Source of the DNA: Herminiimonas arsenicoxydans
GTDB taxonomy: Bacteria > Pseudomonadota > Gammaproteobacteria > Burkholderiales > Burkholderiaceae_D
Assembly: GCA_000026125.1 (NCBI GenBank)
Contig: CU207211.1
Location: 1,984,001 to 2,048,000, forward strand
Direction of reading: 5' to 3'
Length of the DNA stretch: 64,000 nt
Shown: piece by piece, positions 1 to 64,000 of the stretch
Layout of the letters: each line of letters starts with the position of its first letter
Numbering within the stretch: position 1 is the stretch's first letter
Program-made: the position numbers and the translations under genes
The notes under the pieces: model-generated
The model's database searches: none
Seen by the model: only the letters and a program-made list of their open reading frames with translations
Told to the model about the DNA's origin: nothing

Positions 1-96
1 TTTCCGCAGGCGTTGCGCCTGGGCGTGCGCGCCGTGGGCTGGGATTCGGTCGAGATCGACCAGTGGATCGCCGAACGCCTCAACAACCGGACCTGA
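1..96 (+). CDS. AlpA-family regulator, C-terminal fragment
   Basis: The frame is open from the first base and ends with TGA at 94-96, giving 31 residues that finish in a VEIDQWIAERLNNR-like tail. Short AlpA/CP4-57-type MerR-like DNA-binding proteins commonly end with a 'W-x-x-xE-I-D-x-W-I-x-x-R' segment. AlpA genes sit directly upstream of parA in ICEs of this class, where they act as transcriptional regulators of the core operon. The start and helix-turn-helix lie before the window. The identification rests on the tail and on position. Confidence 0.65.
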   Translation, partial: FPQALRLGVRAVGWDSVEIDQWIAERLNNRT

Positions 97-138
97 CCCG
101 CTCCCCCTCGATTTTCCCATCGCCAAACGGAGAGCGCC

Positions 139-1014
139 ATGCAGGTCGTATCCATAATTTCAACGAAAGGCGGCGTAGGCAAGACGACTACGGCCGCCAA
201 CCTCGGCGGCCTCGCCGCGGACGCGGGGCTGCGTGTGCTGCTGCTCGATCTCGACGTGCAGCCGACCTTGTCGTCCTATTACGAGCTGGCACACCGCGCT
301 GCCGGCGGTATCTATGAGTTGCTGGCGTTCAACGAACGCGCCCTCGATCAGTTGGTGTCCCGCACCATCATCGCGGGCCTGGACCTGGTGCTCTCGAACG
401 ATCACCGGGGTGAACTGAACACGTTGCTACTGCACGCGCCAGACGGACGCCTGAGACTGCGGCACCTGCTGCCGGCGCTGGCGCCGCTTTATGACCTGGT
501 GCTGATCGACACCCAGGGTGCACGCTCGGTGCTGTTGGAGATGGCGGTGCTCGCCTCTGACCTGGCGCTGTCGCCCGTGACCCCGGAAATTCTCGCTGCC
601 CGCGAACTGCGACGCGGCACCATGCAGTTGCTGGAGGACATCGCGCCATACCGGCACCTCGGCATCGAACCGCCATCCCTGCACCTGCTCATCAATCGCG
701 TCCACCCCGTGTCCGCGAATGCACGGATGATCCAGCAGGCGCTGCGCGACCTGTTCCAGGACCATGCCGGCATATGCGTGCTGGGCACCGACGTGCCGGC
801 CATCGAGGCCTATCCGCGCGCCGCAACCCGCGGCCTGCCGGTGCATCGCGTCGAGCATCGCCAGCCGCCGGGCAGAGTTGCGCCCGCCGCGCTCGACACC
901 ATGCGCGCGCTCGCCGGCGAACTGTTCCCACAGTGGCAAGACAGATTTGCCCTCGTGTCCGGCCGTCCTCCTCGTTCCATTGAAACCGGGAGGTCACATG
1001 GCGAACGCACATGA
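139..1014 (+). CDS. parA: ParA/Soj-family partition ATPase
   Basis: This 291-aa P-loop ATPase carries a deviant Walker A motif (KGGVGKTT, residues 10-17), a LLLDLDVQPT segment near 36-43 and the switch II motif LIDTQG near 122-127. ParA proteins bind DNA non-specifically and, with ParB, segregate or stabilise the element; in PFGI-1-class ICEs they help maintain the excised form. A GGAGAG ribosome site precedes the ATG. The end overlaps the next gene by 17 bases, so parA, the small protein and parB look translationally coupled. The last 40 or so residues are poorly conserved-looking and carry no motif I recognise. Confidence 0.93.
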   Translation: MQVVSIISTKGGVGKTTTAANLGGLAADAGLRVLLLDLDVQPTLSSYYELAHRAAGGIYELLAFNERALDQLVSRTIIAGLDLVLSNDHRGELNTLLLHAPDGRLRLRHLLPALAPLYDLVLIDTQGARSVLLEMAVLASDLALSPVTPEILAARELRRGTMQLLEDIAPYRHLGIEPPSLHLLINRVHPVSANARMIQQALRDLFQDHAGICVLGTDVPAIEAYPRAATRGLPVHRVEHRQPPGRVAPAALDTMRALAGELFPQWQDRFALVSGRPPRSIETGRSHGERT

Positions 1015-1258
1015 ACTGGCCCGCGGCCACAAACGGCTGCGCGCCCTGATTGAGTTTGCGGTGAGCGAAGGCTGGCACGTCAAGCGCACACGGGGCGGAC
1101 ACCTCAAGTTCACCAAGGCCGGCTGCGCCGCCATCTACACCAGCTCAACAGCGAGCGACTACCGGGCGGATCTCAACGCCCGTGCACAGATCCGCCGCGC
1201 CGAGCGCGAGGCCCGCATGGCCCGGGCCGTCAACGCCGAGGGATGTGGTCATGGCTGA
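998..1258 (+). CDS. Small HicA-like protein between parA and parB
   Basis: This 86-aa basic protein starts at an ATG with a perfectly placed GGGAGG ribosome site. It overlaps parA by 17 bases and parB by 8. Residues around GWHVKRTRGGHLKF and the following 'GCAAIYTSSTASDYR' resemble the HicA mRNA-interferase fold (glycine, a G-H-x-K/F core, then a T-S-x-S-D/R segment). HicA toxins use a conserved histidine, and one is present in GGHLKF. No HicB partner is seen next to it, so it may be a domesticated RNA-binding protein rather than a toxin. The fold is inferred from pattern only. Confidence 0.6.
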   Translation: MANAHELARGHKRLRALIEFAVSEGWHVKRTRGGHLKFTKAGCAAIYTSSTASDYRADLNARAQIRRAEREARMARAVNAEGCGHG

Positions 1259-2915
1259 GATGACCTCCCAGGACATGGCCGGCAAGCTGCTTGCCGCCGG
1301 GTTCGAGCGCAGTGGGCCATCGGCCACGGCCTTGAGCGACCCGATCGCCGACACGCCGATGGTCGTGACGCTGGACCAGTTGCGGCCCTACGACCACGAC
1401 CCCCGCAAAAAGCGCAACTCGGCCTACGATGAAATCAAGGCCTCCATCCGAGAGCGCGGCCTGGACGCGGCGCCAGCGATCACACGCCGTCCTGGCGAGG
1501 CGCACTACATCATCCGCAACGGCGGCAACACCAGGCTGGCGATCCTGCGTGAACTCTGGGCGGAGACCAAGGACGAACGCTTCTTCCGCATATCGTGCCT
1601 GTTCCGGCCGTGGCCTGCGCGCGGAGAGATCGTCGCCCTGACCGGGCACCTCGCCGAGAACGAACTACGCGGCGGCCTCACGTTCATCGAGCGCGCCCTG
1701 GGCGTCGAGAAAGCCCGCGAGTTCTATGAGGCTGAAAGCGGCACCACCCTGAGCCAGTCCGAGCTGGCCCGCCGCCTGGCCGCCGACGGCTTCCCAGTCC
1801 AGCAGTCGCACATCAGCCGCATGGCTGACGCGGTGCGCTACCTGCTGCCCGCGATCCCGACCGTCCTATACGGGGGCCTCGGCCGCCACCAGGTCGAGCG
1901 GCTGTCGGTCATGCGCAAAGCCAGCGAACGCACGTGGGAGCACTATGCCAAAGGCCGCTCCCTGCCGCTGGACTTCGACAGCTTCTTTCTGGAGGCGCTG
2001 TCGCAATTTGATGTCCAGCCCGACGAGTTCTCGCCGCCGCGTGTGCAGGACGAGTTGATCGGTCAGATGTCCGAGCTGCTGGGCATCGACTACGACGTGC
2101 TCGCCTTGGACCTGACCGAATCCGAGAGCCGCCACCGCGCCCTGGTCAGCGACCCAACCCCGCCATCGGCGCCGCCGGCATTGCCCGAGCCTGGGGCCAT
2201 CGCACGGCCGCCGATCGAACCGGCACCGCCCCCCACTACAACTGCACCTTCTGCGGGCCACTCTGCCGACGCGCCGACAAGGCCCCGGGACGATGGGGCC
2301 CCGAGCGAGGCATCCGCAGCCAGCCCTGCGGCAGCGAATGGCGGTCTGCTTGACGAGCACATCATCTCTCCGGCACCCACGACGGAGCGGCTCCAGTCCA
2401 TCCAGCGCATGGTCGCCGACCAGTTGGGCGATGCGCTGCCGCCCGACTTCTCGGCCAACGTCTTGCAGTCGATTCCCGTGCAGGCCGGTGGCCTCTATCC
2501 CATCTCGGACATCTGGTATATCGACCCTGGCCTCGACACACCCGACCGCCTGCGCATCCACATCGCGCAGTTCGCGCGCGAGATCGCGGGCGAGGCCGAC
2601 CTGGACGCGTGTGTCGAGGATCGTTCTGATGGCATCGGGTTCACGTGTCGTGCCCCAGCCCAGGCTTCGTCGCCGCTCGCACGCGCCGTGCTCGCACTAC
2701 TGGTTTCCCTGGCCGGTCAGCAGCCAGCCGGCGTCGGCTTGGACAGCGGGCAACTCATCACAGACCTGCCAGCGCTGTTGCACGGCCAGGGTCAACGTCG
2801 TGACGGCGGGGCCCGGCGATTGAGCGACACCGCGCTGGTCAAGCTGTTTCGTCTGCTGCGGCTGGCCCGGCGCCTGCTGGATCTGGAAGCCGGCGCTGTC
2901 GGTTCTGGGATCTGA
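1251..2915 (+). CDS. parB: ParB-family partition protein, PFGI-1 ICE type
   Basis: This 554-aa protein has a ParB/Srx-type N-terminal domain at about residues 38-110 (LDQLRPYDHDPR, then GGNTRLAI at 91-98 in place of the usual GERR box). A helical DNA-binding middle part follows (LAENELRGGLTFIERA, about 145-160). A proline/alanine-rich linker at about 300-365 leads to a C-terminal domain special to ICE ParBs. It is much longer than plasmid ParB (about 300 aa), as expected for the family modelled as TIGR03764. The chosen ATG overlaps the end of the preceding small gene (ATGGCTGA). It works with ParA and a parS site that I did not identify. Confidence 0.9.
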   Translation: MAEMTSQDMAGKLLAAGFERSGPSATALSDPIADTPMVVTLDQLRPYDHDPRKKRNSAYDEIKASIRERGLDAAPAITRRPGEAHYIIRNGGNTRLAILRELWAETKDERFFRISCLFRPWPARGEIVALTGHLAENELRGGLTFIERALGVEKAREFYEAESGTTLSQSELARRLAADGFPVQQSHISRMADAVRYLLPAIPTVLYGGLGRHQVERLSVMRKASERTWEHYAKGRSLPLDFDSFFLEALSQFDVQPDEFSPPRVQDELIGQMSELLGIDYDVLALDLTESESRHRALVSDPTPPSAPPALPEPGAIARPPIEPAPPPTTTAPSAGHSADAPTRPRDDGAPSEASAASPAAANGGLLDEHIISPAPTTERLQSIQRMVADQLGDALPPDFSANVLQSIPVQAGGLYPISDIWYIDPGLDTPDRLRIHIAQFAREIAGEADLDACVEDRSDGIGFTCRAPAQASSPLARAVLALLVSLAGQQPAGVGLDSGQLITDLPALLHGQGQRRDGGARRLSDTALVKLFRLLRLARRLLDLEAGAVGSGI

Positions 2916-2930
2916 GCGAGGGAGGCCTGC

Positions 2931-3491
2931 ATGTCCGCACCGAACCCACTCAACCAGGCCGTCATCGCGCAGGCACTCTACGACCTACGCAACGGGCAAC
3001 TGCGTCGCTGCAAGGCGATGGGGTTCGGCGAGGAAGAGCTGGATGCGCTCAAGCATCCGGCGCTGATCAGCGTGCTGGCCAATGCCAACGTCTCCTGGTG
3101 CTCTGTCTCGGTGAACCGGGAAGTGCTCCGGCGATTGCTCAAACAGGCGCAGGACGTGGAGAAGGAGATCGCCACCGTCGATCGCATGCTGCGCCTGGGT
3201 GCCAGTACCGAAATGGTGAGCCGCTTCTACGGGCTGACACATCAGGAAGTCGCACTTCGGCGCGAAGTTCTCGGCCTGCCCAAACGCAAGGGGCGCCATC
3301 CGGTTCTGGACGAGGAGCAGGACACCGAGCTGTGGCGGCGCTGGAAGGTCGTGACCAGCAGCAGGAACGTCGAGCTGGAGGATGAGACCTCGGTTCTTGA
3401 TGCGGCAATGGACCTCGCCGAAGGCATGGAGCTGCCGCTGTCGGTGGTCTGGGCTGCGATCAAGAACTGGATCGATCAGGGACTGGGTTGA
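2931..3491 (+). CDS. DUF2857-family ICE protein
   Basis: This 186-aa protein begins MSAPNPLNQAVIAQALYDLRNGQLRRCKAMGF and contains a segment LGASTEMVSRFYGLTHQEVALRREVLGLP near 95-120, which reads like a winged or tri-helical DNA-binding region. This matches what I know of DUF2857 proteins, found after parB in PFGI-1-class ICEs; no biochemical role is established. It lies 15 bases after parB and 3 bases before the replication gene, with GGGAGG just upstream of its ATG. It is therefore part of the partition/replication operon. Confidence 0.8.
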   Translation: MSAPNPLNQAVIAQALYDLRNGQLRRCKAMGFGEEELDALKHPALISVLANANVSWCSVSVNREVLRRLLKQAQDVEKEIATVDRMLRLGASTEMVSRFYGLTHQEVALRREVLGLPKRKGRHPVLDEEQDTELWRRWKVVTSSRNVELEDETSVLDAAMDLAEGMELPLSVVWAAIKNWIDQGLG

Positions 3492-3494
3492 ATC

Positions 3495-4745
3495 ATGGCC
3501 GTGGACGACGCTGCACCACGAGCACCACGCCAAGGTCCGGTCGCCCTCGCTGATCTGTTCGACAGCGCGCTGAAAGACCTTGCACCGAAACCTCGCCCAC
3601 TAGCACCGGCTCCCGCCTTCGCATCCGCGACGTCTCCTGTGTCTGCAACCGGCGACGGTTTCCTGTTCAGTGGAAATCGGCACGAGAGCGTGCCGCGACG
3701 GCTGTTCCTCGACCGACGCCTGACGCCGCTGGAACGCAATGCCTGGCAAGTCTTCCGGATGATGCTCAACGAGGATGGCGTCACGGCGTTTCCGACGTAT
3801 GAGCAACTTCGCCCGTGGCTCGCGTCAATGCCCTGCGCCGGACAGGCCTCCCACGAGACCGTGGCACGGGCGCTGACGCTGTTGCGCCTGACGCGCTGGT
3901 TGAGTCTCGTGCGCCGCAGGCGCGACCCCAAGACCGGGCGCATCCTCGGCAACCTCTACGTCCTGCACGATGAGCCCCTGACCCCGTTCGAGGCGATGCA
4001 GCTCGACCCGGACTACCTGCAGCTCGTCAGCCAAGCCCTGGGCCATTCGGCCAGGGCCGTTCAGGTCGTGGGCTTGCACACGCTCAATGAGATCGCCGAA
4101 GACCCGCTGCTGTCTGGCCGCATGCTGCCCTCGCGGCTGCAGGTCCTTGCCGAACGCCTCGCAAGCCAAGGCATTGGGTCGCAGGAGAGTTATCCACAGG
4201 AGGACACGGTTCACGATTCCGAAGAAGGGGCGCCGAGCCTTCTTCGGAATTCTGATCGGCCCTCTTCGGATTCCGAAGCAGGGCCAAAACACGCAGCAGA
4301 CGGCGCTCTTCGGAATCCGAAACAGGACCGTACTGTACGTAGTAGTCGTATTAATGAAGTACGTACTACCGCGCGTGAGCGTGGGCAGGCGCGCGCGATG
4401 CCGGGAGTTCGTCTGCCTGATCGCTTTCTCGGCTTGAAAGATGAACAGCAGGCCGGCGCCATGGTGGCATTGCAGCAGGTCGATGCCCCGCTACGCCAGG
4501 CCGTGCTGGACGAATGGGCGGATCGCTGTCGTGGCAGCACCATCCGCAACCCGGCAGGCTACCTGTTCGGCATCATCCAACGTGCCATCCGTGGCGAGTT
4601 CAACGCATGGGCCAGGCAAGCTGGGTCAGCACCGCCACCTGCCCCTGCACGAGATGCACCGCCTGAGCCACCGCGCAATGTAGTTCCGCCCGAGGTAGCC
4701 CGGCAGCACATCGACCGGCTGCGCGACCTTCTGCGCAGTAGCTGA
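3495..4745 (+). CDS. STY4528-family ICE/pathogenicity-island replication protein
   Basis: This 416-aa protein resembles STY4528-type proteins, thought to initiate replication of excised ICEs and SPI-7-like islands. A conserved N-terminal core (about 45-200) contains LFLDRRLTPLERNAWQVFR and a winged-helix-like stretch TYEQLRPWLA...ASHETVARALTLLRLTRWLSLVRRRRD. A serine/acidic linker at about 235-290 is encoded by DNA full of TTCGGAA/TTCCGAA palindromes (separate entry). The C-terminal part (about 300-416) has a LPDRFLGLKDEQQ...AGYLFGIIQRAIRGEF motif. Whether initiation occurs at those repeats is inference. Confidence 0.82.
   Translation: MAVDDAAPRAPRQGPVALADLFDSALKDLAPKPRPLAPAPAFASATSPVSATGDGFLFSGNRHESVPRRLFLDRRLTPLERNAWQVFRMMLNEDGVTAFPTYEQLRPWLASMPCAGQASHETVARALTLLRLTRWLSLVRRRRDPKTGRILGNLYVLHDEPLTPFEAMQLDPDYLQLVSQALGHSARAVQVVGLHTLNEIAEDPLLSGRMLPSRLQVLAERLASQGIGSQESYPQEDTVHDSEEGAPSLLRNSDRPSSDSEAGPKHAADGALRNPKQDRTVRSSRINEVRTTARERGQARAMPGVRLPDRFLGLKDEQQAGAMVALQQVDAPLRQAVLDEWADRCRGSTIRNPAGYLFGIIQRAIRGEFNAWARQAGSAPPPAPARDAPPEPPRNVVPPEVARQHIDRLRDLLRSS
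4216..4321 (+). repeat. Palindromic iteron-like cluster inside the replication gene
   Basis: Four sites share the core TTCGGAA/TTCCGAA. ATTCCGAAGAAG at 4216-4227 is answered by its exact reverse complement at 4239-4250. CTTCGGATTCCGAAG lies at 4264-4278 and TTCGGAATCCGAA at 4309-4321. The last two are near-perfect odd-length palindromes. The cluster spans only about 105 bases and encodes a low-complexity linker, so protein constraint alone is unlikely to explain it. Iterons inside or beside an initiator gene are common at replication origins. Origin function here is inferred. Confidence 0.55.
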
Positions 4746-4793
4746 GCGCGACGAGCGACAAGGGCGTGAAGCAGACGCCCGTGGCCGTCAGTA

Positions 4794-4813
4794 GAGCTAT
4801 CCCCTGGGGATAG
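4794..4813. repeat. Palindrome copy 1 (imperfect)
   Basis: Reads GAGCTATCCCC, T, GGGGATAG; the last bases of the right arm are lost (ATG instead of CTC). It shares the same core as the copies at 4937-4959 and 6946-6968. It lies between the replication gene and the TIGR03761-type gene and is likely a binding site for a dimeric regulator. Confidence 0.7.
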
Positions 4814-4930
4814 ATGTGATGCAAGGCGTAACACCGAAAGACACAGGCTGGGTGCTTCTGTCCACGGTGCTGCAGTGGCGTCCGGTTCCTGAGCGCACCC
4901 ACCATCTGCGCGAGCAGCGCTCTGTGGCGT

Positions 4931-4961
4931 TTGATGGAGCTATCCCCTGGGGATAGCTCGC
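4931..4961 (+). repeat. Palindrome copy 2, one arm of a 31-bp inverted pair
   Basis: The core 4937-4959 is a perfect odd palindrome: GAGCTATCCCC, one T, GGGGATAGCTC. With six bases to the left (TTGATG) and two to the right it is identical, in inverted orientation, to 6944-6974. The asymmetrical flanks give the otherwise symmetrical site a direction. It sits upstream of the TIGR03761/DUF3158/SSB operon. Confidence 0.75.
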
Positions 4962-5076
4962 ATTGCGGGCCGCCACCACCACGACAACCGGGGACCAGTT
5001 CATTTCGGTTTGTTGACTGACTGCCTTCCGCTGCATGCCGATCCTGACCGCTCCTTTTCCCAAGCGAGCGGACACC

Positions 5077-5856
5077 ATGGCAACCAACGAACCTCTGCAA
5101 CTCAATCTCGGCTCTTTGCGCAGCGCGATGTCGCTGACGCTTCACACCCACCACGCATCGCGCATCTGGCATGGCCGCGCCGCCGCCGAGGGGCGACCCG
5201 GCATCGTCGGCCTGAACGGCTACATCGCCGTGATGAACAAGATGAAGCGCGGCTCGGAACAGGATGACCCGTACAGCGACTGGTGGATGTTGCGCATCGA
5301 GGAAAAGCTCGACCAGGCCAAGACCACGTTGCAATCGCTGCGCGAGCAGGTGGACCAGGCATTGGCCGGCGTGCCAGCGGCGTTGAGCCTGGGCGAGAAC
5401 CTCAACGTGCAACCGGTGAAGCTCCCCTTGTTCGTGAACGCGCAGCTCGGCTTTGCCGCGGTCTATCTCCTGGCCGACTATGACGACATCGCCCGCAAGC
5501 TGATCCTCGCCCATCACACCGCGCTGATCGATCGCTCGACATTGGAGCGGTGGCTCAACGAAGGCGCTCACACGCTGCGCAGCCTGTTCAGCCTGGCCCA
5601 GCAGTACCGCTACTCGGGATGCACCCGCGACGACTTCGCGGCCAAGAACGCCGCAGCGCGGGCGGCGCTGGAGAAGTTCGGCGACTTGCCGCAGGACGTG
5701 CTCGAAGGCGCTCGCCGCTCGAAGTTTGCGCCGCCCGTCGTGCGCCGCGGCCTGCAACAGCGCAGTGATAGCGCTGCCGCAGCCGCACCTCCCAGCGACG
5801 AAGGCACTGCCGCCGATCCGGCCGAGGCCAGCACCGGCGAGGACGAACAGGCATGA
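5077..5856 (+). CDS. TIGR03761-family integrating conjugative element protein
   Basis: This 259-aa protein contains the segment MATNEPLQLNLGSLRSAMSL...IWHGRAAAEGRPGIVGLNGY, which I recognise as TIGR03761 (PFL_4669-like). The function is not established. Its constant position beside DUF3158 and SSB suggests a role in processing or replicating the excised ICE. The C-terminal 40 residues are alanine/serine/acid rich and look disordered. An ATG after GAGCGGACACC was chosen over the earlier in-frame ATG at 5035, because the conserved region begins directly after it. The end overlaps the next gene by 4 bases (ATGA). Confidence 0.8.
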   Translation: MATNEPLQLNLGSLRSAMSLTLHTHHASRIWHGRAAAEGRPGIVGLNGYIAVMNKMKRGSEQDDPYSDWWMLRIEEKLDQAKTTLQSLREQVDQALAGVPAALSLGENLNVQPVKLPLFVNAQLGFAAVYLLADYDDIARKLILAHHTALIDRSTLERWLNEGAHTLRSLFSLAQQYRYSGCTRDDFAAKNAAARAALEKFGDLPQDVLEGARRSKFAPPVVRRGLQQRSDSAAAAAPPSDEGTAADPAEASTGEDEQA

Positions 5857-6380
5857 GCGACCCGAACCGCGAACCTCGCTACTTCCGTGGTCTGGAACAG
5901 CCAGCCTTCATGCGGCTGGAACACGCGGCCTCTCTAAAAGGCCTTTTAAAGCCTTTTAAAGGTAAAGGGGACTTCGAGGCCTGGGCCAGCCAGTGCTTCG
6001 CCATGCGCGACGAGTTGATTGCCCTGGCGCAGCGACAGGTGCTGCCACAGGCGTGCGGGCATCCCTTCCACCTGCTTCCCGTCGAGCTGGCCCAGCAGAT
6101 AACTGGCGCGGGAACGACGTTCCTTCGCTGGCGCAAGCACGACCGCTCGGCCATGGGCGTGGCGCTGTGGCAGGAACTGGTGGCGAGCACCAGCACGCCG
6201 GTCAACCTGCTGGCCGACCTGCACGCGATCGAGTTACAGCGCATCACGTTGAACATGCAGATCAGCCTGCTGCACACCTTGGGCAGGCAGGCGCAGGAAT
6301 GCGCCAGCAAAGCGGCCGAAGCGGACAACGCATACCTGCGCCGGCTCAAGTCCACCCCAACCGCAATGCGCGATCGGTGA
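5853..6380 (+). CDS. DUF3158-family ICE protein
   Basis: This 175-aa protein matches DUF3158 in its pattern: YFRGLEQPAFMRLEHAASLKG at the start, LPVELAQQITGAGTTFLRWRKHDRSAMGVALW in the middle, and a helical end LLADLHAIELQRITLNMQISLLHTL. The function is unknown. It is coupled to the TIGR03761 gene by an ATGA overlap and followed 73 bases later by ssb. Codons 28-36 (LKGLLKPFKGKG) come from an AT-rich tract with a direct repeat at 5936-5961 that stands out from the GC-rich surroundings. Confidence 0.78.
   Translation: MSDPNREPRYFRGLEQPAFMRLEHAASLKGLLKPFKGKGDFEAWASQCFAMRDELIALAQRQVLPQACGHPFHLLPVELAQQITGAGTTFLRWRKHDRSAMGVALWQELVASTSTPVNLLADLHAIELQRITLNMQISLLHTLGRQAQECASKAAEADNAYLRRLKSTPTAMRDR
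5936..5961 (+). repeat. AT-rich direct repeat and palindrome in the DUF3158 gene
   Basis: AAAAGGCCTTTT (5936-5947) is a 12-bp perfect palindrome. CCTTTTAAAG occurs twice in tandem at 5942-5951 and 5952-5961. Such AT-rich DNA is rare in this module. It may be a melting region or a protein site, or simply code for a lysine-rich loop. Confidence 0.45.
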
Positions 6381-6453
6381 TTGCGCCAGACATCCCAGCA
6401 CGCACCCGGCGCCGATGAGGCACGGGTATTTCAACCACCACGGAGATCACATC

Positions 6454-6894
6454 ATGAGCACGCATTTTTCTGGCGAAGGCAATATCGGCTCGCCACCGGA
6501 GTACCGCGAATTCCCCAATGGCAACGACGAGCCCAACCGCCTGCTGCGCCTGAACGTCTATTTCGACAACCCCGTTCCCAAGAAGGATGGCACCTTTGAG
6601 GACCGTGGCGGCTTCTGGGCGCCGGTGGAAATCTGGCACCGCGACGCCGAGCACTGGCAGCGCCTCTACCAGAAGGGTATGCGGGTGCTGGTCATCGGCC
6701 GCATGGAGCGCGAGCCCTGGACGGACAACGAAGATCAGCCACGCGAGACCTGGCAAGTCAATGCGCGCAGCGTAGGCATCTTGCCGTACCGCATCGAGTC
6801 TGTGGTCCTCAGCCCGAAGCCACAGGAGGCAGAACCGAAGCCGCAGGCCGACCAGGAATCGACCGCGCCGAAAGAGACGAAGCGCCGGAAGTGA
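6454..6894 (+). CDS. ssb: Single-stranded DNA-binding protein
   Basis: This 146-aa OB-fold protein of ICE type has a core resembling SSB: NRLLRLNVYFDNPVPKKDGTFEDRGGFWAPVEIW, then QKGMRVLVIGRMEREPWTDNEDQPRETWQVNARSVGILPYRI. It would coat single-stranded ICE DNA during transfer or replication. The C-terminus ends KETKRRK and lacks the acidic DDDIPF-type tip that recruits partners in chromosomal SSB. The ATG at 6454 follows CGGAGATCACATC; the in-frame ATG at 6415 has no ribosome site. It is the last gene before palindrome copy 3 and topB. Confidence 0.85.
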   Translation: MSTHFSGEGNIGSPPEYREFPNGNDEPNRLLRLNVYFDNPVPKKDGTFEDRGGFWAPVEIWHRDAEHWQRLYQKGMRVLVIGRMEREPWTDNEDQPRETWQVNARSVGILPYRIESVVLSPKPQEAEPKPQADQESTAPKETKRRK

Positions 6895-6943
6895 CCCGGC
6901 ATGGAGGGCGGCTGCCGCAGCGCTTCGCCGCCCTCCATGCGCC

Positions 6944-6974
6944 GCGAGCTATCCCCAGGGGATAGCTCCATCAA
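6944..6974 (-). repeat. Palindrome copy 3, second arm of the 31-bp inverted pair
   Basis: The core 6946-6968 reads GAGCTATCCCC, A, GGGGATAGCTC. The whole 31 bases are the exact reverse complement of 4931-4961. The two copies bracket the TIGR03761, DUF3158 and ssb genes. The site lies in the 279-base gap between ssb and topB. Confidence 0.75.
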
Positions 6975-7093
6975 CGTCCACCGACTTCCACGCGTTCCCG
7001 CGAATCGCCGCTCCCGAACCGCATACCTCCGGCCACTCGCCATTACCGCACAAGCCCTTCCATCCCGTGAAAGCGGTCGCCGCCGCGTGCCGC

Positions 7094-7100
7094 TTGTTTG
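7094..7100 (+). promoter_or_regulatory. TTGTTTG element upstream of topB
   Basis: TTGTTTGCTGCTGCCCC at 7094-7110 matches the same 17 bases at 26147-26163 upstream of the PilL gene. It lies 80 bases before the topB ATG. No sigma-70-like -10 box follows at 17 bases. See the finding on the shared upstream element. Confidence 0.4.
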
Positions 7101-7173
7101 CTGCTGCCCCCGGTGGTGCTCGGCATCCTCGATCCCAGCAACTCCATGAACCATGGGAATCGGATGAACGGAT

Positions 7174-9195
7174 ATGCGGCTGTTCTTGTGCGAGAAGCCC
7201 TCCCAGGGCAAAGACATTGGCCGGATTCTCGGCGCCACACAGCGCGGTGAAGGCTGTCTCAACGGTTCCGGCGTCACCGTCACCTGGTGCATCGGCCATC
7301 TCGTAGAAGCCGCTACGCCCGAAGCCTACGACGAGCAGTTGAAGCGCTGGTCCATCGAGCAGTTGCCCATCATTCCCCAGCATTGGCGGGTCGAGGTCAA
7401 ACCGAAGACCGCCACGCAATTCAAGGTCGTCAAGGCGCTTCTGGCGAAGGCGACCCAGCTTGTCATCGCCACCGATGCCGACCGCGAAGGCGAGTTGATC
7501 GCCCGCGAGATCATCGAACTGTGCGGCTACCGCGGCCCCATCGAGCGGCTGTGGTTGTCGGCACTCAACGATGCGTCCATCCGCGCCGCCCTCGGCAAGC
7601 TACGGCCCTCAGCCGAGACGCTGCCGATGTACCACTCGGCGCTGGCGCGATCCCGTGCGGATTGGCTGGTGGGCATGAACCTCAGTAGGTTGTTCACGGT
7701 GCTGGGGCGGCAGGCCGGCTACGACGGCGTGCTGTCGGTCGGCCGCGTCCAGACCCCGACGCTCAAGCTCGTCGTGGACCGCGACCGCGAGATCGCAGCC
7801 TTCGTGTCCGTGCCGTACTGGGCCATCGTCGTGTCCCTGTCCGCAGGTGTCCAGGCTTTCACCGCGCACTGGGTTCCACCCAATGCCTGCACCGACGACG
7901 CAGGCCGCTGCCTGCAGCAGCCGGTCGCACAGCAGGCCATGCAGCAGATCCGCGCTGCGGGCAGCGCCCACGTAGTGTCGGTTGAGACCGAGCGCGTGCG
8001 CGAAGGCCCGCCGCTGCCGTTCGACCTGGGCACCTTGCAGGAGGTGTGTTCAAAGCAGCTCGGGCTGGACGTGCAGGAAACCTTGGAGATCGCCCAGGCC
8101 CTGTACGAGACGCACAAGGCCACGACATACCCCCGCTCGGATTCCGGCTACCTGCCCGAGAGCATGTTTGCCGAAGTGACCACCGTTCTCGACAGCCTGC
8201 TTAAGACCGATCCCTCGCTGCGCTCGATCATAGGCCAGCTCGACCGTTTGCAGCGCTCGCGCGCCTGGAACGATGGCAAGGTCACGGCCCACCACGGCAT
8301 CATCCCGACGCTCGAACCGGCGAACCTCTCCGCCATGAGCGAGAAGGAACTGGCCGTGTACAGGCTCATCCGGGCGCATTACCTAGCGCAGTTCCTCCCT
8401 CACCACGAGTTCGACCATACTGTGGCCAAGCTTTCGTGCGGTGGGCAGAACCTTGCGGCCACGGGCAAGCAGGTTGTCACGCCGGGCTGGCGCCAGGTGC
8501 TGGCCGAGCCGCAGTCCGAGGACGGCGATGGCGACGGCGACACCGCGGCCCGCGCCCAGGTGCTACCGGCGCTGCACGAAGGTCTGGCATGTCAGGTGGC
8601 CGATATCGATCTGAAGGCACTCAAGACGCTGCCGCCCAAACCGTACACGCAAGGCGAGTTGGTCAAGTCTATGAAAGGCGTCGCCAAGCTGGTGTCCGAT
8701 CCCCGCCTGAAGCAGAAGCTCAAGGATACGGTCGGCATCGGCACCGAAGCGACCCGGGCCAACATCATCGGCGGCCTGATCGCCCGCGGCTACCTCGTAA
8801 AGAAAGGGCGCGCCATCCGCGCCTCGGATGCGGCTTTCACCTTGATCGATGCCGTGCCTGCGGCGATTGCCGACCCCGGCACCACCGCCGTCTGGGAACA
8901 AGCGCTCGACATGATCGAAGCCGGCCAGCTCACGCTGGATGTGTTCATCGGCAAGCAGGCCGCATGGATTTCGCAGTTGATCGCGCAGTACGGCAACGCG
9001 TCCCTGTCTATCAAGGCTCCCCAAGGGCCGACATGCCCGCAGTGCGGCGCACCCACGCGCCAGCGCAGCAGCAAGAGCGGCCCGTTTTGGTCGTGCAGTC
9101 GCTACCCGGACTGCAAAGGCACGCTGCCGGTCGAATCCGGCAGCTCCAAGCGCGCCGCCTCGCGCCCGCGCCGTAGCGGCCGCAAAGGCTCCTGA
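7174..9195 (+). CDS. topB: DNA topoisomerase III
   Basis: This 673-aa type IA topoisomerase has a TOPRIM domain at the N-terminus (MRLFLCEKPSQGKDI; TDADREGELIAREI near 100-113). The catalytic tyrosine is in TTYPRSDSGYLPE at about residue 319. A C-terminal zinc ribbon at about 619-646 (CPQCGAPTRQ...CSRYPDC) leads into a basic tail. It relaxes or decatenates DNA and resolves intermediates of ICE replication and transfer. TopB homologues are fixed members of this ICE class. The start follows a weak ribosome site (GATGAACGGAT), but the conserved MRLFLCEKPSQGKD begins there. Confidence 0.95.
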   Translation: MRLFLCEKPSQGKDIGRILGATQRGEGCLNGSGVTVTWCIGHLVEAATPEAYDEQLKRWSIEQLPIIPQHWRVEVKPKTATQFKVVKALLAKATQLVIATDADREGELIAREIIELCGYRGPIERLWLSALNDASIRAALGKLRPSAETLPMYHSALARSRADWLVGMNLSRLFTVLGRQAGYDGVLSVGRVQTPTLKLVVDRDREIAAFVSVPYWAIVVSLSAGVQAFTAHWVPPNACTDDAGRCLQQPVAQQAMQQIRAAGSAHVVSVETERVREGPPLPFDLGTLQEVCSKQLGLDVQETLEIAQALYETHKATTYPRSDSGYLPESMFAEVTTVLDSLLKTDPSLRSIIGQLDRLQRSRAWNDGKVTAHHGIIPTLEPANLSAMSEKELAVYRLIRAHYLAQFLPHHEFDHTVAKLSCGGQNLAATGKQVVTPGWRQVLAEPQSEDGDGDGDTAARAQVLPALHEGLACQVADIDLKALKTLPPKPYTQGELVKSMKGVAKLVSDPRLKQKLKDTVGIGTEATRANIIGGLIARGYLVKKGRAIRASDAAFTLIDAVPAAIADPGTTAVWEQALDMIEAGQLTLDVFIGKQAAWISQLIAQYGNASLSIKAPQGPTCPQCGAPTRQRSSKSGPFWSCSRYPDCKGTLPVESGSSKRAASRPRRSGRKGS

Positions 9196-9397
9196 CCGAT
9201 CCCGTTCCCCGTGAGCCGTGCCCGCCTTCGGCGGCGTGGCCCGTGTCCCGCATGCCCTGCGGGACGCCCAGCGCGCAACGCCTTCTTGATTTGTGTGCGC
9301 GTCCCGCCCAGCCGTCCCCGGCCGCGGGACCTGAAGGTAGCTTCTCTGCGAGCCGCACCACGCGCGTTCTGTTGATCTGCGTTTCTTCCGCCCTCTG

Positions 9398-9451
9398 CGA
9401 AGGGTCTCCCGGTGGCTTGCCAGCGTGCACGAGCCACCGGGAGACCCTTCG
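9398..9451. repeat. Perfect 20-bp inverted repeat with 14-base loop
   Basis: CGAAGGGTCTCCCGGTGGCT at 9398-9417 is followed after 14 bases by its exact reverse complement at 9432-9451. There is no T-tract after it, so it is not a standard terminator on the plus strand. It could be a structured RNA, a single-strand origin or an oriT hairpin. Function unknown. Confidence 0.75.
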
Positions 9452-9635
9452 TGGTCAGCGGTAATCGGTGCCGGTGCCCGCCGGTGCAAAAACGGGCTCC
9501 CTTTGTGCGCGGATGTGCGCCAGACGATGCCGGCCCCAGCCACGACATGGGCCGGGTGTGATTGCTGAGAGCAGACGGTTCTAGCGACGACCGGGCCTGC
9601 CAATCAGCCCACGGGTGGCTCCTCTTTCCTCCCGA

Positions 9636-9668
9636 GCCGAAGGCCGCAGGGCCTTCGGCGCCTTTTTC
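9636..9668 (+). terminator. Rho-independent terminator
   Basis: GCCGAAGGCC (9636-9645), a 4-base loop, GGCCTTCGGC (9650-9659), then GCCTTTTT. It probably ends the topB transcript and isolates the gene fragment downstream. Confidence 0.85.
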
Positions 9669-9727
9669 CTGCCCATCAACGTCCCGGTCCGGCCATTGGC
9701 CTGGGCCACACGAACAGGAGAGATGAC

Positions 9728-9928
9728 ATGCACCCTCAATATTGCGCGCAACTGCTGTACGGCAGTGTGTGCAGCGGCATCGATCCAGCTTCTCCTACCC
9801 GTCCTGACAGCCCCGCACTTGCTGCGGGGCTTTCTTTTTCCACGTTCGCCAATCGGGGCTGTAGCAGGTGCCGATTTCCGGCTGACGTGGCTCGACTCGC
9901 GCACGAAGCTGCCTGCATGTGTCGCTGA
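9728..9928 (+). pseudogene. 5' stub of a DNA cytosine methyltransferase gene
   Basis: After an AACAGGAGAG ribosome site and ATG the frame reads MHPQYCAQLLYGSVCSGIDPAS. YGSVCSGIEAAS is the typical motif I of Dcm-like C5-cytosine methyltransferases, where the F/S-x-G-x-G-like loop binds S-adenosylmethionine. Homology appears to stop after about 22 residues, and the frame then runs through a strong terminator and unrelated sequence to 9928. This looks like the start of a methyltransferase gene whose body was deleted. The alternative is a chance short frame, but the match and the ribosome site make that less likely. Confidence 0.5.
9809..9839 (+). terminator. Rho-independent terminator
   Basis: AGCCCCGCA (9809-9817), a 5-base loop, TGCGGGGCT (9823-9831), then TTCTTTTT. 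The stem is perfect over 9 bp. It lies inside the nominal frame of the methyltransferase stub, so it may be the natural terminator of the lost gene. Confidence 0.88.
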
Positions 9929-10050
9929 TCCGTCAGCACCATGCCAGCAGCCAGGGTTTCCAGGCTGCCGCGGATTCTCTCCGCGCCACCCGCCAGTCCG
10001 CCATCGCATCGAGTCTGCGGACGCGCGTCCTCGTGACGCCGATGCTTTTT
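9926..10050 (+). promoter_or_regulatory. Repeated leader, copy 1
   Basis: This is the most diverged of three related leaders (others at 12192-12330 and 46505-46642). It shares GTCAGC-x-CCATGCCAG, a GGTTTCCAGGCTGC-GCGGA stretch, a GCCAG-x-CGC and CGCATC series, and GATGCTTTttCTCAACC near the end. It lies about 186 bases before the start of the 10118 gene. Confidence 0.45.
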
Positions 10051-10117
10051 CTCAACCGCATGCGGGAGCTGCCATCCCGTGAGGGACAAGGCCCTCGCTT
10101 CTCCAAGGAGCCCATCC

Positions 10118-10330
10118 ATGTCCCAGCAAGCCTCTTTCGGCCAGTTGGCCTTGATCCATTGCGGCAAGTTCCTGCCGCTCGAAGTCCTGCATAGCGCCGC
10201 CGGCCACTACATCGGCACGCGCGATACCGAAGGTCCCGTTTCGCGGGAATCCAGCGAGTACTTCCGCAGCTATGTCGCGGCTCAACGTGCCCTAGAAAGA
10301 GGCGGCTGGTCCCAGCTCGCCACGCCCTGA
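10118..10330 (+). CDS. Conserved ICE protein of unknown function (70 aa)
   Basis: I do not recognise a characterised family. The protein begins MSQQASFGQLALIHCGKFLPLEVLHSAAGHYIGTRDTEGPVSRESSEYFRSYVAAQRAL. An 'xLH-S-A-AGHYIGT' segment followed by 'PVSRES-EYF' suggests a compact globular fold. The ATG follows a strong AAGGAG. It starts a run of small ICE-conserved genes and is preceded by a repeated leader and a GAGGG...CCCTC hairpin at 10081-10096. Only 21 bases separate it from the next gene, so the two probably share a transcript. Confidence 0.7.
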   Translation: MSQQASFGQLALIHCGKFLPLEVLHSAAGHYIGTRDTEGPVSRESSEYFRSYVAAQRALERGGWSQLATP

Positions 10331-10351
10331 TCCAACTGGAGGAATCACGTC

Positions 10352-10744
10352 ATGAACCAGCTTTTGCCACAGGAAGTCGTCGATCAGATCATGCGGGAAG
10401 AGCAGCATTTCGCCGCCGCGCCCCAAGCCTTCTTCGAGGCCTGGAAGCGCGGTGTCGAGATCGCTGGCCCGCAATGGTTTGGCGACGGCACACGCGAAGG
10501 CCTGAACCAGGCCAAGAGCAAGTGGGATCTGCGTCCCGACATGCTGCGTGCCAACGACGCTCTCGGCGTCCTGAGCAGCGGAGAACGCATGTTCCTGTCC
10601 GCCATGTTCAGCTTCTACAACGCGCGCGAGGGCGGTGCCATGCTCAAACGCTGCCACTTCCAAGGACTGTCGGACTTCGACGGTCTCGATCTGCAACGCC
10701 GCAAGGTCATCGCCGACCTGCTGGTGAACTACAGCGGTTGGTGA
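10352..10744 (+). CDS. Conserved ICE protein of unknown function (130 aa)
   Basis: The sequence MNQLLPQEVVDQIMREEQHFAAAPQAFFEAWKRGVEIAGPQWF is largely helical and soluble, with no membrane segment or catalytic motif that I can see. The middle part (SSGERMFLSAMFSFYNAREGGAMLKR) may form a helix-turn-helix or dimer surface. The ATG follows CTGGAGGAATCAC, a clear ribosome site. The gene is followed by a strong terminator at 10787-10826, so it ends a short operon with the 70-aa gene. Confidence 0.7.
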   Translation: MNQLLPQEVVDQIMREEQHFAAAPQAFFEAWKRGVEIAGPQWFGDGTREGLNQAKSKWDLRPDMLRANDALGVLSSGERMFLSAMFSFYNAREGGAMLKRCHFQGLSDFDGLDLQRRKVIADLLVNYSGW

Positions 10745-10786
10745 GCCGGCTTCCGGAATATCACCACCTTGTCGTTCGCCACCCCA

Positions 10787-10826
10787 TGAGGGACATGCGC
10801 CCACCAGGCCATGTCCCTCAATTTTC
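10787..10826 (+). terminator. Rho-independent terminator
   Basis: TGAGGGACATG (10787-10797), a 12-base loop, then the exact reverse complement CATGTCCCTCA (10810-10820) and ATTTTCC. The perfect 11-bp stem and T-run end the operon of the two small genes upstream. Confidence 0.82.
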
Positions 10827-10958
10827 CCTCCGTCAGCCAGCGCGGATTGGCCCAAAGCCATCGATCAGTGCCGCCTGACGCTTTTTCGACTTTCAACCCA
10901 CCGGGGTCCAGTTCCCGGTGGCGGGGATTGGCTCCATTATTCAATCTGGAGAAATCCT

Positions 10959-11696
10959 ATGACCCAGAATCCCAACCCCTTTGTACGCGGCTACTGGAAT
11001 CTGAAAATCGTCCGAACGCTGTGCATCAGCTACGAAGACGGAAGCCCGCATGTGTGGCGAAACATCCACGCGAGCCAACAGCACCTCTCCGACGAGGAGC
11101 TGGTTTCTTCCCCCTGCATCGTCACCAGCGACTTCGCGGTGGTCAGGAATGGCACTGTGCCTGTCAGTGCCGAACTGATGGCCGAATGCGATGCCATTGA
11201 AGGCGTCAGCGGCGAAGGCGTGGTGGGTGCGGTGGTTTATGCCATCCATGGCGACGACCTGGACGGTCGCCCGGTCCACGTCGGTGATACCTATTCGGCC
11301 GAGGCCGCGCGAGACGTGGTGCAGCGGTTGGGTTTCGAGACCGGCTATTACAGCCGATGCTGGGAAATCAGCAGCGCGCACATCAGCCAGGAAACCGGCC
11401 AGTACCTGGCCAGCCTAGCGGACCTTGCGACACCGGAGGCCTTTCTGTTCATCGCCTTCCGGGTTCCATACAGCCCAGCGATCGGCGTCAAGCTGATTTC
11501 CACGCCCTGGACAGACAAGAACCTGGAGTATGCCGAGGGCATCAGTGCGGAGCAGCTTCGGCAGGAACACCGGGACAAGGGCATGCCTGACGACCTGGCG
11601 AACATTCTTGAATTGGCCGGCCAGGCCGATGTGCGCATCCTCATCCTAGACGCTGACGCACCCGCGCTACTGGGCCTGCCACTGGCCGAGATCTAG
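10959..11696 (+). CDS. Conserved ICE protein of unknown function (245 aa)
   Basis: The protein begins MTQNPNPFVRGYWNLKIVRTLCISYEDGSP and contains EISSAHISQETGQYLASLAD, similar in flavour to the DUF5983 'STAHI-x-E-T' motif common in mobile elements; this is a weak assignment. The C-terminal third (about 185-245) has alternating strands and helices, ending in ADVRILILDADAPALLGLPLAEI. No transmembrane segment or signal peptide is seen. A CTGGAGAAATCCT ribosome site precedes the ATG. An 8-bp hairpin CCACCGGG/CCCGGTGG lies in the leader (10898-10921). Confidence 0.7.
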   Translation: MTQNPNPFVRGYWNLKIVRTLCISYEDGSPHVWRNIHASQQHLSDEELVSSPCIVTSDFAVVRNGTVPVSAELMAECDAIEGVSGEGVVGAVVYAIHGDDLDGRPVHVGDTYSAEAARDVVQRLGFETGYYSRCWEISSAHISQETGQYLASLADLATPEAFLFIAFRVPYSPAIGVKLISTPWTDKNLEYAEGISAEQLRQEHRDKGMPDDLANILELAGQADVRILILDADAPALLGLPLAEI

Positions 11697-11792
11697 CAGA
11701 CGCGCGACGCGCAAGCCTTCCCCTTTATCCCCCACATGCCAGCCCGCCTCCCACCAGGAGCTGGGCCGGTTCAATTCCATAGGAGCAATCTC

Positions 11793-12071
11793 ATGTTCCC
11801 CGATCTCATCTCGCCTACGCCTGACTTCGAGAATCAGCTTGGAGCCTGCGTTAACGCCATGAGCCAGAACGACGCCATCGGCCAGATTCTGGTGTTCGAG
11901 CGCATGAGCGGCACGCTGCACATGCGCCATATCGACAGCGCCGATCTGATGGACACCGACATTGACGACTACGAAATGGTCGTGTTTGACGGTGGCAATA
12001 CAACCGGCGACACGTGGAAACACGTGTTCTTCCCACGTCAGCGCGAACACTATTTCGTGTACGAAGCCTGA
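11793..12071 (+). CDS. Conserved ICE protein of unknown function (92 aa)
   Basis: This small acidic protein reads MFPDLISPTPDFENQLGACVNAMSQNDAIGQILVFERMSGTLHMRHIDSADLMDTDIDDYEMVVFDGGNTTGDTWKHVFFPRQ in order. It looks like a single alpha/beta domain, and I assign no function. The ATG at 11793 follows TAGGAGCAATCTC; an in-frame ATG further upstream (11736) has no ribosome site and reads as leader. A strong terminator lies 7 bases after the stop codon, so it is the end of a unit. Confidence 0.68.
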   Translation: MFPDLISPTPDFENQLGACVNAMSQNDAIGQILVFERMSGTLHMRHIDSADLMDTDIDDYEMVVFDGGNTTGDTWKHVFFPRQREHYFVYEA

Positions 12072-12078
12072 CATCTCC

Positions 12079-12101
12079 AGCCCCTTTCGAGGGGCTTTTT
12101 C
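12079..12101 (+). terminator. Rho-independent terminator
   Basis: AGCCCCT (12079-12085), loop TTCG, AGGGGCT (12090-12096), then TTTTTC. This is the classic UUCG-capped hairpin with a T-tract. Confidence 0.9.
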
Positions 12102-12191
12102 TTGCGCTGAACCGGGCTGCGTGGACAAAGGGAAACACCCGGATGCCAATTGATTGCTGCCGCGCGCGCAAGGGCCGCCCATGCTGACCCC

Positions 12192-12330
12192 ATGCCTGCT
12201 GACGTTGTCAGCGACATGCCAGGCAATCATCGGTCTTCGAGGTTGCGGCGCAGTTTCCACTGCGTGACCGAGCCAGCTCGCACCGCATCCATACGCGAGC
12301 GGCCACCAGTCTCTGGTGGTGGATGCTTTC
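12192..12330 (+). promoter_or_regulatory. Repeated leader, copy 2
   Basis: It begins ATGCCTGCTGACGTTGTCAG and matches 46505-46642 in 27 of the first 29 bases. Further shared blocks are GGTC-TT-GAGG-T-CGGCGCAGT, TGCG-TGACCG, CCGCATCC and TGGTGGTGGATGC. The shared GACGTTGTC lies 216 bases before this start codon and 212 before radC. It likely holds a promoter under common control. Confidence 0.65.
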
Positions 12331-12416
12331 GCCTTATCAACCCACCGCGGGGTTACGCACCTTTCCCCGCATGCGTGGGCTCGGTGTGTCTCCGCTTTTC
12401 CCAATGGAGATTCACC

Positions 12417-13346
12417 ATGAACACCACGTCCAACGAGAAATCGTATTTCGACCTCCACACATCGGGCATCGGCTACATCCAGCGTGTCCGTGAAGTGCCC
12501 GTCAGGGGCGGCCGCCGTGCGCAGCCCTTCCTGGCATGCACCATCGCCGCATTGGTCGGCCCCGCCAGGGACCCCAGCTACCGCTACTTCGATGTCAAGG
12601 TCTCGGGTGCCGAGGCCAAGAAGCTCGTTCAGCGCTACATCGGCGTTGACGATTCCAAGCAGCGCCCGCTGGTGCGCTTCCGCCTCGGCGACCTTTGGGG
12701 CGATGCGTACATCCGCGACAAGGGCGAAAACCAGGGCAAGGCCGCCGCGTCCCTCAAGGCGCGACTGCTCAAGGCCGAGCCGATCGAGCGGGCCGAACTG
12801 GCTTCAATCGAGCAGCACGAGCTGATTACCCGTGGCATCGGCTACCTCAACCGTCCGAAGGACGTCACCCCCAAGGATGGCGATCCGTTCCTGTCATGCT
12901 CCATCGCCGCATTGGCCGGACCTGTCGATGAACCGGAATATCGGTACTTCGACACGATCGTCGCCACCCTCGGGGCCGAGCATCTGGTTCGCCGATGCGT
13001 GCAGGCCATCGAAGGGGATCGCAAGGTGCTGATCGCCTTCCGTCTCAACGACATGAAGATCGATCCGTACATCCGTACCAAGGGCGAGCACGCTGGGGCA
13101 CCGGCCGCAAGCCTGGAGTCGACGCTGATCCACATCGGTCTGATCAAGATCGATGGCACCCAGGTCTATCCGATGAGCCAGGCGCAAGCCGAGGCGCCAA
13201 CGGTGGAGGACGCACCCGCGCCCGAAGCCGACAACGCCATCGACACTGCCGCCGACGCCGTTTCCGACCTACCCGTCGAGTCCGCCGAGCGCGAGCCCGA
13301 GGGTGAAGTCGAGGAGCAGGAGCCGGCCTTGGTCGCTTCGTTTTGA
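12417..13346 (+). CDS. STY4534-family ICE replication protein with two tandem DUF3577 units
   Basis: The 309-aa protein resembles the DUF3577/STY4534 family, linked to ICE replication. It holds two similar halves. Residues about 15-115 contain GIGYIQRVREVP...PFLACTIAALVGP...YRYFDVKVSG; residues about 137-240 contain GIGYLNRPKDVTPKDGDPFLSCSIAALAGP...YRYFDTIVAT. The family unit is usually single, so this is an internal duplication or a two-domain version. The C-terminal 60 residues are acidic and probably disordered. The start follows CAATGGAGATTCACC, and the repeated 215-base leader lies upstream. Confidence 0.8.
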   Translation: MNTTSNEKSYFDLHTSGIGYIQRVREVPVRGGRRAQPFLACTIAALVGPARDPSYRYFDVKVSGAEAKKLVQRYIGVDDSKQRPLVRFRLGDLWGDAYIRDKGENQGKAAASLKARLLKAEPIERAELASIEQHELITRGIGYLNRPKDVTPKDGDPFLSCSIAALAGPVDEPEYRYFDTIVATLGAEHLVRRCVQAIEGDRKVLIAFRLNDMKIDPYIRTKGEHAGAPAASLESTLIHIGLIKIDGTQVYPMSQAQAEAPTVEDAPAPEADNAIDTAADAVSDLPVESAEREPEGEVEEQEPALVASF

Positions 13347-13406
13347 TCCGGCATGGCCCCTCATGGGGCCTTGTCGCTTCTCCTCCCTAGCATCCGCCGC
13401 GTCCCC

Positions 13407-13434
13407 AAGACGCCAAAGGTGCTTGCGTCTTTTC
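13407..13434 (+). terminator. Intergenic hairpin with T-run
   Basis: AAGACGC (13407-13413) pairs with GCGTCTT (13425-13431), followed by TTC. A second GGCCCC/GGGGCC hairpin lies at 13355-13370. Together they probably end or attenuate the DUF3577 transcript. Confidence 0.6.
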
Positions 13435-13498
13435 ATCCCCCGAGTCCCGCGTGGTCACACGACCGCGCGGTTACCGCATTTCTCAAAGGAGATCAGCC

Positions 13499-14326
13499 AT
13501 GTCTCTGGCATCCCGTTTTGCTCCGCAATCCCCGATCCTGCGCTCCGATCGCCCACTCTCGGACGACCGTATTCGTGCCGTTGTTCCCTCGATCTTTGCC
13601 GACGCTCCGCATGGGAGCCGGTCCGATCGGTATGCCTACATACCGACCTCGGTCGTGCTGACCAGGTTGCGCCAGGAGGGTTTCGAGCCCTTCATGGTGT
13701 GCCAGACGCGCGTGCGCAACGAGGATCGGCGCGAGTACACCAAGCATCTCATCCGACTTCGCCATGCAAGCCAGATCAACGGCGACGAGGCGAACGAGAT
13801 CATCCTGCTCAACAGCCACGACGGCACGAGCAGCTACCAGATGCTTGCCGGCATGTTCCGGTTCGTCTGCCACAACGGCCTGGTCTGCGGTGACACCACC
13901 GCCGACATCCGCGTTCCTCACAAGGGCGACGTGGCAAGCCAGGTGATCGAAGGTGCCTACGAGGTTCTCGAAGGCTTCGAGCGCGTGCAGGACGCGCGCG
14001 ATGCGATGCGCACCATCACCCTCGATGAGGGCGAAGCGGAAATCTTTGCGAATTCCGCGCTCGCACTCAAGTACGACGACCCGGCCAAGTCCACCCCTGT
14101 CACGGAGAGCCAACTTCTGGCGCCCAGGCGCTGGGACGACCGCAAGAACGACCTGTGGGCCGTCTTCAACCGCGTCCAGGAGAACCTCGTCAAAGGGGGA
14201 CTGAATGGACGCTCGGCCAATGGCCGCAATCAACGCACCCGTCCGGTGCAAGGAATCGACCAGAACCTGCGCCTGAACCGGGCGTTGTGGCTGCTGGCCG
14301 AAGGCATGCGCCAGCTCAAGGCGTGA
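13499..14326 (+). CDS. DUF932-family phage/plasmid-like protein
   Basis: This 275-aa protein matches DUF932 (TIGR03299-like) in order: RYAYIPTSVVLTRLRQEGFEPFMVCQTRVR, then HLIRLRHASQINGDEANEIILLNSHDGTSSYQMLAGMFRFVCHNGLVCGD, then a helical second half that includes DAMRTITLDEGEAEIFANSAL. Members are common on plasmids, phages and ICEs; the biochemical role is unknown. The ATG at 13499 follows AAAGGAGATCAGCC. The leader has a CCGCG...CGCGG-type hairpin at about 13448-13472. Confidence 0.85.
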   Translation: MSLASRFAPQSPILRSDRPLSDDRIRAVVPSIFADAPHGSRSDRYAYIPTSVVLTRLRQEGFEPFMVCQTRVRNEDRREYTKHLIRLRHASQINGDEANEIILLNSHDGTSSYQMLAGMFRFVCHNGLVCGDTTADIRVPHKGDVASQVIEGAYEVLEGFERVQDARDAMRTITLDEGEAEIFANSALALKYDDPAKSTPVTESQLLAPRRWDDRKNDLWAVFNRVQENLVKGGLNGRSANGRNQRTRPVQGIDQNLRLNRALWLLAEGMRQLKA

Positions 14327-14334
14327 TGCCAAGC

Positions 14335-14367
14335 GGACCTCGCCCAGCTCGGGTGAGGTCCATTTCC
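14335..14367 (+). terminator. Intergenic hairpin with short T-run
   Basis: GGACCTC (14335-14341) pairs with GAGGTCC (14355-14361), with extra CCC/GGG pairing inside the loop. ATTTCC follows. This is a weak terminator or attenuator just after the DUF932 gene. Confidence 0.55.
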
Positions 14368-14421
14368 TCTCATCCACCGGGCGCCGTCGGCGGCCCGCTA
14401 TTCGTCATCAGGAGAACCAAC

Positions 14422-15111
14422 ATGGCAACCACATCGGCGCCCGAGCAATCGGTATCGCCCATCATTGTTCCGGGCCAGCTCACGCTGCGCACCATACGCG
14501 GCAAGAACGGCCCGTTCACCGTCGGCCGCCTTGTCACCCCCATCGGCAAGTTCGCGGTCAAGGATGCGGAGCTGGAGCAGTACCCCGAAGGAAAATACGA
14601 CGGGGAATTCATCATCCGCTACATCTTCCCGAAGTCCTATCCGGTCGGCGACGGCATGCGGTTCGAGATCCGCGCCAACCTGGACGGAATGACGCTCAAC
14701 GGAATCGACAAACTGAGCCGCGACGAAGCCCGAAGCTTCGCCACCCAGGACGTCGATCCACTCGATGAAGAGCTGGGGACGCAGCCTGCAGCAACGCCGG
14801 CCAAGTCTGCCAAGGCCTCCACGCCCGCCAAGCACGCACCCGTGCAGGCGTCGGCGGATCCTCTGGTCGATACCACGCCCTTCGGTGTGGATGCGCCGAC
14901 GCCCGCTGCGGCGGCTGCCCCCGGCAGCACCGAAGATGGCGACGCCGCTCTGTTCGGTCTGCTGTGGCCGCTGGGCGAGTCCGTGAAATTGGATTCGACC
15001 ATCGACCGCCGCGCCCTGCGCGCGCAGATCGCCCGCCTGGGCGAACTGGGTTTTGCGTTGGACTTCAAGACGCAGGAGTGGAGCCGTCAGGCCGAACTGC
15101 AACCTGCGTGA
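14422..15111 (+). CDS. DUF3275-family ICE protein
   Basis: This 229-aa protein has a conserved first half: PIIVPGQLTLRTIRGKNGPFTVGRLVTPIGKFAVKDAELEQYPEGKYDGEF, then FEIRANLDGMTLNGIDKLSRDEA. An alanine/proline linker (about 120-165) leads to a second domain near DAALFGLLWPLGESVKLDSTIDRRALRAQIARLGELGFALDF. This is the DUF3275 pattern of PFGI-1-class ICEs; the function is unknown. A CAGGAGAACCAAC ribosome site fixes the start. The leader carries a hairpin CGGGC...GCCCG. Confidence 0.83.
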   Translation: MATTSAPEQSVSPIIVPGQLTLRTIRGKNGPFTVGRLVTPIGKFAVKDAELEQYPEGKYDGEFIIRYIFPKSYPVGDGMRFEIRANLDGMTLNGIDKLSRDEARSFATQDVDPLDEELGTQPAATPAKSAKASTPAKHAPVQASADPLVDTTPFGVDAPTPAAAAAPGSTEDGDAALFGLLWPLGESVKLDSTIDRRALRAQIARLGELGFALDFKTQEWSRQAELQPA

Positions 15112-15205
15112 TCGCAGACGCCGCATCCGCGGTGTTCTTCATCCACCCGCCGGGGTTCCTTCCCCCTGCGGGGGAGGCCTCGGCCATTTTCTGGAGGTCT
15201 CCATC

Positions 15206-15547
15206 ATGTCCACCATCGCTTTCGATGTACCCCGTTCCGCGCTGGATGAATCCGCATGGCGAGCTGTTTGCAAGACAGCCGCCGAGCACGCCCAGCGTGG
15301 TTGCGGCCTGTCCTGGGATCATTGGGTCACGCTTTTCAGTTCGGAGATCGACGCGCAAGCTAGTCGGTTGCCGGAAAGCCAGCGAGCTCAGGCCCTGGAA
15401 ATCGCAGCCCACGAATGGGACTACGCAACACCCGCCGAGCGGCAGGAAGCCCAGGACTGGAATGCGGAGCATGGCTATTGCTCGCATGGGATCGAGTTCG
15501 GCTACTGCCCGGCCGGTTGTGATCGCGACGATGACGACTGGGACTAA
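15206..15547 (+). CDS. Conserved ICE protein of unknown function (113 aa)
   Basis: The small acidic protein begins MSTIAFDVPRSALDESAWRAVCKTAAEHAQRGCGLSWDHWVTLF. It ends in a cysteine-bearing tail (YCSHGIEFGYCPAGCDRDDDDWD) that could bind a metal through C-x-H and C-x-x-x-C residues. No family name is assigned. The ATG follows CTGGAGGTCTCCATC. The leader has a hairpin TCCCCC/GGGGGA at about 15165-15180. Its position between DUF3275 and the 135-aa gene is typical of the ICE core. Confidence 0.68.
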   Translation: MSTIAFDVPRSALDESAWRAVCKTAAEHAQRGCGLSWDHWVTLFSSEIDAQASRLPESQRAQALEIAAHEWDYATPAERQEAQDWNAEHGYCSHGIEFGYCPAGCDRDDDDWD

Positions 15548-15568
15548 GGGCAAAGCATAGGTTCCTTC

Positions 15569-15587
15569 GCCGCACCTGCGGCTTTTC
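15569..15587 (+). terminator. Small rho-independent terminator
   Basis: GCCGC (15569-15573), loop ACCT, GCGGC (15578-15582), then TTTTC. It lies 21 bases after the stop of the 113-aa gene. Confidence 0.65.
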
Positions 15588-15651
15588 ATCACCCGCCGGG
15601 AGGCCCTCCCCGTGGGGAGGCCTCCGGCTCTACTTTTCCAGGAGGCCTCTC

Positions 15652-16059
15652 ATGGGCTGGTATTTCTCACCCCAATCGCGGTCTGAACTGATCGCGGAAC
15701 TGATCGCACCGCAAGAGACCGAGCGCGCCAGCGTCAAGGTCATCGCCCACGCGCTGCGCGGCAACGTCCTCTGGTCTGTCGCGGAAGTGACGGCCAAGGT
15801 CGAAGGCGTACATCGTGATCTCGCGCCGGGCCAATCCCTGCGCTACATCCGCTGCGATCTGCTTGAACGCAGCGGCGGCCAGTGGGGTTACAAGCCGCTG
15901 GACGAGTCCATGCACCCGTACTACTACTCGTGCCCGCTGTCCTATCTGGACCTTGCACCGGAGCAGTCTGCCGAATGGCGTGCAGGCGTTCGCGCCTACC
16001 ACGCTCGGCGACGCACACCCACGGCTGTCACGGCACCCGCCGCAACGCTGATGGTCTGA
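15652..16059 (+). CDS. Conserved ICE protein of unknown function (135 aa)
   Basis: The protein opens MGWYFSPQSRSELIAELIAPQETERASVKVIAHALRGNVLWSVAEVTA and continues with IRCDLLERSGGQWGYKPLDESMHPYYYSCPLSYLDLAPEQ. Aromatic-rich conserved-looking blocks and the 'RCDLLE...WGYKPLDES' motif recur in proteins of many plasmids and ICEs. I know no biochemical role. The ATG follows CCAGGAGGCCTCTC. The leader hairpin is long: GGAGGCCCTCCCC pairs with GGGGAGGCCTCC at 15599-15625. The next gene starts 16 bases later. Confidence 0.72.
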   Translation: MGWYFSPQSRSELIAELIAPQETERASVKVIAHALRGNVLWSVAEVTAKVEGVHRDLAPGQSLRYIRCDLLERSGGQWGYKPLDESMHPYYYSCPLSYLDLAPEQSAEWRAGVRAYHARRRTPTAVTAPAATLMV

Positions 16060-16075
16060 GCCAGGAGGAACCGAC

Positions 16076-16336
16076 ATGGACCTGATCCTCGCTGCGCTCT
16101 CCCCCTCGCTGCTGGCGCTCGTTGAAGGGAGTTTGTCCAACGACGAAGTGTCCTCCGACGAGGAGATGCTGGAGTACTTCATCAGCAACGGCCTCACCGA
16201 GAAACAGGCGCGGCAGGCACTGACCTACCGCGACCAGTACCTCAACAACATCTACCTGGACGGCTTCACGCCGATCACCGCGGTGGACGAGGTGCTTCAC
16301 TTCAACCCGCACACCCGGCAGTTCGAGCCGGACTGA
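16076..16336 (+). CDS. Conserved ICE protein of unknown function (86 aa)
   Basis: This small acidic protein begins MDLILAALSPSLLALVEGSLSNDEVSSDEEMLEYFISNGLTEKQARQALTYRDQYLNNIYLDGFTPI. The central 'EEMLEYFISNGLTEKQARQALTYRD' looks like a helix-turn-helix pair. It is encoded 16 bases after the 135-aa gene with AGGAGGAACCGAC in front, so it is probably co-transcribed. Function not recognised. Confidence 0.65.
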   Translation: MDLILAALSPSLLALVEGSLSNDEVSSDEEMLEYFISNGLTEKQARQALTYRDQYLNNIYLDGFTPITAVDEVLHFNPHTRQFEPD

Positions 16337-16412
16337 GCGGTTTTCTTCCACCCCCAGGGGCAGCACTTGCCCCAGCGGGCGGTGCTGTTCCCGTTCATCC
16401 GAGGACACCACC

Positions 16413-17063
16413 ATGCCCGCACACACTTCTTCCACCACGCTGTACCGCATCGACGAATGCCCGGATGTGATGGCCGACGCCTGCGTCGGCGACGACCAGG
16501 GCAACCTGATCTTCCTGTCGATCTGGGCGCGGGACACCGCCGTCCAGCAGTTCCTCGCTCGCCTGACCCTTGGGCGCGACGAGCAGGGACTGGACCAGTT
16601 TCACGTCATCACCGACCAAGGCGGCAGCGTCCCGGTGTTCATCGGCAACGTCGATCGCCTGGAAAAGCGCATCACGCGCGCCTACCGGCGAACGCTGTTC
16701 GGTTCGCTGTCCAACGTGTGGCTGTTCGACCGGCGCTGCGTCAAGCCCGACAAGGCCAACGCCAGCGCGCTGGCATTGCTGCCACGCGACAGCGCCCACC
16801 GGCTCGACCGCCTGTGGACGCTGGTGCGGGACACGTGCCCGTTGCCGCTGCTCGACCACTGGCGCGAGACCGTGCTGGAACTGCTGCAAAGCCGCGAGAT
16901 GCTGGGCCGCCTTCCGTTCGCCCTCGGGCCGCTGGAAGGCCATCGGCTCGCCATCGACGTGCCGACGCTGACCCTGGCGCTGGGCTCCCTGATCCGCAGT
17001 GACGTGCTCACCGCCTATCCATACCCGGCCAAGATCTGGACGCCGGAAGTGGTAGCGGCCTGA
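16413..17063 (+). CDS. Conserved ICE protein of unknown function (216 aa)
   Basis: It begins MPAHTSSTTLYRIDECPDVMADACVGDDQGNLIFLSIWARDTAVQQFLARL and has a central 'GSVPVFIGNVDRLEKRITRAYRRTLFGSLSNVWLFDRRCVKPDK' block, then a helical C-terminus. It has no signal peptide, membrane segment or nucleotide-binding motif. The ATG follows CGAGGACACCACC. The leader hairpin is GGGGCA/TGCCCC near 16354-16371. It precedes the methyltransferase-like gene by 64 bases. Confidence 0.68.
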   Translation: MPAHTSSTTLYRIDECPDVMADACVGDDQGNLIFLSIWARDTAVQQFLARLTLGRDEQGLDQFHVITDQGGSVPVFIGNVDRLEKRITRAYRRTLFGSLSNVWLFDRRCVKPDKANASALALLPRDSAHRLDRLWTLVRDTCPLPLLDHWRETVLELLQSREMLGRLPFALGPLEGHRLAIDVPTLTLALGSLIRSDVLTAYPYPAKIWTPEVVAA

Positions 17064-17127
17064 CCCACCCTCGGAGGCACGCCTTGGTGTGCTTCCGTCT
17101 TTCATCCCCGCCAACCAGGAGACTTCC

Positions 17128-18237
17128 ATGGCCCTCATGTTCCCGCGGCTTGCCCGCAATTTCGTGAAGAACGGGTATTTCCCGACTGATGAACCCACGC
17201 TCGAAAGAGCCCTCAACGCACTGATGCCCAGCGACGGGCCGATGTGCATCCTCGATCCCTGCGCCGGCGAAGGCGTAGCGATCGCCGAAGCCGCCCACGC
17301 CCTCGGGCGCGAGCAGGCCAAGGCGTTCGCCGTTGAGTTCGACGCGGAGCGGGCACGCCATGCCCGCGGCCTGGTCGATCACTGCCTGCACGCGGACCTG
17401 ATGGACACGATGGTCTCCAAGCAGTCGTTCGGACTGCTCTGGCTCAACCCGCCGTATGGCGACCTGTCCAAGGACGTCAACGGCAACATCGGCTATCAGG
17501 GCCAGGGTCGTGCCCGCCTCGAAAAACTGTTCTACCAGCGCAGTTTGTCGTTGCTGCAATACGGCGGCGTGCTGGTCTTCATCGTCCCCGGCTACGTGCT
17601 CGACGCGGAGCTGGTCGGCTGGCTGACGCGCCACTACACCGACCTGCGCATCTACCGAGCGGTGGAGACGCAGTTCAAGCAAGTTGTGATCTTCGGCCGG
17701 CGGGTGCGCCAGCGCGAGCAGGCCTCGGATGGCGTCAAGGCCGTGCGCAATCTGCTGCTGCAGGTTGGGCAAGGCGAGATCGAAGCTGACGAACTGCCGA
17801 GCGAATGGCCGTTCCTGCCGTACATCGTCCCCGCCAGTCCGGCCGAGCCGGAGCATTTCTTCCGCGTGACGATGGAGCCCGAGCAGTTCGCCGACGAGGT
17901 TGGCAGGCTGCAAGGCCTCTGGCCGTCGCAGGACACGCACCTGGGGGCCGCGCAGCAGTCGCTGCGTCCACCGGCGCGGGCCTTGTCCCACTGGCATCTC
18001 GCCCTGGCTCTGGCCGCAGGCGCGATCTCGGGGGTTGTGCGCTCCAAGACGGGGCGCGTGCTCGTCGTCAAAGGTGACACCCACAAGGACAAGACGCTCC
18101 AGCGGGAATTCACCGAACGCGAAGACGGCTCCATCGCCGAGACCCGCATCCTCACCGACAAGTTCGTACCTGTCATCCGCGCGTGGGACATGACGCCTGG
18201 CTCCCCGACACGGGGCGACGTCTTGACCATTCGTTAA
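17128..18237 (+). CDS. DUF6094-type methyltransferase-like protein
   Basis: This 369-aa protein has the two hallmarks of S-adenosylmethionine-dependent N6-adenine methyltransferases: motif I LDPCAGEGVAIAEAA (about 42-56) and motif IV LLWLNPPYGDLSKD (about 104-117). A Rossmann-like GGVLVFIVPGYVL strand follows. The C-terminal half (about 220-369) has no motif that I recognise. The family is common in ICEs and plasmids and is often annotated DUF6094. A DNA methylation role is inferred from motifs, and no cognate restriction gene is adjacent. The ATG at 17128 follows CAGGAGACTTCC. Confidence 0.8.
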   Translation: MALMFPRLARNFVKNGYFPTDEPTLERALNALMPSDGPMCILDPCAGEGVAIAEAAHALGREQAKAFAVEFDAERARHARGLVDHCLHADLMDTMVSKQSFGLLWLNPPYGDLSKDVNGNIGYQGQGRARLEKLFYQRSLSLLQYGGVLVFIVPGYVLDAELVGWLTRHYTDLRIYRAVETQFKQVVIFGRRVRQREQASDGVKAVRNLLLQVGQGEIEADELPSEWPFLPYIVPASPAEPEHFFRVTMEPEQFADEVGRLQGLWPSQDTHLGAAQQSLRPPARALSHWHLALALAAGAISGVVRSKTGRVLVVKGDTHKDKTLQREFTEREDGSIAETRILTDKFVPVIRAWDMTPGSPTRGDVLTIR

Positions 18238-18287
18238 TCCACCGGACGCGCTGCTGTCCTGCTGTACCACATCGAAGGAGAAACACC

Positions 18288-18608
18288 ATGTTCCCAAATC
18301 TGTTCAAGCGGCCCGCGCCGCAGAAGCAACCGTTGTTCGCACCGGGCTCGCTGAAGTTGAGCGAGAAGGTGCATTGGTTGGCCCGCAAAGGCCTGATCGA
18401 CCCCTTGACCTATGTCCAGCGCCATGTGCGCGGTGACTGGGGCGAGATCGACAAGGCCACCCGCAAGGCCAACGACGTCGCACTCCAACAGGACAACCTG
18501 ATGATCTCCTACTACCGGATCACGCCGGAGCTGGTTCTGATCGTCAAGACCAGCGAAGACCACCAGACCACGGTTGTCCAGCTTCCCGAAGAGCGCGACA
18601 TGATCTGA
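18288..18608 (+). CDS. Small conserved ICE protein, paralogue A (106 aa)
   Basis: This 106-aa protein contains LSEKVHWLARKGLIDPLTYVQRHVRGDWGEID, then ALQQDNLMISYYRITPELVLIVKTSEDHQTTVVQLPEE. The same framework (HVRGDWG, IAL/VALQ, a -SYYxI/SHYVIH- strand, then a C-terminal V-x-LPxE) recurs in the next gene, so the two are tandem paralogues. Proteins of this kind are widespread on plasmids and ICEs without a known function. The ATG follows GAAGGAGAAACACC. Confidence 0.7.
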   Translation: MFPNLFKRPAPQKQPLFAPGSLKLSEKVHWLARKGLIDPLTYVQRHVRGDWGEIDKATRKANDVALQQDNLMISYYRITPELVLIVKTSEDHQTTVVQLPEERDMI

Positions 18609-18697
18609 AGTCACCCATCGTCATCCCAGTCACCTGACGGAGCCACTTCACTCCGCCAGGGGTGTCGTGGCTCAATGAATCCATCAAGGAGGAATCC

Positions 18698-19003
18698 ATG
18701 GCATCCCGACACATCGAAACCTACTGCCAGGACCTGCTGTTTCCGGTAGGTGCACTCATCCTCAGCGAAGGTATCGACCGCCTGGTCCGCGCCGGTCGTC
18801 TTGACCCGATTCCGTACTTCCGTCGCCATGTCCGTGGCGACTGGGGGGACGTCAGCGACGGGCAATGGCAAGCCAACGGCATCGCACTTCAATCGGGTGC
18901 TTTGCTGGAATCGCACTACGTGATTCATCGTGCGCTGCGCATTCGCATCGTCACCGATGCGAAACGCCATCTCACATCCATCGTGCTGCCGTCCGAAGAC
19001 TAA
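18698..19003 (+). CDS. Small conserved ICE protein, paralogue B (101 aa)
   Basis: This 101-aa protein aligns end to end with the preceding gene product: LSEGIDRLVRAGRLDPIPYFRRHVRGDWGDVS, then ANGIALQSGALLESHYVIHRALRIRIVTDAKRHLTSIVLPSED. Divergence is substantial, so the duplication is old. The start follows AAGGAGGAATCC. The leader contains a GAGCCAC/GTGGCTC hairpin (about 18639-18675). No function is assigned. A hairpin with a T-run follows at 19017-19042. Confidence 0.7.
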   Translation: MASRHIETYCQDLLFPVGALILSEGIDRLVRAGRLDPIPYFRRHVRGDWGDVSDGQWQANGIALQSGALLESHYVIHRALRIRIVTDAKRHLTSIVLPSED

Positions 19004-19016
19004 GCACATTTCACCA

Positions 19017-19042
19017 GCAGGCCGCCAGCGCCTGCGTTTTCC
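19017..19042 (+). terminator. Intergenic hairpin with T-run
   Basis: GCAGGC (19017-19022) pairs with GCCTGC (19030-19035), then GTTTTCC. This is a modest terminator between paralogue B and the helicase gene. Confidence 0.55.
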
Positions 19043-19140
19043 ATCCACCGTCGGCCGTGTGCCGATTGATCTTCCCACCCTGGGGCAGGCCATTGCCCCT
19101 TTGGGGGTGGTGCATGCCCCATTTTCTTTGGAGCATCACC

Positions 19141-21420
19141 ATGTCCCTCGATCTCGAAAACACTACCGCCGAAGCCACGCCCGTACAGGGCGAACTGCTC
19201 GACGCGGAATCCAACCCTCTGACCCTGAGCCTTCAGGATTTTGTCGGCGAGTTCGGCGACGAACTGCTCGACGCCCTCAACAGCGCCAATCCGCCGGTCT
19301 ATACCGGCCAGCCGCAGGCGCATCGTCAACTCGTCGTCGCCAGCCTCAAACGCAAGCTATTCCAAGCCCAAGCCGAAGTCGTCCATGCCGCCGCCGAGCT
19401 GCTGATCGACCGTGGCGAACACGCCGCGATCGTCAACGGCGAGATGGGTTGCGGCAAAACGACCGTTGGTATCGCCACAGCCGCCGTGCTCAACGCCGAA
19501 GGCTATCGCCGTACCCTGGTTCTTTCTCCACCGCACCTGGTCTACAAGTGGCGGCGCGAGATCCAGGAGACGGTGGCAGGCGCCAAGGTCTGGGTGCTCA
19601 ACGGCCCGGACACGCTGGTCAAGCTCATCAAGCTGCGCGAGCAGTTGGGTGTGCAGCCCACGGGCCAGGAGTTCTTTGTCCTGGGGCGCGTCAGGATGCG
19701 GATGGGATTCCACTGGAAGCCTGTCTTCACCACGCGGCGCACCCGCCATGGCGACGTGGCAGCGTGCCCTGACTGCGGCACGGTCATCACCGACCTCGAC
19801 GGCGAGCCGGTCAACCCGGTCGCGCTCGAAGCCGAGGAGTACCGCAGGAAGTGCAGCCATTGCGCCGCGCCCCTGTGGACATTGATCCGCCCGCGCAGCC
19901 TGTCCGGCAGCGACCAGTCCTCGGCCGTGCTGAAAGCGTTGAAGCGCATCCCGACGATCGGGGAAGTCACCGCGCAGAAGCTGATGCAGAAGTTCGGCGA
20001 CGGGTTCCTGGCGTCGATGCTGGGCGACAACATCCATGAGTTCATCAACCTCATGGACGGCAACGGCGAGCTGGTGTTTTCCGACCGTCAAGCCACGCGC
20101 ATGGAACGTGCGATGGCCAACATGGAGTTCGGTTTTGGCGAGGGCGGCTATCAACCGTCCGAGTTCATCAAGCGCTACCTGCCGCAAGGCACGTTCGACC
20201 TGCTCATCGCCGACGAGGCCCACGAGTACAAGAACGGCGGCAGCGCCCAGGGCCAGGCCATGGGCGTGCTGGCGGCGAAGGCTCGCAAGACCTTACTGCT
20301 GACCGGCACGTTGATGGGCGGCTACGGCGACGATCTGTTCTACCTGCTGTTCCGAGCCCTTCCCGGGCGGATGATCGAAGACGGCTATCGCCCGACCACG
20401 AGCGGCAGCATGACCTCGGCCGCGATGGCGTTCATGCGCGATCACGGTGTCCTGAAGGACATTTATTCCGAGAGCACCGGGACGGCGCACAAGACCGCGA
20501 AAGGCACGAAAGTCAGTGTCAGAACGGTCAAAGCTCCGGGCTTCGGCCCCAAGGGCGTGCTGCGCTGCATCCTGCCGTTCACGATCTTCCTCAAACTCAG
20601 AGACATCGGCGGCAACGTTCTGCCACCGTATGACGAGGAGTTCCGTGAAGTCGCGATGGACACGGCGCAAGCCGCGGCCTACCGCGATTTGGCGGGTCGG
20701 CTGACCGCGGAGCTGAAACAGGCTCTGGCGCGACGCGATACAACCTTGCTGGGTGTGGTCCTCAACGTGCTGCTGGCCTGGCCGGACTGCTGCTTCCGGT
20801 CGGAGACCGTGGTGCATCCGCGCACACGCAATACCTTGGCGTTCGTCCCGGCTCAGTTCAACGAGTTCGAGATCAGCCCCAAGGAGCGTGAGCTGATCGA
20901 CATCTGCAGGGAAGAGAAAGCACAGGGCCGCAAGGTTCTGGCCTACACGGTCTATACCGGCACGCGCGACACGACTAGCCGGTTGAAGGTATTGCTGGAG
21001 CAGGAAGGCTTCAAAGTGGCGGTACTGCGCGCAAGCGTGGATGCCAGCCGCCGCGAGGACTGGATCGCCGAGCAGTTGGACCGTGGCATCGACGTGCTCA
21101 TCACCAATCCCGAGCTTGTCAAGACGGGATTGGACCTGTTGGAGTTTCCGACGATCGTGTTCATGCAGTCGGGCTACAACGTGTATTCGCTCCAGCAGGC
21201 GGCACGCCGCTCTTGGCGTATCGGGCAGAAGCTGTCCGTGCGCGTGATCTACCTGGGCTACGCCGGCTCCTCGCAGATGACCTGCCTGGAGCTGATGGCC
21301 AAGAAGATCATGGTCTCGCAGTCCACTTCGGGCGATGTACCCGAATCGGGGCTCGATGTCCTGAACCAGGATGGTGATTCCGTCGAGGTCGCATTGGCCC
21401 GGCAATTGGTAACTGCGTGA
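19141..21420 (+). CDS. SNF2-like superfamily 2 helicase
   Basis: This 759-aa DEAD/DEAH-type ATPase has Walker A VNGEMGCGKTTVG near 98-110, motif Ia LVLSPPHLVYKWRREI, and motif II LLIADEAHEYKNG near 355-367. Motif III LLLTGTLMGG follows, and motif VI QQAARRSWRIGQ is near 688-699. A cysteine-rich insert (CPDCG...CSHC, about 205-245) may bind zinc. It probably translocates on DNA using ATP. Homologues occupy this place in related ICEs, where the partner is unknown. It may work with the DUF6094-type protein upstream, but that is conjecture. The ATG follows TTGGAGCATCACC. A strong terminator follows the gene. Confidence 0.88.
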   Translation: MSLDLENTTAEATPVQGELLDAESNPLTLSLQDFVGEFGDELLDALNSANPPVYTGQPQAHRQLVVASLKRKLFQAQAEVVHAAAELLIDRGEHAAIVNGEMGCGKTTVGIATAAVLNAEGYRRTLVLSPPHLVYKWRREIQETVAGAKVWVLNGPDTLVKLIKLREQLGVQPTGQEFFVLGRVRMRMGFHWKPVFTTRRTRHGDVAACPDCGTVITDLDGEPVNPVALEAEEYRRKCSHCAAPLWTLIRPRSLSGSDQSSAVLKALKRIPTIGEVTAQKLMQKFGDGFLASMLGDNIHEFINLMDGNGELVFSDRQATRMERAMANMEFGFGEGGYQPSEFIKRYLPQGTFDLLIADEAHEYKNGGSAQGQAMGVLAAKARKTLLLTGTLMGGYGDDLFYLLFRALPGRMIEDGYRPTTSGSMTSAAMAFMRDHGVLKDIYSESTGTAHKTAKGTKVSVRTVKAPGFGPKGVLRCILPFTIFLKLRDIGGNVLPPYDEEFREVAMDTAQAAAYRDLAGRLTAELKQALARRDTTLLGVVLNVLLAWPDCCFRSETVVHPRTRNTLAFVPAQFNEFEISPKERELIDICREEKAQGRKVLAYTVYTGTRDTTSRLKVLLEQEGFKVAVLRASVDASRREDWIAEQLDRGIDVLITNPELVKTGLDLLEFPTIVFMQSGYNVYSLQQAARRSWRIGQKLSVRVIYLGYAGSSQMTCLELMAKKIMVSQSTSGDVPESGLDVLNQDGDSVEVALARQLVTA

Positions 21421-21429
21421 TCTGCTGTC

Positions 21430-21463
21430 TGCCGGCATCCTTTCGGGGGTGCCGGCATTTTTC
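21430..21463 (+). terminator. Rho-independent terminator
   Basis: TGCCGGCA (21430-21437) pairs with TGCCGGCA (21450-21457), itself a palindrome, with TCC/GGG extending the stem, then TTTTTC. It ends the core block just before cargo island 1. Confidence 0.85.
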
Positions 21464-21558
21464 TAGGAAATTGCTGCTCGGAGGATTCGATCACCGCCCC
21501 GGTCCCAGCGCGGGGAAGGCTAAACTGATCAGACAATACCGAGATTCAAGGAGGCACT

Positions 21559-22338
21559 ATGGCTATGGTGATCGAAGCAGCATATGCAGATGGTACTGGT
21601 GCAGCCAACGCACTGCATATGTCTCAGGCGCAGTGGGAAGAGTTGCAACGGGCGTACTGCGTCGGTGATCTGCTGATGCCTTGCTGCAACGCTCCAGCGA
21701 TTCCCAAGGTTAGTGCTAATGGGTACCCCTTCTTCGCGCATCTAGGAGGTGCGTGCAGTACTTCCGAAGAAAGCCAATGGCACCTGGCGGCCAAGATACT
21801 TGTGCGCAGCGTGCTTGAAGATCTTGGATTCCGTGCCTCGGTTGAAATGCCGGGTTCGGGTGATGCAGGTCGCTGGCAGGCTGATGTCTGGGGTGAGCGC
21901 AATGGGGTTAGGTTGGCTGTCGAGATCCAAAGATCGTATCAGTCGCTCCGTGACTACCGTAAACGCCAAGAGCGGTACCGCGAGGCGGGCATCAAGTCTC
22001 TTTGGTTGCTGCGGCAGGAGCGATATAGCACTCTCACCAAGAGCATGGGAAAGGAGCGTCTGCGCACCGAGTTTGGGGGCAAGTTCCCTTCGGCCGGCCA
22101 CTTCGGCCCGTGCCTTTCTGACCTGCCGGTCGCGATGCTTGAGCTAGATCCGGCCCCAACGGTCAAGGGTGCCGGATTCTTCAACGCAACCCTTCCAAAC
22201 ATACTTGAAGCAGTGCTTAGTGAGCGCTTTCTTTGCATCAACGGTCTATGGTGTATCGATAACCTAGACTCGATGAATAACGCCGCCAGACTCGCGCGCG
22301 AGCGTTTCGCAGCCAATCGCTTGGCTGCAAAGATGTAG
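21559..22338 (+). CDS. CoiA-like competence/nuclease-fold protein
   Basis: This 259-aa protein resembles CoiA-like proteins. An N-terminal part (about 30-75) ends in YPFFAHLGGACSTSEESQWHLAAK. An endonuclease-like core follows: WQADVWGERNGVRLAVEIQRSYQSLRDYRKRQERYREAGIKSLWLL, in which D (WQADV) and E-x-Q (AVEIQ) fit the D-x(n)-E-x-K/Q pattern of PD-(D/E)xK nucleases. CoiA is linked to transformation and recombination. Base composition is less GC-rich than the flanks, and the gene converges on the Gabija-like pair. It may be a third component or a separate cargo gene. The ATG follows AAGGAGGCACT. Confidence 0.72.
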   Translation: MAMVIEAAYADGTGAANALHMSQAQWEELQRAYCVGDLLMPCCNAPAIPKVSANGYPFFAHLGGACSTSEESQWHLAAKILVRSVLEDLGFRASVEMPGSGDAGRWQADVWGERNGVRLAVEIQRSYQSLRDYRKRQERYREAGIKSLWLLRQERYSTLTKSMGKERLRTEFGGKFPSAGHFGPCLSDLPVAMLELDPAPTVKGAGFFNATLPNILEAVLSERFLCINGLWCIDNLDSMNNAARLARERFAANRLAAKM

Positions 22339-22404
22339 CTCGACTGTGGTGTTGCTCGACATGCGCCGACGCAGCACCGACACTCCAGATTCCCGGGTTC
22401 ACAC

Positions 22405-24219
22405 TCAAATGCCAGCGGCACGCATTCGCGCCTCCAGCTCATCAAGGAATGGCGAGCGCCCAAAGCGCATAGGGCCATAGCGGCCATCAACGAAGCCCGA
22501 ATACAGCATGTGGACCTCGTCGCGAGCACGTGTGAGTCCCACATAGAAGAGCCGGCGACTTTCGCGCAACTTCTCTGGAGTTTCATTGCGCCACGGCAGA
22601 TTTCCGAGGTCGAGTCCAACCATGATGACGACGTCGTACTCACAGCCCTTTGCGGAATGCAGTGTCAGCAGATTCAGGTGATCGGGCGAACCGTCCCGAC
22701 CGCCCAAACTCGTGATGTCTAGCGAAGCCAGTGCACCGCCTTCAGCGAGCGCTGCCGTCATGCGATCCAGTTGCTCCTTCTGATCAGCGAGCGCCAATTC
22801 AGCCGCCAGCAGATGATCCACTACACCGTTGCGCAGCGAAGCAACAAATTCTCGCGCAGGTTGCTGGTCAGCACGCAGCTCCCATAGCAAGGCGGTTAGC
22901 TCTTGCTCTTCGCGCTTGGCCTGTGAATCGTCCAAGCTCGCCCGATGAAATGCGCGATAGCGGTCGAGTAGTCCACGCAATTGTGGGCGTCCAACACGCC
23001 AGCCACCCGCGCACCACGCCGCACAATCTTCTACCCAACTTGTTAGGGCAACCTTGCGGTAAGGTGCTGCGGTATCCACACGGATGTGATCGAGACCACC
23101 GGTTGCCACAGCTTCAGCCACGATATCGCCTGCGCGATAGTCTTTGTATAGGATCGCGATATCGCCCAGTGTTCGTCCCGGCTTGGAGGCTAAGGCCGCC
23201 GGAATGATCTGCGCGACGGCGTGCGCAGCCTGGTCCGCCATACCACCCGGGCGCAGGACAAATTCGATGGTCGTTTGTCGCGCAGGATCGCTCGCTTGAT
23301 AGCCTCGGGCTTCTCCAAGCGCCATCTCTGACGCAGTCACGATCCCTGCACCAGAACGGTAATTTAATTGAAGCTGGACAGGCTCAATGTCTCTGCGAGC
23401 CGCCAATTCCATGAGCAACGCGCCATCAGCTCCCGTAAATCCATATATCGACTGATCCGCATCCCCGACAGCGAAAAGTCGGACACCCCCGTCGAAGGCA
23501 AGGCGTTTGACGATGCGATGCAGTGCCACGCCTAAATCCTGGTACTCATCCACCGCGAGCACGGGGAATTTTGCCTGAACCAGAGGTAGTACCCAGTCGT
23601 GCTCGGCGATCAAACGCTGGCCGAAGACAACCATGTCATCGTAGTCAATCAGCCCCTCGTCGCGCAGAGCGGCCTCGTAGGCCTCGGCCCAGGCAGCGAG
23701 TTCCTCCTCGCTACGCCAAGCGACGCTATTTCGATTGAGCACGGAACGGCGATGCCGCCCGAGGTCAATAACTTTGTACGGATGGTTCTGGCCGAAAAGC
23801 GCATCTCCAGTTTGCTTCAACAACCGATCACTGACTCGTTGAGTGGCTACCGAAAGTGGGAAAGATATGGGCAGGCCGGCCAGGCGTCCATACGGCATCA
23901 AGAGATGACGCAGACAGAACCCATGGACCGTACCAATGAAAAGATTAGGTGCCTGCTGAAGTCCCAAGTTTTCAATTCGGCGAGCGAGTTCGCGAGCGCA
24001 CTCCTGGCTATAAGTGATGCACGCAACGCCACGAGGGGCCTCGACGTCTTCGGCCAGGATGCGGGCGAGCTTTAGGACGAGTGTCTTGGTCTTACCGCTC
24101 CCGGGACCAGCGAGTACCACACAATGTCCTTGAGAGTTGTAAGCTGCCAACTGCCCTGGATTTCCAGCCAACTCGGCAGCCTGCGCCAGGTAGGCTGTAC
24201 CGACGTTACGCGACGGCAT
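22405..24219 (-). CDS. gajB: UvrD/PcrA-like helicase, GajB-like
   Basis: This 604-aa superfamily 1 helicase shows Walker A VVLAGPGSGKTKTL (about 36-46), GTVHGFCLRHL, VDEYQDL (about 225-231), VGDADQSIYGFTGAD, LNYRSGAG, LTLHSAKGCEYDVV and LFYVGLTRARDE. Together these cover the UvrD motif set. Its ATG (24219) lies inside the 3' end of the OLD-nuclease gene, overlapping it by 14 bases. That gene order and coupling define Gabija systems, where GajA cuts DNA and GajB helps sense nucleotide depletion or DNA ends. It is longer than the Bacillus GajB (about 494 aa). An extra upstream in-frame ATG exists but lies within the neighbour's coding region. Confidence 0.78.
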   Translation of the reverse strand: MPSRNVGTAYLAQAAELAGNPGQLAAYNSQGHCVVLAGPGSGKTKTLVLKLARILAEDVEAPRGVACITYSQECARELARRIENLGLQQAPNLFIGTVHGFCLRHLLMPYGRLAGLPISFPLSVATQRVSDRLLKQTGDALFGQNHPYKVIDLGRHRRSVLNRNSVAWRSEEELAAWAEAYEAALRDEGLIDYDDMVVFGQRLIAEHDWVLPLVQAKFPVLAVDEYQDLGVALHRIVKRLAFDGGVRLFAVGDADQSIYGFTGADGALLMELAARRDIEPVQLQLNYRSGAGIVTASEMALGEARGYQASDPARQTTIEFVLRPGGMADQAAHAVAQIIPAALASKPGRTLGDIAILYKDYRAGDIVAEAVATGGLDHIRVDTAAPYRKVALTSWVEDCAAWCAGGWRVGRPQLRGLLDRYRAFHRASLDDSQAKREEQELTALLWELRADQQPAREFVASLRNGVVDHLLAAELALADQKEQLDRMTAALAEGGALASLDITSLGGRDGSPDHLNLLTLHSAKGCEYDVVIMVGLDLGNLPWRNETPEKLRESRRLFYVGLTRARDEVHMLYSGFVDGRYGPMRFGRSPFLDELEARMRAAGI

Positions 24220-25990
24220 CGCGGATATGCTCCAGCGCAGAGCGAATGTAGGCCGGGCAAACGTCCTCAGACACCGACGGCGCAAGTGCCTGTGCAAATC
24301 TCCCCTTGCCAATCCGTTCAATCAACTTCAGCAGCCGGTCTTCATCGACCTGATCCGGATCATCCACCCACTCTTGCAATGCGTCCCGGGTGACTTGCCT
24401 CAGCGGCAACTCCTGCTCGATTACCGACTTCATCGCCTCGGTCATTCCGGCGGCAAATAGGTCGGATTCCAGCGTGCTCTCGTTGACGAAGTATCCAAAC
24501 TCTGCGGCGTATTTGAGCACCTCATCTATATCCAGGTCATCGTAACCATATTCGTCATCGACCTCGTTTAAGAGATTAATTAATCGCCTGTGGGCTAGTG
24601 GAGGTTTGCCATTGACCGGGTCGCGATCTGTCAAAATTACATGTGGAATATTTAGCCCTTTAGGGCCCAAAAGCTTCACATAAGGAGTGAAGTTCGTCCC
24701 CCCGACCGAGCACACAGTGATTCCAAGTATGTCGAAAGGAATCCCGAGGGCGTCGGCGAACGCGGGAATGATGAAGCGCTCGGCGTCCCCTTCAACCAGA
24801 ATCACTCCCCGGGAAAATAATATTTCTCCGCGAGTGACGTCGATGTAGCGCTGGAGGTCGTCTTCATCCCTCTGTGTGAAAGGTGTGTTCGCGGTCGAAA
24901 CCGCGACGGTTTTCCCGTCCGTTGCGTTATGACGCAGGAGAACGATGGACCTAATCGGTGTAACGCTTGCGATATGCGGCGAGTGAGTAGTGAGAATTGT
25001 CGTCAGTGGAGGGGCTTCGTCCTCATCTTCCGCTCTTGTGCCGAGAAAGTAGCGATAGACAAGACGCTGGACATGCGGATGCAGGTGCGCTTCGGGCTCC
25101 TCGACGACGAAGAATGTGTGGTCGCGCTCCCCCTCGGAGACGAGACGGTCGAGTTCGAGGCTCTTCAAGGCCAGGAAGATCAGATTCGCCGTTCCTAGGC
25201 TGGCATCGCCGACACCGCGAACACCGTTGTCGATAAGCAGCCGAAGGCTACGCAGCAATGCATCCACTCGTGTAGGTGCAAGTCCGAGCGATACCGGGAC
25301 AGCATGTTGCCCCCCGGCGATTGCGATCAGCCGTTCGCTGATCCGTTCTGCTGTCGCTACCACTTCCTCGTGTCCAGCCAGCTCTCGCTGTGCTTGGTCG
25401 ACCTGATTCTGAATCTCCTCACGGGCGTCATCATCCAACGACGCGGCAAGATCCTCAATGAGTGGCCTCAATGGCGAATTGCGCCAGCTCGCAAGGTCCT
25501 TCTCAGCGTCACGCAGGGCTACCTGAACATCTATTGGCAACATCCGGCGAAGTGCGCCGCCGATACGCATTTCGGGATCGTTGCCACCGAAGATCACATA
25601 CTCATAGTCCTTCAACGATTCCGGGGCGCGCCCCAGGCCCGCCTTAGGCTGGAAGCGGTAGGTGAGTCGGGCCACCATGGGTGGGCCAGGATCAATCACG
25701 CAATCGTTGAGGTGAGCCATCAGCCGGGGATCGTTTGTGAAGTCCGTTAGATCCACAGAGACCTCAATGGTCGCACCAACCTTGTCTTCGCCAAGTCCGT
25801 CCCAGAAATGTTCAAGCCCCAGTTGTCGATCGCGTTCAGACAAGCCCGGATCAAGGATCAACTGCAGGCCGCGAATGAAATTGCTCTTGCCAACCTTGTT
25901 CTCTCCCACGATGACGATACTTTCCCCCGTCTCGACATCAACATCCGAGAAATTGGCGAAATTGATCAACCTGACCCGAGAAACCCTCAT
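24206..25990 (-). CDS. gajA: OLD-family ATP-dependent endonuclease, GajA-like
   Basis: This 594-aa protein combines an ABC-type ATPase with a C-terminal TOPRIM nuclease. Walker A is GENKVGKS (29-36). Walker B is FFVVEEPEAHLHPH, and the H-loop is LTTHSPHIASV. The TOPRIM glutamate is in ILVEGDAERF (E near 400) and the D-x-D in ILTDRD (about 455-457). This is the class 2 OLD layout of GajA. It is adjacent to, and overlaps, a UvrD-like helicase. Established Gabija systems abort phage infection by nicking DNA when NTPs fall. Whether this exact pair is called Gabija by a profile search needs testing, but domain order and length fit well. Confidence 0.8.
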   Translation of the reverse strand: MRVSRVRLINFANFSDVDVETGESIVIVGENKVGKSNFIRGLQLILDPGLSERDRQLGLEHFWDGLGEDKVGATIEVSVDLTDFTNDPRLMAHLNDCVIDPGPPMVARLTYRFQPKAGLGRAPESLKDYEYVIFGGNDPEMRIGGALRRMLPIDVQVALRDAEKDLASWRNSPLRPLIEDLAASLDDDAREEIQNQVDQAQRELAGHEEVVATAERISERLIAIAGGQHAVPVSLGLAPTRVDALLRSLRLLIDNGVRGVGDASLGTANLIFLALKSLELDRLVSEGERDHTFFVVEEPEAHLHPHVQRLVYRYFLGTRAEDEDEAPPLTTILTTHSPHIASVTPIRSIVLLRHNATDGKTVAVSTANTPFTQRDEDDLQRYIDVTRGEILFSRGVILVEGDAERFIIPAFADALGIPFDILGITVCSVGGTNFTPYVKLLGPKGLNIPHVILTDRDPVNGKPPLAHRRLINLLNEVDDEYGYDDLDIDEVLKYAAEFGYFVNESTLESDLFAAGMTEAMKSVIEQELPLRQVTRDALQEWVDDPDQVDEDRLLKLIERIGKGRFAQALAPSVSEDVCPAYIRSALEHIRDAVA

Positions 25991-26146
25991 TTACGCCCCC
26001 GTCCACTGGTGTTTTAACAAATAGTAGCAGTCAAGCGGCCGGCCTCCATCCGCCGACCGCGACTGAGCTTTTCCGTTTCGGCGCCCTCAAGGCCGCTTTT
26101 GTTCGACTAGACCGCTGCCGGCAAATCGGACGCAGCGTGGTTCGCA

Positions 26147-26153
26147 TTGTTTG
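26147..26153 (+). promoter_or_regulatory. TTGTTTG element upstream of the PilL operon
   Basis: Reads GCATTGTTTGCTGCTGCCCC. It lies 66 bases before the chosen PilL start codon. The same core lies 68 bases before the starts at 38030 and 47378. Confidence 0.45.
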
Positions 26154-26212
26154 CTGCTGCCCCGGGCCTTAGCGGCGATGGTGAGGGCTCGTTGTTTCAG
26201 GACGCCGAGCTT

Positions 26213-26812
26213 ATGTGCCCCTCTCCACCTTGGTTTCACCATCCCGAACGCCGCCTGCTGGCAGGAGTCCTCGGCCTGCTCTGGTCGGTGCTGGCTGGCG
26301 GCTGCGCTACGACGACTGCGCCGCCCGCACCTGATGCCATCGAGGAAGTGTTGGCCACGCCCGAACCCGAGGCGCCCGAGTACATCCCCGTCGTGCGCTA
26401 CGGTCGCTACACGCTGGTCGAGCTGGCACCCAGAGCGGCGCAACGCGACCTGCTGTTGCAGACCATCGACGTGTCCATGCCCGAAGATGCCCGCGCCACC
26501 GTCGGCGATGGGCTGCGGCATGTGCTCAAGCGCAGCGGTTACAGCCTGTGCCAGACGGCGCACGCGGTAATCGAGCTGTACGCGCTGCCGCTGCCGGCGG
26601 CGCACCTGCACCTCGGCCCCATGACCTTGCGCGATGCGCTGCTCACACTGGCTGGCCCGGCCTGGGAACTGCACGCGGATGATCGCGCACGGCAGATTTG
26701 CTTCGAACGGCCCGCCGACAGCGCGGTCATCGAACCCGCATCCGAGCCACCCGCCGCCGAGGCGGTGCAGACGTTCCCGCTGGAGCCTTCGGTTTCGGGA
26801 GGCCAGCCATGA
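26213..26812 (+). CDS. PilL-type lipoprotein of the ICE transfer system (TIGR03748-like)
   Basis: This 199-aa precursor has a hydrophobic signal (LLAGVLGLLWSVLAGGCA) whose C fits a lipobox, so it is likely an outer-membrane lipoprotein. The body contains VVRYGRYTLVELAPRAAQRDLLLQTIDVSMP and GDGLRHVLKRSGYSL, a secretin N-terminal-like fold as in PilL. It probably works in assembling the conjugative pilus or secretin-like ring. It opens the transfer operon; the next gene overlaps by 4 bases (ATGA). The start lacks a strong ribosome site, and an in-frame ATG at 26147 lies inside the TTGTTTG element. Confidence 0.8.
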   Translation: MCPSPPWFHHPERRLLAGVLGLLWSVLAGGCATTTAPPAPDAIEEVLATPEPEAPEYIPVVRYGRYTLVELAPRAAQRDLLLQTIDVSMPEDARATVGDGLRHVLKRSGYSLCQTAHAVIELYALPLPAAHLHLGPMTLRDALLTLAGPAWELHADDRARQICFERPADSAVIEPASEPPAAEAVQTFPLEPSVSGGQP

Positions 26813-27459
26813 GCGCCCCACAGTCTGCCCGGCGCCCGGCCGCCGTCGTGATGGTGCAGAGCCTTCTGTGGCTCTGGCTGATCGGCCTCAGCGTCTTCGT
26901 AGCCTTGGGCTACCAGACCATGAACGACCAGGCCGACCAGGAACGGCTGGATTCCCGCCTGCAACGCCTGGAAGCCCGGGCGGCGGGCCTGGTCGAGTCG
27001 ATCGAGGCCATCCAGCAGCGTTCGGCCGTCGCAACGGCGGCAGACCTCAAAGACACCCGCCAAGTCTTGGAAGCACGCGCTGCCCAGGTTGAGAAAACGC
27101 TGAGCGGCTATGCCGCTGCCGACGACCTTCAGGCGCTGCGCGCGGAGGTCGAGCAGATCAAGGCGCGCCAGACCGCTGCGCCCGTTCCGCGCGCCGCAGC
27201 ACCCGCCCAGCCGCGCGCATCGGGCAAGGCCGCCGCCAAGCCCGAACCGCCGCCGCTGCCGTTCCGCGTCGTCGGCGCCGAATTGCGCGCTGGCCAGCGC
27301 AGCGTGTCCGTTGCGCCGAGCAGTGCGGACTTCACGCCTGACCAGCTTCAGGTGCTGCTGCCAGGTGATGCGCTCGGCCCGTGGCACTTACAGGCGATTG
27401 AGGGCAACACCGCCGTGTTCCAGGCCGGCAACCAGACCCGTCGCGTGGCGATTCCCTGA
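26809..27459 (+). CDS. Membrane-anchored coiled-coil transfer protein
   Basis: This 216-aa protein has one N-terminal transmembrane helix (about 13-34, VVMVQSLLWLWLIGLSVFVAL). A coiled coil follows (about 40-115, rich in E, R, L and Q heptads), then a proline/alanine linker and a C-terminal domain. It is encoded between PilL and the TIGR03759 gene, as in related ICEs. It probably sits in the inner membrane and reaches the periplasm, bridging the coupling complex to the outer membrane; this role is inferred. It is coupled to PilL by ATGA. Confidence 0.7.
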   Translation: MSAPQSARRPAAVVMVQSLLWLWLIGLSVFVALGYQTMNDQADQERLDSRLQRLEARAAGLVESIEAIQQRSAVATAADLKDTRQVLEARAAQVEKTLSGYAAADDLQALRAEVEQIKARQTAAPVPRAAAPAQPRASGKAAAKPEPPPLPFRVVGAELRAGQRSVSVAPSSADFTPDQLQVLLPGDALGPWHLQAIEGNTAVFQAGNQTRRVAIP

Positions 27460-27473
27460 CCGGAGCACACCAC

Positions 27474-28199
27474 ATGAATCCGTCGATCATCCTTTCCGCG
27501 CTCCTGCTGGCATCCGCCCAATTGCCCGCCTGGGCGCAGCAGCCGGTCACCGCCCCGGCCCGCAATGCGCAGAACCAGGAGCGTCCGCTGGTCGCCCGAA
27601 CCCCGGACGACCAGGTAGCAGGCGACTGGGGCCTCCAACCGCAGGAATGGGCGCTATACCGCGAGCTGATGGACGGGCCGCTGGGCATCTATTCGCCTAA
27701 CCTGGACCCTCTGTCCGCCCTGGGCATCGAGGCCCGCACCGACGAGGAACGGCGGCGCTACGCAGAACTGCAGGTGCAAATCGAAGCGCGCCGCGTCGAG
27801 AAGCTGCTTGCCTATCAACGTGCCTACGACGAAGCCTGGCAGCGCCTGAACCCCGGCATGCAACGGGTGAACCTGCCTGACGACAAACCCAGCGGCGGCG
27901 CAGTGCGCGGCGGCGGCCGCACGGCGGTGTTCGTCAAGGACGGCTGCGCGGCCTGCGGACAGCTCGTGCAACGCCTGCAATCCTCAGGTACCGAGTTCGA
28001 CCTGTACATGGTCGGCAGCCGCCAGGACGACGCGCGCATCCGCGACTGGGCCAAGCGCGCACAGATCGACCCGACACGGGTGCGCAGCGGCACCATCACG
28101 CTCAACCACGACGGCGGCCGCTGGCTGTCGCTGGGTCTGCCCGGCGATCTGCCCGCGGTCGTGCGCGAGGTGAACGGCCAATGGCAGCGCCAGCCCTGA
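27474..28199 (+). CDS. TIGR03759-family ICE periplasmic protein
   Basis: This 241-aa protein has a cleavable signal peptide (SIILSALLLASAQLPAWA). The middle part contains DDQVAGDWGLQPQEWALYRELMDGPLGIYSPNLDPLSALGIEARTDEERRRYAEL, the recognisable TIGR03759 pattern. It ends in a thioredoxin-like C-x-x-C domain (VKDGCAACGQLVQRL) near 152-162. It is probably a periplasmic redox-active component of pilus assembly. Its 3' end overlaps the lytic transglycosylase gene by 19 bases. Confidence 0.82.
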   Translation: MNPSIILSALLLASAQLPAWAQQPVTAPARNAQNQERPLVARTPDDQVAGDWGLQPQEWALYRELMDGPLGIYSPNLDPLSALGIEARTDEERRRYAELQVQIEARRVEKLLAYQRAYDEAWQRLNPGMQRVNLPDDKPSGGAVRGGGRTAVFVKDGCAACGQLVQRLQSSGTEFDLYMVGSRQDDARIRDWAKRAQIDPTRVRSGTITLNHDGGRWLSLGLPGDLPAVVREVNGQWQRQP

Positions 28200-28771
28200 C
28201 GGCGCGGTTTCGCGTACTGGTGATCGCTGCTGGCCTGTACGCCTGCGCCGTCCATGCCCAGGAGGTTCCGCCTCCGGCCTATCAGCTTGCCGCCCAACGT
28301 GCGGGCATTCCCTCCACGGTGCTCTACGCCGTGGCCTTGCAGGAGAGCGGCATCCGGCGGAACGGACGCATCGTCCCGTGGCCGTGGTCCCTCAACGTCG
28401 CCGGCCAATCGCGCCGCTATGCGACCCGCGCCGACGCCTGCGCCGGTTTGCAGCAGGCGATGCGCTCCACGCCGCACACGCGCATCGACGCGGGCCTGGG
28501 TCAGATCAACCTCGGCTACCACAAGCACCGCTTCACCAGCCCGTGCGACTTGCTCGATCCGTACCGCAACCTCGCCATCGCCTCCGAGATCCTGAAGGAG
28601 CAGCACATCCCGGGGGAGAACTGGCTGCTGGCGATCGGCCGCTACCACCGCCCCGCGGGGGGCGAGCCCGCAGCCCGCTACCGGCGGAGCGTTTCCCGCC
28701 ACCTCGCCCGCGTGCAGGGCACGCGCCCAACCGCCGCGGTCCTCGCCGCGCGCCAGGAGACCACCCCATGA
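28181..28771 (+). CDS. Lytic transglycosylase of the conjugation system
   Basis: This 196-aa precursor has a signal peptide ending near VHAQ. Its SLT-type domain begins AYQLAAQRAGIPSTVLYAVALQESGI, where the E in QESG is the catalytic glutamate, and continues with GLGQINLGYHKHRF and the terminal helix NLAIASEILKEQ. It cuts peptidoglycan so the transfer apparatus can cross the wall, like VirB1. The start overlaps the preceding gene. It has no strong ribosome site of its own, which suggests translational coupling. Confidence 0.88.
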   Translation: MAAPALTARFRVLVIAAGLYACAVHAQEVPPPAYQLAAQRAGIPSTVLYAVALQESGIRRNGRIVPWPWSLNVAGQSRRYATRADACAGLQQAMRSTPHTRIDAGLGQINLGYHKHRFTSPCDLLDPYRNLAIASEILKEQHIPGENWLLAIGRYHRPAGGEPAARYRRSVSRHLARVQGTRPTAAVLAARQETTP

Positions 28772-29316
28772 CGAAATCCCATCTGGCCCATCTCGCGGCG
28801 AAAGGCCTGCTCGTGCTGCTGGCGGGTCTGCCGCTGGCCTCGCGTGCCGGCGAGCCGCTGATCTTGGTCGAAGACCGTGGCGGCACGTCGGCGCTGCCGT
28901 ACTACGAAGCCCTGAGCCTCCAGCCGCGCGCCAACACTCCGGCCCGATCGCCCATCCCTGCGACTCAGATCCCGGCCACGCCGGCGGATGAGGCCGCGAT
29001 GTTGCCGGTGCGCAGCGCCAAGCTCACGCCCGGCACCGTCGCGCGGCGGGTGATCGAGGCCCCGGGCCTGCGTCCCTTCGTGGTCGTGGGCGACGACGAG
29101 GCTTCCCAGGCCTGGTTGCGCCGCCATGCAGCCTCATTGCGCGAGCGCGGCGCGGTCGGTCTGGTGGTCAACGTCGAGACCGTGCAAGGCCTGGCGCGGC
29201 TGCGCGCACTGGCGTCCGGCGTGCCGCTTGCGCCCGTGTCCGGCGACGACTTGGCCGAGCGCTTGGGCCTGCGGCACTACCCGGCGCTAGTCACGGCCAC
29301 CGGCATCGAGCAATGA
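28768..29316 (+). CDS. TIGR03765-family ICE protein
   Basis: This 182-aa precursor has a signal peptide (LLVLLAGLPLASRAG). A region near 60-80 precedes a conserved C-terminal domain: GLRPFVVVGDDEASQAWLRRHAASLRERGAVGLVVNVETVQGLARLRAL, a Rossmann-like alternation of strands and helices. It is a periplasmic partner conserved next to TraD in this class. The start ATG overlaps the stop of the transglycosylase gene (ATGA), and TraD follows 4 bases later. Confidence 0.8.
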   Translation: MTKSHLAHLAAKGLLVLLAGLPLASRAGEPLILVEDRGGTSALPYYEALSLQPRANTPARSPIPATQIPATPADEAAMLPVRSAKLTPGTVARRVIEAPGLRPFVVVGDDEASQAWLRRHAASLRERGAVGLVVNVETVQGLARLRALASGVPLAPVSGDDLAERLGLRHYPALVTATGIEQ

Positions 29317-29320
29317 AGCC

Positions 29321-31507
29321 ATGTCGGGGAAACAGCCGGTCGAGGTTCTGCTTCGCCCAGCGGTGGAGCTATATACCGTCGCGGCGTGTGCAGGCGCCGC
29401 GTTTCTGTCCCTGGTGGCCCCGTGGTCGCTCGCGCTGAGCCCCGCCATGGGTGTCGGCAGCGCGCTGGCGTTCGGAGCCTATGGCGCGATCCGCTACCGC
29501 GATGCCCGCGTCATCCTGTGCTACCGGCGCAACATCCGTCGCCTGCCGCGCTACGTGATGACCAGCAAGGACGTGCCGGTCAGCCAGCAACGTCTGTTTG
29601 TGGGACGCGGCTTTCTGTGGGAGCAGAAACACACCCATAGGCTCATGCAGACGTACCGGCCAGAGTTTCGGCGCTACGTCGAGCCGACGCCGGCCTATCG
29701 GCTGGCCCGGCGCCTGGAGGAACGGCTGGAGTTCGCGCCGTTCCCGCTGTCCCGGCTATCGAAACTCACCGGCTGGGACGTGCCTTTCAATCCGGTGCGG
29801 CCGCTGCCGCCAGTGGGCGGCCTGCCGCGCCTGCACGGCATCGAACCCGACGAGGTGGACGTCAGCCTGCCGCTGGGTGAGCGCGTGGGCCACTCCTTGG
29901 TTTTGGGAACGACAAGGGTGGGCAAAACACGTTTGGCCGAACTCTTCGTCACTCAAGACATCCGCCGGAGGAACGCCGCGGGCGAACACGAGGTCGTGAT
30001 CGTCATCGACCCCAAAGGAGATGCCGATCTCCTGAAGCGGATGTATGTCGAGGCCAAGCGCGCGGGCCGCGAAGGCGAGTTCTATGTCTTCCATTTGGGG
30101 TGGCCGGACATTTCGGCACGCTACAACGCCGTAGGCCGATTCGGTCGCATCTCGGAAGTCGCCACCCGCATCGCGGGGCAGCTCTCCGGCGAAGGCAACA
30201 GCGCAGCCTTCAGGGAATTCGCGTGGCGCTTCGTCAACATCATTGCCCGCGCCTTGGTGGAACTGGGGCAGCGCCCGGACTACATGCTGATCCAGCGGCA
30301 CGTCATCAACATCGACGCGCTGTTCATCGAGTACGCCCAGCACTACTTCGCCAAGACCGAGCCCAAAGCCTGGGAGGTGATCGTCCAGATCGAGGCCAAG
30401 CTCAACGAGAAGAACATCCCGCGCAACATGATTGGGCGCGAGAAGCGCGTGGTGGCGCTGGAGCAGTACCTATCCCAGGCCCGTAACTACGACCCGGTGC
30501 TCGACGGCCTGCGCTCGGCGGTTCGCTACGACAAGACGTATTTCGACAAGATCGTCGCGTCTTTGCTGCCGCTGCTGGAGAAGCTCACCAGCGGGAAGAT
30601 TTCCCAGCTTCTGGCGCCGAACTATTCCGACCTGGCCGACCCCCGCCCGATCTTCGATTGGATGCAGGTCATCCGAAAGCGCGCAGTCGTCTATGTGGGC
30701 CTGGACGCGCTATCCGATGCCGAGGTCGCCGCAGCGGTCGGCAACTCGATGTTCAGCGATCTCGTTTCGGTGGCAGGCCATATCTACAAGCACGGGATCG
30801 ATGACGGCCTGCCGGGCGCATCGGCTGGCACGCGCGTGCCGATCAACGTCCACGCGGATGAATTCAATGAACTGATGGGTGACGAGTTCGTGCCGCTGAT
30901 CAACAAAGGCGGCGGCGCCGGTCTGCAGGTCACCGCGTACACGCAGACGCTTTCGGACATCGAGGCCCGTATCGGGAACCGCGCCAAAGCGGGTCAAGTG
31001 ATTGGCAATTTCAACAATCTGTTCATGCTGAGGGTCAGGGAGACGGCCACCGCCGAACTGCTGACCCGGCAATTGCCGAAGGTCGAGGTCTATACGACCA
31101 CCATCGTCTCCGGCGCGACCGACAGCTCGGACATCCGCGGCGCGACGGACTTCACCAGCAACACGCAGGACCGCATCAGCATGTCCAGCGTGCCGATGAT
31201 CGAGCCGTCGCACGTCGTCGCCTTACCCAAGGGCCAATGTTTCGCATTGTTGCAGGGCGGCCAGCTTTGGAAGGTTCGCATGCCGCTGCCGGCACCGGAC
31301 CCCGATGAGGTCATGCCGCAGGATCTGCAACAACTGGCGGGCTACATGCGCCAGAGCTACAGCGAGGCCACGCAGTGGTGGGAGTTCACCAGTTCCCCGG
31401 CGTTGCAGGACGGGGCCTTGCCCGACGACCTGTTGGATGATGCCGCTGCGGCCGAACCTGGCCCGGTGGCCACCGACGACAGCGCCGGCAATGAGGCCTC
31501 GCCATGA
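29321..31507 (+). CDS. traD: TraD-type conjugative coupling protein (VirD4-like)
   Basis: This 728-aa coupling ATPase has N-terminal transmembrane helices (about 18-60). Walker A LVLGTTRVGKTRLAEL is near 193-208, and IDPKGDADLLKR is in the RecA fold. A Walker B-like VHADEFNEL is at about 508-516, followed by QTLSDIEARIGNR, a TraG/VirD4 motif. The C-terminus is acidic and disordered. It couples the relaxosome to the mating channel and uses ATP to pump DNA. It overlaps the next gene by 4 bases (ATGA). The family is the TOL/SXT-type TraD found in ICEs. Confidence 0.93.
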   Translation: MSGKQPVEVLLRPAVELYTVAACAGAAFLSLVAPWSLALSPAMGVGSALAFGAYGAIRYRDARVILCYRRNIRRLPRYVMTSKDVPVSQQRLFVGRGFLWEQKHTHRLMQTYRPEFRRYVEPTPAYRLARRLEERLEFAPFPLSRLSKLTGWDVPFNPVRPLPPVGGLPRLHGIEPDEVDVSLPLGERVGHSLVLGTTRVGKTRLAELFVTQDIRRRNAAGEHEVVIVIDPKGDADLLKRMYVEAKRAGREGEFYVFHLGWPDISARYNAVGRFGRISEVATRIAGQLSGEGNSAAFREFAWRFVNIIARALVELGQRPDYMLIQRHVINIDALFIEYAQHYFAKTEPKAWEVIVQIEAKLNEKNIPRNMIGREKRVVALEQYLSQARNYDPVLDGLRSAVRYDKTYFDKIVASLLPLLEKLTSGKISQLLAPNYSDLADPRPIFDWMQVIRKRAVVYVGLDALSDAEVAAAVGNSMFSDLVSVAGHIYKHGIDDGLPGASAGTRVPINVHADEFNELMGDEFVPLINKGGGAGLQVTAYTQTLSDIEARIGNRAKAGQVIGNFNNLFMLRVRETATAELLTRQLPKVEVYTTTIVSGATDSSDIRGATDFTSNTQDRISMSSVPMIEPSHVVALPKGQCFALLQGGQLWKVRMPLPAPDPDEVMPQDLQQLAGYMRQSYSEATQWWEFTSSPALQDGALPDDLLDDAAAAEPGPVATDDSAGNEASP

Positions 31508-32253
31508 AGGATGCCGCCTCGACCGCGCAGCGGGAGCAGAACCAGCGCCAAGGCCTGATCGTCGGCACCATCACCTTGCCGTTCCGGCTGCTGGGGGTGC
31601 TGATCGGCTCGCTGCTGTTCTCCATTGTCGTGGAGTGCGTCGGAATGCACCTGTTCTGGAAGGACGAGGGCTGGCGACACTCCCAGCAGATGTTGCAGTA
31701 CGAGTTGGGGCACCTGTCCAACCACTTCACGCGCAGCGTGGTCGTGCAGGAACCGGGGCGCACGGCGCACGAGCTGGTGGATACCGGATACGAATGGGTG
31801 TTCGTGCGCTCGGGCTTGCTGGAGCGCATGAGCCAGACCGCCGAGCGCGCCCGTGCACCCAGCCACGGGCAGACACGCAACTTTCGCTACTACATCAGCC
31901 AGGCCTATGTCTGGACCGAGAGCTACCTGATCGCCGCAGCCTTCACGACGCTGACCTTCCTTGTGCGCCTGCTGGTCCTGGTGCTCACGTTGCCGCTGAT
32001 CCTCACCGCGGCATTCGTCGGCCTGATCGACGGCCTAGTGCGGAGGGACGTGCGCCGGTTCGGCGCGGGCCGCGAATCGGGCTTCATCTACCACCGCGCG
32101 AAAGCAAGCCTGATGCCGCTGGCCGTTCTGCCCTGGGTCACGTACCTGGCCTTGCCGATCTCGGTGCATCCACTGCTGATTCTGCTGCCGAGCGCCGCCT
32201 TGCTGGGGCTGGCCGTGAGCCTGACCGCGGGCAGCTTCAAGAAATACCTTTAG
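31504..32253 (+). CDS. TIGR03747-family ICE membrane protein
   Basis: This 249-aa integral membrane protein has at least four hydrophobic helices: LLGVLIGSLLFSIVVECVGM near 25, TTLTFLVRLLVLVLTLPLILTAAFVGLIDGL near 140, then LPWVTYLALPI and LLILLPSAALLGLAVSL. It is conserved immediately after TraD and probably stabilises the coupling complex. It ends the first half of the transfer operon. Directly after it the core is broken by cargo island 2. Confidence 0.82.
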   Translation: MKDAASTAQREQNQRQGLIVGTITLPFRLLGVLIGSLLFSIVVECVGMHLFWKDEGWRHSQQMLQYELGHLSNHFTRSVVVQEPGRTAHELVDTGYEWVFVRSGLLERMSQTAERARAPSHGQTRNFRYYISQAYVWTESYLIAAAFTTLTFLVRLLVLVLTLPLILTAAFVGLIDGLVRRDVRRFGAGRESGFIYHRAKASLMPLAVLPWVTYLALPISVHPLLILLPSAALLGLAVSLTAGSFKKYL

Positions 32254-32282
32254 GCGAATGCTGTCCCGCGTGGCTGTAGTGC

Positions 32283-34907
32283 TCATCGGTTCTGCAGAAC
32301 ATCTAACGCAGCGTCCAACGCCGTAATCGATTCGACAATGACTCTCACTAAGGAGCGGTCGAACTCGTGGTCTCGCTGGGAATCGTGGACACCGCTGTTG
32401 AGACACCCCCATTCAATGCTTCCTGCACCAACACCAAGCAGCCGGGTCAAAGCGACAACGACGTCTGGCGCGCCAGCATGCTGCGCGGAGATGCGATCGA
32501 CGGCTGATCTCAACTTTGCGCATTTGTTGTTCAATTCCCAGGGGGAGCGTGGCCCGCCTAGCTTGAGTTCGATGCGCCCATCTGCTCGCCGGCCCAGCCA
32601 AGTCCAGAGACGGTCAGTCAGACTCTCCAGCGCGGGCCGCGCCTGGCGCAGCGCCTCACGCTTCTCATCGGCTGCCAACGCCTGCTGGGCCAACAGGACG
32701 TAGTTCTTCGTCGGTGGATCGCTGTCAACGCGCAGCTCATGCTCGCCCTGGTGCGGGAGGAACTTGTAGCGCTTGATGGACCCGGCCCGCCGGGCGCCCA
32801 ATTCCTGCTGGATCCGGTGCAGAAACTCCTCGGCGTGTGAGGTGAGGATGACCTGCTTGCCGACGAGCAAGCCATCCTCGAAGAAGGTACGCCAGATTCC
32901 GTCACGATGGTCATCGTCGATCGCGTTGACGACGTCATCGAAAATGACCACGGGGCACCCCTGCGCGATGTTCTTCGCCAGCAGAATCGCCAGACCCAGG
33001 CACTTGATATGCCCTTCGCTGAAGACCACCAGCGCGTCATAGCGCACGCCAGGCTCACCGGTGAACTCTACTTCGATCTTGCCGTTTTCGGCGACAGGCA
33101 GCCACAACGCGTGCAAGAGGTCGCCAGGCGGATCAGCACGATTGAATGCGTTGTACAGATTGCGTGCCTGTTCTCCGAGGCCCTGGAGCAGCACGCCCGG
33201 CAATGCGGCCAAGTAGGCTTGGATTTCGGGCAAGAAGCCGTCGTAGGCGGCCTTGACCCGCAGGTGGTGCGCGACTACCGGCACTTCGGTTGCGACCGAC
33301 TCGATCAACTCACGGTTCGCCTCGTCAAATTGGGCCACGGTCTGGCGGGCAGCGGCCATTTCTTGGTCGGCTGTCATGCGTATGGTCCGCAGCCGTTCGA
33401 TCTCCAGCCGGTGCTGGTCCAGTGCGTCCCGCTCCCGGGCCAGCGCCCCGCGCAGGGCATGCGCTTCGCGGGCTTGCGCGTCGGCGCGCTCGATGATTTC
33501 CGTGACCTGCAGCAGAGCGTTCCAGGCACGCCGGTCGCCATCGACCCATGCGCCAAGCCAGGCGCCTGTCGAGGTAGGCGGCAATGGAGGCAGGCCTGCT
33601 GCCTGCAACTGTGCAGGACAAGCGTTTGCGCCAACCGCGACTACCCGACGCATCTCGTCCCACAGCGCCCGCACCGCCTCGCTCAACTGCGTCCGTAGGC
33701 CGGCTTCCTGCTGCTGGAGGGTGGCCAACTGCGCGAGCTGCTCCAGGCCCGTGCGGGCCTTGGCGAAAGGATCCTGTGCGACAGCAGCCAATCCGGTTCC
33801 GCATGCGGGACAGGTGGTCGCCCCGTCAGTCAAGGCCAGCACAGCCTCGTAGAGCTTAGCGTACGACACTTCCCCAGCACGCGCCGAAAGCTGTCCGGTG
33901 GCCGCCTGCCACAGGCCTTGAAGGTGATAAGCCTCATCCAGCAGCGTCTGCAGCCGCGCTTGGCTCACCTCATGAACGGCAGGTGGGACGGCAACCAGTT
34001 GCGCCTGGACGTACGGCAGCCGCCCTTGCTGCTCCGGTGTGCCGAGCAGCCAGTCAACGCAAGCCTGGTACGTCGCGCCGGGCGACATTCGTTGCGCCAG
34101 CGCTTGCTCGGAGTTCTCCACCGCCGCGATCTTTTGCGGATAAGCAGCGATCGTCTGTTCAGAGTTCGCCAACTGCAAGCGCCGCTGCGCGAGTTGAGTA
34201 GCCTGGGCGCCGACGAGCATCAGGTCTTGGTCGAGCGCGGGATTGAAGCCGCGCACGAAGTCGCTGAACTGATCCACGCCAAACAAGGTAGCGATGAGCT
34301 GCCGCTGATCGCCCGGAGTACGCGCCGCGATGCGGGCGAAGTCATCGAGGCGGTTCTTTTCGATGAAGCAGAAGCGGTACTCCGCTTCGTTGGGCTGCAC
34401 AGCCTGGGCCTGGTCTGGTGCTCCGGAAGACAGGACGGGCGCGACATGGCGACGCAACCGGGCATTGTTGCAGTATGTCCGTTGGTCGACCCGCTTGACT
34501 TGGGCCTCGCTGATGGAGCCGAGCATCGCCACTTCCAGCGCCTCGCAGAAGCTGCTCTTGCCGGTACCGTTGGCGCCATAGACCAAAGTGATGTCGTGGC
34601 TGAGGTCGAATGTCTCTTGCCGCATGAATCCGCGAAACGGTCCCACCTCAAGCTGGCGCAGGCGCCCCAGCGCCGGCCCGACTTCGGGTCCGTGGCCATC
34701 TCCCTGGTACGCGACCGGCATCTGCGCCAAATGGGCGACGGCCAGTGGCGCCATGCGGGTGGAGCGTCCACGGCGCGCTGCACCAACTTCAGCCAGAGGT
34801 TGCAGGTGATCAAGCACCAGATGCGCGAGCCGGCACACGTCGTCATGCACCTGGCGTTGCGCCAAGTGCGCCAAGAAGCGGTGGTACTCCGAATGAATGC
34901 TTGCCAT
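32283..34907 (-). CDS. Rad50/RecF-like ABC ATPase with a CPAC zinc-hook-like motif
   Basis: This 874-aa protein has an N-terminal extension (1-85). The ATPase follows: FRGFMRQETFDLS, Walker A GANGTGKS (111-118), then a long helical part carrying CPACG (C366, C369), reminiscent of the Rad50 zinc hook. An ABC signature-like FSEGH is near 628, Walker B VVIFDDVVNAIDDD near 653-666, and an H-loop LTSHAEEF follows. About 150 extra C-terminal residues have no motif I recognise. The ATG follows GAGGGGGCTGC, 100 bases after the DUF3800-like gene. Such ATPases power several anti-phage systems, but I cannot match this operon to one with certainty. Menshen-type and ABC-three-component systems are the comparators to test. 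Confidence 0.72.
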   Translation of the reverse strand: MASIHSEYHRFLAHLAQRQVHDDVCRLAHLVLDHLQPLAEVGAARRGRSTRMAPLAVAHLAQMPVAYQGDGHGPEVGPALGRLRQLEVGPFRGFMRQETFDLSHDITLVYGANGTGKSSFCEALEVAMLGSISEAQVKRVDQRTYCNNARLRRHVAPVLSSGAPDQAQAVQPNEAEYRFCFIEKNRLDDFARIAARTPGDQRQLIATLFGVDQFSDFVRGFNPALDQDLMLVGAQATQLAQRRLQLANSEQTIAAYPQKIAAVENSEQALAQRMSPGATYQACVDWLLGTPEQQGRLPYVQAQLVAVPPAVHEVSQARLQTLLDEAYHLQGLWQAATGQLSARAGEVSYAKLYEAVLALTDGATTCPACGTGLAAVAQDPFAKARTGLEQLAQLATLQQQEAGLRTQLSEAVRALWDEMRRVVAVGANACPAQLQAAGLPPLPPTSTGAWLGAWVDGDRRAWNALLQVTEIIERADAQAREAHALRGALARERDALDQHRLEIERLRTIRMTADQEMAAARQTVAQFDEANRELIESVATEVPVVAHHLRVKAAYDGFLPEIQAYLAALPGVLLQGLGEQARNLYNAFNRADPPGDLLHALWLPVAENGKIEVEFTGEPGVRYDALVVFSEGHIKCLGLAILLAKNIAQGCPVVIFDDVVNAIDDDHRDGIWRTFFEDGLLVGKQVILTSHAEEFLHRIQQELGARRAGSIKRYKFLPHQGEHELRVDSDPPTKNYVLLAQQALAADEKREALRQARPALESLTDRLWTWLGRRADGRIELKLGGPRSPWELNNKCAKLRSAVDRISAQHAGAPDVVVALTRLLGVGAGSIEWGCLNSGVHDSQRDHEFDRSLVRVIVESITALDAALDVLQNR

Positions 34908-35007
34908 GCAGCCCCCTCTACACAGGAAGACGCTTCGATGGCGTCCTTGATGATGTTGATCGGTCGCCAGCGCAGTAGGCACAGGCGGGTCATGCTTCCA
35001 TTCGCTA

Positions 35008-36060
35008 TTACGGTTTGTGGAAGTTCTCAGCAAAATAGTCGATGACCTGCCCCGCTTGGGATCCCTGACGGAAACGCTTTTGCTCCTCGAAGTCGATCGA
35101 GGGCAGCATATGGATCAGTTGATGATCGGCGTACAGCGCCATGACCTTCTCGGCATCCAGTACCCCGGCGCGTTGTCCGGTAAGCGTATTCGCCGCTTCG
35201 ATGGCCGCGCCGATCATCACGTCCGCCACTTGCACTGCAGGACTGTGCTTTGAATCGATCTGAGTCACGGACTGAAGCTTGAGCGGAAAGGTGATGCTGG
35301 CGATCTCCGATTGACGAAACGTGATCGGTTTCTCATGGCGGATGTACCGCTGCAGCAGGTCGTGATAAGTGAGCAGGTTCTTGGACTGATCGTGCTCGAC
35401 CCGATACGGGCCGTCAGCCATGATTTCCATCCGACTGACCAGGGACTGCAGCACCACGAAAGCAGCATCGGTGTTGACGCCCGGCGTGACGATCGCCTTC
35501 AGGCATTCAGGGGCAGCGAACTGCGCAAGCGGGCCAAGCGCTTCCGGCAGTTCCCACCAGCGCGATGCGCACGCCGCATCGATCAGGTTCCCAAGCGCCT
35601 CCGAGCTCTTTTCCTTCACCGCGCGCTGGAAGCTGACCAACAGCCGGTCGAGCGCGCCTTTGCCGAGGAGCGTCGGTCCAACCGTATACAGCAGCGACGC
35701 AAGCGAGTAGTTCTGCCCGTCTTCGTAGAAGTCCATGCCGCGCTCGTAGTAGAACGGCTCGACCGCGTAGTCCAGGAACATCAGCAGCAACAGGTAGCGC
35801 TTGTCGCAGACGTAGGTCACGCACTTGTGGTCGGTTAGCAAGTCGCGCTGCAGCGCCATCAGACGGGGGTGATTGGCTGGGCGCCGAGCCAACGCCCGGT
35901 ACTTGAGTTCGTCCGCCTGAAGCTTGGGAAAGTGCTCCCGGATCAGGCGCCCGGCCTCGTCATCCTCAATGGCGATGGCCGTCGCTCCTTGGAACCGCTG
36001 CTCAGGGTTCATCAGGTCAAAGCCGGTATAACCACTTTCATCGATCCGGAAGCATTCCAT
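35008..36060 (-). CDS. DUF3800-like protein (possible RNase H-fold nuclease)
   Basis: This 350-aa protein starts MECFRIDESGYTGFDL and near its end contains HSPAVQVADVMIGAAIEAA. DUF3800 proteins begin with an I-D-E-S-G/D strand and carry a late 'Q-x-A-D' motif; both provide acidic residues (here D7, E8 and D280) of a predicted RNase H-like active site. This suggests a nuclease effector, but catalysis is not shown. Its ATG directly follows the TGA of the 52-aa gene with no spacer. The 3' end lies 101 bases before the ATPase start. An in-frame start with no other candidate fixes the 5' end. Confidence 0.68.
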   Translation of the reverse strand: MECFRIDESGYTGFDLMNPEQRFQGATAIAIEDDEAGRLIREHFPKLQADELKYRALARRPANHPRLMALQRDLLTDHKCVTYVCDKRYLLLLMFLDYAVEPFYYERGMDFYEDGQNYSLASLLYTVGPTLLGKGALDRLLVSFQRAVKEKSSEALGNLIDAACASRWWELPEALGPLAQFAAPECLKAIVTPGVNTDAAFVVLQSLVSRMEIMADGPYRVEHDQSKNLLTYHDLLQRYIRHEKPITFRQSEIASITFPLKLQSVTQIDSKHSPAVQVADVMIGAAIEAANTLTGQRAGVLDAEKVMALYADHQLIHMLPSIDFEEQKRFRQGSQAGQVIDYFAENFHKP

Positions 36061-36219
36061 TCAACTCTTCCCCTGGACAATGGACACTCCGATCCTGTCG
36101 GCCAATTCGAGCACGGCATCGTAGGCACCGACGTCGTTGTGCGAAGGCTCAGACGCGGCCGAGGATGGTTCACTAGGTGGCTCGCCATCGGCGGGCAGAT
36201 TGGCGCATCGCTTAGTCAT
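36061..36219 (-). CDS. Very small protein linking two defence genes (52 aa)
   Basis: This frame was found by reading the minus strand between two larger genes. ATGACTAA overlaps the stop of the upstream gene by 8 bases, and its own TGA abuts the ATG of the DUF3800-like gene. The protein has a serine/proline/acid-rich first half and a helical end (AYDAVLELADRIGVSIVQGKS). No family is recognised. In ABC-three-component systems the middle component is also small, but I cannot show similarity. The tight packing argues that it is translated. Confidence 0.55.
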   Translation of the reverse strand: MTKRCANLPADGEPPSEPSSAASEPSHNDVGAYDAVLELADRIGVSIVQGKS

Positions 36220-36886
36220 GGGTCATTTCAAGAATTTCATCCACAGCGGCCGCAATGACACGGTCCGGTGCCGAAGCGAGTAGATCCTGGGGACGATTTC
36301 CACCCAGGAAGCTGTTTTCGGAGCGGAACCAATAAGCCATGCCCCAGCCGTCTTTGTGTCCTTCGAAGGTTTCAATCACTTTGGCCAGCGATTTCAGTGG
36401 ACGGAAACCAGCGTCACGATCCAGCCCGTAGTCCGGAAAGTAATCGATGCCACCGTGGTTGATAGCGAAGATTTGGCGTTGCTTCTTCCACTTATTGGGC
36501 TGAGCGCTCGGGTTCCGGGTGCTCAGTTCCGCGAGTTGTGCGATGTTCGCGGCGGTCAACCAGTCTCCACTTTCCAACACCGCCTTACGCGCCTGCACCA
36601 GCAGGCTCGCTTCCTTGAGCAGCCGGGGCGACAGCGGATTGCGCGGCACGAGCATTTCTGCCAGCCGTTCGAGCGATTCGCGGTCCTGACGTTCAAGCAG
36701 CACCTCGAACATGGATGAAGCGACGTTGGTGAAGTTTTCCGCCAATGCCGCGAAAACACTGGGCTTGATGTGGTCGAACGCCACCACCAGCACGTGGTCA
36801 GCCTGCGACCGAGCGAGTTGAGCCTGAATCTCTTTGGGCGTACCCACAAGGGTCGACACGCCGAGACGGTCTGCAACGACGCTCAT
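36212..36886 (-). CDS. Possible MbcA/ParS/Xre-type toxin-binding protein
   Basis: This 224-aa protein reads MSVVADRLGVSTLVGTPKEIQAQLAR at its start. Its second half contains LLKEASLLVQARKAVLESGDWLTAANIAQL, a helix-turn-helix-like stretch, then FRPLKSLAKVIETF...WGMAYWFRSENSFLGGNRPQDLLASAPDRVIAAAVDEI. The last block resembles the MbcA_ParS_Xre (DUF2384-like) fold (W-x-x-N/S-x-x-L-G-G-x-x-P-x-D-L/LL). It may regulate or neutralise the operon. The start at 36886 follows TTGAGGAGTCAGTC, a strong ribosome site; a longer in-frame start at 36949 has none. First gene of the four-gene operon. Confidence 0.62.
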   Translation of the reverse strand: MSVVADRLGVSTLVGTPKEIQAQLARSQADHVLVVAFDHIKPSVFAALAENFTNVASSMFEVLLERQDRESLERLAEMLVPRNPLSPRLLKEASLLVQARKAVLESGDWLTAANIAQLAELSTRNPSAQPNKWKKQRQIFAINHGGIDYFPDYGLDRDAGFRPLKSLAKVIETFEGHKDGWGMAYWFRSENSFLGGNRPQDLLASAPDRVIAAAVDEILEMTHD

Positions 36887-36990
36887 GACTGACTCCTCAA
36901 ATGGGTTATTTACGCTATTTGATATTACTATATCGACCATAACCTTCAATGCCCAGACACTTCGGATTCTTGGGACCTAAGGAGCACACC
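36887..36990. promoter_or_regulatory. Divergent AT-rich promoter region
   Basis: These 104 bases separate the ATPase/DUF3800 operon (minus) from the AbiH gene (plus). The tract GGGTTATTTACGCTATTTGA with TATTACTATATC is markedly AT-rich compared with the core ICE and probably carries promoters in both directions. No clean operator palindrome is seen. Confidence 0.5.
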
Positions 36991-37893
36991 GTGCACCCCA
37001 CCACGCTTTATGTAGTCGGCAATGGATTCGACCTGTGGCACGGCATTCCATCGGGCCTCGGACAGTTCAAGGAGTATGTCCTGGCCACAGACCGGGACAT
37101 TCATCGCGAGGTCGAGGACTACCTTCCAGCCGGAGACGACTGGTGCGACTTGGAATTAGCCCTGGCTGAACTGGATGCCGATATGCTGGTCGACAACTTG
37201 GGGCACTTCATGGGGGCCTATGGTGCCGAGGACTGGAGTGATTCAGGGCACCACGACTTTCAGTACGAGGTGGGGAACGTCGTCGAGCGACTGTCCAAGG
37301 GGCTTCGGACGCGCTTTGCCGAATGGATCCGAGACTTGCCCATCCCGACACACGACACCGCCCCGCGACGGCTTGCGACGCTGGATCCACAGGCGCTGTT
37401 CCTGACCTTCAACTACACGAGCACGTTGGACACTCTCTATGGCATCGATCTGGCACGTGTTCTGCACATCCACGGCCGATCCGATGCGGCAGACGATGAG
37501 TTGGTCTTGGGCCACGCCTGGAATCCCCAATCCCGCCCCTCGCTCAACGACCGTCCGGATATCGAGGAGATCGATACCCGGGTGGCTGAAGCCAACGACA
37601 TCATCGACGACTACTTCTCAGCCACCTTCAAGCGTTCCGAGGAACTGATCGCCCAGCATAGGACGTTTTTTCAGGCGTTGGGAGCCATCCAGAAGGTCGT
37701 CGTGCTTGGCCACTCTCTGTCCCCCGTGGATGCGATCTACTTCCAGGCGCTCCTTCAGCAGCCCAGCGTTGCCGCGGCGCGATGGACAGTCGCATGCCGC
37801 AGCAAACAAGAGTGGCCTGATAAGGAACAACGGCTCGTCGCCCTGGGTTTGTGGCCGGGTGCTGGACAGCCATCTTCTTGGGACGCACTGTAG
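36991..37893 (+). CDS. AbiH-family abortive-infection protein
   Basis: This 300-aa protein matches the AbiH family: N-terminal TLYVVGNGFDLWHGIPSGLGQFKEYV (the GNGFD-x-x-H motif), FLTFNYTSTLDTLYGI and VLHIHG in the middle, and KVVVLGHSLSPVDAIYF later. AbiH proteins confer phage resistance in lactococci; the mechanism is not settled. The start is a GTG after AAGGAGCACACC, a strong ribosome site that the ATG at 36949 lacks. It is transcribed away from the ATPase/DUF3800 operon. The next core gene (38030) begins after 136 bases. Confidence 0.83.
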   Translation: MHPTTLYVVGNGFDLWHGIPSGLGQFKEYVLATDRDIHREVEDYLPAGDDWCDLELALAELDADMLVDNLGHFMGAYGAEDWSDSGHHDFQYEVGNVVERLSKGLRTRFAEWIRDLPIPTHDTAPRRLATLDPQALFLTFNYTSTLDTLYGIDLARVLHIHGRSDAADDELVLGHAWNPQSRPSLNDRPDIEEIDTRVAEANDIIDDYFSATFKRSEELIAQHRTFFQALGAIQKVVVLGHSLSPVDAIYFQALLQQPSVAAARWTVACRSKQEWPDKEQRLVALGLWPGAGQPSSWDAL

Positions 37894-37961
37894 AACAAAG
37901 CGTCGTTCGCTCCTGTATTTGCGGATCGCTGCGCACCTAATCCGGTCGGCCCCAGTTCCTA

Positions 37962-37968
37962 TTGTTTG
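37962..37968 (+). promoter_or_regulatory. TTGTTTG element upstream of the RAQPRD operon
   Basis: Reads CTATTGTTTGTGG; it lies 68 bases before the RAQPRD start codon. It is the same core as at 26147 and 47310. Confidence 0.45.
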
Positions 37969-38029
37969 TGGCCTAAAGCAGCCCTGATCTCCACGATCAA
38001 GCCATTGCTGATTTCACAGGAATGGCGCG

Positions 38030-38410
38030 ATGTTGGCTCCGATCTGGCTGCGCGCCGCGCATCGCGGCGTGCCCACTTTTCTCGTGACGGCCCTCCTGCT
38101 GGGCCAGTCCCCGATGGCGTTGGCCGAGCCCCCCACGCAGCGCCAGGAACTGGTCGCGGCGCTGCGCCAGCTCGACGCGCTGGAGCGCACCGTCGCCGAC
38201 AGCGCCGCGCATGCCCCCATCCAGCCGGGAGAGCGCTACCACTTCGATTACCCGCGGCTGCTGGCTGACCTAGCGCGCGTGCGCGCCGGTATCCAGGCCC
38301 ACCTCTCACCTTCGCGTGCCCAGCCGCGCGACCCCTCCGAACTGGCCGGCGACTACCGCACTGAGCGGGCCGTCGAGCCATCGCCGACGACCGCGGAGGT
38401 CAAGCCATGA
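38030..38410 (+). CDS. RAQPRD-family transfer protein
   Basis: This 126-aa precursor has a signal peptide (TFLVTALLLGQSPMALAE). A helical domain follows, QRQELVAALRQLDALERTVADSAAH...RYHFDYPRLLADLARVRAGIQ, typical of the ICE RAQPRD family (TIGR01690); a RAQPRD-like 'RAQPRDPSEL' follows near residues 99-108. It is periplasmic and probably part of pilus assembly. It opens the second transfer operon and overlaps the next gene by 4 bases (ATGA). The start has the ribosome site CAGGAATGGCGCG. Confidence 0.85.
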   Translation: MLAPIWLRAAHRGVPTFLVTALLLGQSPMALAEPPTQRQELVAALRQLDALERTVADSAAHAPIQPGERYHFDYPRLLADLARVRAGIQAHLSPSRAQPRDPSELAGDYRTERAVEPSPTTAEVKP

Positions 38411-38640
38411 ACGGCGCCCAGGTCTCGGCATTTCAAGCCAACAGCGGCATCGCGCCTTCCGCGATGGCGACCGTCTTGGTCGGCGTCGTGTTCGCGGTCC
38501 TGCTCGTCTGGGGCGTCTGGGCCATCCGAACGGCCTACGTGGGGTGGTCCGAGAGCCACCTCAACCAGCGCCAGTTCCTCGGCGTCTGCATCCGCTTCGT
38601 CGCGATGTACCTCGTCCTGAGTTTCTTCCTCCTCTCCTGA
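38407..38640 (+). CDS. TIGR03758-family small membrane protein
   Basis: This 77-aa protein has two transmembrane helices, ATVLVGVVFAVLLVWGVWAI and GVCIRFVAMYLVLSFFLLS, separated by a short loop (YVGWSESHLNQRQ). This is the TIGR03758 (PFL_4701-like) pattern conserved between the RAQPRD gene and the pilin-like gene. It probably helps insert or anchor the pilin-like subunit in the inner membrane. Coupled to the upstream gene by ATGA. Confidence 0.82.
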   Translation: MNGAQVSAFQANSGIAPSAMATVLVGVVFAVLLVWGVWAIRTAYVGWSESHLNQRQFLGVCIRFVAMYLVLSFFLLS

Positions 38641-38656
38641 CCTGAAAGGCCTGACC

Positions 38657-39016
38657 ATGCAAAACCGCATCCTCACTTCCCGTTTTGTCCAGCGCGCCAC
38701 CGTGGCTCTGGGCGCCGCCGCGCTGCCCGCGCTGTCGTTCGCGCAGGGGTTGCCGCAACTGGAGAACCCGACCCGCGGCACGGGCAACGGCATCATGGAA
38801 ACGATCAGGAACTACGGCTACGACATCATCATGCTCGTGGCCCTGCTGGTTGTGGCGTCGATGTTCATTGGCGTGTGCTACCACGCCTACGGCACCTACG
38901 CGGAAATCCACACTGGTCGCAAAACCTGGGGCCAATTCGGCCTCACGGTCGCCATCGGCGCGGTGCTGCTCGTGATCGGCATCTGGCTGCTCACCGAAGC
39001 CACCGGCATCCTGTAA
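38657..39016 (+). CDS. TIGR03745-family pilin-like membrane protein
   Basis: This 119-aa precursor has a signal sequence (VALGAAALPALSFAQG) and two hydrophobic helices (IIMLVALLVVASMFIGVCYHAY and GLTVAIGAVLLVIGIWLL). Size and topology match VirB2/TraA-type pilins and the TIGR03745 family. It is the likely pilus subunit of the mating apparatus. It is followed after 12 bases by the TIGR03750 gene. The start follows a CCTGAAAGGCCTGACC ribosome site. Confidence 0.85.
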   Translation: MQNRILTSRFVQRATVALGAAALPALSFAQGLPQLENPTRGTGNGIMETIRNYGYDIIMLVALLVVASMFIGVCYHAYGTYAEIHTGRKTWGQFGLTVAIGAVLLVIGIWLLTEATGIL

Positions 39017-39028
39017 GGCGAGGCCGGT

Positions 39029-39439
39029 ATGTCCGAGCAGCAGCACGTCCGTGCTGACGGGACGGTCACGTTCCTTCCGCACCGGCTCAACCGCCATCCC
39101 GTTGTCGTGCGCGGCCTCACCGCCGACGAGCTGTGGATCTGCTGCGGCCTGTCCGGCGCCGCCGGCCTGCTGGTCGGTGCGCCGCTGTCCTGGGTGTTCC
39201 GCACGATCGCGCTCGCGCCCACGTTCGTCGTGCTGGGCGTGGCCTTCGGCGTGTTCATCGGGGGCGGCATCCTGCGTCGCCTCAAGCGTGGGCGTCCCGA
39301 CACCTGGCTGTATCGGCAACTCCAGTGGCGCATCGCCACGCGCTATCCGCTGGTGGCGGGCTGGGTGGGCGGCCATGTGCTGATCTCACGCTCCGGCTTC
39401 TGGACCACCCGAAGGTCTGCTGCAAGGGGGGCACGATGA
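39029..39439 (+). CDS. TIGR03750-family conjugative membrane protein (TraL/VirB3-like)
   Basis: This 136-aa protein has two hydrophobic segments (GAAGLLVGAPLSWVF and IALAPTFVVLGVAFGVFIGGGIL) and a positively charged tail. The N-terminal FLPHRLNRHPVVVRGLTADELW is typical of TIGR03750. By size and position it corresponds to TraL/VirB3-type inner-membrane partners of the VirB4 ATPase. It overlaps the next gene by 4 bases. Confidence 0.83.
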   Translation: MSEQQHVRADGTVTFLPHRLNRHPVVVRGLTADELWICCGLSGAAGLLVGAPLSWVFRTIALAPTFVVLGVAFGVFIGGGILRRLKRGRPDTWLYRQLQWRIATRYPLVAGWVGGHVLISRSGFWTTRRSAARGAR

Positions 39440-40125
39440 GCCGCTTCAAGAACGAGATCACCCATCTGCAGGCGCACATCAAGACGCTTCGCCTGGGTGC
39501 TGGCGCGCTGGTCATCGTCGCCCTGGTCATGGGCGGCGGCTGGTGGAGCGCTCCGCGCGACCTGACCATCCACGTCCCGCCTGATCTGCGCTCCGGCAGT
39601 ACCCGCAAGTGGTGGGAAGTGCCGCCCGAATCGGTCTATGCGTTCACGTTCTACGTGTTTCAGACCCTCAACCGCTGGCCGACGAATGGCGAAGAGGACT
39701 ATGCGCGTAATCTCCACACGCTCTCGCCGTACCTCACCCCATCCTGCCAGGCCTTCCTGCGGGCGGACTACGACTATCGCCGCTCCACGGGCGAGCTGCG
39801 TCAGCGCGTGCGCGGCATCTACGAAATCCCCGGTCGCGGCTACGGTGACGACCCCACGGCGCGCGTGCGCGTGGTGTCCGACCGCGACTGGGTGGTGACG
39901 CTGGACATCACCGCAGACGAGTACTACGGGGCGGAACAAGTCAAGCGGGCTTTGGTGCGCTACCCCGTGAAAGTCACGCGGGTGGACATCGATCCCGCTC
40001 GCAATCCGTTTGGCCTGGCGCTCGACTGCTACGAGGGTGCGCCCCAGCGCATCAGCACACCGGAGCCGTCGCGCCCGGCACCTGGCGGCCTGTCTCCGCA
40101 AGCGCCTCAAGGAGAAACCCCATGA
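39436..40125 (+). CDS. TIGR03746-family protein (TraE/VirB5-8-like)
   Basis: This 229-aa protein has one N-terminal transmembrane anchor (LGAGALVIVALVMGGGWW). A periplasmic domain follows with SVYAFTFYVFQTLNRWPTNGEEDYARNLHTLSPYLTPSCQAFLRADYDYR, the conserved TIGR03746 core. It probably corresponds to TraE/VirB8-like scaffolding proteins of the channel. The ATG overlaps the TIGR03750 stop (ATGA), and the end overlaps the next start by 4 bases. No unusual features. Confidence 0.85.
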   Translation: MSRFKNEITHLQAHIKTLRLGAGALVIVALVMGGGWWSAPRDLTIHVPPDLRSGSTRKWWEVPPESVYAFTFYVFQTLNRWPTNGEEDYARNLHTLSPYLTPSCQAFLRADYDYRRSTGELRQRVRGIYEIPGRGYGDDPTARVRVVSDRDWVVTLDITADEYYGAEQVKRALVRYPVKVTRVDIDPARNPFGLALDCYEGAPQRISTPEPSRPAPGGLSPQAPQGETP

Positions 40126-41039
40126 AGCACCTTGTACTCGCACTGCTGGGGCTGCTGGCCGTCGCCTCGGCTCCTTTTGCCCAGGCCGTGGAGATCCTTC
40201 GCTGGGAACGCATGCCCCTGGCCGTGCCCCTGCGTGTCGGGCAGGAGCGCGTCGTGTTTATCAACCGGAACGTCCGCGTGGGCGTGCCCGCGGGCGTCGG
40301 CGAGCGCTTGCGGGTGCAGAGTGCGGGCGGCGCGGTGTACCTGCGCGCGAGCGAGCCGATCGAGCCCACACGGCTGCAATTGCAGGATGCCGACACGGGC
40401 GCGCTGATTCTGCTCGATATCGCGGCCGAGCCGGCCAAGGACGGCGAAGCCGAGTTGGAGCCGGTGCGCATCGTCGAGGGCGACAGCGCCCCGACGCGCT
40501 ATGGCGATCAAGCCGACGGAGCAGACGACGCCCCGGCGCGCGCCCAGGACCAGGCAGGCGCGCGGGCAGCGCGGCGTGAAACCCCGGTTCCGGTCGTGCT
40601 GACGCGCTTCGCCGCGCAGAACCTCTACGCACCGCTGCGCACCGTGGAGCCGCTGCCGGGCGTCATGCGGGTGAACCTGCGCCGCGATCTCGACCTCGGC
40701 ACGCTGGTGCCGACGCTGCCGGTGCGCGCAGTTGCGCTCGCCTCGTGGCGTCTGGAAGACCAGTGGGTCACAGCCGTGCGCCTCACCAATAGCAGCGGCG
40801 GCTGGATCACCCTGGACCCGCGCGTGTTGCAGGGCGATTTCCTCACCGCCACCTTCCAGCACGAAGCACTCGGCCCGCGCGGGACGCCAGAGGACACGAC
40901 CGTCCTGTACTTGGTGACGCGGGGGCACGGCCTCGCGCAATCGCTGCTGCCGGCGATCAACCGCTTCGACCCAGCCGTGCATCTGCCGCAGCCCGAAGCC
41001 GAGGCCACCGACGACAAGGAGGCCCGCCATGCGCAGTAA
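40122..41039 (+). CDS. TIGR03749-family protein (TraK/VirB9-like)
   Basis: This 305-aa precursor has a signal peptide (LVLALLGLLAVASAPFAQA). A beta-rich body carries IFINRNVRVGVPAG-like and VYLRASEPIEPTRLQLQDADTGALILLDIAAEP segments, as in TIGR03749 and TraK/VirB9-type secretin-like proteins. A charged linker at about 115-150 precedes a C-terminal domain with VRLTNSSGGWITLDPR. It is likely the outer-membrane core component of the channel. It overlaps the next gene by 11 bases. Confidence 0.85.
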   Translation: MKHLVLALLGLLAVASAPFAQAVEILRWERMPLAVPLRVGQERVVFINRNVRVGVPAGVGERLRVQSAGGAVYLRASEPIEPTRLQLQDADTGALILLDIAAEPAKDGEAELEPVRIVEGDSAPTRYGDQADGADDAPARAQDQAGARAARRETPVPVVLTRFAAQNLYAPLRTVEPLPGVMRVNLRRDLDLGTLVPTLPVRAVALASWRLEDQWVTAVRLTNSSGGWITLDPRVLQGDFLTATFQHEALGPRGTPEDTTVLYLVTRGHGLAQSLLPAINRFDPAVHLPQPEAEATDDKEARHAQ

Positions 41040-42459
41040 CGGACTCCTGAAGTGGTTAATGATCCCCGTGGCCCTGCTGGTGCTGTTCGTCGCCATCCGG
41101 CTGTTTTCGGGTGGAGGCTCGTCGGCGCCGCCCGCTGCGGATGCCGGCGCCAAGCTCACGCCGGAGGAGATGAAGGCGCTGGGCATCGAGGGCGATACCC
41201 CCCGCGATACCGTGGCGACGCTCGTGGCGCAAGTGAAGCAGTTGCGCACCGAACTGCAGACGGCGCTGTCCGACAACAAGTCCCAGCGCGAAGAGAACCA
41301 GCGCCTGCGCCAACGCGAGAACTCGATCGACCAGCGCATCAATTCGGCGCTGGAGACCGAGCGCTCCAACCTGCGCCGCGACCAGCAGCAGGCAGCCAGC
41401 GAACGCCAGCAGACCGAGGGACTGCTCGCCGACCTGCAGCGGCGCCTGGAAGGCATCGGCGGGCGCGGCGGCGGCCACGCCGATCTACCCGTGGGCCTGG
41501 GGCTGCGTAACGGCGACGAGGCAGGCATGGAAGGCGGCGTGCGCTGGGTCGAGCCGGACGACGCGAAGCCCGCTGATGGGCGTAACGGCAGTCGCGGCAC
41601 GGGTGGCGGCATGAGCTTTCCGACGAGCTTCGGCCCCGCGCAGAGCACGCTGGAAACCACGGCACAAACCGTGGCGAACGCGGGCGCCCGCGCCGCAGGC
41701 GTCAAGAGCGCCAAGCCGGTCTATACGGTGCCGACCAACTCGACGCTGATGGGATCGGTGGCAATGACGGCGCTGATCGGCCGCGTGCCGATCGACGGTA
41801 CGGTCAACGATCCGTATCCGTTCAAAGTCCTGGTCGGTCCCGACAATCTCACGGCAAACGGTATCGACATTCCCGACGTGGCGGGCGCCGTGTTTTCCGG
41901 CACGGCCTCGGGCGACTGGACGCTCTCTTGCGTGCGCGGCCAGGTGCGCAGCATCACCTTTGTGTTCCATGACGGGACCATTCGGACGATTCCCGAAGAC
42001 CGCGACGGCAACCAGCAGAACAACCAGCAGCAGAACTCTCAAAGTGGGGGCCTGGGCTGGATCAGCGATCCCTATGGCATTCCCTGCGTCAGCGGAGAGC
42101 GGCGCAGCAACGCCCAGCAGTACCTCGGTTCGCAGGCGCTGATCACCGCGGCGGGTGCTGGCGTGGCCTCGCTCATCGACAGCGACAGCGGTCAGATGTC
42201 CTACGTGGGCGCAGACGGTTCCATCGGCAGCGTCGGCATTTCCAGCAACGAGGCCGTAGGTCGCATCCTGGCCGGTGGCGTGCGCGACATGGCCGATTGG
42301 GTGAACAAGTTGTACGGCCAGGCCTTCGCCGCCGTCTATGTCCAACCCGGCGCAAAGGTCGCCGTCCACCTCGAAAAGCCGCTCGCCATCGATTTCGATC
42401 CCGAAGGTCGCAAGGTCGATCACCGTGCAGGAGAAAGCCATGCTCTCGAACTTGAATAA
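41029..42459 (+). CDS. TIGR03752-family protein (TraB/VirB10-like)
   Basis: This 476-aa protein has an N-terminal transmembrane helix (WLMIPVALLVLFVAIRLF). A coiled coil (about 63-145, ETERSNLRRDQQQAASERQQTEGLLADLQRRLEGI) and a linker follow. The C-terminal beta domain contains YTVPTNSTLMGSVAMTALIGRVPIDGTVNDPYPFKVLVG, which matches TraB/VirB10-type channel-spanning proteins. Such proteins link the inner-membrane and outer-membrane parts of the channel and sense energy. The 3' end overlaps the lipoprotein gene by 20 bases. Confidence 0.87.
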   Translation: MRSNGLLKWLMIPVALLVLFVAIRLFSGGGSSAPPAADAGAKLTPEEMKALGIEGDTPRDTVATLVAQVKQLRTELQTALSDNKSQREENQRLRQRENSIDQRINSALETERSNLRRDQQQAASERQQTEGLLADLQRRLEGIGGRGGGHADLPVGLGLRNGDEAGMEGGVRWVEPDDAKPADGRNGSRGTGGGMSFPTSFGPAQSTLETTAQTVANAGARAAGVKSAKPVYTVPTNSTLMGSVAMTALIGRVPIDGTVNDPYPFKVLVGPDNLTANGIDIPDVAGAVFSGTASGDWTLSCVRGQVRSITFVFHDGTIRTIPEDRDGNQQNNQQQNSQSGGLGWISDPYGIPCVSGERRSNAQQYLGSQALITAAGAGVASLIDSDSGQMSYVGADGSIGSVGISSNEAVGRILAGGVRDMADWVNKLYGQAFAAVYVQPGAKVAVHLEKPLAIDFDPEGRKVDHRAGESHALELE

Positions 42460-42880
42460 GGGCCTGGCGCTGGCCCTTGCCGTCGCGGTGCTCGGCGGCT
42501 GCGCCACCAGCAAGGAAAAGCTGCTGCCCCACGGCGACAGCACGATGATGGACATCTGGCAGCAGAACGCCGGTGACGGCGGCGGTGGCGCCGGCCAGGT
42601 GGCACGCAGGCAATTGCTCGACGCGCGCCAGAGCCTGCGCCGGCCGCTGACCGAGATGGATGTACAGGCCGCGCCCGCCGAGCAGATGCGCTACACGCGC
42701 ACAGCGCGCAACGAGGTCTATCGCCAGTTCCAGCGCCTGCCGAATCCCGACCTGGTGATGTACGTGTACCCGCACCTGGCAGGCACGGACCCGGTGCCCG
42801 TGCCGGGCTATACGACGGTTTTTCCCTTGTACCAGCGCGTGCAGTACGCCATGCCGGGCGAGCGCGTGGAGGACTACTGA
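42440..42880 (+). CDS. TIGR03751-family conjugative lipoprotein (TraV/VirB7-like)
   Basis: This 146-aa precursor has a lipobox (LALALAVAVLGGCATS). The body contains PHGDSTMMDIWQQNAGD and YRQFQRLPNPDLVMYVYPHLAGTDPVPVPGYTTVFPLYQRVQYA, the TIGR03751 motif. The lipid-anchored protein probably stabilises the outer-membrane core, as VirB7 does. The start at 42440 follows CAGGAGAAAGCC; the earlier in-frame ATG at 42338 gives an unrelated leader. Its stop overlaps the next start by one base (TGATG). Confidence 0.85.
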   Translation: MLSNLNKGLALALAVAVLGGCATSKEKLLPHGDSTMMDIWQQNAGDGGGGAGQVARRQLLDARQSLRRPLTEMDVQAAPAEQMRYTRTARNEVYRQFQRLPNPDLVMYVYPHLAGTDPVPVPGYTTVFPLYQRVQYAMPGERVEDY

Positions 42881-45762
42881 TGCGCTGGAAACTCCCCTGG
42901 CACAAGTCGGCCGCGCCGAAGCTGGCCGCATCCGGCGCAGGCGATGACGAGCGGCCGGAGGGCTGGCAACGCCACGTCGAGGCCTTGCGCCAGGCCGGCA
43001 TCCCAGAACCCGGCACGGCGGTCCATGGCCGCAGGCCGGCGACCGTGGCCGACGAGCAGGCGCTGTACGACGTCGCGCCGTCGTTCGCGGAATTCCTGCC
43101 CTGGGTGGAGTTCCTGCCCGATTCGAAGTCCATGCTGCTGGAAGACGGGCAATCGGTCGCGGCATTCTACGAGCTGGTGCCGCTGGGCACCGAGGGCCGG
43201 GAACCCGGCTGGCTCGCGCATGCCCGCGACGCCTTGGAGAACGCGCTCCAGGACTCGTTCGATGAACTGGACGAGAACCCCTGGGTACTCCAGCTCTACG
43301 CCCAGGACGAACCCAGCTTCGACCAGTACATGCAGACCCTGCGCGACTACGTGCAGCCGCGCGCCCGCAATACGGCTTTCACCGAGTTCTACCTTCGCTT
43401 CTTCGGACACCACCTGCGCGCGGTAGCGAAGCCGGGCGGGCTGTTCGAGGACACGGTGGTCACGCGGCTGCGTTGGCGCGGCCAGACGCGGCGCGTGCGC
43501 ATGGTCGTCTATCGCCGGGCCACCGGGCAGGCGAGCCGCCGCGGCCAGACGCCCGAGCAGATGCTGAACATCGTCTGTGATCGCCTGTGTGGCGGGCTGG
43601 CGAACGCCGGCATCCAGGCCCGGCGCATGGTCGCGGCCGACGTCCATGACTGGCTACTGCGGTGGTTTAACCCGCGTCCCACGCTGCTCGGCCCTGGGGT
43701 CGAGGACCGCGAACGCTTCTATGCGCTGGCACGCTACCCCGACGAGACAGAAGACGGTGAGATCGAGCTGGCGAGCGGACGGGATTTCAGCCAGCGGCTT
43801 TTCTTCAGCCAGCCACGTTCGGACGCGGAGCACGGCACCTGGCACTTCGACGGCATGCCGCATCGTGTGCTGGTCACTGACCGGCTGCGCATGCCGCCCG
43901 GCACGGGGCATTTGACTGGCGAAACTCGCAAAGGCGATGCGATCAATACGCTGTTCGATCAGATGCCCGAGGACACGACGATGTGTCTGACCATGGTGGC
44001 GACCCCCCAGGACATCCTCGAATCGCACCTGAACCACCTGGCGAAGAAGGCAGTCGGCGAAACACTGGCATCGGAACAGACGCTCAAGGATGTGCAGGAG
44101 GCCCGCTCGCTGATCGGCAGCGCGCACAAGCTGTACCGGGGAACACTGGCGTTCTATTTGCGCGGCCGGGATGAAGCCGAACTGGACCGGCGCGGCCTTG
44201 ATCTGGCGAACGTGATGCTTAACGCCGGTTTGCAGCCCGTGCGCGAGGACGATGAAGTCGCGCCTTTGAACAGTTATCTGCGCTGGCTGCCGTGCTGCTA
44301 CAACCCGAGCCAGGATCGACGGAACTGGTTCACCCAACTGATGTTCGCCCAGCACGTGGCGAACCTCTCACCGGCCTGGGGCCGCAGCCAGGGCACGGGC
44401 CATCCGGGTAATACGTTCTTCAATCGAGGCGGCGGGCCGATCACCTTTGACCCGCTCAACCGCCTGGATCGGCAGATGAACGCGCACCTGTTCCTGTTCG
44501 GCCCCACCGGCTCCGGCAAAAGCGCAACGCTCAACAACCTCTTGAACCAGGTCACGGCCATCTACCGGCCGCGCCTCTTCATCGTGGAAGCCGGCAACAG
44601 CTTCGGCTTGTTCAGCGATTTCGCCAAGCGCCTGGGCCTGACTGTGAACCGGGTCAAGCTGGCCCCTGGCTCGGGCATCAGCCTGGCGCCGTTCGCCGAC
44701 GCGCGTCGGCTGATCGAAACGCCGAGCGACGTGCAGACGCTGGATGCCGATGTGCTGGACGAGGACATGCCACCCGATGCATCGGCCATGGAAGCGGACG
44801 AGCAGCGCGACGTACTCGGCGAGTTGGAAATCACCGCACGGCTGATGATCACCGGCGGCGAGGATAAAGAAGAGGCCCGGATGACGCGGGCCGATCGCTC
44901 GCTCATCCGCCAGTGCATCCTCGACGCCGCCGAGCATTGCGTGGCCGAGAAGCGCACGGTGCTCACGCGCGACGTGCGCAACGCGCTGCGCGAGCGCGGC
45001 CAGGACCCAACGCTGCCAGAGATGCGGCGCGTGCGGCTGCTGGAGATGGCAGATGCCATGGACATGTTCTGTCAAGGCACCGATGGCGAAATGTTCGACC
45101 GCGACGGCACGCCGTGGCCCGAGGCCGACATCACCCTGGTCGATCTGGCGACCTATGCCCGCGAAGGCTACAACGCGCAGCTTTCCATCGCCTACATCAG
45201 CCTGATCAGCACGGTGAACAACATCGCCGAGCGCGACCAGTACCTGGGCCGCCCGATCATCAACGTGACCGATGAAGGGCACATCATCACCAAGAACCCG
45301 CTGCTCGCGCCCTACGTCGTGAAGATCACGAAGATGTGGCGCAAGTTGGGTGCCTGGTTTTGGCTCGCGACGCAGAATATCGACGATCTGCCGCGCGCCG
45401 CGGAACCCATGCTCAACATGATCGAGTGGTGGATCTGCCTGTCGATGCCGCCGGACGAGGTAGAGAAGATCGCCCGGTTCCGCGAACTCTCGCCCGCGCA
45501 GAAAGCGCTGATGCTTTCGGCGCGCAAAGAGGCGGGGAAATTCACCGAGGGCGTCATCCTCTCCAAGAGCATGGAAGTGCTGTTCCGCGCCGTGCCGCCG
45601 AGCCTGTACCTCGCGCTCGCGCAAACCGAACCCGAAGAGAAGGCAGAGCGCTACCAGCTCATGCAGCAATACGGCTGCACCGAGCTGGAAGCAGCTTTCA
45701 AGGTCGCCGAGAAGATCGACCAGGCACGCGGCATCGAGTCGCCGGCCTTGGAACTGTCGTAA
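42880..45762 (+). CDS. VirB4/TraC-type conjugation ATPase (TIGR03744-like)
   Basis: This 960-aa cytosolic ATPase of the type IV secretion system has a long N-terminal domain (about 1-450) and Walker A FLFGPTGSGKSATLNN near 537-552. INVTDEGHIITK (about 795-806) carries the Walker B-like D-E. A conserved WFWLATQNIDDLPRAAEPMLNMIEWW region is near the end. VirB4-type ATPases energise pilus assembly and substrate export. The 960-aa length suits the PFL_4706/TraC family. It is followed by the thioredoxin-fold gene after 13 bases. Confidence 0.92.
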   Translation: MRWKLPWHKSAAPKLAASGAGDDERPEGWQRHVEALRQAGIPEPGTAVHGRRPATVADEQALYDVAPSFAEFLPWVEFLPDSKSMLLEDGQSVAAFYELVPLGTEGREPGWLAHARDALENALQDSFDELDENPWVLQLYAQDEPSFDQYMQTLRDYVQPRARNTAFTEFYLRFFGHHLRAVAKPGGLFEDTVVTRLRWRGQTRRVRMVVYRRATGQASRRGQTPEQMLNIVCDRLCGGLANAGIQARRMVAADVHDWLLRWFNPRPTLLGPGVEDRERFYALARYPDETEDGEIELASGRDFSQRLFFSQPRSDAEHGTWHFDGMPHRVLVTDRLRMPPGTGHLTGETRKGDAINTLFDQMPEDTTMCLTMVATPQDILESHLNHLAKKAVGETLASEQTLKDVQEARSLIGSAHKLYRGTLAFYLRGRDEAELDRRGLDLANVMLNAGLQPVREDDEVAPLNSYLRWLPCCYNPSQDRRNWFTQLMFAQHVANLSPAWGRSQGTGHPGNTFFNRGGGPITFDPLNRLDRQMNAHLFLFGPTGSGKSATLNNLLNQVTAIYRPRLFIVEAGNSFGLFSDFAKRLGLTVNRVKLAPGSGISLAPFADARRLIETPSDVQTLDADVLDEDMPPDASAMEADEQRDVLGELEITARLMITGGEDKEEARMTRADRSLIRQCILDAAEHCVAEKRTVLTRDVRNALRERGQDPTLPEMRRVRLLEMADAMDMFCQGTDGEMFDRDGTPWPEADITLVDLATYAREGYNAQLSIAYISLISTVNNIAERDQYLGRPIINVTDEGHIITKNPLLAPYVVKITKMWRKLGAWFWLATQNIDDLPRAAEPMLNMIEWWICLSMPPDEVEKIARFRELSPAQKALMLSARKEAGKFTEGVILSKSMEVLFRAVPPSLYLALAQTEPEEKAERYQLMQQYGCTELEAAFKVAEKIDQARGIESPALELS

Positions 45763-45775
45763 GCCGGAGAACACC

Positions 45776-46540
45776 ATGGAGCAGAAGCGTCCTTCCATTC
45801 CGATACAAGTCCAGGCGTTCCGCCGTCGCCACAGGCGGCCCCGCTGGCCTTGGGCCTTGACTGCTGCGCTGGTCGCGCTGCTGCTGATCTGGCTCGTGTC
45901 CCGGTCGCCCGGCGAATCCTCATCGCAGTCGCCCACGCCGGCTAGCACGGCGCAGATGGCCGGGCCGCCCTGGAAAATGGGCAACCCCGAGGGCCGTTTC
46001 ACACTGACGCTCTATGCCGATCTGGAATGTCCGTTCTGCCGGGAGTACTTCCCGCAGCTCAAGCGCTGGGTCGGCAGCAACGCCGACGTGACCCTGCAAT
46101 GGCATCACCAGCCGCTGGCTGCGCACGAGCCGGCCGCGTTGGCCGAGGCGCGTCTGGTCGAGTGCGTCGCCGAAGCCGGCGGGCATGCTGCCTTCTGGCG
46201 AGCCGTCGAGTGGGTCTATGCCCACACGCGCAGCGACGGCCTGGGACTGCCCGATGGCCTGCGCTACCCCGAATCGACGCCGGCCGTCGAGCAGTGCATG
46301 GCAAGCGAGCGGGTCGACGCGGCCATCCGCGCCCAGGCCGCGGAAGCCACGAAAAGCGGCGTGACGGCCACGCCGTCGCTGCGCCTGCTCGATCGCCAGA
46401 CGGGTCAGTCCATCCTGCTGCAGGGACCGATCGAAGGCGATGCCTTGCTGTCGGCCATGGACATGCTGTCCGCTGATGAACCACCCGCCACACCCGCCAC
46501 CGAAATGCCTGCCGACGTTGTCGGCGACATGCCCAGGTAG
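45776..46540 (+). CDS. Membrane-anchored DsbA-like thioredoxin-fold protein
   Basis: This 254-aa protein has one N-terminal membrane helix (WALTAALVALLLIWLVS). The DsbA/thioredoxin fold has the active-site motif CPFC in ADLECPFCREYFPQLKRWV and a cis-Pro segment (GVTATPSLRLL). It probably forms disulphides in exported transfer proteins. It is conserved between the VirB4 and later transfer genes. Its last ten codons (TEMPADVVGDMPR) overlap the start of the repeated leader at 46505, so the DNA there serves both the coding and the regulatory element. Confidence 0.85.
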   Translation: MEQKRPSIPIQVQAFRRRHRRPRWPWALTAALVALLLIWLVSRSPGESSSQSPTPASTAQMAGPPWKMGNPEGRFTLTLYADLECPFCREYFPQLKRWVGSNADVTLQWHHQPLAAHEPAALAEARLVECVAEAGGHAAFWRAVEWVYAHTRSDGLGLPDGLRYPESTPAVEQCMASERVDAAIRAQAAEATKSGVTATPSLRLLDRQTGQSILLQGPIEGDALLSAMDMLSADEPPATPATEMPADVVGDMPR

Positions 46541-46642
46541 CCCGCGGTCCTTGAGGCTACGGCGCAGTCTTCTGCGCTGACCGCTCCCCGTTCGCTCCGC
46601 ATCCTGGCCGCGAACAATCACCTCTGCGTGGTGGTGGATGCA
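46505..46642 (+). promoter_or_regulatory. Repeated leader, copy 3 (upstream of radC)
   Basis: It matches 12192-12330, including GACGTTGTC(G)GCGACATGCC, GGTC-TTGAGGC, GGCGCAGT and GTGGTGGTGGATGC. It begins within the 3' end of the thioredoxin-fold gene and ends about 80 bases before the radC ATG. It is followed by two tandem hairpins, GGAGGG/CCCTCC and AGGGCG/CGCCCT (46666-46697). Confidence 0.62.
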
Positions 46643-46724
46643 CCTTGTTCCGTTGTTCTCATCCCCAGGAGGGCTTGCCCTCCCAGGGCGTGCGCCCTCT
46701 GATCTCATCATCCGGAGGTTCGCC

Positions 46725-47219
46725 ATGTCTCTCGTCGTCAATGACTCCTGCGTGGAGTCGCTTTCCGCTGTCGCAGCCCAGCGTGAGGACTGGATCATCC
46801 AGCAGGCTATCGCGCTGCTGGAGAGACGGATCTTCAAAGTCGGACCGTGCCTCAGCCGACCGGCCGCCGTGCGGGACTACCTGCGTCTAAAACTGGTCGC
46901 TGAGCCCAACGAGGTATTCGCAATCGTTTTCCTGGACAGCATGCACCAAGTGTTGGCCTACGAGCCGATGTTCAGGGGCACGATCAATTCGACTGCGGTC
47001 TATCCCCGTGTCGTCGTGCAGCGTGTATTGGAGCTGAAAGCCGCCGCAGTGGTCTTCGCGCACCAGCACCCCTCGGGTGTCACTGAGCCGTCGAGCGCCG
47101 ATCGTGCGCTGACCCAGCAACTGCAGGCAGCGCTGGCGCTGATCGATGTTCGGGTACTGGATCACATCATCGTTGGCCAGGGGATTCCGTACTCCTTCGC
47201 GGAGCACAGCTTGCTGTAG
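46725..47219 (+). CDS. radC: RadC-family JAB-domain protein
   Basis: This 164-aa protein belongs to the JAB/MPN fold: VVVQRVLELKAAAVVFAHQHPSGVTEPSSADRALT contains the H-x-H-x(7)-S-x-x-D metal signature (here HQHPSG...SSAD). The usual E is probably earlier (EVFAIVFLDSMH). RadC proteins are common on ICEs; suggested roles include DNA processing and anti-restriction, neither settled. The ATG follows GGAGGTTCGCC. It has its own leader and a terminator after it (47239-47266), so it is a separate unit inside the transfer region. Confidence 0.88.
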   Translation: MSLVVNDSCVESLSAVAAQREDWIIQQAIALLERRIFKVGPCLSRPAAVRDYLRLKLVAEPNEVFAIVFLDSMHQVLAYEPMFRGTINSTAVYPRVVVQRVLELKAAAVVFAHQHPSGVTEPSSADRALTQQLQAALALIDVRVLDHIIVGQGIPYSFAEHSLL

Positions 47220-47238
47220 CGCATCGTTCATTGATCAC

Positions 47239-47266
47239 AACGGGGGCTTCGGCCTCCGTTTCTTCC
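47239..47266 (+). terminator. Rho-independent terminator
   Basis: AACGGGGGC (47239-47247), loop TTCG, GCCTCCGTT (47252-47260) with one G-T pair, then TCTTCC. It ends the radC unit. Confidence 0.75.
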
Positions 47267-47309
47267 TTGCCCCGAAGCAAGCAGGTATGCGGGGTGTCCG
47301 CGATGCGCA

Positions 47310-47316
47310 TTGTTTG
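47310..47316 (+). promoter_or_regulatory. TTGTTTG element upstream of the TIGR03757 operon
   Basis: Reads GCATTGTTTGTGGGG, 68 bases before the start codon at 47378, as for the RAQPRD operon. No sigma-70 -10 box follows at the usual spacing. Confidence 0.45.
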
Positions 47317-47377
47317 TGGGGGCTGCACCGGATTCGGCGTTTGACTATGGCCCTGATCAACTTCCGGGGCACGTGTC

Positions 47378-47824
47378 ATGCCAGCATCTTTTCCCAGGTT
47401 CGCGCCAAGCTGGCGAGCCCTTGGCCTGGCCGTTGCACTGCCGGTGTCCTTGGGTGTCTTTAGTCCGGCCACATTCGCTGCCGATGTGCTGGTCATCACC
47501 GACAGCCGCCATCCGGTCAAGACCATGGGCGGCGAGCGGCTGATCGAGCTGGACGAAGCGCACCGGATCGAAGCGGAGCTTTCTGCGGAACTGCCCGCCG
47601 AACCCGAGCAGGCGACCGCCATCGTCAAGCGCCGACTGAACAGCGGCGGCACCGATCTCCAACGCCGCATCGCTTCCGCCTACCAGGGCGTCACCGACGC
47701 GTGGAGCCTGGGCATCACCAGCATCCCGGCCGTCGTGGTGGATCAACGCTACGTCGTCTATGGCGAACCGGATGTGGCCCGCGCAGTCGCTCGCATCGAG
47801 CAGCACTGGAGGGCCCAGCCGTGA
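47378..47824 (+). CDS. TIGR03757-family transfer protein
   Basis: This 148-aa precursor has a signal peptide (AVALPVSLGVFSPATFAA) followed by ADVLVITDSRHPVKTMGGERLIELDEAHRIEAELSAELP and a thioredoxin-like end AWSLGITSIPAVVVDQRYVVYGEPDVARAV, which resembles TraW/TrbC-like proteins. It is periplasmic. Its stop overlaps the GTG start of the next gene (GTGA). It opens the third transfer operon. Confidence 0.85.
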   Translation: MPASFPRFAPSWRALGLAVALPVSLGVFSPATFAADVLVITDSRHPVKTMGGERLIELDEAHRIEAELSAELPAEPEQATAIVKRRLNSGGTDLQRRIASAYQGVTDAWSLGITSIPAVVVDQRYVVYGEPDVARAVARIEQHWRAQP

Positions 47825-48768
47825 CCCGCCCATTCGACCTGATGCGCCGCCTGCGTGCTGGCGTGGCGTCCGTTCTGCTGCTCAGCGCCACGGGCAGCTA
47901 CGCGCTCAACACCGCAACCATCGTCGGCTCGGTGGCATCGCCAGACTGCCTCGAATACCGCGTCGTCGGGATCTGCTACTGGCTCTACTGCACCTGGACG
48001 GGCTGTACGGTACGCACGTCCATCAAGGTCCGCCACTACATCCCCGATGCGATCGTCTCCAGCTACAGCAACACCGGCGAAAACCCCTGGATCGAAGTCC
48101 GGCCGATGAGCACGCCCAACCCATCCGCCCAAACCGGCGGGGACGGAACGACGAACGAGGACCACGAAAACAACCTCGCCAAGTTCAAGAACGCGGACGT
48201 CATCGGGCACCCGGGCGTCGAGGTGTTCAACCAGTTCGTGTCGTCCTCGGGCTACTTCTGCGAGGGTGCGGGCACGGCGTTCATGCCGTACTTGCTCGGC
48301 ACCCTGGACACGCTGGCCTGGCGCTACAACGTGCCCGAGATGGCCTACCCGGAGGCGCTAATTCCCGGCATGCGTGAGGTCGGTGCACGCACCACGATGA
48401 ACCTCTGGGGCAACGTGTATCCCCGCGGGGGTTTCCTGCACCAGACCGACGACCACAAGGCCAGTGCAGTGGTGGCCCAGCGCGCAGGCGATGTCGTCAC
48501 GCGCCGGGGACAGATCCACGTTTATCAGCCGCTGCTCGCCAACTCCCGCGATGGCTACTGGCCGGCTGGCGCGCTCATGGAGAGCGATGCCTCGACGGGC
48601 AAGTGGCAGGAACTCACGCCAGTCCTGTCCTCGTCCTGCTCGGTCTTCCCGCGCAGCGGCGCCCTGACACAGGCCCGGCAAGGCGATTACGCCTGGGCGC
48701 TGTGGCGGCCCTATGCGTGCTGCGAACGCCGGGGCCAGGTGTTTCTCGGCAGCGTCGATTTCCTCTGA
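47821..48768 (+). CDS. TIGR03756-family protein (TraU-like)
   Basis: This 315-aa precursor starts at GTG (VTRPFDLMRRLRAG) with a signal peptide. The body is rich in cysteines: CLEYRVVGICYWLYCTWTGC, then FCEGAGTAFMPYLLGTLDTLAWRYNVPEMAYPEALIPG, then a C-terminal CSVFPRSGALTQ...WRPYACCERRGQVFLG. This is the TIGR03756/TraU pattern; these proteins are periplasmic and may need the encoded DsbA-like protein. The start overlaps the upstream stop by 4 bases. The spacer to the next gene is 9 bases. Confidence 0.86.
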   Translation: MTRPFDLMRRLRAGVASVLLLSATGSYALNTATIVGSVASPDCLEYRVVGICYWLYCTWTGCTVRTSIKVRHYIPDAIVSSYSNTGENPWIEVRPMSTPNPSAQTGGDGTTNEDHENNLAKFKNADVIGHPGVEVFNQFVSSSGYFCEGAGTAFMPYLLGTLDTLAWRYNVPEMAYPEALIPGMREVGARTTMNLWGNVYPRGGFLHQTDDHKASAVVAQRAGDVVTRRGQIHVYQPLLANSRDGYWPAGALMESDASTGKWQELTPVLSSSCSVFPRSGALTQARQGDYAWALWRPYACCERRGQVFLGSVDFL

Positions 48769-48777
48769 GGTGGTGCC

Positions 48778-50175
48778 ATGAAGTTCCGTCCTGCATTCAA
48801 TCCGTTCTCCCGCCGGGTACGTCGCACGAGGATCGTCATGGCGGTGGCCGGTGCGCTCGCGCTGACGAGCGGTGTGGCCTGGAGCCAACTGGGCTACCAG
48901 ACCGGCGGCAGTGTCATCGGCGATGACGTCATGTACTCGATCGGCGGCGGAAACGCCGTGTCGATGGGACGTGCGGCTGGCATGCGCTCTCTCGGGGTCG
49001 GCGTGGGCTGGAACAGCAACTTGATCTGCGGTGACATGAGCATCCAGACCACGTTGAAGAATCAGCTCAACGGCGTCACCAACGGCTTCCAGCAAATCAT
49101 GTCATCGGTGATCCAAAGCGCCACCAGCGCGGTGGCGTCGTTGCCGGCACTGATCATTCAGCGGGCCGATCCCGGCCTCTACAACCTGCTCACCAATGGC
49201 GTGTTGCAGGCACGGCTCGATTTCGACCGCTCCAAGCTGACGTGCCGTGCCATGGCGGAGAGGATGGCCGAGACGGCGGGCGGGCAGCTCGGCTGGAGCC
49301 AGATGGCAGAAGGCTTGGCGCTGCGCGATGCGGTGTCGAGCACGGATGCGGTCTCGGCCGTCGAGCAGGCCGAGACGCGCCGCGGCAATGACGGTGTGCC
49401 GTGGGTCGGGGGCAGCAACGCGGGAGGCTCCGGCCAGCCCGCGATCAAGGTCGTCGGCGATGTCACCCGCGCCGGCTACAACCTGGTCAACGGCCGCGGC
49501 GTGACCGATACATCGTCCATCGCACCGACCAGTTGCAGCAGTCTCTCGTGCCAGACCTGGACCTCGCCGCAGGCCGCCGTCGAGTGGGCCACGCGCGTAC
49601 TCGGCGAGAAGGAACAGCGCACTTGCGATGCCTGCACCAAGACCGAGACGACGCCCGGCGTAGGGCTGACGCCGTTGATCCAAGAAGAATACGACGCCAA
49701 GCTGCAGGCGCTCCAGGATCTGGTGTCCAAGGCGAAGAACACGACGCCCGAGAACCTGCGCGAGGCTGGCAGTGCATCGCTGCCCATCACCCGCGGCGTG
49801 ATCGAGGCGCTGCGTGACGAGCCGGACCAGCACCTGCTGTCGCAGCGCCTGGCGTCCGAGGTCGCGCTGTCCTCCGTGCTGGAGAAGGCGCTGTTGCTAC
49901 AGCGCACGCTGCTCACGGGCAAGAAAGAGCCCAACGTCGCGGCCAACGAGCTTGCGGTGGAGGCCGTGAACAAGGAGAGCGATACGCTCGACCGCGAGAT
50001 CCAGAACCTCAAAACGGAACTGGAACTGCGCCGCGAGCTGGCCAACAACTCGCCGATGGCCATCATTCAGCGCCATAGCACGCGCGCTTCGGGTTCGCGC
50101 GGCATCTACGAGGGCGATCCGGTGCCCGACCGTCTCGACCAACTCCAGAAGGGCAATCCGGGAGGTCGGCCATGA
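48778..50175 (+). CDS. TIGR03755-family protein (TraH-like)
   Basis: This 465-aa precursor has a signal peptide (IVMAVAGALALTSGVAWS). A conserved block IQTTLKNQLNGVTNGFQQIMSSVIQSATSAVASLPALIIQRADPGLYNLLTNG is followed by CSSLSCQTWTSPQAA and CDACTKTETTPG cysteine clusters and a coiled-coil C-terminus (about 385-440). It is a periplasmic partner of the TraU-like protein in assembling the channel. It overlaps the next gene by 4 bases (ATGA). Confidence 0.85.
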   Translation: MKFRPAFNPFSRRVRRTRIVMAVAGALALTSGVAWSQLGYQTGGSVIGDDVMYSIGGGNAVSMGRAAGMRSLGVGVGWNSNLICGDMSIQTTLKNQLNGVTNGFQQIMSSVIQSATSAVASLPALIIQRADPGLYNLLTNGVLQARLDFDRSKLTCRAMAERMAETAGGQLGWSQMAEGLALRDAVSSTDAVSAVEQAETRRGNDGVPWVGGSNAGGSGQPAIKVVGDVTRAGYNLVNGRGVTDTSSIAPTSCSSLSCQTWTSPQAAVEWATRVLGEKEQRTCDACTKTETTPGVGLTPLIQEEYDAKLQALQDLVSKAKNTTPENLREAGSASLPITRGVIEALRDEPDQHLLSQRLASEVALSSVLEKALLLQRTLLTGKKEPNVAANELAVEAVNKESDTLDREIQNLKTELELRRELANNSPMAIIQRHSTRASGSRGIYEGDPVPDRLDQLQKGNPGGRP

Positions 50176-50531
50176 GCGAGGCTCGCATGACTTGGCGTCC
50201 ACTACGCTGGCTGTTCAGCCGGCACGCGGCGAAAACCCTGCTATGGCTTGTGCTGGTCGTGGCCGCCGCCGTAGGGGCCAACGTCGCGGGCATCTACCTG
50301 GTCGGCAGTGTCGCGGCCTGGGAGCGGTGGCTGGCGGCGTCCGCAGGGTATTTCTTCATCTGGCGACTGTGCCTGTACGGCGGTACGGCCTATGGATGGG
50401 TCTGGATGCGCCGTCGGCTGCTGGCCCGCGAAGACAGCACGCAGGCGCGACGTCGGCTGATCCGCGCAGAGGTCGCCGGCGTCCTTGCCATTGTGGCGCT
50501 CGAAGCCAGCCTGTTGATGCAGGCCGCTTGA
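50172..50531 (+). CDS. Small membrane protein of the transfer operon
   Basis: This 119-aa protein has three hydrophobic helices: TLLWLVLVVAAAVGANVAGIYLV, WLAASAGYFFIWRLCLYGG and ALEASLLMQ near the end, with a basic loop (MRRRLLAREDSTQARRRLIR). It is conserved between the TIGR03755 and TraG-like genes. The exact role is unknown; it is probably an inner-membrane factor. Coupled to the upstream gene by ATGA, with 15 bases before the next. Confidence 0.7.
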   Translation: MSEARMTWRPLRWLFSRHAAKTLLWLVLVVAAAVGANVAGIYLVGSVAAWERWLAASAGYFFIWRLCLYGGTAYGWVWMRRRLLAREDSTQARRRLIRAEVAGVLAIVALEASLLMQAA

Positions 50532-50546
50532 GGGGAGATCGAGGCA

Positions 50547-52064
50547 ATGACGCTTTTCACGACCGACTACCTGGAGTACTACCTCACCCTCGTGTCCTGG
50601 ATCGTCAACAACGGCATCTGGGCCGTGCTGGTGTCCAGCGGGGTGTTTGCGCTGCCCTTTGTGGCGATCGTCATCCAGGAATGGCTCAAGGCCAGAGCGG
50701 AGGGCGCCGACGAAGGCAACAAGGGCGTGCTCTCGGCGGCGCGCATCGAGAACCGAGTATTTGTGGCCATCGTGGTCGTGATGTTCGCCGGCATTCCGTT
50801 CATCGACGTCGACCTCAGCACTATCCAGTACGACAGCTCGCGCTCGGCGCAGTGCCAGGTCAGCGTGCCGCAGCCCGCGCAAACTGGCTGGTCGCAGTCC
50901 TTCAGCACCATCAGCAACCAGTCGGCGAAGGTTCCGGTCTGGTGGGCTTTCATGCACGCGCTTTCGCGCGCCGTCACGAGCGCCTCGGTGGCTGCGATCC
51001 CGTGCGGCACGGATCTGCGGCAGATGCGGATGGAGATCGATGCCACACGCATCGACGACCCGGTGCTGGCCCAAGAAGTGGCGGATTTCACGCACGATTG
51101 CTATGGACCGGCTCGCGCCAAATTGTTCATGGCGCGGCCGGAGCTGGACGAAACGCAGATGAACGATGTGACCTGGATCGGTTCGAGGTTTTTCACGGAC
51201 ACGGGCGGTTACTACGACAGCTACCGCTCTAGCACGGCGCGCGAGGCATGGCCCTATGACGACACCCGCGACGCTGGGCTTGCGCAGGTTGCCAATGGTG
51301 GCGGCTACCCGACCTGCAGGCAGTGGTGGTCCGACGGCAGTAACGGACTGCGCGCGCGGCTGCTGGGGCAAGTGGACCCAAGCCTGCTGAATCGCCTGGC
51401 GGGCTGGGCTGGATTCCTGAGCCGGGCCGAGGTGGACGACTCCGTGATCCGCGCCATCGCGTCACCGCGGCAGCAGAAATTGAACCAAGGCAGCGTCTAT
51501 ACGGACTACGGCGGTCAGATCGACAAGACATTGCCCAATGTCGTCAACCGTGCCACCAGCGATGTTGGCTTGGCGGTTGGGGCTCTCGCCGCCTTCCCGG
51601 CAATGGACGTAGTGCGCCAAGCACTGCCCATGGTGCTCGCGCTGCTCAAGATGGCGCTCGTGATCTGCATTCCGCTAGTGCTGGTCGTGGGCACCTATGA
51701 CCTGAAGATGGTCGTCACCGTCAGCACCGTCCAGTTCGCGCTGTTCTTCACGGACTTCTGGTTTCAGCTCGCACGCTGGATCGACAGCACCATCCTCGAT
51801 GCGCTCTACGGGTGGGGCTTTGGCTGGAACCGGCCGCATACCAACTTCGACCCGCTGGTGGGGCTGAACAATGCCTTCGGCGACATGCTTTTGATGTTCG
51901 TCACCGGCACGATGTTCTTGGTCCTGCCGACTTTCTGGGTGGCAGCGCTTGGGTGGGTCGGAGTAAAAGCCGGGGTAATCGCTCAGAACCTGGCTGTCGG
52001 TTCCAAGGAAGCACGCGACAGCGCGGGATCAGGCGTAAACAAGGTTACCGGCAAGGTGCTTTGA
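50547..52064 (+). CDS. TraG N-terminal-like conjugal transfer membrane protein
   Basis: This 505-aa protein has an N-terminal membrane anchor (IVNNGIWAVLVSSGVFALPFVAIVIQ) and a periplasmic middle. A hydrophobic C-terminal third follows (AFPAMDVVRQALPMVLALLKMALVICIPLVLVVGTYDLKMVVTVSTVQFALFFTDFWFQLARWIDSTILDALYG). This matches the TraG N-terminal region of F-type and ICE systems, which is involved in mating-pair stabilisation. It is the last plus-strand gene of this block. It converges on the minus-strand DUF3742 gene with 13 bases between the ends. Confidence 0.86.
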   Translation: MTLFTTDYLEYYLTLVSWIVNNGIWAVLVSSGVFALPFVAIVIQEWLKARAEGADEGNKGVLSAARIENRVFVAIVVVMFAGIPFIDVDLSTIQYDSSRSAQCQVSVPQPAQTGWSQSFSTISNQSAKVPVWWAFMHALSRAVTSASVAAIPCGTDLRQMRMEIDATRIDDPVLAQEVADFTHDCYGPARAKLFMARPELDETQMNDVTWIGSRFFTDTGGYYDSYRSSTAREAWPYDDTRDAGLAQVANGGGYPTCRQWWSDGSNGLRARLLGQVDPSLLNRLAGWAGFLSRAEVDDSVIRAIASPRQQKLNQGSVYTDYGGQIDKTLPNVVNRATSDVGLAVGALAAFPAMDVVRQALPMVLALLKMALVICIPLVLVVGTYDLKMVVTVSTVQFALFFTDFWFQLARWIDSTILDALYGWGFGWNRPHTNFDPLVGLNNAFGDMLLMFVTGTMFLVLPTFWVAALGWVGVKAGVIAQNLAVGSKEARDSAGSGVNKVTGKVL

Positions 52065-52077
52065 TCGGTCGCCCATT

Positions 52078-52455
52078 TCAGTCGTTGAACGGATCGTTCG
52101 GGTCGTGCGGGTCGATCCGCTGACCGCTGGACGAATACAGGCCAAAGCCTGCCTCGCCGTTTCGCAGTTCGTCCGGTTGCGTCCAGCGATCATCATTGAC
52201 CGTCGAATTGCTGGCCGTCCATGCTGCGGCAACCCCAACCAGAAGCACCAACGCCAGCCAGAACGCGGCGTAGAACAGCAATCCCAGCGCGACCAGCTTC
52301 ACTACCCATACGAGCACGGTGGCCCCGGCAAGCGGCATCCCCTTGGAGGCGAGCCAACACGACAACCTTCGCTCGCCGCGCGCATAGGCGCGCCATCCAC
52401 GGCCAACGCTGCGGCCGAGGCGTTCTGCGGTGCTGATGCGGGTTGTCGTGTTCAT
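52078..52455 (-). CDS. DUF3742-family ICE membrane protein
   Basis: This 125-aa protein has an N-terminal basic patch (LGRSVGRGWRAYARGERRLSCWLASKGMPL). Two hydrophobic helices follow (GATVLVWVVKLVALGLLFYAAFWLALVLLVGVAAA), then an acidic tail (YSSSGQRIDPHDPNDPFND). This is the DUF3742 pattern conserved near traG/traI in these ICEs; the function is unknown. It is transcribed opposite to the transfer genes. The ribosome site AGGAGACGACC lies upstream of the ATG. Confidence 0.8.
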   Translation of the reverse strand: MNTTTRISTAERLGRSVGRGWRAYARGERRLSCWLASKGMPLAGATVLVWVVKLVALGLLFYAAFWLALVLLVGVAAAWTASNSTVNDDRWTQPDELRNGEAGFGLYSSSGQRIDPHDPNDPFND

Positions 52456-52482
52456 GGTCGTCTCCTGCTACATGAGGAATGC

Positions 52483-52941
52483 CTATTCCAGTTTGCTCCA
52501 ATCCTGCTTGCTTGCCTGCACCAATACGTTCCAATCGTCTGGTGGATTTCCACGTCCGAGCATTTTCTCGAACACGGCATAGGGATCTGACTTGCTCCCC
52601 GAAGACCGCAAGGTCTGCTCATCATTGACCCAGGCGTACACGATGACCTTGGCCTTCGAGTCGTACCGGAAGAACAACCGGAACCGCCTTCCGATCTTGG
52701 CCCTTCGCCAGTGCCGGTGGGCCAGCCCCAGGGTGTTGCCCTGGCGGTACTCGTCGCGTGCCGGATCACCGGGCACCACATCTAATATCAACTGGTTCAA
52801 GGCCCGGAAGAGCTTGACGTTGGCGTTGGACTCGAAGCCCTCCGGGTCGTTCTCCTGCGCGCGCCGTGCGGCTGCGTGCAGCTTCTGCAACTGCTCGATC
52901 ACACAGTCGTGGAACAGCAATGCCCAGCCATGCCGTTGCAT
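52483..52941 (-). CDS. yhaV: YhaV-family type II toxin (mRNA interferase)
   Basis: This 152-aa protein has the length of E. coli YhaV (about 154 aa). It contains FHDCVIEQLQKLHAAARRAQENDPEGFESNANVKLFRALNQLILDVVPGDPARDEYRQGNTLG, then HRHWRRAKIGRRFRLFFRYDS and YAWVNDEQTLRSSGSKSDPYAVFEKML, the RelE-superfamily core with basic catalytic residues. It cleaves mRNA and is held inactive by PrlF. The TGATG overlap with the antitoxin gene couples the two. Next to traI it probably stabilises the element. Confidence 0.9.
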   Translation of the reverse strand: MQRHGWALLFHDCVIEQLQKLHAAARRAQENDPEGFESNANVKLFRALNQLILDVVPGDPARDEYRQGNTLGLAHRHWRRAKIGRRFRLFFRYDSKAKVIVYAWVNDEQTLRSSGSKSDPYAVFEKMLGRGNPPDDWNVLVQASKQDWSKLE

Positions 52942-53258
52942 CAGAGTTCCACTTCGCCGTCGATTTCCTCGTCCAGCTTCACGCCGTGACCCGCTTGCTC
53001 CAGCATGGCGCGAGTTAGATCCTCGGGCAGACCATGGACGTTCCGGCCCGCCTCGATGTCGCGGGCCAGCAGACTCAGGAACGCACCGATGGCGGGGTCC
53101 TCGTGCTCGGCGTCGGCACGGGTCACGACGACTTCTCCGTCACGCAGGTCGAACGCAACCTTGCCGCCGGCATCGACACCGAGCGCCTGCCGGATGGGCT
53201 TGGGCAGCGTGATCTGGCCTTTGGAGGTCAGCGTGGCAACTTCATGAATGGCAGGCAT
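52941..53258 (-). CDS. prlF: PrlF-family antitoxin
   Basis: This 105-aa protein begins MPAIHEVATLTSKGQITLPKPIRQALGVDAGGKVAFDLRDGEVVVTRA, the swapped-hairpin AbrB/SpoVT DNA-binding fold of PrlF. A C-terminal toxin-binding part follows (DEEIDGEVEL end). The chosen ATG (53258) follows AGGAGAACGGCC; the upstream in-frame ATG at 53327 lies beyond the operator. PrlF represses its own operon and binds YhaV. The 24-bp palindrome at 53286-53309 lies 27 bases upstream of the start and is the likely operator. Confidence 0.9.
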   Translation of the reverse strand: MPAIHEVATLTSKGQITLPKPIRQALGVDAGGKVAFDLRDGEVVVTRADAEHEDPAIGAFLSLLARDIEAGRNVHGLPEDLTRAMLEQAGHGVKLDEEIDGEVEL

Positions 53259-53285
53259 GGCCGTTCTCCTAATAGCGATGCCCTG

Positions 53286-53309
53286 ATGGTAAGGAATATT
53301 CCTTACCAT
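53286..53309. promoter_or_regulatory. 24-bp perfect palindrome, likely prlF-yhaV operator
   Basis: ATGGTAAGGAAT is followed immediately by its exact reverse complement. It lies just upstream of prlF on the minus strand, where an AbrB-like dimer would bind. AT content is high against the background. Confidence 0.85.
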
Positions 53310-53449
53310 GTCAATATGGGGTCTCATGGCGTCCTCCCGAGTCCAAGAATCGGCCCATCGTAGGGCGGGAACACCAAGCCTTCACGCATCAATCCGGCCC
53401 GCCGAACCTCGCATTGGCCGTGGACGGTCAATGCCCCACGCCCTATACC

Positions 53450-53545
53450 CAAATGGTTAAAGGCTAAAGGGCCGAAAGGGCAAGGGAATGGGGTGCAAGG
53501 GGAAAGGCCCTACCTCGAAAAGGCGAAAAGGCCCCCCGCTCGGCC
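53450..53545 (+). other. Purine-rich repeated tract upstream of traI (possible oriT)
   Basis: Several G/A-rich units with AAAGG cores occur here: GGTTAAAGGC, TAAAGGGCC, GAAAGGGC, GGGAAAGGCC, AAAAGGCG and AAAAGGCC. The tract lies directly before the traI start. Relaxase genes are often near oriT, but no inverted repeat or nick-site match is recognisable, so this is only a candidate. Confidence 0.3.
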
Positions 53546-53563
53546 CACCACCAGGACACCCGC

Positions 53564-55408
53564 ATGCTCTTTCTGTTCCAGCGGAAACGACCTCCGGTCG
53601 CTGCCGCTCCGTCGCCAGCGCCCGCCCTCGATCTCCCGAAAGGGCTGCTGCGGCCCGAGTCGGCCGCATCGCTGCTGGCCACGCCGCGCCGGCAGAAGCT
53701 GCTGGAATACATCTGGCAGCGCACCTCCCTCTCGCGCAAGCAGTTCGTCACCCTGTACCGCACGCCGCTGGAACGATATGCCGAGCTGGTCCAGCAATTT
53801 CCCGCTTCCGAAAGCCACCATCACGCTTACCCGGGCGGCATGCTCGACCACGGCCTGGAAATCGTCGCCTACAGCCTGAAGCTGCGCCAGTCCCATCTGC
53901 TGCCCATCGGTGCCAGCCCCGAGGACCAGGCGGCGCAGTCCGAGGCCTGGACCGCCGCCGTCGCCTACGCGGCACTACTGCACGACATCGGCAAGATCGC
54001 TGTCGATCTGCACGTCGAACTCGCCGACGGCAACACCTGGCATCCCTGGCACGGGCCGCTGCTCCAGCCGTACCGCTTCCGCTATCGTGAGGATCGTGAA
54101 TACCGCTTGCATAGTGCTGCAACAGGTCTGCTCTACCGCCAACTGCTCGATCGGCACGTCTTGGACTGGCTCAGTGGCTACCCGGCGCTATGGGCCCCGC
54201 TGCTCTACGTCTTGGCCGGACAGTACGAGCATGCCGGGGTCCTGGGCGAGCTTGTCGTGCAGGCTGATCGCGCTTCTGTGGCTCAGGAGCTGGGTGGTGA
54301 TCCGGCCCGCGTCATGGCAGCACCCAAGCACGCACTGCAACGCAAGCTGCTCGACGGGCTGCGTTATCTGCTCAAGGAAGAGTTGAAGCTGAACCAGCCG
54401 GAAGCCTCCGATGGCTGGCTCACCGAGGATGGTTTGTGGCTGGTGAGCAAGACGGTTTCGGACAAACTGCGCGCACACCTCCTGTCTCAGGGGATCGATG
54501 GCATTCCTGCGAACAACACCGCCGTGTTCAACGTGCTGCAAGACCACGGCATGCTCCAGCCCACCTCGGACGGCAAAGCGGTCTGGCGCGCGACCGTGAC
54601 CAGCACGACCGGCTGGTCCCATTCGTTCACCCTGTTGCGTCTCGCTCCCGCGCTGATCTGGGAGTCTGGCGAGCGACCAGCACCTTTCGCGGGCACGGTA
54701 GAGATCGACGCGACGCCCGCGGAAAACGACGCCTGCATGTCGGCTCCCGCGCCTACCGTCTCGGTGAACCCAGCGCAGGGAGGTCAAGAGCCTCCGATTT
54801 GGGAGGGCGACAGCACCACCATCGTTTCACCGCCCGCAGCCCAGCCCGTGCCCGACGTCATGGAGGATTTGCTCGCGATGGTGGGCTTGGGTGAGTCGGC
54901 CGGCGTTGGCCAGGATGCCGAGGAGTTCCTCCACACCCCCGCGCCAGCAACAGCCGCGACGTCCATTCCATCGCCTGCACCTGCACCCGCGCCTACGCCT
55001 GGGTCATCGGCAACGAAGCCATCCGGGGAACAGTTCATGGTTTGGCTGAAGCAGGGAATCGCCTCACGACGGCTCATCATCAACGACGCGAAGGCACTCG
55101 TGCATACGGTGAATGAGACGGCCTACCTGGTCAGCCCGGGTGTGTTCCAACGCTATGCGCAGGAGCATCCCGAAGTGGCCGCACTCGCCAAGCAGGAGAA
55201 TCAACAGGATTGGCAGTGGGTGCAGAAGCGCTTCGAGAAGCTGCAGCTACATCGAAAGCAGCCCAATGGCCTGAACATTTGGACCTGTGAAGTCACGGGC
55301 CCGAGGAAGTCCCGCCGACTGCATGGCTACCTCCTCGAAAATAGGTCCTTGGTATTCGCCGAAATACCGCCCAACAATCCCTATCTTGCTCTGACTCAGG
55401 AAGGGTGA
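53564..55408 (+). CDS. traI: MobH-class relaxase TraI (TIGR03760-like)
   Basis: This 614-aa relaxase of PFGI-1-class ICEs has a TraI_2 domain with the three-histidine motif SESHHHAYPGGMLDHGLE (H85-H87, H96) and an HD-type metal site LLHDIGKI (H140, D141). A winged-helix middle part follows, then a low-complexity linker (about 380-485). The C-terminal domain has FMVWLKQGIASRRLIINDAKALVHTVNETAYLVSPGVFQRYAQ. It nicks oriT and pilots the strand to TraD. No strong ribosome site precedes the ATG, but the DNA just upstream is purine-rich. Confidence 0.93.
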   Translation: MLFLFQRKRPPVAAAPSPAPALDLPKGLLRPESAASLLATPRRQKLLEYIWQRTSLSRKQFVTLYRTPLERYAELVQQFPASESHHHAYPGGMLDHGLEIVAYSLKLRQSHLLPIGASPEDQAAQSEAWTAAVAYAALLHDIGKIAVDLHVELADGNTWHPWHGPLLQPYRFRYREDREYRLHSAATGLLYRQLLDRHVLDWLSGYPALWAPLLYVLAGQYEHAGVLGELVVQADRASVAQELGGDPARVMAAPKHALQRKLLDGLRYLLKEELKLNQPEASDGWLTEDGLWLVSKTVSDKLRAHLLSQGIDGIPANNTAVFNVLQDHGMLQPTSDGKAVWRATVTSTTGWSHSFTLLRLAPALIWESGERPAPFAGTVEIDATPAENDACMSAPAPTVSVNPAQGGQEPPIWEGDSTTIVSPPAAQPVPDVMEDLLAMVGLGESAGVGQDAEEFLHTPAPATAATSIPSPAPAPAPTPGSSATKPSGEQFMVWLKQGIASRRLIINDAKALVHTVNETAYLVSPGVFQRYAQEHPEVAALAKQENQQDWQWVQKRFEKLQLHRKQPNGLNIWTCEVTGPRKSRRLHGYLLENRSLVFAEIPPNNPYLALTQEG

Positions 55409-55487
55409 CGCGACTCGGGCAGCGACCGTCACCACCGTGTGGCGACGATCAATGCCCCGCGAAGCTGGCAACATTTGGCGAACTAAG

Positions 55488-58139
55488 CTACTCGGCCCGC
55501 GCCAACTCCCGTGCAAGGAACGGAGCGGTTCGGCTGCCAGACTTTCGGGCCACCTGCTGAGGGGAACCCGCCACCACGATGCTGCCGCCGGCAGCGCCCG
55601 CGCCTGGCCCTACGTCGATCACCCAGTCGGCCTGGGCCACCGCACGCATGTCGTGCTCGATCATCACTACGGTATTGCCGGCATCGACCAGGCGCTGCAA
55701 CTGCACCAGCAGCCGGTCGGCATCCGACGCATGCAGCCCGGTGGTCGGCTCGTCGAGCACGTACAGGCTTCGGCCGCGCTGGCTGCGCTGAAGCTCGGTC
55801 GCCAGCTTGATGCGCTGCGCCTCGCCACCGGAAAGCTCGGTCGCCGGCTGTCCCAGGCGCAGATAGCCAAGTCCGATATCGCGCAGCAGTTGCAGTGGCC
55901 TTGCCACAGCGTCTTCACCCGCGAAGAATTCGCTGGCTTCGTCCACGGTCATCTGCAGCACCTCGGCGATGTTGCGCCCGTTCCACTGCACCTTCAGCGT
56001 GGCCTCGTTGTAGCGCGCGCCATGGCAGGTCGGGCACGGCGCGTACACGCTGGGCATGAACAGCAGTTCCACGCTGACGAAACCCTCGCCCTCGCAAGTC
56101 TCGCAGCGCCCCTTGGCGACGTTGAACGAGAACCGTCCGGCATCGTAGCGGCGGCGTCGCGCATCGGGCGTGGCAGCGAACAGCTTGCGCACATGGTCGA
56201 ACAGGCCCGTGTAGGTGGCCAGGTTCGACCGCGGCGTGCGCCCGATCGGTTTCTGGTCCACCTGCACCAGACGCTGTACGGCGTCCACGTCGCCCGCCAG
56301 ATGGCCGCCGGTCGCTTCGATCACTGCCGGCCCTTCGCTGGTGGCGCTTTCGGCTACATCGTCTTCCGGCTCGTGGCCCAGGTGCAGCAGCACCAGCTCC
56401 GGCAGGGCCTGCGCGACGAGGCTGGACTTGCCCGAGCCGGAGATGCCGGTGACGGCCGTCAGCACGCCCAGCGGAATGCGCGCATTCACGCCATGCAGGT
56501 TGTGGCGGTGAATGTCCTGCAGCTCCAGCCAGCCGGTCGCTTCGCGTGCCCGGCTTCCCGGCGCGGGGATCTCATCGAACAGGTAGCGTGCAGTACGCGA
56601 TTCGGCAATCTTGCGCAGGCCATCCGGCTCGCCGCTGTAGAGCACGCGGCCGCCACGCTCCCCAGCATCCGGCCCGACATCCACCAGCCATTGCGCGCGG
56701 CGCATCAGGTCCAAGTCGTGCTCCACCACGAACACCGAGTTGCCGGCGTCGCGCAGCCGGTCGAGCGCGTCGTACAGGGCCTGGCTATCGGAGGGGTGCA
56801 GGCCCGCGGAGGGCTCGTCGAGCACGTACACGACACCGAACAGCAGGGAACTCAATTGCGTGGCCAGCCGCAGGCGCTGCAACTCGCCGGCCGAAAGCGT
56901 CGGCGTGGCCCGGTCCAGCGTCAGGTAGCCCAGGCCCAGCCCACGCAGTTGGCGCAGGCGTGCCATCACGCCACCGGCCAGGCGCTGCGCGGCGAGGCGC
57001 TTTTCTTCCGATAGCGCCGAGGTGCGGCGCACGTCGGGCGATACCGCATGGACGGCGCGGCCGGAGGCCGCGCGTTCGGCACGGTCGCGTCGGGTCGCTT
57101 CCTTGTCCGTAGCCGCCCCCGCTGCATGGGCGCGGAAATCGCCCTGGGCGATGGGTTCGAGCAAGGCCGCCAACTGGTCCAGCGGCATCTGCATGAACGC
57201 GCCGATGTCCACGCCGGCGAAGGTGACCGACAGCGCCTCGGGCTTGAGCCGCTTGCCGTGGCAGGTGGGGCACGGTTTGCCCTCCATGAACCGGGACACG
57301 CGCTTTCTCATCAACGCGCTCTGGGTGTTGGCAAAGGTGTGCAGCACGTAGCGCCTGGCGCCGGTGAAGGTGCCCATGTAGCTCGGCTCCATCTTGCGCT
57401 TGAGCGCGGCGCGGGTTTCGGCGGGCGTGAAGCCGGCGTACACCGGCACCGTCGGTGTTTCCTCGGTGAACAGAATCCAGTCGCGATCCTTCTTCGGCAG
57501 GTCCTTCCACGGTCGGTCAACGTCGTAGCCCATGCTGACCAGGATGTCGCGCAGGTTCTGGCCTTGCCAGGCGGGGGGCCAGGAGGCGATCGCCCGCTCG
57601 CGGATGCTCAGGGAGGGATCGGGCACCATGATGGCCTCGGTCACCTCGTACACATGGCCCAGGCCGTAGCAGGTCGGGCACGCTCCCTGCGGCGTGTTGG
57701 GCGAAAAATCCTCGGCGTACAGCATCGGCTGGTTGGCCGGATAGGCGCCGGCGCGCGAATACATCATCCGCACCAGGCTGGACAAGGTGGTCACACTGCC
57801 CACGGAGGAACGCGCGTTGCTGGAGCCCCGCTGCTGCTGCAGCGCCACCGCCGGCGGCAGGCCGTCGATCGCATCGACGTCCGGCACGCCGGCCTGCTCG
57901 ATCAGTCGCCGCGCATAGGGGGCCACCGACTCGAAGTAGCGTCGCTGGGCCTCGGCATAGATGGTGCCGAAGGCCAGCGAGGACTTGCCGGAGCCGGAGA
58001 CACCCGAGAACACCACCAGCGCGTTACGCGGGATGGAGACGTCCACCTCCTTGAGGTTGTTCTCGCGCGCACCGCGCACTTCCACCATGCCGCTGGCCGC
58101 AGCGGTACAAGAGGATTCACCGAAAGAATTGTTTGGCAA
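55488..58139 (-). CDS. UvrA2-like (class II) ABC excinuclease subunit
   Basis: This 883-aa protein has two ABC ATPase modules, each with GVSGSGKSS/GISGSGKSS Walker A motifs (about 49-57 and 539-547). It also has LSAGELQRLRLATQ and LSGGEAQRIKLATE signatures, VYVLDEPSAGLHPSD and LYVLDEPTTGLHASD, and four CxxC pairs (CPTC, CPTC, CETC, CPTC) for zinc. It is shorter than canonical UvrA, as expected when the UvrB-binding domain is missing. Class II proteins are linked to tolerance of DNA-binding drugs and cross-links. The start is TTG (58139), because it is preceded by the same AGGATAA leader that precedes nhaA; an in-frame ATG at 58088 lies within the leader. Confidence 0.82.
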   Translation of the reverse strand: MPNNSFGESSCTAAASGMVEVRGARENNLKEVDVSIPRNALVVFSGVSGSGKSSLAFGTIYAEAQRRYFESVAPYARRLIEQAGVPDVDAIDGLPPAVALQQQRGSSNARSSVGSVTTLSSLVRMMYSRAGAYPANQPMLYAEDFSPNTPQGACPTCYGLGHVYEVTEAIMVPDPSLSIRERAIASWPPAWQGQNLRDILVSMGYDVDRPWKDLPKKDRDWILFTEETPTVPVYAGFTPAETRAALKRKMEPSYMGTFTGARRYVLHTFANTQSALMRKRVSRFMEGKPCPTCHGKRLKPEALSVTFAGVDIGAFMQMPLDQLAALLEPIAQGDFRAHAAGAATDKEATRRDRAERAASGRAVHAVSPDVRRTSALSEEKRLAAQRLAGGVMARLRQLRGLGLGYLTLDRATPTLSAGELQRLRLATQLSSLLFGVVYVLDEPSAGLHPSDSQALYDALDRLRDAGNSVFVVEHDLDLMRRAQWLVDVGPDAGERGGRVLYSGEPDGLRKIAESRTARYLFDEIPAPGSRAREATGWLELQDIHRHNLHGVNARIPLGVLTAVTGISGSGKSSLVAQALPELVLLHLGHEPEDDVAESATSEGPAVIEATGGHLAGDVDAVQRLVQVDQKPIGRTPRSNLATYTGLFDHVRKLFAATPDARRRRYDAGRFSFNVAKGRCETCEGEGFVSVELLFMPSVYAPCPTCHGARYNEATLKVQWNGRNIAEVLQMTVDEASEFFAGEDAVARPLQLLRDIGLGYLRLGQPATELSGGEAQRIKLATELQRSQRGRSLYVLDEPTTGLHASDADRLLVQLQRLVDAGNTVVMIEHDMRAVAQADWVIDVGPGAGAAGGSIVVAGSPQQVARKSGSRTAPFLARELARAE

Positions 58140-58180
58140 GTTTTTATCCTGTAGTTCGTCCCGCTCAGGACGGGACTTCC
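58139..58180 (-). promoter_or_regulatory. AACTACAGGATAA leader and start region of the UvrA2-like gene
   Basis: Read on the minus strand: AACTACAGGATAA, 4 bases, then TTGCCAAACAATTCTTTCGG. The nhaA start region reads AACTACAGGATAA, 4 bases, then ATGCCAGCCTCTTCTTTTGG. Similarity continues about 10 codons into each gene (SFGESS in both proteins). It supplies the ribosome site for the second gene of the operon. Confidence 0.65.
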
Positions 58181-60030
58181 TGAGTTCGGGTGCCGCGGCG
58201 GCTGGCTTCGAGCACTGCGGTGACAGTGCGGGCGTCGTAGCTGCCGCGCAGACGACGACCCTCGACGAAGAACGTCGGCGTGGCGTGCGCACCGCTGGCG
58301 ACCGCACTGGCGAGGTCGCGCTCGACACGCTCGATCACCGCAGGGCTGTCGAGATCCGCGATGAACCGTTCGACGTCGAGCCCAAGCTCGGCGGCGTAGC
58401 CGATCAGATGCTCGCGCTCCAGCGCATGCTGACGGGTGAACACGAAGTCCAGCCACGGCCAGAACATCCCCTGGTTCGCCGCTGCCTCGGACGCCCGCGC
58501 GGCAATCGGCCCGTGCGGGTGGTGCGGCAGATGGCGCACCACATACCGCAGGTCGTCACCGAAGTGGGCGCGAAGATCGTCCCACGAACCGGTGGCGTGC
58601 GCACAGTACGCGCACTCGAAGTCCACGTACTCGACGAGTGTGAGCTGGGCGTCCTCCGGCCCGCGGATGTGATCGATCTCCGGATCGACCGGCGGCTCAA
58701 GCACCATCGGCAGGTCAGCGGTCTTCTCACCCCACCGCTGGGCGGCGACCTTGAAGATCAGCCACCCGAGCAACGTGGCGAACACCATCGACACGAGCAC
58801 GCCGACCGTCGCCTGGCGGCCCAGGTCGGAGGTCGTGCCGAACGCGAGCCCGATGATCAGCAGCGACACGGTGAAGCCGATCCCGGACAGCGCCGCCCCA
58901 CCGAACACGCTCCCCACCCCGACGCCCTCGGGCAGCCGGCCCAGGCCGAGACGGACGGCGACGAGCGTGGTGAGCCCGATGCCCAAGAGCTTGCCGAGCA
59001 CGAGCCCTGCGATGACGCCCCACGTGACTGGCGAGCCAAAGGCCTCGGCGAGCAGCCCGCCACGCACGTCCACCCCGGCGTTCGCCAAGGCGAAGATCGG
59101 CACGATCAGCAGCGCCGTCGGCAGCCGCAGGAACTCGTGCAATCGCTCGTTCACCGAGATACCCCGGGACAGCCCGCAGTCCACCGCGCGGGCCGATGCG
59201 GCACTCGGCGACTGCCAGAAGTCACGGAACAACTGTCTTGCCGCAACGACCCCGTGACGTTGCGTCGCATAGGCGGGGATCAGCAGCCCCGCGGCCATCC
59301 CGGCGAGGGAGGCATGGATGCCGGAATACACGGTTGCGAACCACAGCACGATCACGATCAACACATACGGCGTCGCCCGCCACTGGCGGGTGCGCCCCAA
59401 CAACCACAATCCAACGAGGCTGGCGAGGGCGATAAGCAACGGGACGATCCGGATCTCCTCGCTATAGACGATGCCGATGATGGACACTGCGAGGAAGTCA
59501 TCGACCACGGTCAGGGTGAGCAGGAACACGCGCAACTGACCCGATAGCCGCGGGCCGACGATCGCCAAGGTGCCCAGCATGAACGCCGTATCGGTGCCGA
59601 CCACCGCACCCCACCCGTGCAGGCCCTCACTTCCGGCTAGTTTCACGATCAGGACATACACCAGCGCGGGAAGCACGACTCCCGTGACCCCCGCGATCAG
59701 GGCGAGGCGGGCACGGCTGCGGTCACGGAGCGATCCGTGGGCGAACTCCTGACGCACCTCCAGTCCGATCAGGAAGAAGAAGACGACCATCAGGCCGTCG
59801 TTGACCCAGTGATGCAGATCCATGTGTAGGCGCAGTGGCCCGAAGTTGAACCCGACGTCTAGGTGCCACAACTCGAAATAGGCGTTAGATAGCGGCGAGT
59901 TCGCCCACACGAGCGCCACAACCGTGACGATCACCAGCAGCACCGCAGCGCCAGACTCCGTGCGTAGATAGTGGGCAACGCGTCTCCGTCTGATATGCGC
60001 CGAGGACTCACCAAAAGAAGAGGCTGGCAT
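58165..60030 (-). CDS. nhaA: NhaA Na+/H+ antiporter fused to a DsbA-like domain
   Basis: This 621-aa fusion has an NhaA part (about 10-430) with WVNDGLMVVFFFLIGLEVRQE, GTDTAFMLG and LTLTVVDDFLAVSIIGIVYSEE, the paired aspartates of the ion site, and about 12 membrane helices. A DsbA-type domain follows (about 445-615), with the motif C-A-Y-C (C473, C476) in VDFECAYCAHA and a cis-Pro site AHATPTFFVEGRRL. Such fusions are best known in actinobacteria, so transfer is possible. The Dsb part would act outside the membrane. It pumps protons in exchange for sodium. The UvrA2-like gene follows 25 bases later. Confidence 0.88.
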   Translation of the reverse strand: MPASSFGESSAHIRRRRVAHYLRTESGAAVLLVIVTVVALVWANSPLSNAYFELWHLDVGFNFGPLRLHMDLHHWVNDGLMVVFFFLIGLEVRQEFAHGSLRDRSRARLALIAGVTGVVLPALVYVLIVKLAGSEGLHGWGAVVGTDTAFMLGTLAIVGPRLSGQLRVFLLTLTVVDDFLAVSIIGIVYSEEIRIVPLLIALASLVGLWLLGRTRQWRATPYVLIVIVLWFATVYSGIHASLAGMAAGLLIPAYATQRHGVVAARQLFRDFWQSPSAASARAVDCGLSRGISVNERLHEFLRLPTALLIVPIFALANAGVDVRGGLLAEAFGSPVTWGVIAGLVLGKLLGIGLTTLVAVRLGLGRLPEGVGVGSVFGGAALSGIGFTVSLLIIGLAFGTTSDLGRQATVGVLVSMVFATLLGWLIFKVAAQRWGEKTADLPMVLEPPVDPEIDHIRGPEDAQLTLVEYVDFECAYCAHATGSWDDLRAHFGDDLRYVVRHLPHHPHGPIAARASEAAANQGMFWPWLDFVFTRQHALEREHLIGYAAELGLDVERFIADLDSPAVIERVERDLASAVASGAHATPTFFVEGRRLRGSYDARTVTAVLEASRRGTRTQEVPS

Positions 60031-60084
60031 GTGCTTATCCTGTAGTTTGTGAGATCACGATGGGCAGGTTTCGGAGGCGACCGG

Positions 60085-61398
60085 TCAGGCGTCCGCCTCT
60101 GGCAGCGTCCCATCATCCAGCGAGCGCAGCCAAGTAAGCCATTCTCCCAGCCTGCGCTCAACACCTCTGTCCGTTGGCTGATACCAGCCCGGCCGCGCCA
60201 CGCCCTCGGGAAAGTAGCTTTGCCCAGCGGCGTAGCCGTTGGGCTCGTCAGGAGCGTAGCGGTAGCCTTCGTGATACCCCATCTGCTGCATCAGCTTCGT
60301 CGGCGCATTGCGAAGATGGAGAGGCACAGGCAGGGAGCCGCTGTTCTTGACGAAGGTCTTCGCCTTGTTCCAGGCGGCATAGGCAGCGTTCGACTTGGGG
60401 GCGGCAGCAAGGTAGGTCGCCGCGTGGGCAATCGGTATTTCGCCTTCGGGGGAACCCAGCCTCTCATAAGCCAGCGCGGCATTGAGCGCCAGTTGCAGCG
60501 CCTGCGGGTCGGCATTGCCGATGTCTTCGCTGGCCACTACCACCATGCGGCGGGTCACCTGGCTGACGTCGCCGCTACCGTCAAGGATGCGGGCCAGCCA
60601 ATACAGGGCCGCATCAGGGTCGGAGCCCCGTAGCGACTTGTGGAAGGCTGAGAGCTGCCAGTAGAACTCGTCACCGCCCTTGTCGAACCTGCGCAGCGAT
60701 GGACTGGTGGACAGCTTGGCGGACTGGCCATCGACCACGACCTTGCCAGCGCCCGACGCAGCATTCGTCACCTGCTCAAGCAGATTGAGGAAGCGCCTGC
60801 CATCGCCATCGGCAAAGCCCTTGAGCAGATCCAGCGCGTCCGCGTCCAACGTGACGCCCTGGAGATGCGGCAGTGCGCGTTCGTAGAGTTGGTTCAGTTC
60901 GTCGCTGGACAGCGGTTCGAGGGTATAGACCTGCGCGCGCGAGAGCAGTGCGGAATTGACCGCCAACCCCGGATGCTCGGTCGTCCCCCCCACCAGGGTC
61001 AGGAGCCCCGACTCGACATGGGGCAGCAGGGCATCCTGCTGCGCCTTGTTGAAGCGATGGATCTCATCGACGAAAAGCACCGTCGATCGACCATGGTTGT
61101 CCAGTTCGGCCTGGGCCTCGTCGATGGCTTGCCGGATGTCCTTCACCCCGGCCAGCACGGCCGAGATGGCGATGAATCGGCTGTCGGTCGCACTGGCGGC
61201 CAGGCGCCCTAGGGTGGTCTTGCCCACGCCTGGCGGCCCCCAGAGGATGAACGAGTGCAACTTGCCCGCCTCGAACGCGAGACGCAGCGGCTTGCCGGGG
61301 CCGAGCAAGTGCCGTTGCCCGACGAATTCGTCCAGCGTCTTGGGCCGCAGGAGTTCGGCCAAGGGAGGCTTGGGCTTTGTCGTGAATAGATCGGTCAA
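60085..61398 (-). CDS. rarA: RarA/MgsA-type replication-associated recombination ATPase
   Basis: This 437-aa AAA+ clamp-loader-like ATPase has Walker A GPPGVGKTTLGRLAA (about 54-68). Walker B is LFVDEIHRFNKAQQDALLPHVE, and the sensor region is TTEHPGLAVNSALLSRAQV (TTENPSFEVN in most members). The C-terminal tetramerisation part includes YRYAPDEPNGYAAGQSYFPEGV. It acts at stalled forks and at single-strand gaps. The length is typical. It starts the minus-strand series with 51 bases to the next upstream gene. The ATG is MTDLFTTKPKPPLAELLRPK. Confidence 0.9.
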   Translation of the reverse strand: MTDLFTTKPKPPLAELLRPKTLDEFVGQRHLLGPGKPLRLAFEAGKLHSFILWGPPGVGKTTLGRLAASATDSRFIAISAVLAGVKDIRQAIDEAQAELDNHGRSTVLFVDEIHRFNKAQQDALLPHVESGLLTLVGGTTEHPGLAVNSALLSRAQVYTLEPLSSDELNQLYERALPHLQGVTLDADALDLLKGFADGDGRRFLNLLEQVTNAASGAGKVVVDGQSAKLSTSPSLRRFDKGGDEFYWQLSAFHKSLRGSDPDAALYWLARILDGSGDVSQVTRRMVVVASEDIGNADPQALQLALNAALAYERLGSPEGEIPIAHAATYLAAAPKSNAAYAAWNKAKTFVKNSGSLPVPLHLRNAPTKLMQQMGYHEGYRYAPDEPNGYAAGQSYFPEGVARPGWYQPTDRGVERRLGEWLTWLRSLDDGTLPEADA

Positions 61399-61449
61399 GT
61401 TCCTCTCCCTGGCATTTCTGATAGTTGACGTTCCGATAAGGTGGGCACC

Positions 61450-62757
61450 TCAATCCAGAGAGCCGGATTTATCCAACGCCGTGGGCTCTTTGTCGGCAAT
61501 CGCATGCATGATGATGCGAGAGCCGCGGTAGCCGATGCTGTGGTTCCATACCCAGCTCAAAGCGACACTGAGACGATTTCGCGTGCCGATCAGAAAGTAG
61601 ATGTGCGCCAGCTTCCAGATCCACCACGCAAAGGCACCACGCAGCTTCACCCGCCCCATGTCAATCACCGCCAGGCTGCGGCCGATGGTGGCCAGGTTCC
61701 CCTGATGCCGGTATTTGAAAGGCCCGTCAGCGGGCTTGCCCTTCAAACGCCGTCCAATCAGGTTAGCGACGTACTTCCCTTGCTGTTTGGCGGCCGGGGC
61801 GATGCCCGGCACGGGCTTCCCATCGGCCATGGTGCACGAGGCTGTATCGCCGATGGCGAAGACCTCCGGGCGACCGGCCACCGTCAGGTCAGGGCCAACG
61901 ACCACTCGACCAGCACGATCAGACGCAGCGCCCAACCAGCGAGCCGCGGGAGACGCCTGGACTCCGGCGGCCCAGACGATGGTCTTGGCCGAAAGGGGCT
62001 TGCCGCCATACACCACGCCGTCGGCCGAGCATTCGGTGACCGGAGTACCCAGCACGACCTCGACCCCGAGTTTTTCGAGTGCCTGGCGCGTATAGGCCGA
62101 AAGATCCTCTGGAAAGACCGACAACAGACGCGGGCCAGCCTCGATCAGTACAACCCGCGATGTGCTCGGGTCGATCGAGCGGAAGTCACGCGCCAGCGTG
62201 TCTCGTGCCAGCTCGGCGATGGTTCCGGCCAATTCAACCCCGGTGGGACCACCACCGATGATGACGAACGTCTGCAGCGCGGCACGCTGCTGAGGATCGC
62301 TCGTGCGCTCAGCTTCCTCGAAAGCCGCGAGGATTCGGCCCCGAATGGTCGTGGCATCTTCCAGCGTCTTCAACCCCGGCGCGAAAGCCCCCCATTCGTC
62401 GTGTCCGAAGTAGGCATGGGTAGCACCTGTCGCGAGCACGAGCGTGTCGTAGGTTTGCCGCATTCCATTGTTGAGAATGACCTGACGCGCGTCCTGGTCG
62501 ATACCTTCCACTTCCGCCATCAAGGTGTTCACTTCCGGGCGATTTCGGAAGAGATAGCGAATAGGCCAGGCGATCTCGGATGTCGAAAGTGACGCACCTG
62601 CGACCTGGTAAAGCAAGGGTTGGAACAGGTGATGATTGCGCCGATCGATGATCGTCACATCGACCTCGACACCAGCAAGCTGGTTGGCAACCTCGATCCC
62701 GCCGAAGCCCGCTCCGATAATGACGACGTGATGTCGGTTTTTGGAGGTCTTTGTCAT
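61450..62757 (-). CDS. Type II NADH dehydrogenase-like FAD protein
   Basis: This 435-aa protein has two dinucleotide-binding folds: VVIIGAGFGGIEVANQL (N-terminal, FAD) and FVIIGGGPTGVELAGTIAEL (about 167-186, NADH). FAIGDTASC closes the FAD site. A C-terminal amphipathic/hydrophobic region (WWIWKLAHIYFLIGTRNRLSVALSWVWNHS) probably anchors it to the membrane. This is the NDH-2 pattern: NADH oxidation coupled to quinone without proton pumping. It may restore NAD+ during aldehyde detoxification, which is inference. The ribosome site GAGAGGAGATCAGGTC precedes the ATG. Confidence 0.88.
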   Translation of the reverse strand: MTKTSKNRHHVVIIGAGFGGIEVANQLAGVEVDVTIIDRRNHHLFQPLLYQVAGASLSTSEIAWPIRYLFRNRPEVNTLMAEVEGIDQDARQVILNNGMRQTYDTLVLATGATHAYFGHDEWGAFAPGLKTLEDATTIRGRILAAFEEAERTSDPQQRAALQTFVIIGGGPTGVELAGTIAELARDTLARDFRSIDPSTSRVVLIEAGPRLLSVFPEDLSAYTRQALEKLGVEVVLGTPVTECSADGVVYGGKPLSAKTIVWAAGVQASPAARWLGAASDRAGRVVVGPDLTVAGRPEVFAIGDTASCTMADGKPVPGIAPAAKQQGKYVANLIGRRLKGKPADGPFKYRHQGNLATIGRSLAVIDMGRVKLRGAFAWWIWKLAHIYFLIGTRNRLSVALSWVWNHSIGYRGSRIIMHAIADKEPTALDKSGSLD

Positions 62758-62773
62758 GACCTGATCTCCTCTC

Positions 62774-63604
62774 TCAGCGTTTCAGCGCCGATGCGTGGTG
62801 TGCCATATGCTCGCCAATGAAGCTGGCAATGAAGTAGTAGCTGTGGTCGTAGCCTGGGCGCAGATTCAACGTGAGCGGGTGCCCCGTCTCGTCGCAGGCT
62901 TTGCGCAGCAGGTCGGGCTGAAGCTGGCTCTCCAGGAACTCGTCGCCCAAGCCCTGATCAACCAGCAACGGCAAACGCTCCTGCACGGTGCGAATCAGCT
63001 CCACGGTGTCGTACTGCTTCCACACTTCCCGATCGCTGCCCAGGTACGCCTCGAAGGCCTTGTGCCCCCAGGGAACCTGGGTGGGGGCGACGATGGGCGA
63101 GAAGGCCGAGACGCTTCGATAACGGCCCGGGTTGCGCAGGGCGATGACCAGAGCGCCGTGTCCTCCCATGGAATGGCCGCTGATGCTCCGCTCCGCTGTC
63201 ACGGGAAAGTGGGCCTCGATCAGCGCCGGCAATTCCTGCACGACGTAGTCGTACATCCGATGATTCGCAGCCCAGGGTTCCTGTGTGGCGTTGACGTAGA
63301 AACCCGCCCCCTGTCCGAGGTCATAGGCAGGATCGTCGGCAACGCCTTCGCCGCGAGCACTGCTATCGGGCGCGACGACGGCAATGCCATGTTCGGCCGC
63401 GTAGCGCTGGACGGCGGCCTTGGTGATGAAGTTCTGCTCGGTGCAGGTGAGGCCTGAAAGCCAGTACAGCACCGGCACCTTGCCGTGCTGTGCCTGCGGA
63501 GGCAGATAGACGCCGACCTTCATCGTGCAACCGAGCGTCGTGGATTCATGCTGATAAACGTCCTGCCAACCATCAAAGCTGGCGTGATGTTCGATGCGTT
63601 CCAT
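62774..63604 (-). CDS. fghA: S-formylglutathione hydrolase
   Basis: This 276-aa alpha/beta-hydrolase of the esterase D family has the nucleophile elbow GHSMGGHGALV (serine near 146). Its N-terminal part is MERIEHHASFDGWQDVYQHESTTLGCTMKVGVYLPPQA, followed by VLYWLSGLTCTEQNFITKA. The D and H of the triad lie in the C-terminal half (QLQPDLL; YDHSYYF). It hydrolyses S-formylglutathione to formate and glutathione in formaldehyde detoxification. The partner dehydrogenase is not in the window but may lie beyond 64 kb. The ATG follows a TAGGAGAACTAC ribosome site. Confidence 0.92.
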   Translation of the reverse strand: MERIEHHASFDGWQDVYQHESTTLGCTMKVGVYLPPQAQHGKVPVLYWLSGLTCTEQNFITKAAVQRYAAEHGIAVVAPDSSARGEGVADDPAYDLGQGAGFYVNATQEPWAANHRMYDYVVQELPALIEAHFPVTAERSISGHSMGGHGALVIALRNPGRYRSVSAFSPIVAPTQVPWGHKAFEAYLGSDREVWKQYDTVELIRTVQERLPLLVDQGLGDEFLESQLQPDLLRKACDETGHPLTLNLRPGYDHSYYFIASFIGEHMAHHASALKR

Positions 63605-63662
63605 GTAGTTCTCCTATGTTCAAAGGAACGGCGCAGCTCTCGCGCGCCAGGACGGCAGCTCG

Positions 63663-64000
63663 TCAGGAAGATTTCTCTTCCGCTGCCGTGTCGCCGTGGG
63701 CGTGTCTGATCCTGCGCACGATCCACCAGATCGTCAGCATCACCGCAGGCACCAGAACCGCCATCACCGGCGCCACGCTGTCGTGAACCATCGGAATGCC
63801 CTTGAGCAAATAGCCGAGAAGACTCACGACGTAATAAGAAATTGCCGCGACCGACAGGCCTTCGACGGTTTGCTGAAGGCGCAATTGCATCTTGGCCCGG
63901 TTGTTCATCGACGCAAGCAGATCGCGGTTCTGGCGTTCAAGCTCGACGTCGATCCAGGAACGCAGCAACGCGATGGCCCGGGTCAGCTTGTCGGAGAGCT
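63663..64000 (-). CDS. DUF3422-like membrane protein, C-terminal part
   Basis: The frame is open to the right edge of the window. The visible part ends with RSWIDVELERQNRDLLASMNNRAKMQLRLQQTVEGLSVAAISYYVVSLLGYLLKG, two hydrophobic helices (AISYYVVSLLGYLL and VAPVMAVLVPAVMLTIWWIV) and an RRIRHAHGDTAAEEKSS tail. The 'RLQQTVEGLSVAAISYY' block is typical of the C-terminal end of DUF3422 proteins. The start lies beyond the window. It is next to fghA with 58 bases between. Confidence 0.7.
   Translation of the reverse strand, partial: LSDKLTRAIALLRSWIDVELERQNRDLLASMNNRAKMQLRLQQTVEGLSVAAISYYVVSLLGYLLKGIPMVHDSVAPVMAVLVPAVMLTIWWIVRRIRHAHGDTAAEEKSS

Follow-up and report, generated by a model that had tools for sequence, protein, structure and literature searches.

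The window, a 64,000-nucleotide stretch of Herminiimonas arsenicoxydans DNA (contig CU207211.1, positions 1,984,001 to 2,048,000), carries four tightly packed minus-strand genes encoding an antitoxin, a 52-aa product, a DUF3800 protein and a Rad50/SMC-like ATPase (Table 1). The first two reading frames overlap by 8 bases and the second and third by 0 bases, and the block lies between a TIGR03747 family gene and a RAQPRD gene, all as described in the original prediction. That prediction listed four genes and did not include a fifth cargo gene at the site, which is divergent from the block and belongs to the AbiH family (PF14253, 241.7 bits vs. a cut-off of 30.9). The block had also been described as lower in GC than its flanks. 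This is correct for about half of it: in 1-kb bins, the region from 35 to 38 kb is clearly low (0.565-0.602), but that from 32 to 35 kb (0.626-0.652) is not lower than the adjoining 30-32 kb (0.623-0.643). The site corresponds to GI-Hotspot 8, a published defence hotspot whose variable region extends from traD to RAQPRD (PMC12629846), and the window cargo has identical boundaries, traD/TIGR03747 to RAQPRD. The window cargo set differs in being unnamed in section 18 of that paper, and no near match to the block was found in the E. coli genomes searched. The expectation that the cargo is of a defence type is supported.

Table 1. Features at the locus, numbered from the first base of the window
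Feature	Position	Strand	Remarks
TraD + TIGR03747	29321..32253	+	left boundary of hotspot
TIGR03747 family gene	31504-32253		flank of block
Rad50/SMC-like ABC ATPase	32283..34907	-	874 aa; CPAC hook, HEPN-like C-terminal domain; proposed effector
C-terminal HEPN-like domain, residues 736-874	32286..32702	-	invariant R757, E761, N837, H841
CPAC zinc-hook-like motif, residues 366-369	33801..33812	-	both cysteines in 30/30 rows
Walker A GANGTGKS, residues 111-118	34554..34577	-	
GACGC...GCGTC hairpin, ATPase leader	34929..34945	-	near-invariant in 11-row alignment
DUF3800 protein	35008..36060	-	350 aa; predicted RNase H-fold nuclease (fold from published work); partner in one ATPase lineage
RES toxin remnant	36061..36219	-	52 aa; N- and C-terminal ends present, RES domain lost in frame
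RES/Xre-type antitoxin, gene 1	36212..36886 (ATG 36886)	-	224 aa; frame intact; 79.4% identity to Azotobacter gene
AbiH family gene	36949..37893	+	divergent from block, same cargo; PF14253 E 1.9e-71; PADLOC AbiH E 1.2e-17
RAQPRD gene	38030-38410	+	right boundary of hotspot

The first gene was originally likened to an antitoxin, and its relatives do sit with RES toxins. The Xre/MbcA/ParS C-terminal domain family PF09722 matches the protein at E 0.0028 and 18.1 bits, below the Pfam cut-off of 24.5, and the Azotobacter relative, whose gene lies directly before a RES toxin gene, also scores below the cut-off (19.6 bits). RES is named beneath the match in 22 of the 30 antitoxin rows listed, an adjoining RES gene was viewed in Azotobacter (L017) and E. 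kobei (L018), and the two genes occur together on many plasmids. The 52-aa product had been read as a small linker, a reading that was rejected since the ORF consists of the two joined ends of a RES toxin gene. Both ends resemble RES toxins (the C-terminal end matches Paraburkholderia L048 with 72% over 25 aa by tblastn), and the overlap with the antitoxin gene is the same 8 bp in the window, L017 and L018. PF08808 is present in the L017 and L048 toxins; a Pfam scan of the 52-aa ORF, where only the gene ends are left, found no family. Judged from the sequence, this RES/Xre operon lost the catalytic core of its toxin through an in-frame deletion of about 180 codons, which left both the reading frame of the antitoxin and the join with the following gene intact. 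Because the RES domain is deleted, an NAD+ phosphorylase is not expected in the window. The locus thus resembles RES-Xre systems (COG5654-COG5642; SlvAT and others) in its antitoxin, gene order, 8-bp overlap and toxin-gene ends, but its toxin gene is without the RES domain.

The DUF3800 assignment is supported by Pfam (PF12686, 25.5 bits vs. a cut-off of 21). The IDESG and QVAD motifs noted earlier lie at residues 6-10 and 277-280; the RNase H fold is taken from published work. Residues D7, E8 and D280 are invariant in 9/9 alignment rows, and dN/dS is 0.056-0.116 across the four pairs measured. A PDB sequence search with the protein returned nothing usable (best E 0.24). An RNA linked to DUF3800 was considered and is unsupported: Rfam gave three matches on the window, all far below gathering (E 0.48-1.8), and none at gathering in 10 loci where DUF3800 does not adjoin the ATPase, and in the intergenic region RNAalifold gave no base pair in which both partners had changed.

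The DUF3800 and ATPase genes are 100 bp apart in the window, and the gap, counted from the last aligned base, is 100-105 bp in 13/13 pair loci. The pair is present in 13 of the 83 ATPase loci among the matches listed, a count from which plasmid loci and L037 (same record as L019) were left out; four of the 13 are copies of the same element and nine lie without sign of the window insertion site, meaning that the flanks covered, of limited length in L059 and L100, match neither RAQPRD nor TIGR03747. Nucleotide homology extends from the DUF3800 ATG to the stop codon of the ATPase and breaks off close to the two gene ends in L046, L049, L050, L059, L064, L067, L099 and L100, and continues upstream of DUF3800 in L048 only. 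The distances of the two proteins correlate (Mantel r 0.88, with 2 of 10,000 permutations as high, for the window and eight of the nine outside loci, L067 being left out). Flanking families were scanned for 55 ORFs from eight of the nine outside loci (without L100; best 25 families per scan). In L064, Shango genes precede the pair on its upstream side. The DUF3800 and ATPase genes are thus a two-gene cassette that moves as a unit. That they are unrelated neighbours, an idea drawn from plasmid loci only, was rejected because the pair is conserved in wider loci. Literature searches on DUF3800 and related terms found no paper on the DUF3800-ATPase pair.

The original reading takes the block as a single four-gene defence operon, in which the antitoxin and the small protein would regulate the ATPase and the nuclease. 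In its favour, the RES stop codon directly adjoins the ATG of DUF3800 in the window, L048 and L017, and L017 has the arrangement up to the DUF3800 start. The complete order antitoxin-RES-DUF3800-ATPase recurs in one other lineage only, Paraburkholderia L048, in which the RES gene is intact. A RES toxin lies near the pair in 2/9 loci elsewhere, L048 and L046, the latter with a different 163-aa RES-domain gene about 1 kb upstream on the same strand. However, the toxin core is gone in the window; tblastn at E <= 1e-4 matches neither the window antitoxin nor the RES toxin of L017 to any pair locus elsewhere, L048 excepted; and of the many plasmid loci that have the antitoxin and RES genes together, the two viewed (L017 and L018) have no ATPase by annotation. 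A four-gene operon is very unlikely on this evidence, and the block is a mosaic of a RES/Xre remnant operon, a DUF3800-ATPase cassette and a divergent AbiH gene.

The ATPase gene ends at 32283, and the ATG at 34907 is its best start, since M1 is invariant in a 7-row alignment and many relatives align from residue 1. The leader hairpin is assigned to the ATPase module because it is kept in several loci with differing upstream genes; being nearly unvarying, it has no covariation support. The predicted Rad50-like layout with a mid-protein CPAC motif is borne out, as Rad50 is the best Foldseek match to the head (E 2.6e-9). The Walker A lysine, signature residues S630/G632, D657/D658 and C366 and C369 (30/30) are invariant in the ATPase alignment. 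The C-terminal domain has R-x3-E (R757, E761) and N-x3-H (N837, H841) in 30/30 rows; against the standard HEPN motif Rx4-6H, N837-x3-H841 is invariant and the arginine is absent. By analogy with the PrrC/RloC triad, R757 may replace that arginine. Among the first 24 VIA-align rows for this domain, 16 are titled HEPN, Csm6 or MntA-HpeT, one more is a HEPN protein according to its abstract, one is a designed binder and six are presumably HEPN. Its hhalign score against RloC-family C-termini (26 of 29 proteins kept) is 26.3, vs. at most 10.1 in six controls. A PDB sequence search with the domain found nothing usable (best E 0.041), and a viral fold library gave nothing at E <= 0.001. Structural modelling suggests that the domain is probably a HEPN-like bundle and a putative RNase.

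Plasmid annotations label the ATPase "double-strand break repair," and its gene has partition genes close by in Kosakonia, while in Rahnella repB and umuD are in the vicinity. These settings would suit an SbcC/Rad50-like factor for repair or element maintenance rather than for defence. The HEPN-like domain, whose putative active site is invariant, and the location in a published defence hotspot argue otherwise, and the annotated regions viewed name neither an Mre11 nor an SbcD gene. A repair factor is quite unlikely.

The distribution of the ATPase bears on how far it depends on DUF3800. The search behind the census took the best 80 among 261 confirmed stretches and gave at least 74 loci, so the proportions are those of a sample enriched for close relatives. 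Among the 83 loci in the matches listed, those without a DUF3800 match include 31 beside DUF6602/SMODS genes of a CBASS-like cluster, in line with CBASS type III as the most frequent cargo of GI-Hotspot 8 in section 18 of PMC12629846, and 37 with neither; two further loci have partial DUF3800 genes, a remnant in L052 and one cut by the contig end in L025. In a tree of ATPase matches with at least 840 aligned columns and no stops, identical sequences being used once (65 rows, 64 different), every DUF3800 pair falls within one 30-row clade whose nearest outgroups are without DUF3800. Relative to the window ATPase, dN/dS is 0.065-0.083 in eight comparisons (two relatives with DUF3800, six without), and for the C-terminal domain it is 0.045-0.087 in seven comparisons. 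One relative set left out L067 (internal stop) and the short matches L025, L116, L052 and L017; set A6 held 28 of 30 rows, without L093 and L097. Purifying selection is similar on ATPases with and without DUF3800.

A different reading of the cassette is an obligate two-component defence, in which the Rad50-like ATPase would recognise phage DNA and license the DUF3800 RNase H-fold nuclease, with solo relatives belonging to other systems. The near-fixed spacing, the correlated divergence, the invariant DUF3800 residues, the low dN/dS of DUF3800 and the position beside Shango genes in L064 are consistent with it. However, L045, L051, L056 and L057, in the same clade, encode ATPases without a full DUF3800 (L052 retains the remnant), and these four are constrained as strongly as paired ones. 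Additionally, 10 full-length DUF3800 relatives with no more than 79% identity were viewed, and the ATPase is missing from the flanks covered in every one. Obligate pairing therefore appears unlikely. The same distribution, with most listed ATPase loci lacking DUF3800, speaks against the original notion of one four-gene system. Its notion of a sensor ATPase controlling a DUF3800 nuclease is not required, since a HEPN-like nuclease domain seems to be part of the ATPase itself.

The favoured and probable interpretation is that the ATPase represents an undescribed family of ABC-HEPN RNases that can work on their own, that DUF3800 is an accessory found in a single lineage, and that the block consists of mosaic cargo modules in an ICE hotspot. 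The ATPase is most likely the active component, modelled as a Rad50/SMC-like head with short coils, a zinc hook and a fused HEPN-like domain. Its head would sense foreign or broken DNA, and ATP binding or the hook state would keep the HEPN domain silent. Once released, that domain could cut RNA, perhaps at tRNA anticodon loops by analogy with RloC and PrrC, which would halt growth and phage spread. DUF3800 would be an auxiliary nuclease that was gained on one occasion and lost on several, rather than an obligatory effector. A more elaborate and rather doubtful version holds that these are compact, solo-capable RloC-like ABC-HEPN RNases, one lineage of which became a two-nuclease cassette with DUF3800, and that the window cassette shares an operon with a core-less RES toxin whose antitoxin was kept, perhaps, as a host shield against the RES toxins of rival elements. 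Should the HEPN assignment hold, a mobile gene that annotations list only as "AAA family ATPase" or under DNA repair encodes a self-contained defence protein that cuts RNA. Additionally, what looks like a tidy operon may be stacked modules, a dead toxin among them, which is a trap for defence discovery based on adjacency.

The original prediction matched the gene set to no named system, and the PADLOC matches listed (those of the ATPase being its best 25 of 89, each covering only part of the protein) likewise cover no such four genes and include no partner proteins of ABC-three-component or Menshen systems. The ATPase shares an SMC/Rad50-type head with Lamassu LmuB, MADS mad3 and Septu PtuA, but the PADLOC rows listed cover only part of it, and the other cargo proteins gave no Lamassu, MADS or Septu partner. 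Foldseek matched Lamassu chains to the head at E 3.1e-7, unlike VIA-align with the whole ATPase model, where LmuB is not among the 50 rows listed. RloC is described as a Rad50-like ABC ATPase that has an inserted CxxC hook and whose C-terminal RNase domain bears the motif Arg-X3-Glu-X36-52-His (PMC2610378). The window ATPase differs in the spacing from E761 to H841 (79 residues), in having LNxGxH rather than ...SH, in an AAA_13 score of 20.4 bits vs. a cut-off of 36, and in an extra helical N-terminal 80 residues ahead of the head. It resembles RloC and PrrC in its Rad50-like head, CxxC insert and R-x3-E ... H C-terminus, and its Walker B has DD, as in three AAA_13 proteins examined. ABC ATPases with a C-terminal HEPN fusion, some on mobile elements, are among the groups described by Anantharaman et al. 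2013 (RloC-like, APECO1_4465 and ERFG_01251; PMC3710099), and the window ATPase is like these in its C-terminal HEPN-like fusion, the latter two groups being compared by description only.

The original prediction placed four minus-strand genes in the cargo block, and all of their coordinates and overlaps are confirmed in the window. Its claim of low GC content holds for 35-38 kb but not for the ATPase gene, which has ordinary GC. The ATPase start codon is the ATG at 34907, preferred over an upstream TTG. An AbiH family gene that the original prediction had missed lies in the same block, divergent from the antitoxin gene. Another stretch of low GC (0.552-0.585) is perhaps a further cargo region.

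The second gene of the block, a 52-aa ORF, is the remnant of a RES toxin gene. The start of its product resembles RES toxins, and its final ~20 residues align to the C-termini of the RES toxins from Azotobacter L017, E. kobei L018, and Paraburkholderia L048; ~180 codons, including the PF08808 region, have been lost in frame. L017 encodes a 79.4% relative of the antitoxin whose gene shares 8 bp with that of a 233-aa RES toxin, exactly as the antitoxin gene does with the 52-aa ORF. Relatives of the 224-aa antitoxin occur in 157 plasmid records (at least 80% query coverage in 30), and RES is named under the antitoxin match in 22 of the 30 rows listed. The remnant is found at 100% in four other loci (L026, L027, L028, and L062), so the lineage of this element has it in common. 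Three comparisons between lineages indicate purifying selection on the antitoxin (dN/dS 0.05-0.12); these values reflect divergence between lineages and not selection after the deletion, since post-deletion copies are identical.

Features of the window and of compared loci
Feature	Locus	Position	Strand	Remark
ATPase gene	window	32283-34907	-	874 aa
GACGC/GCGTC hairpin	window	34929-34945	-	~20 bases before ATPase start
DUF3800 gene	window	35008-36060	-
52-aa ORF	window	36061-36219	-	RES remnant
Antitoxin gene	window	36212-36886	-	224 aa
AbiH family gene	window	36949-37893	+
Low-GC stretch	window	21001-26000
RES-domain gene of another kind	L046	7303-7794	+	163 aa; PF08808 E 9.7e-28
Shango SngA, SngB, SngC	L064	2462-8461		upstream of DUF3800-ATPase pair
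SMODS nucleotidyltransferase and DUF6602 genes	L019; also L029 and others of the set	4854-8991 (L019)		same ICE site
DUF3800 with internal stop	L067	8849-9895		adjoins full-length ATPase
DUF3800 gene of R27	L014	9001-10047		~52% identical to window's

The DUF3800 and ATPase genes form a cassette. At the nucleotide level, homology (~75-81%) covers both genes, from the first codon of DUF3800 through the stop codon of the ATPase gene. In eight loci it breaks off no more than about 30 bases from either gene end, and it extends upstream in L048 only. The two genes are spaced almost uniformly, at 100-105 bp counted from the last aligned base. Among 83 ATPase loci, a sample that builds on 74 loci from the best 80 of 261 confirmed stretches and is enriched for close relatives, a full DUF3800 adjoins the ATPase in 13 (four same-site copies and nine others with no boundary gene within the flanks compared) and a partial one in two (a remnant in L052 and a copy cut by the contig end in L025), while 37 have neither DUF3800 nor DUF6602/SMODS-type genes. 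In the ATPase tree (a quick method, with several forks open), all pairs fall within one 30-row clade whose nearest outgroups, L020 and L065, are without DUF3800. Thus, the pattern is most simply explained by a single gain with several later losses or replacements. L051, the sister locus to L067, has no DUF3800 match. The DUF3800 tree is poorly resolved. No ATPase adjoins DUF3800 in the six plasmid loci viewed or in L110, L111, L114, and L115 (1.5-kb flanks for L110 and L111). Many of the 271 plasmid records with a match, mostly from Escherichia and Salmonella, carry a DUF3800 gene ~52% identical to the window's, R27 (L014) among them.

L048 has the order antitoxin, intact RES gene, DUF3800, ATPase, and in L017 the first 33 residues of DUF3800 lie directly 3' of the RES stop; RES-DUF3800 adjacency is therefore not private to the window's element, and it is met in three lineages only. 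The L046 RES gene sits ~1 kb upstream of a pair and does not match a profile built from the other three RES toxins; a 190-aa ORF overlaps its start.

Measured against the window, the dN/dS of the ATPase is 0.075 for each of the paired relatives L048 and L064, and six relatives that lack DUF3800 (L029, L045, L051, L053, L056, and L057) give 0.065-0.083; the window branch is common to all these comparisons, which are therefore no independent test of solo lineages, and those with L020 and L065 are saturated. L051 against L067 gives ~0.11. The leader hairpin, which may be an attenuator or terminator, is also retained by Erwinia L020 and by loci where other genes lie upstream. In three related Rad50-like proteins (L007, L008, and L009; 950-968 aa) the match stops at residue 699; a similar head with a different C-terminus suggests exchange of the effector end.

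The TraD/TIGR03747-to-RAQPRD site corresponds to GI-Hotspot 8 of a 2025 study (PMC12629846), which describes a predominance of type III CBASS and many uncharacterised proteins there. In L020 the ATPase is the sole annotated gene from TIGR03747 to RAQPRD, and in L018 the RES pair adjoins a short RAQPRD ORF. DUF6602 and SMODS-type genes (Pfam labels taken from L019) adjoin the ATPase in 31 of the 83 loci, 29 of which add PIN and AAA genes; DUF6602-ATPase spacing is 12 bp in 26 and 148-194 bp in five. The ATPases next to these genes are 84-87% identical to that of the window. The clusters, CBASS-like by our own label, are likely type III CBASS, with DUF6602 a candidate effector. Neighbors of the DUF3800-ATPase pair elsewhere include Shango, AbiU2 (L049), integrases (L049 and L059), and genes without defence labels.

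Gene structure, the in-frame deletion, the cassette, selective constraint, and the hotspot site are all shown by the data. The ATPase is modelled as a Rad50 head with a HEPN-like domain. It would sense DNA, RNA cleavage would follow, and growth arrest would result. DUF3800, a predicted RNase H-fold nuclease on the basis of two papers rather than a structure model of the window protein, would play an accessory role. The block is ordinary in part, with its published hotspot, its dead toxin, and a known AbiH; the ATPase, apparently an undescribed ABC-HEPN family, is its one promising element.
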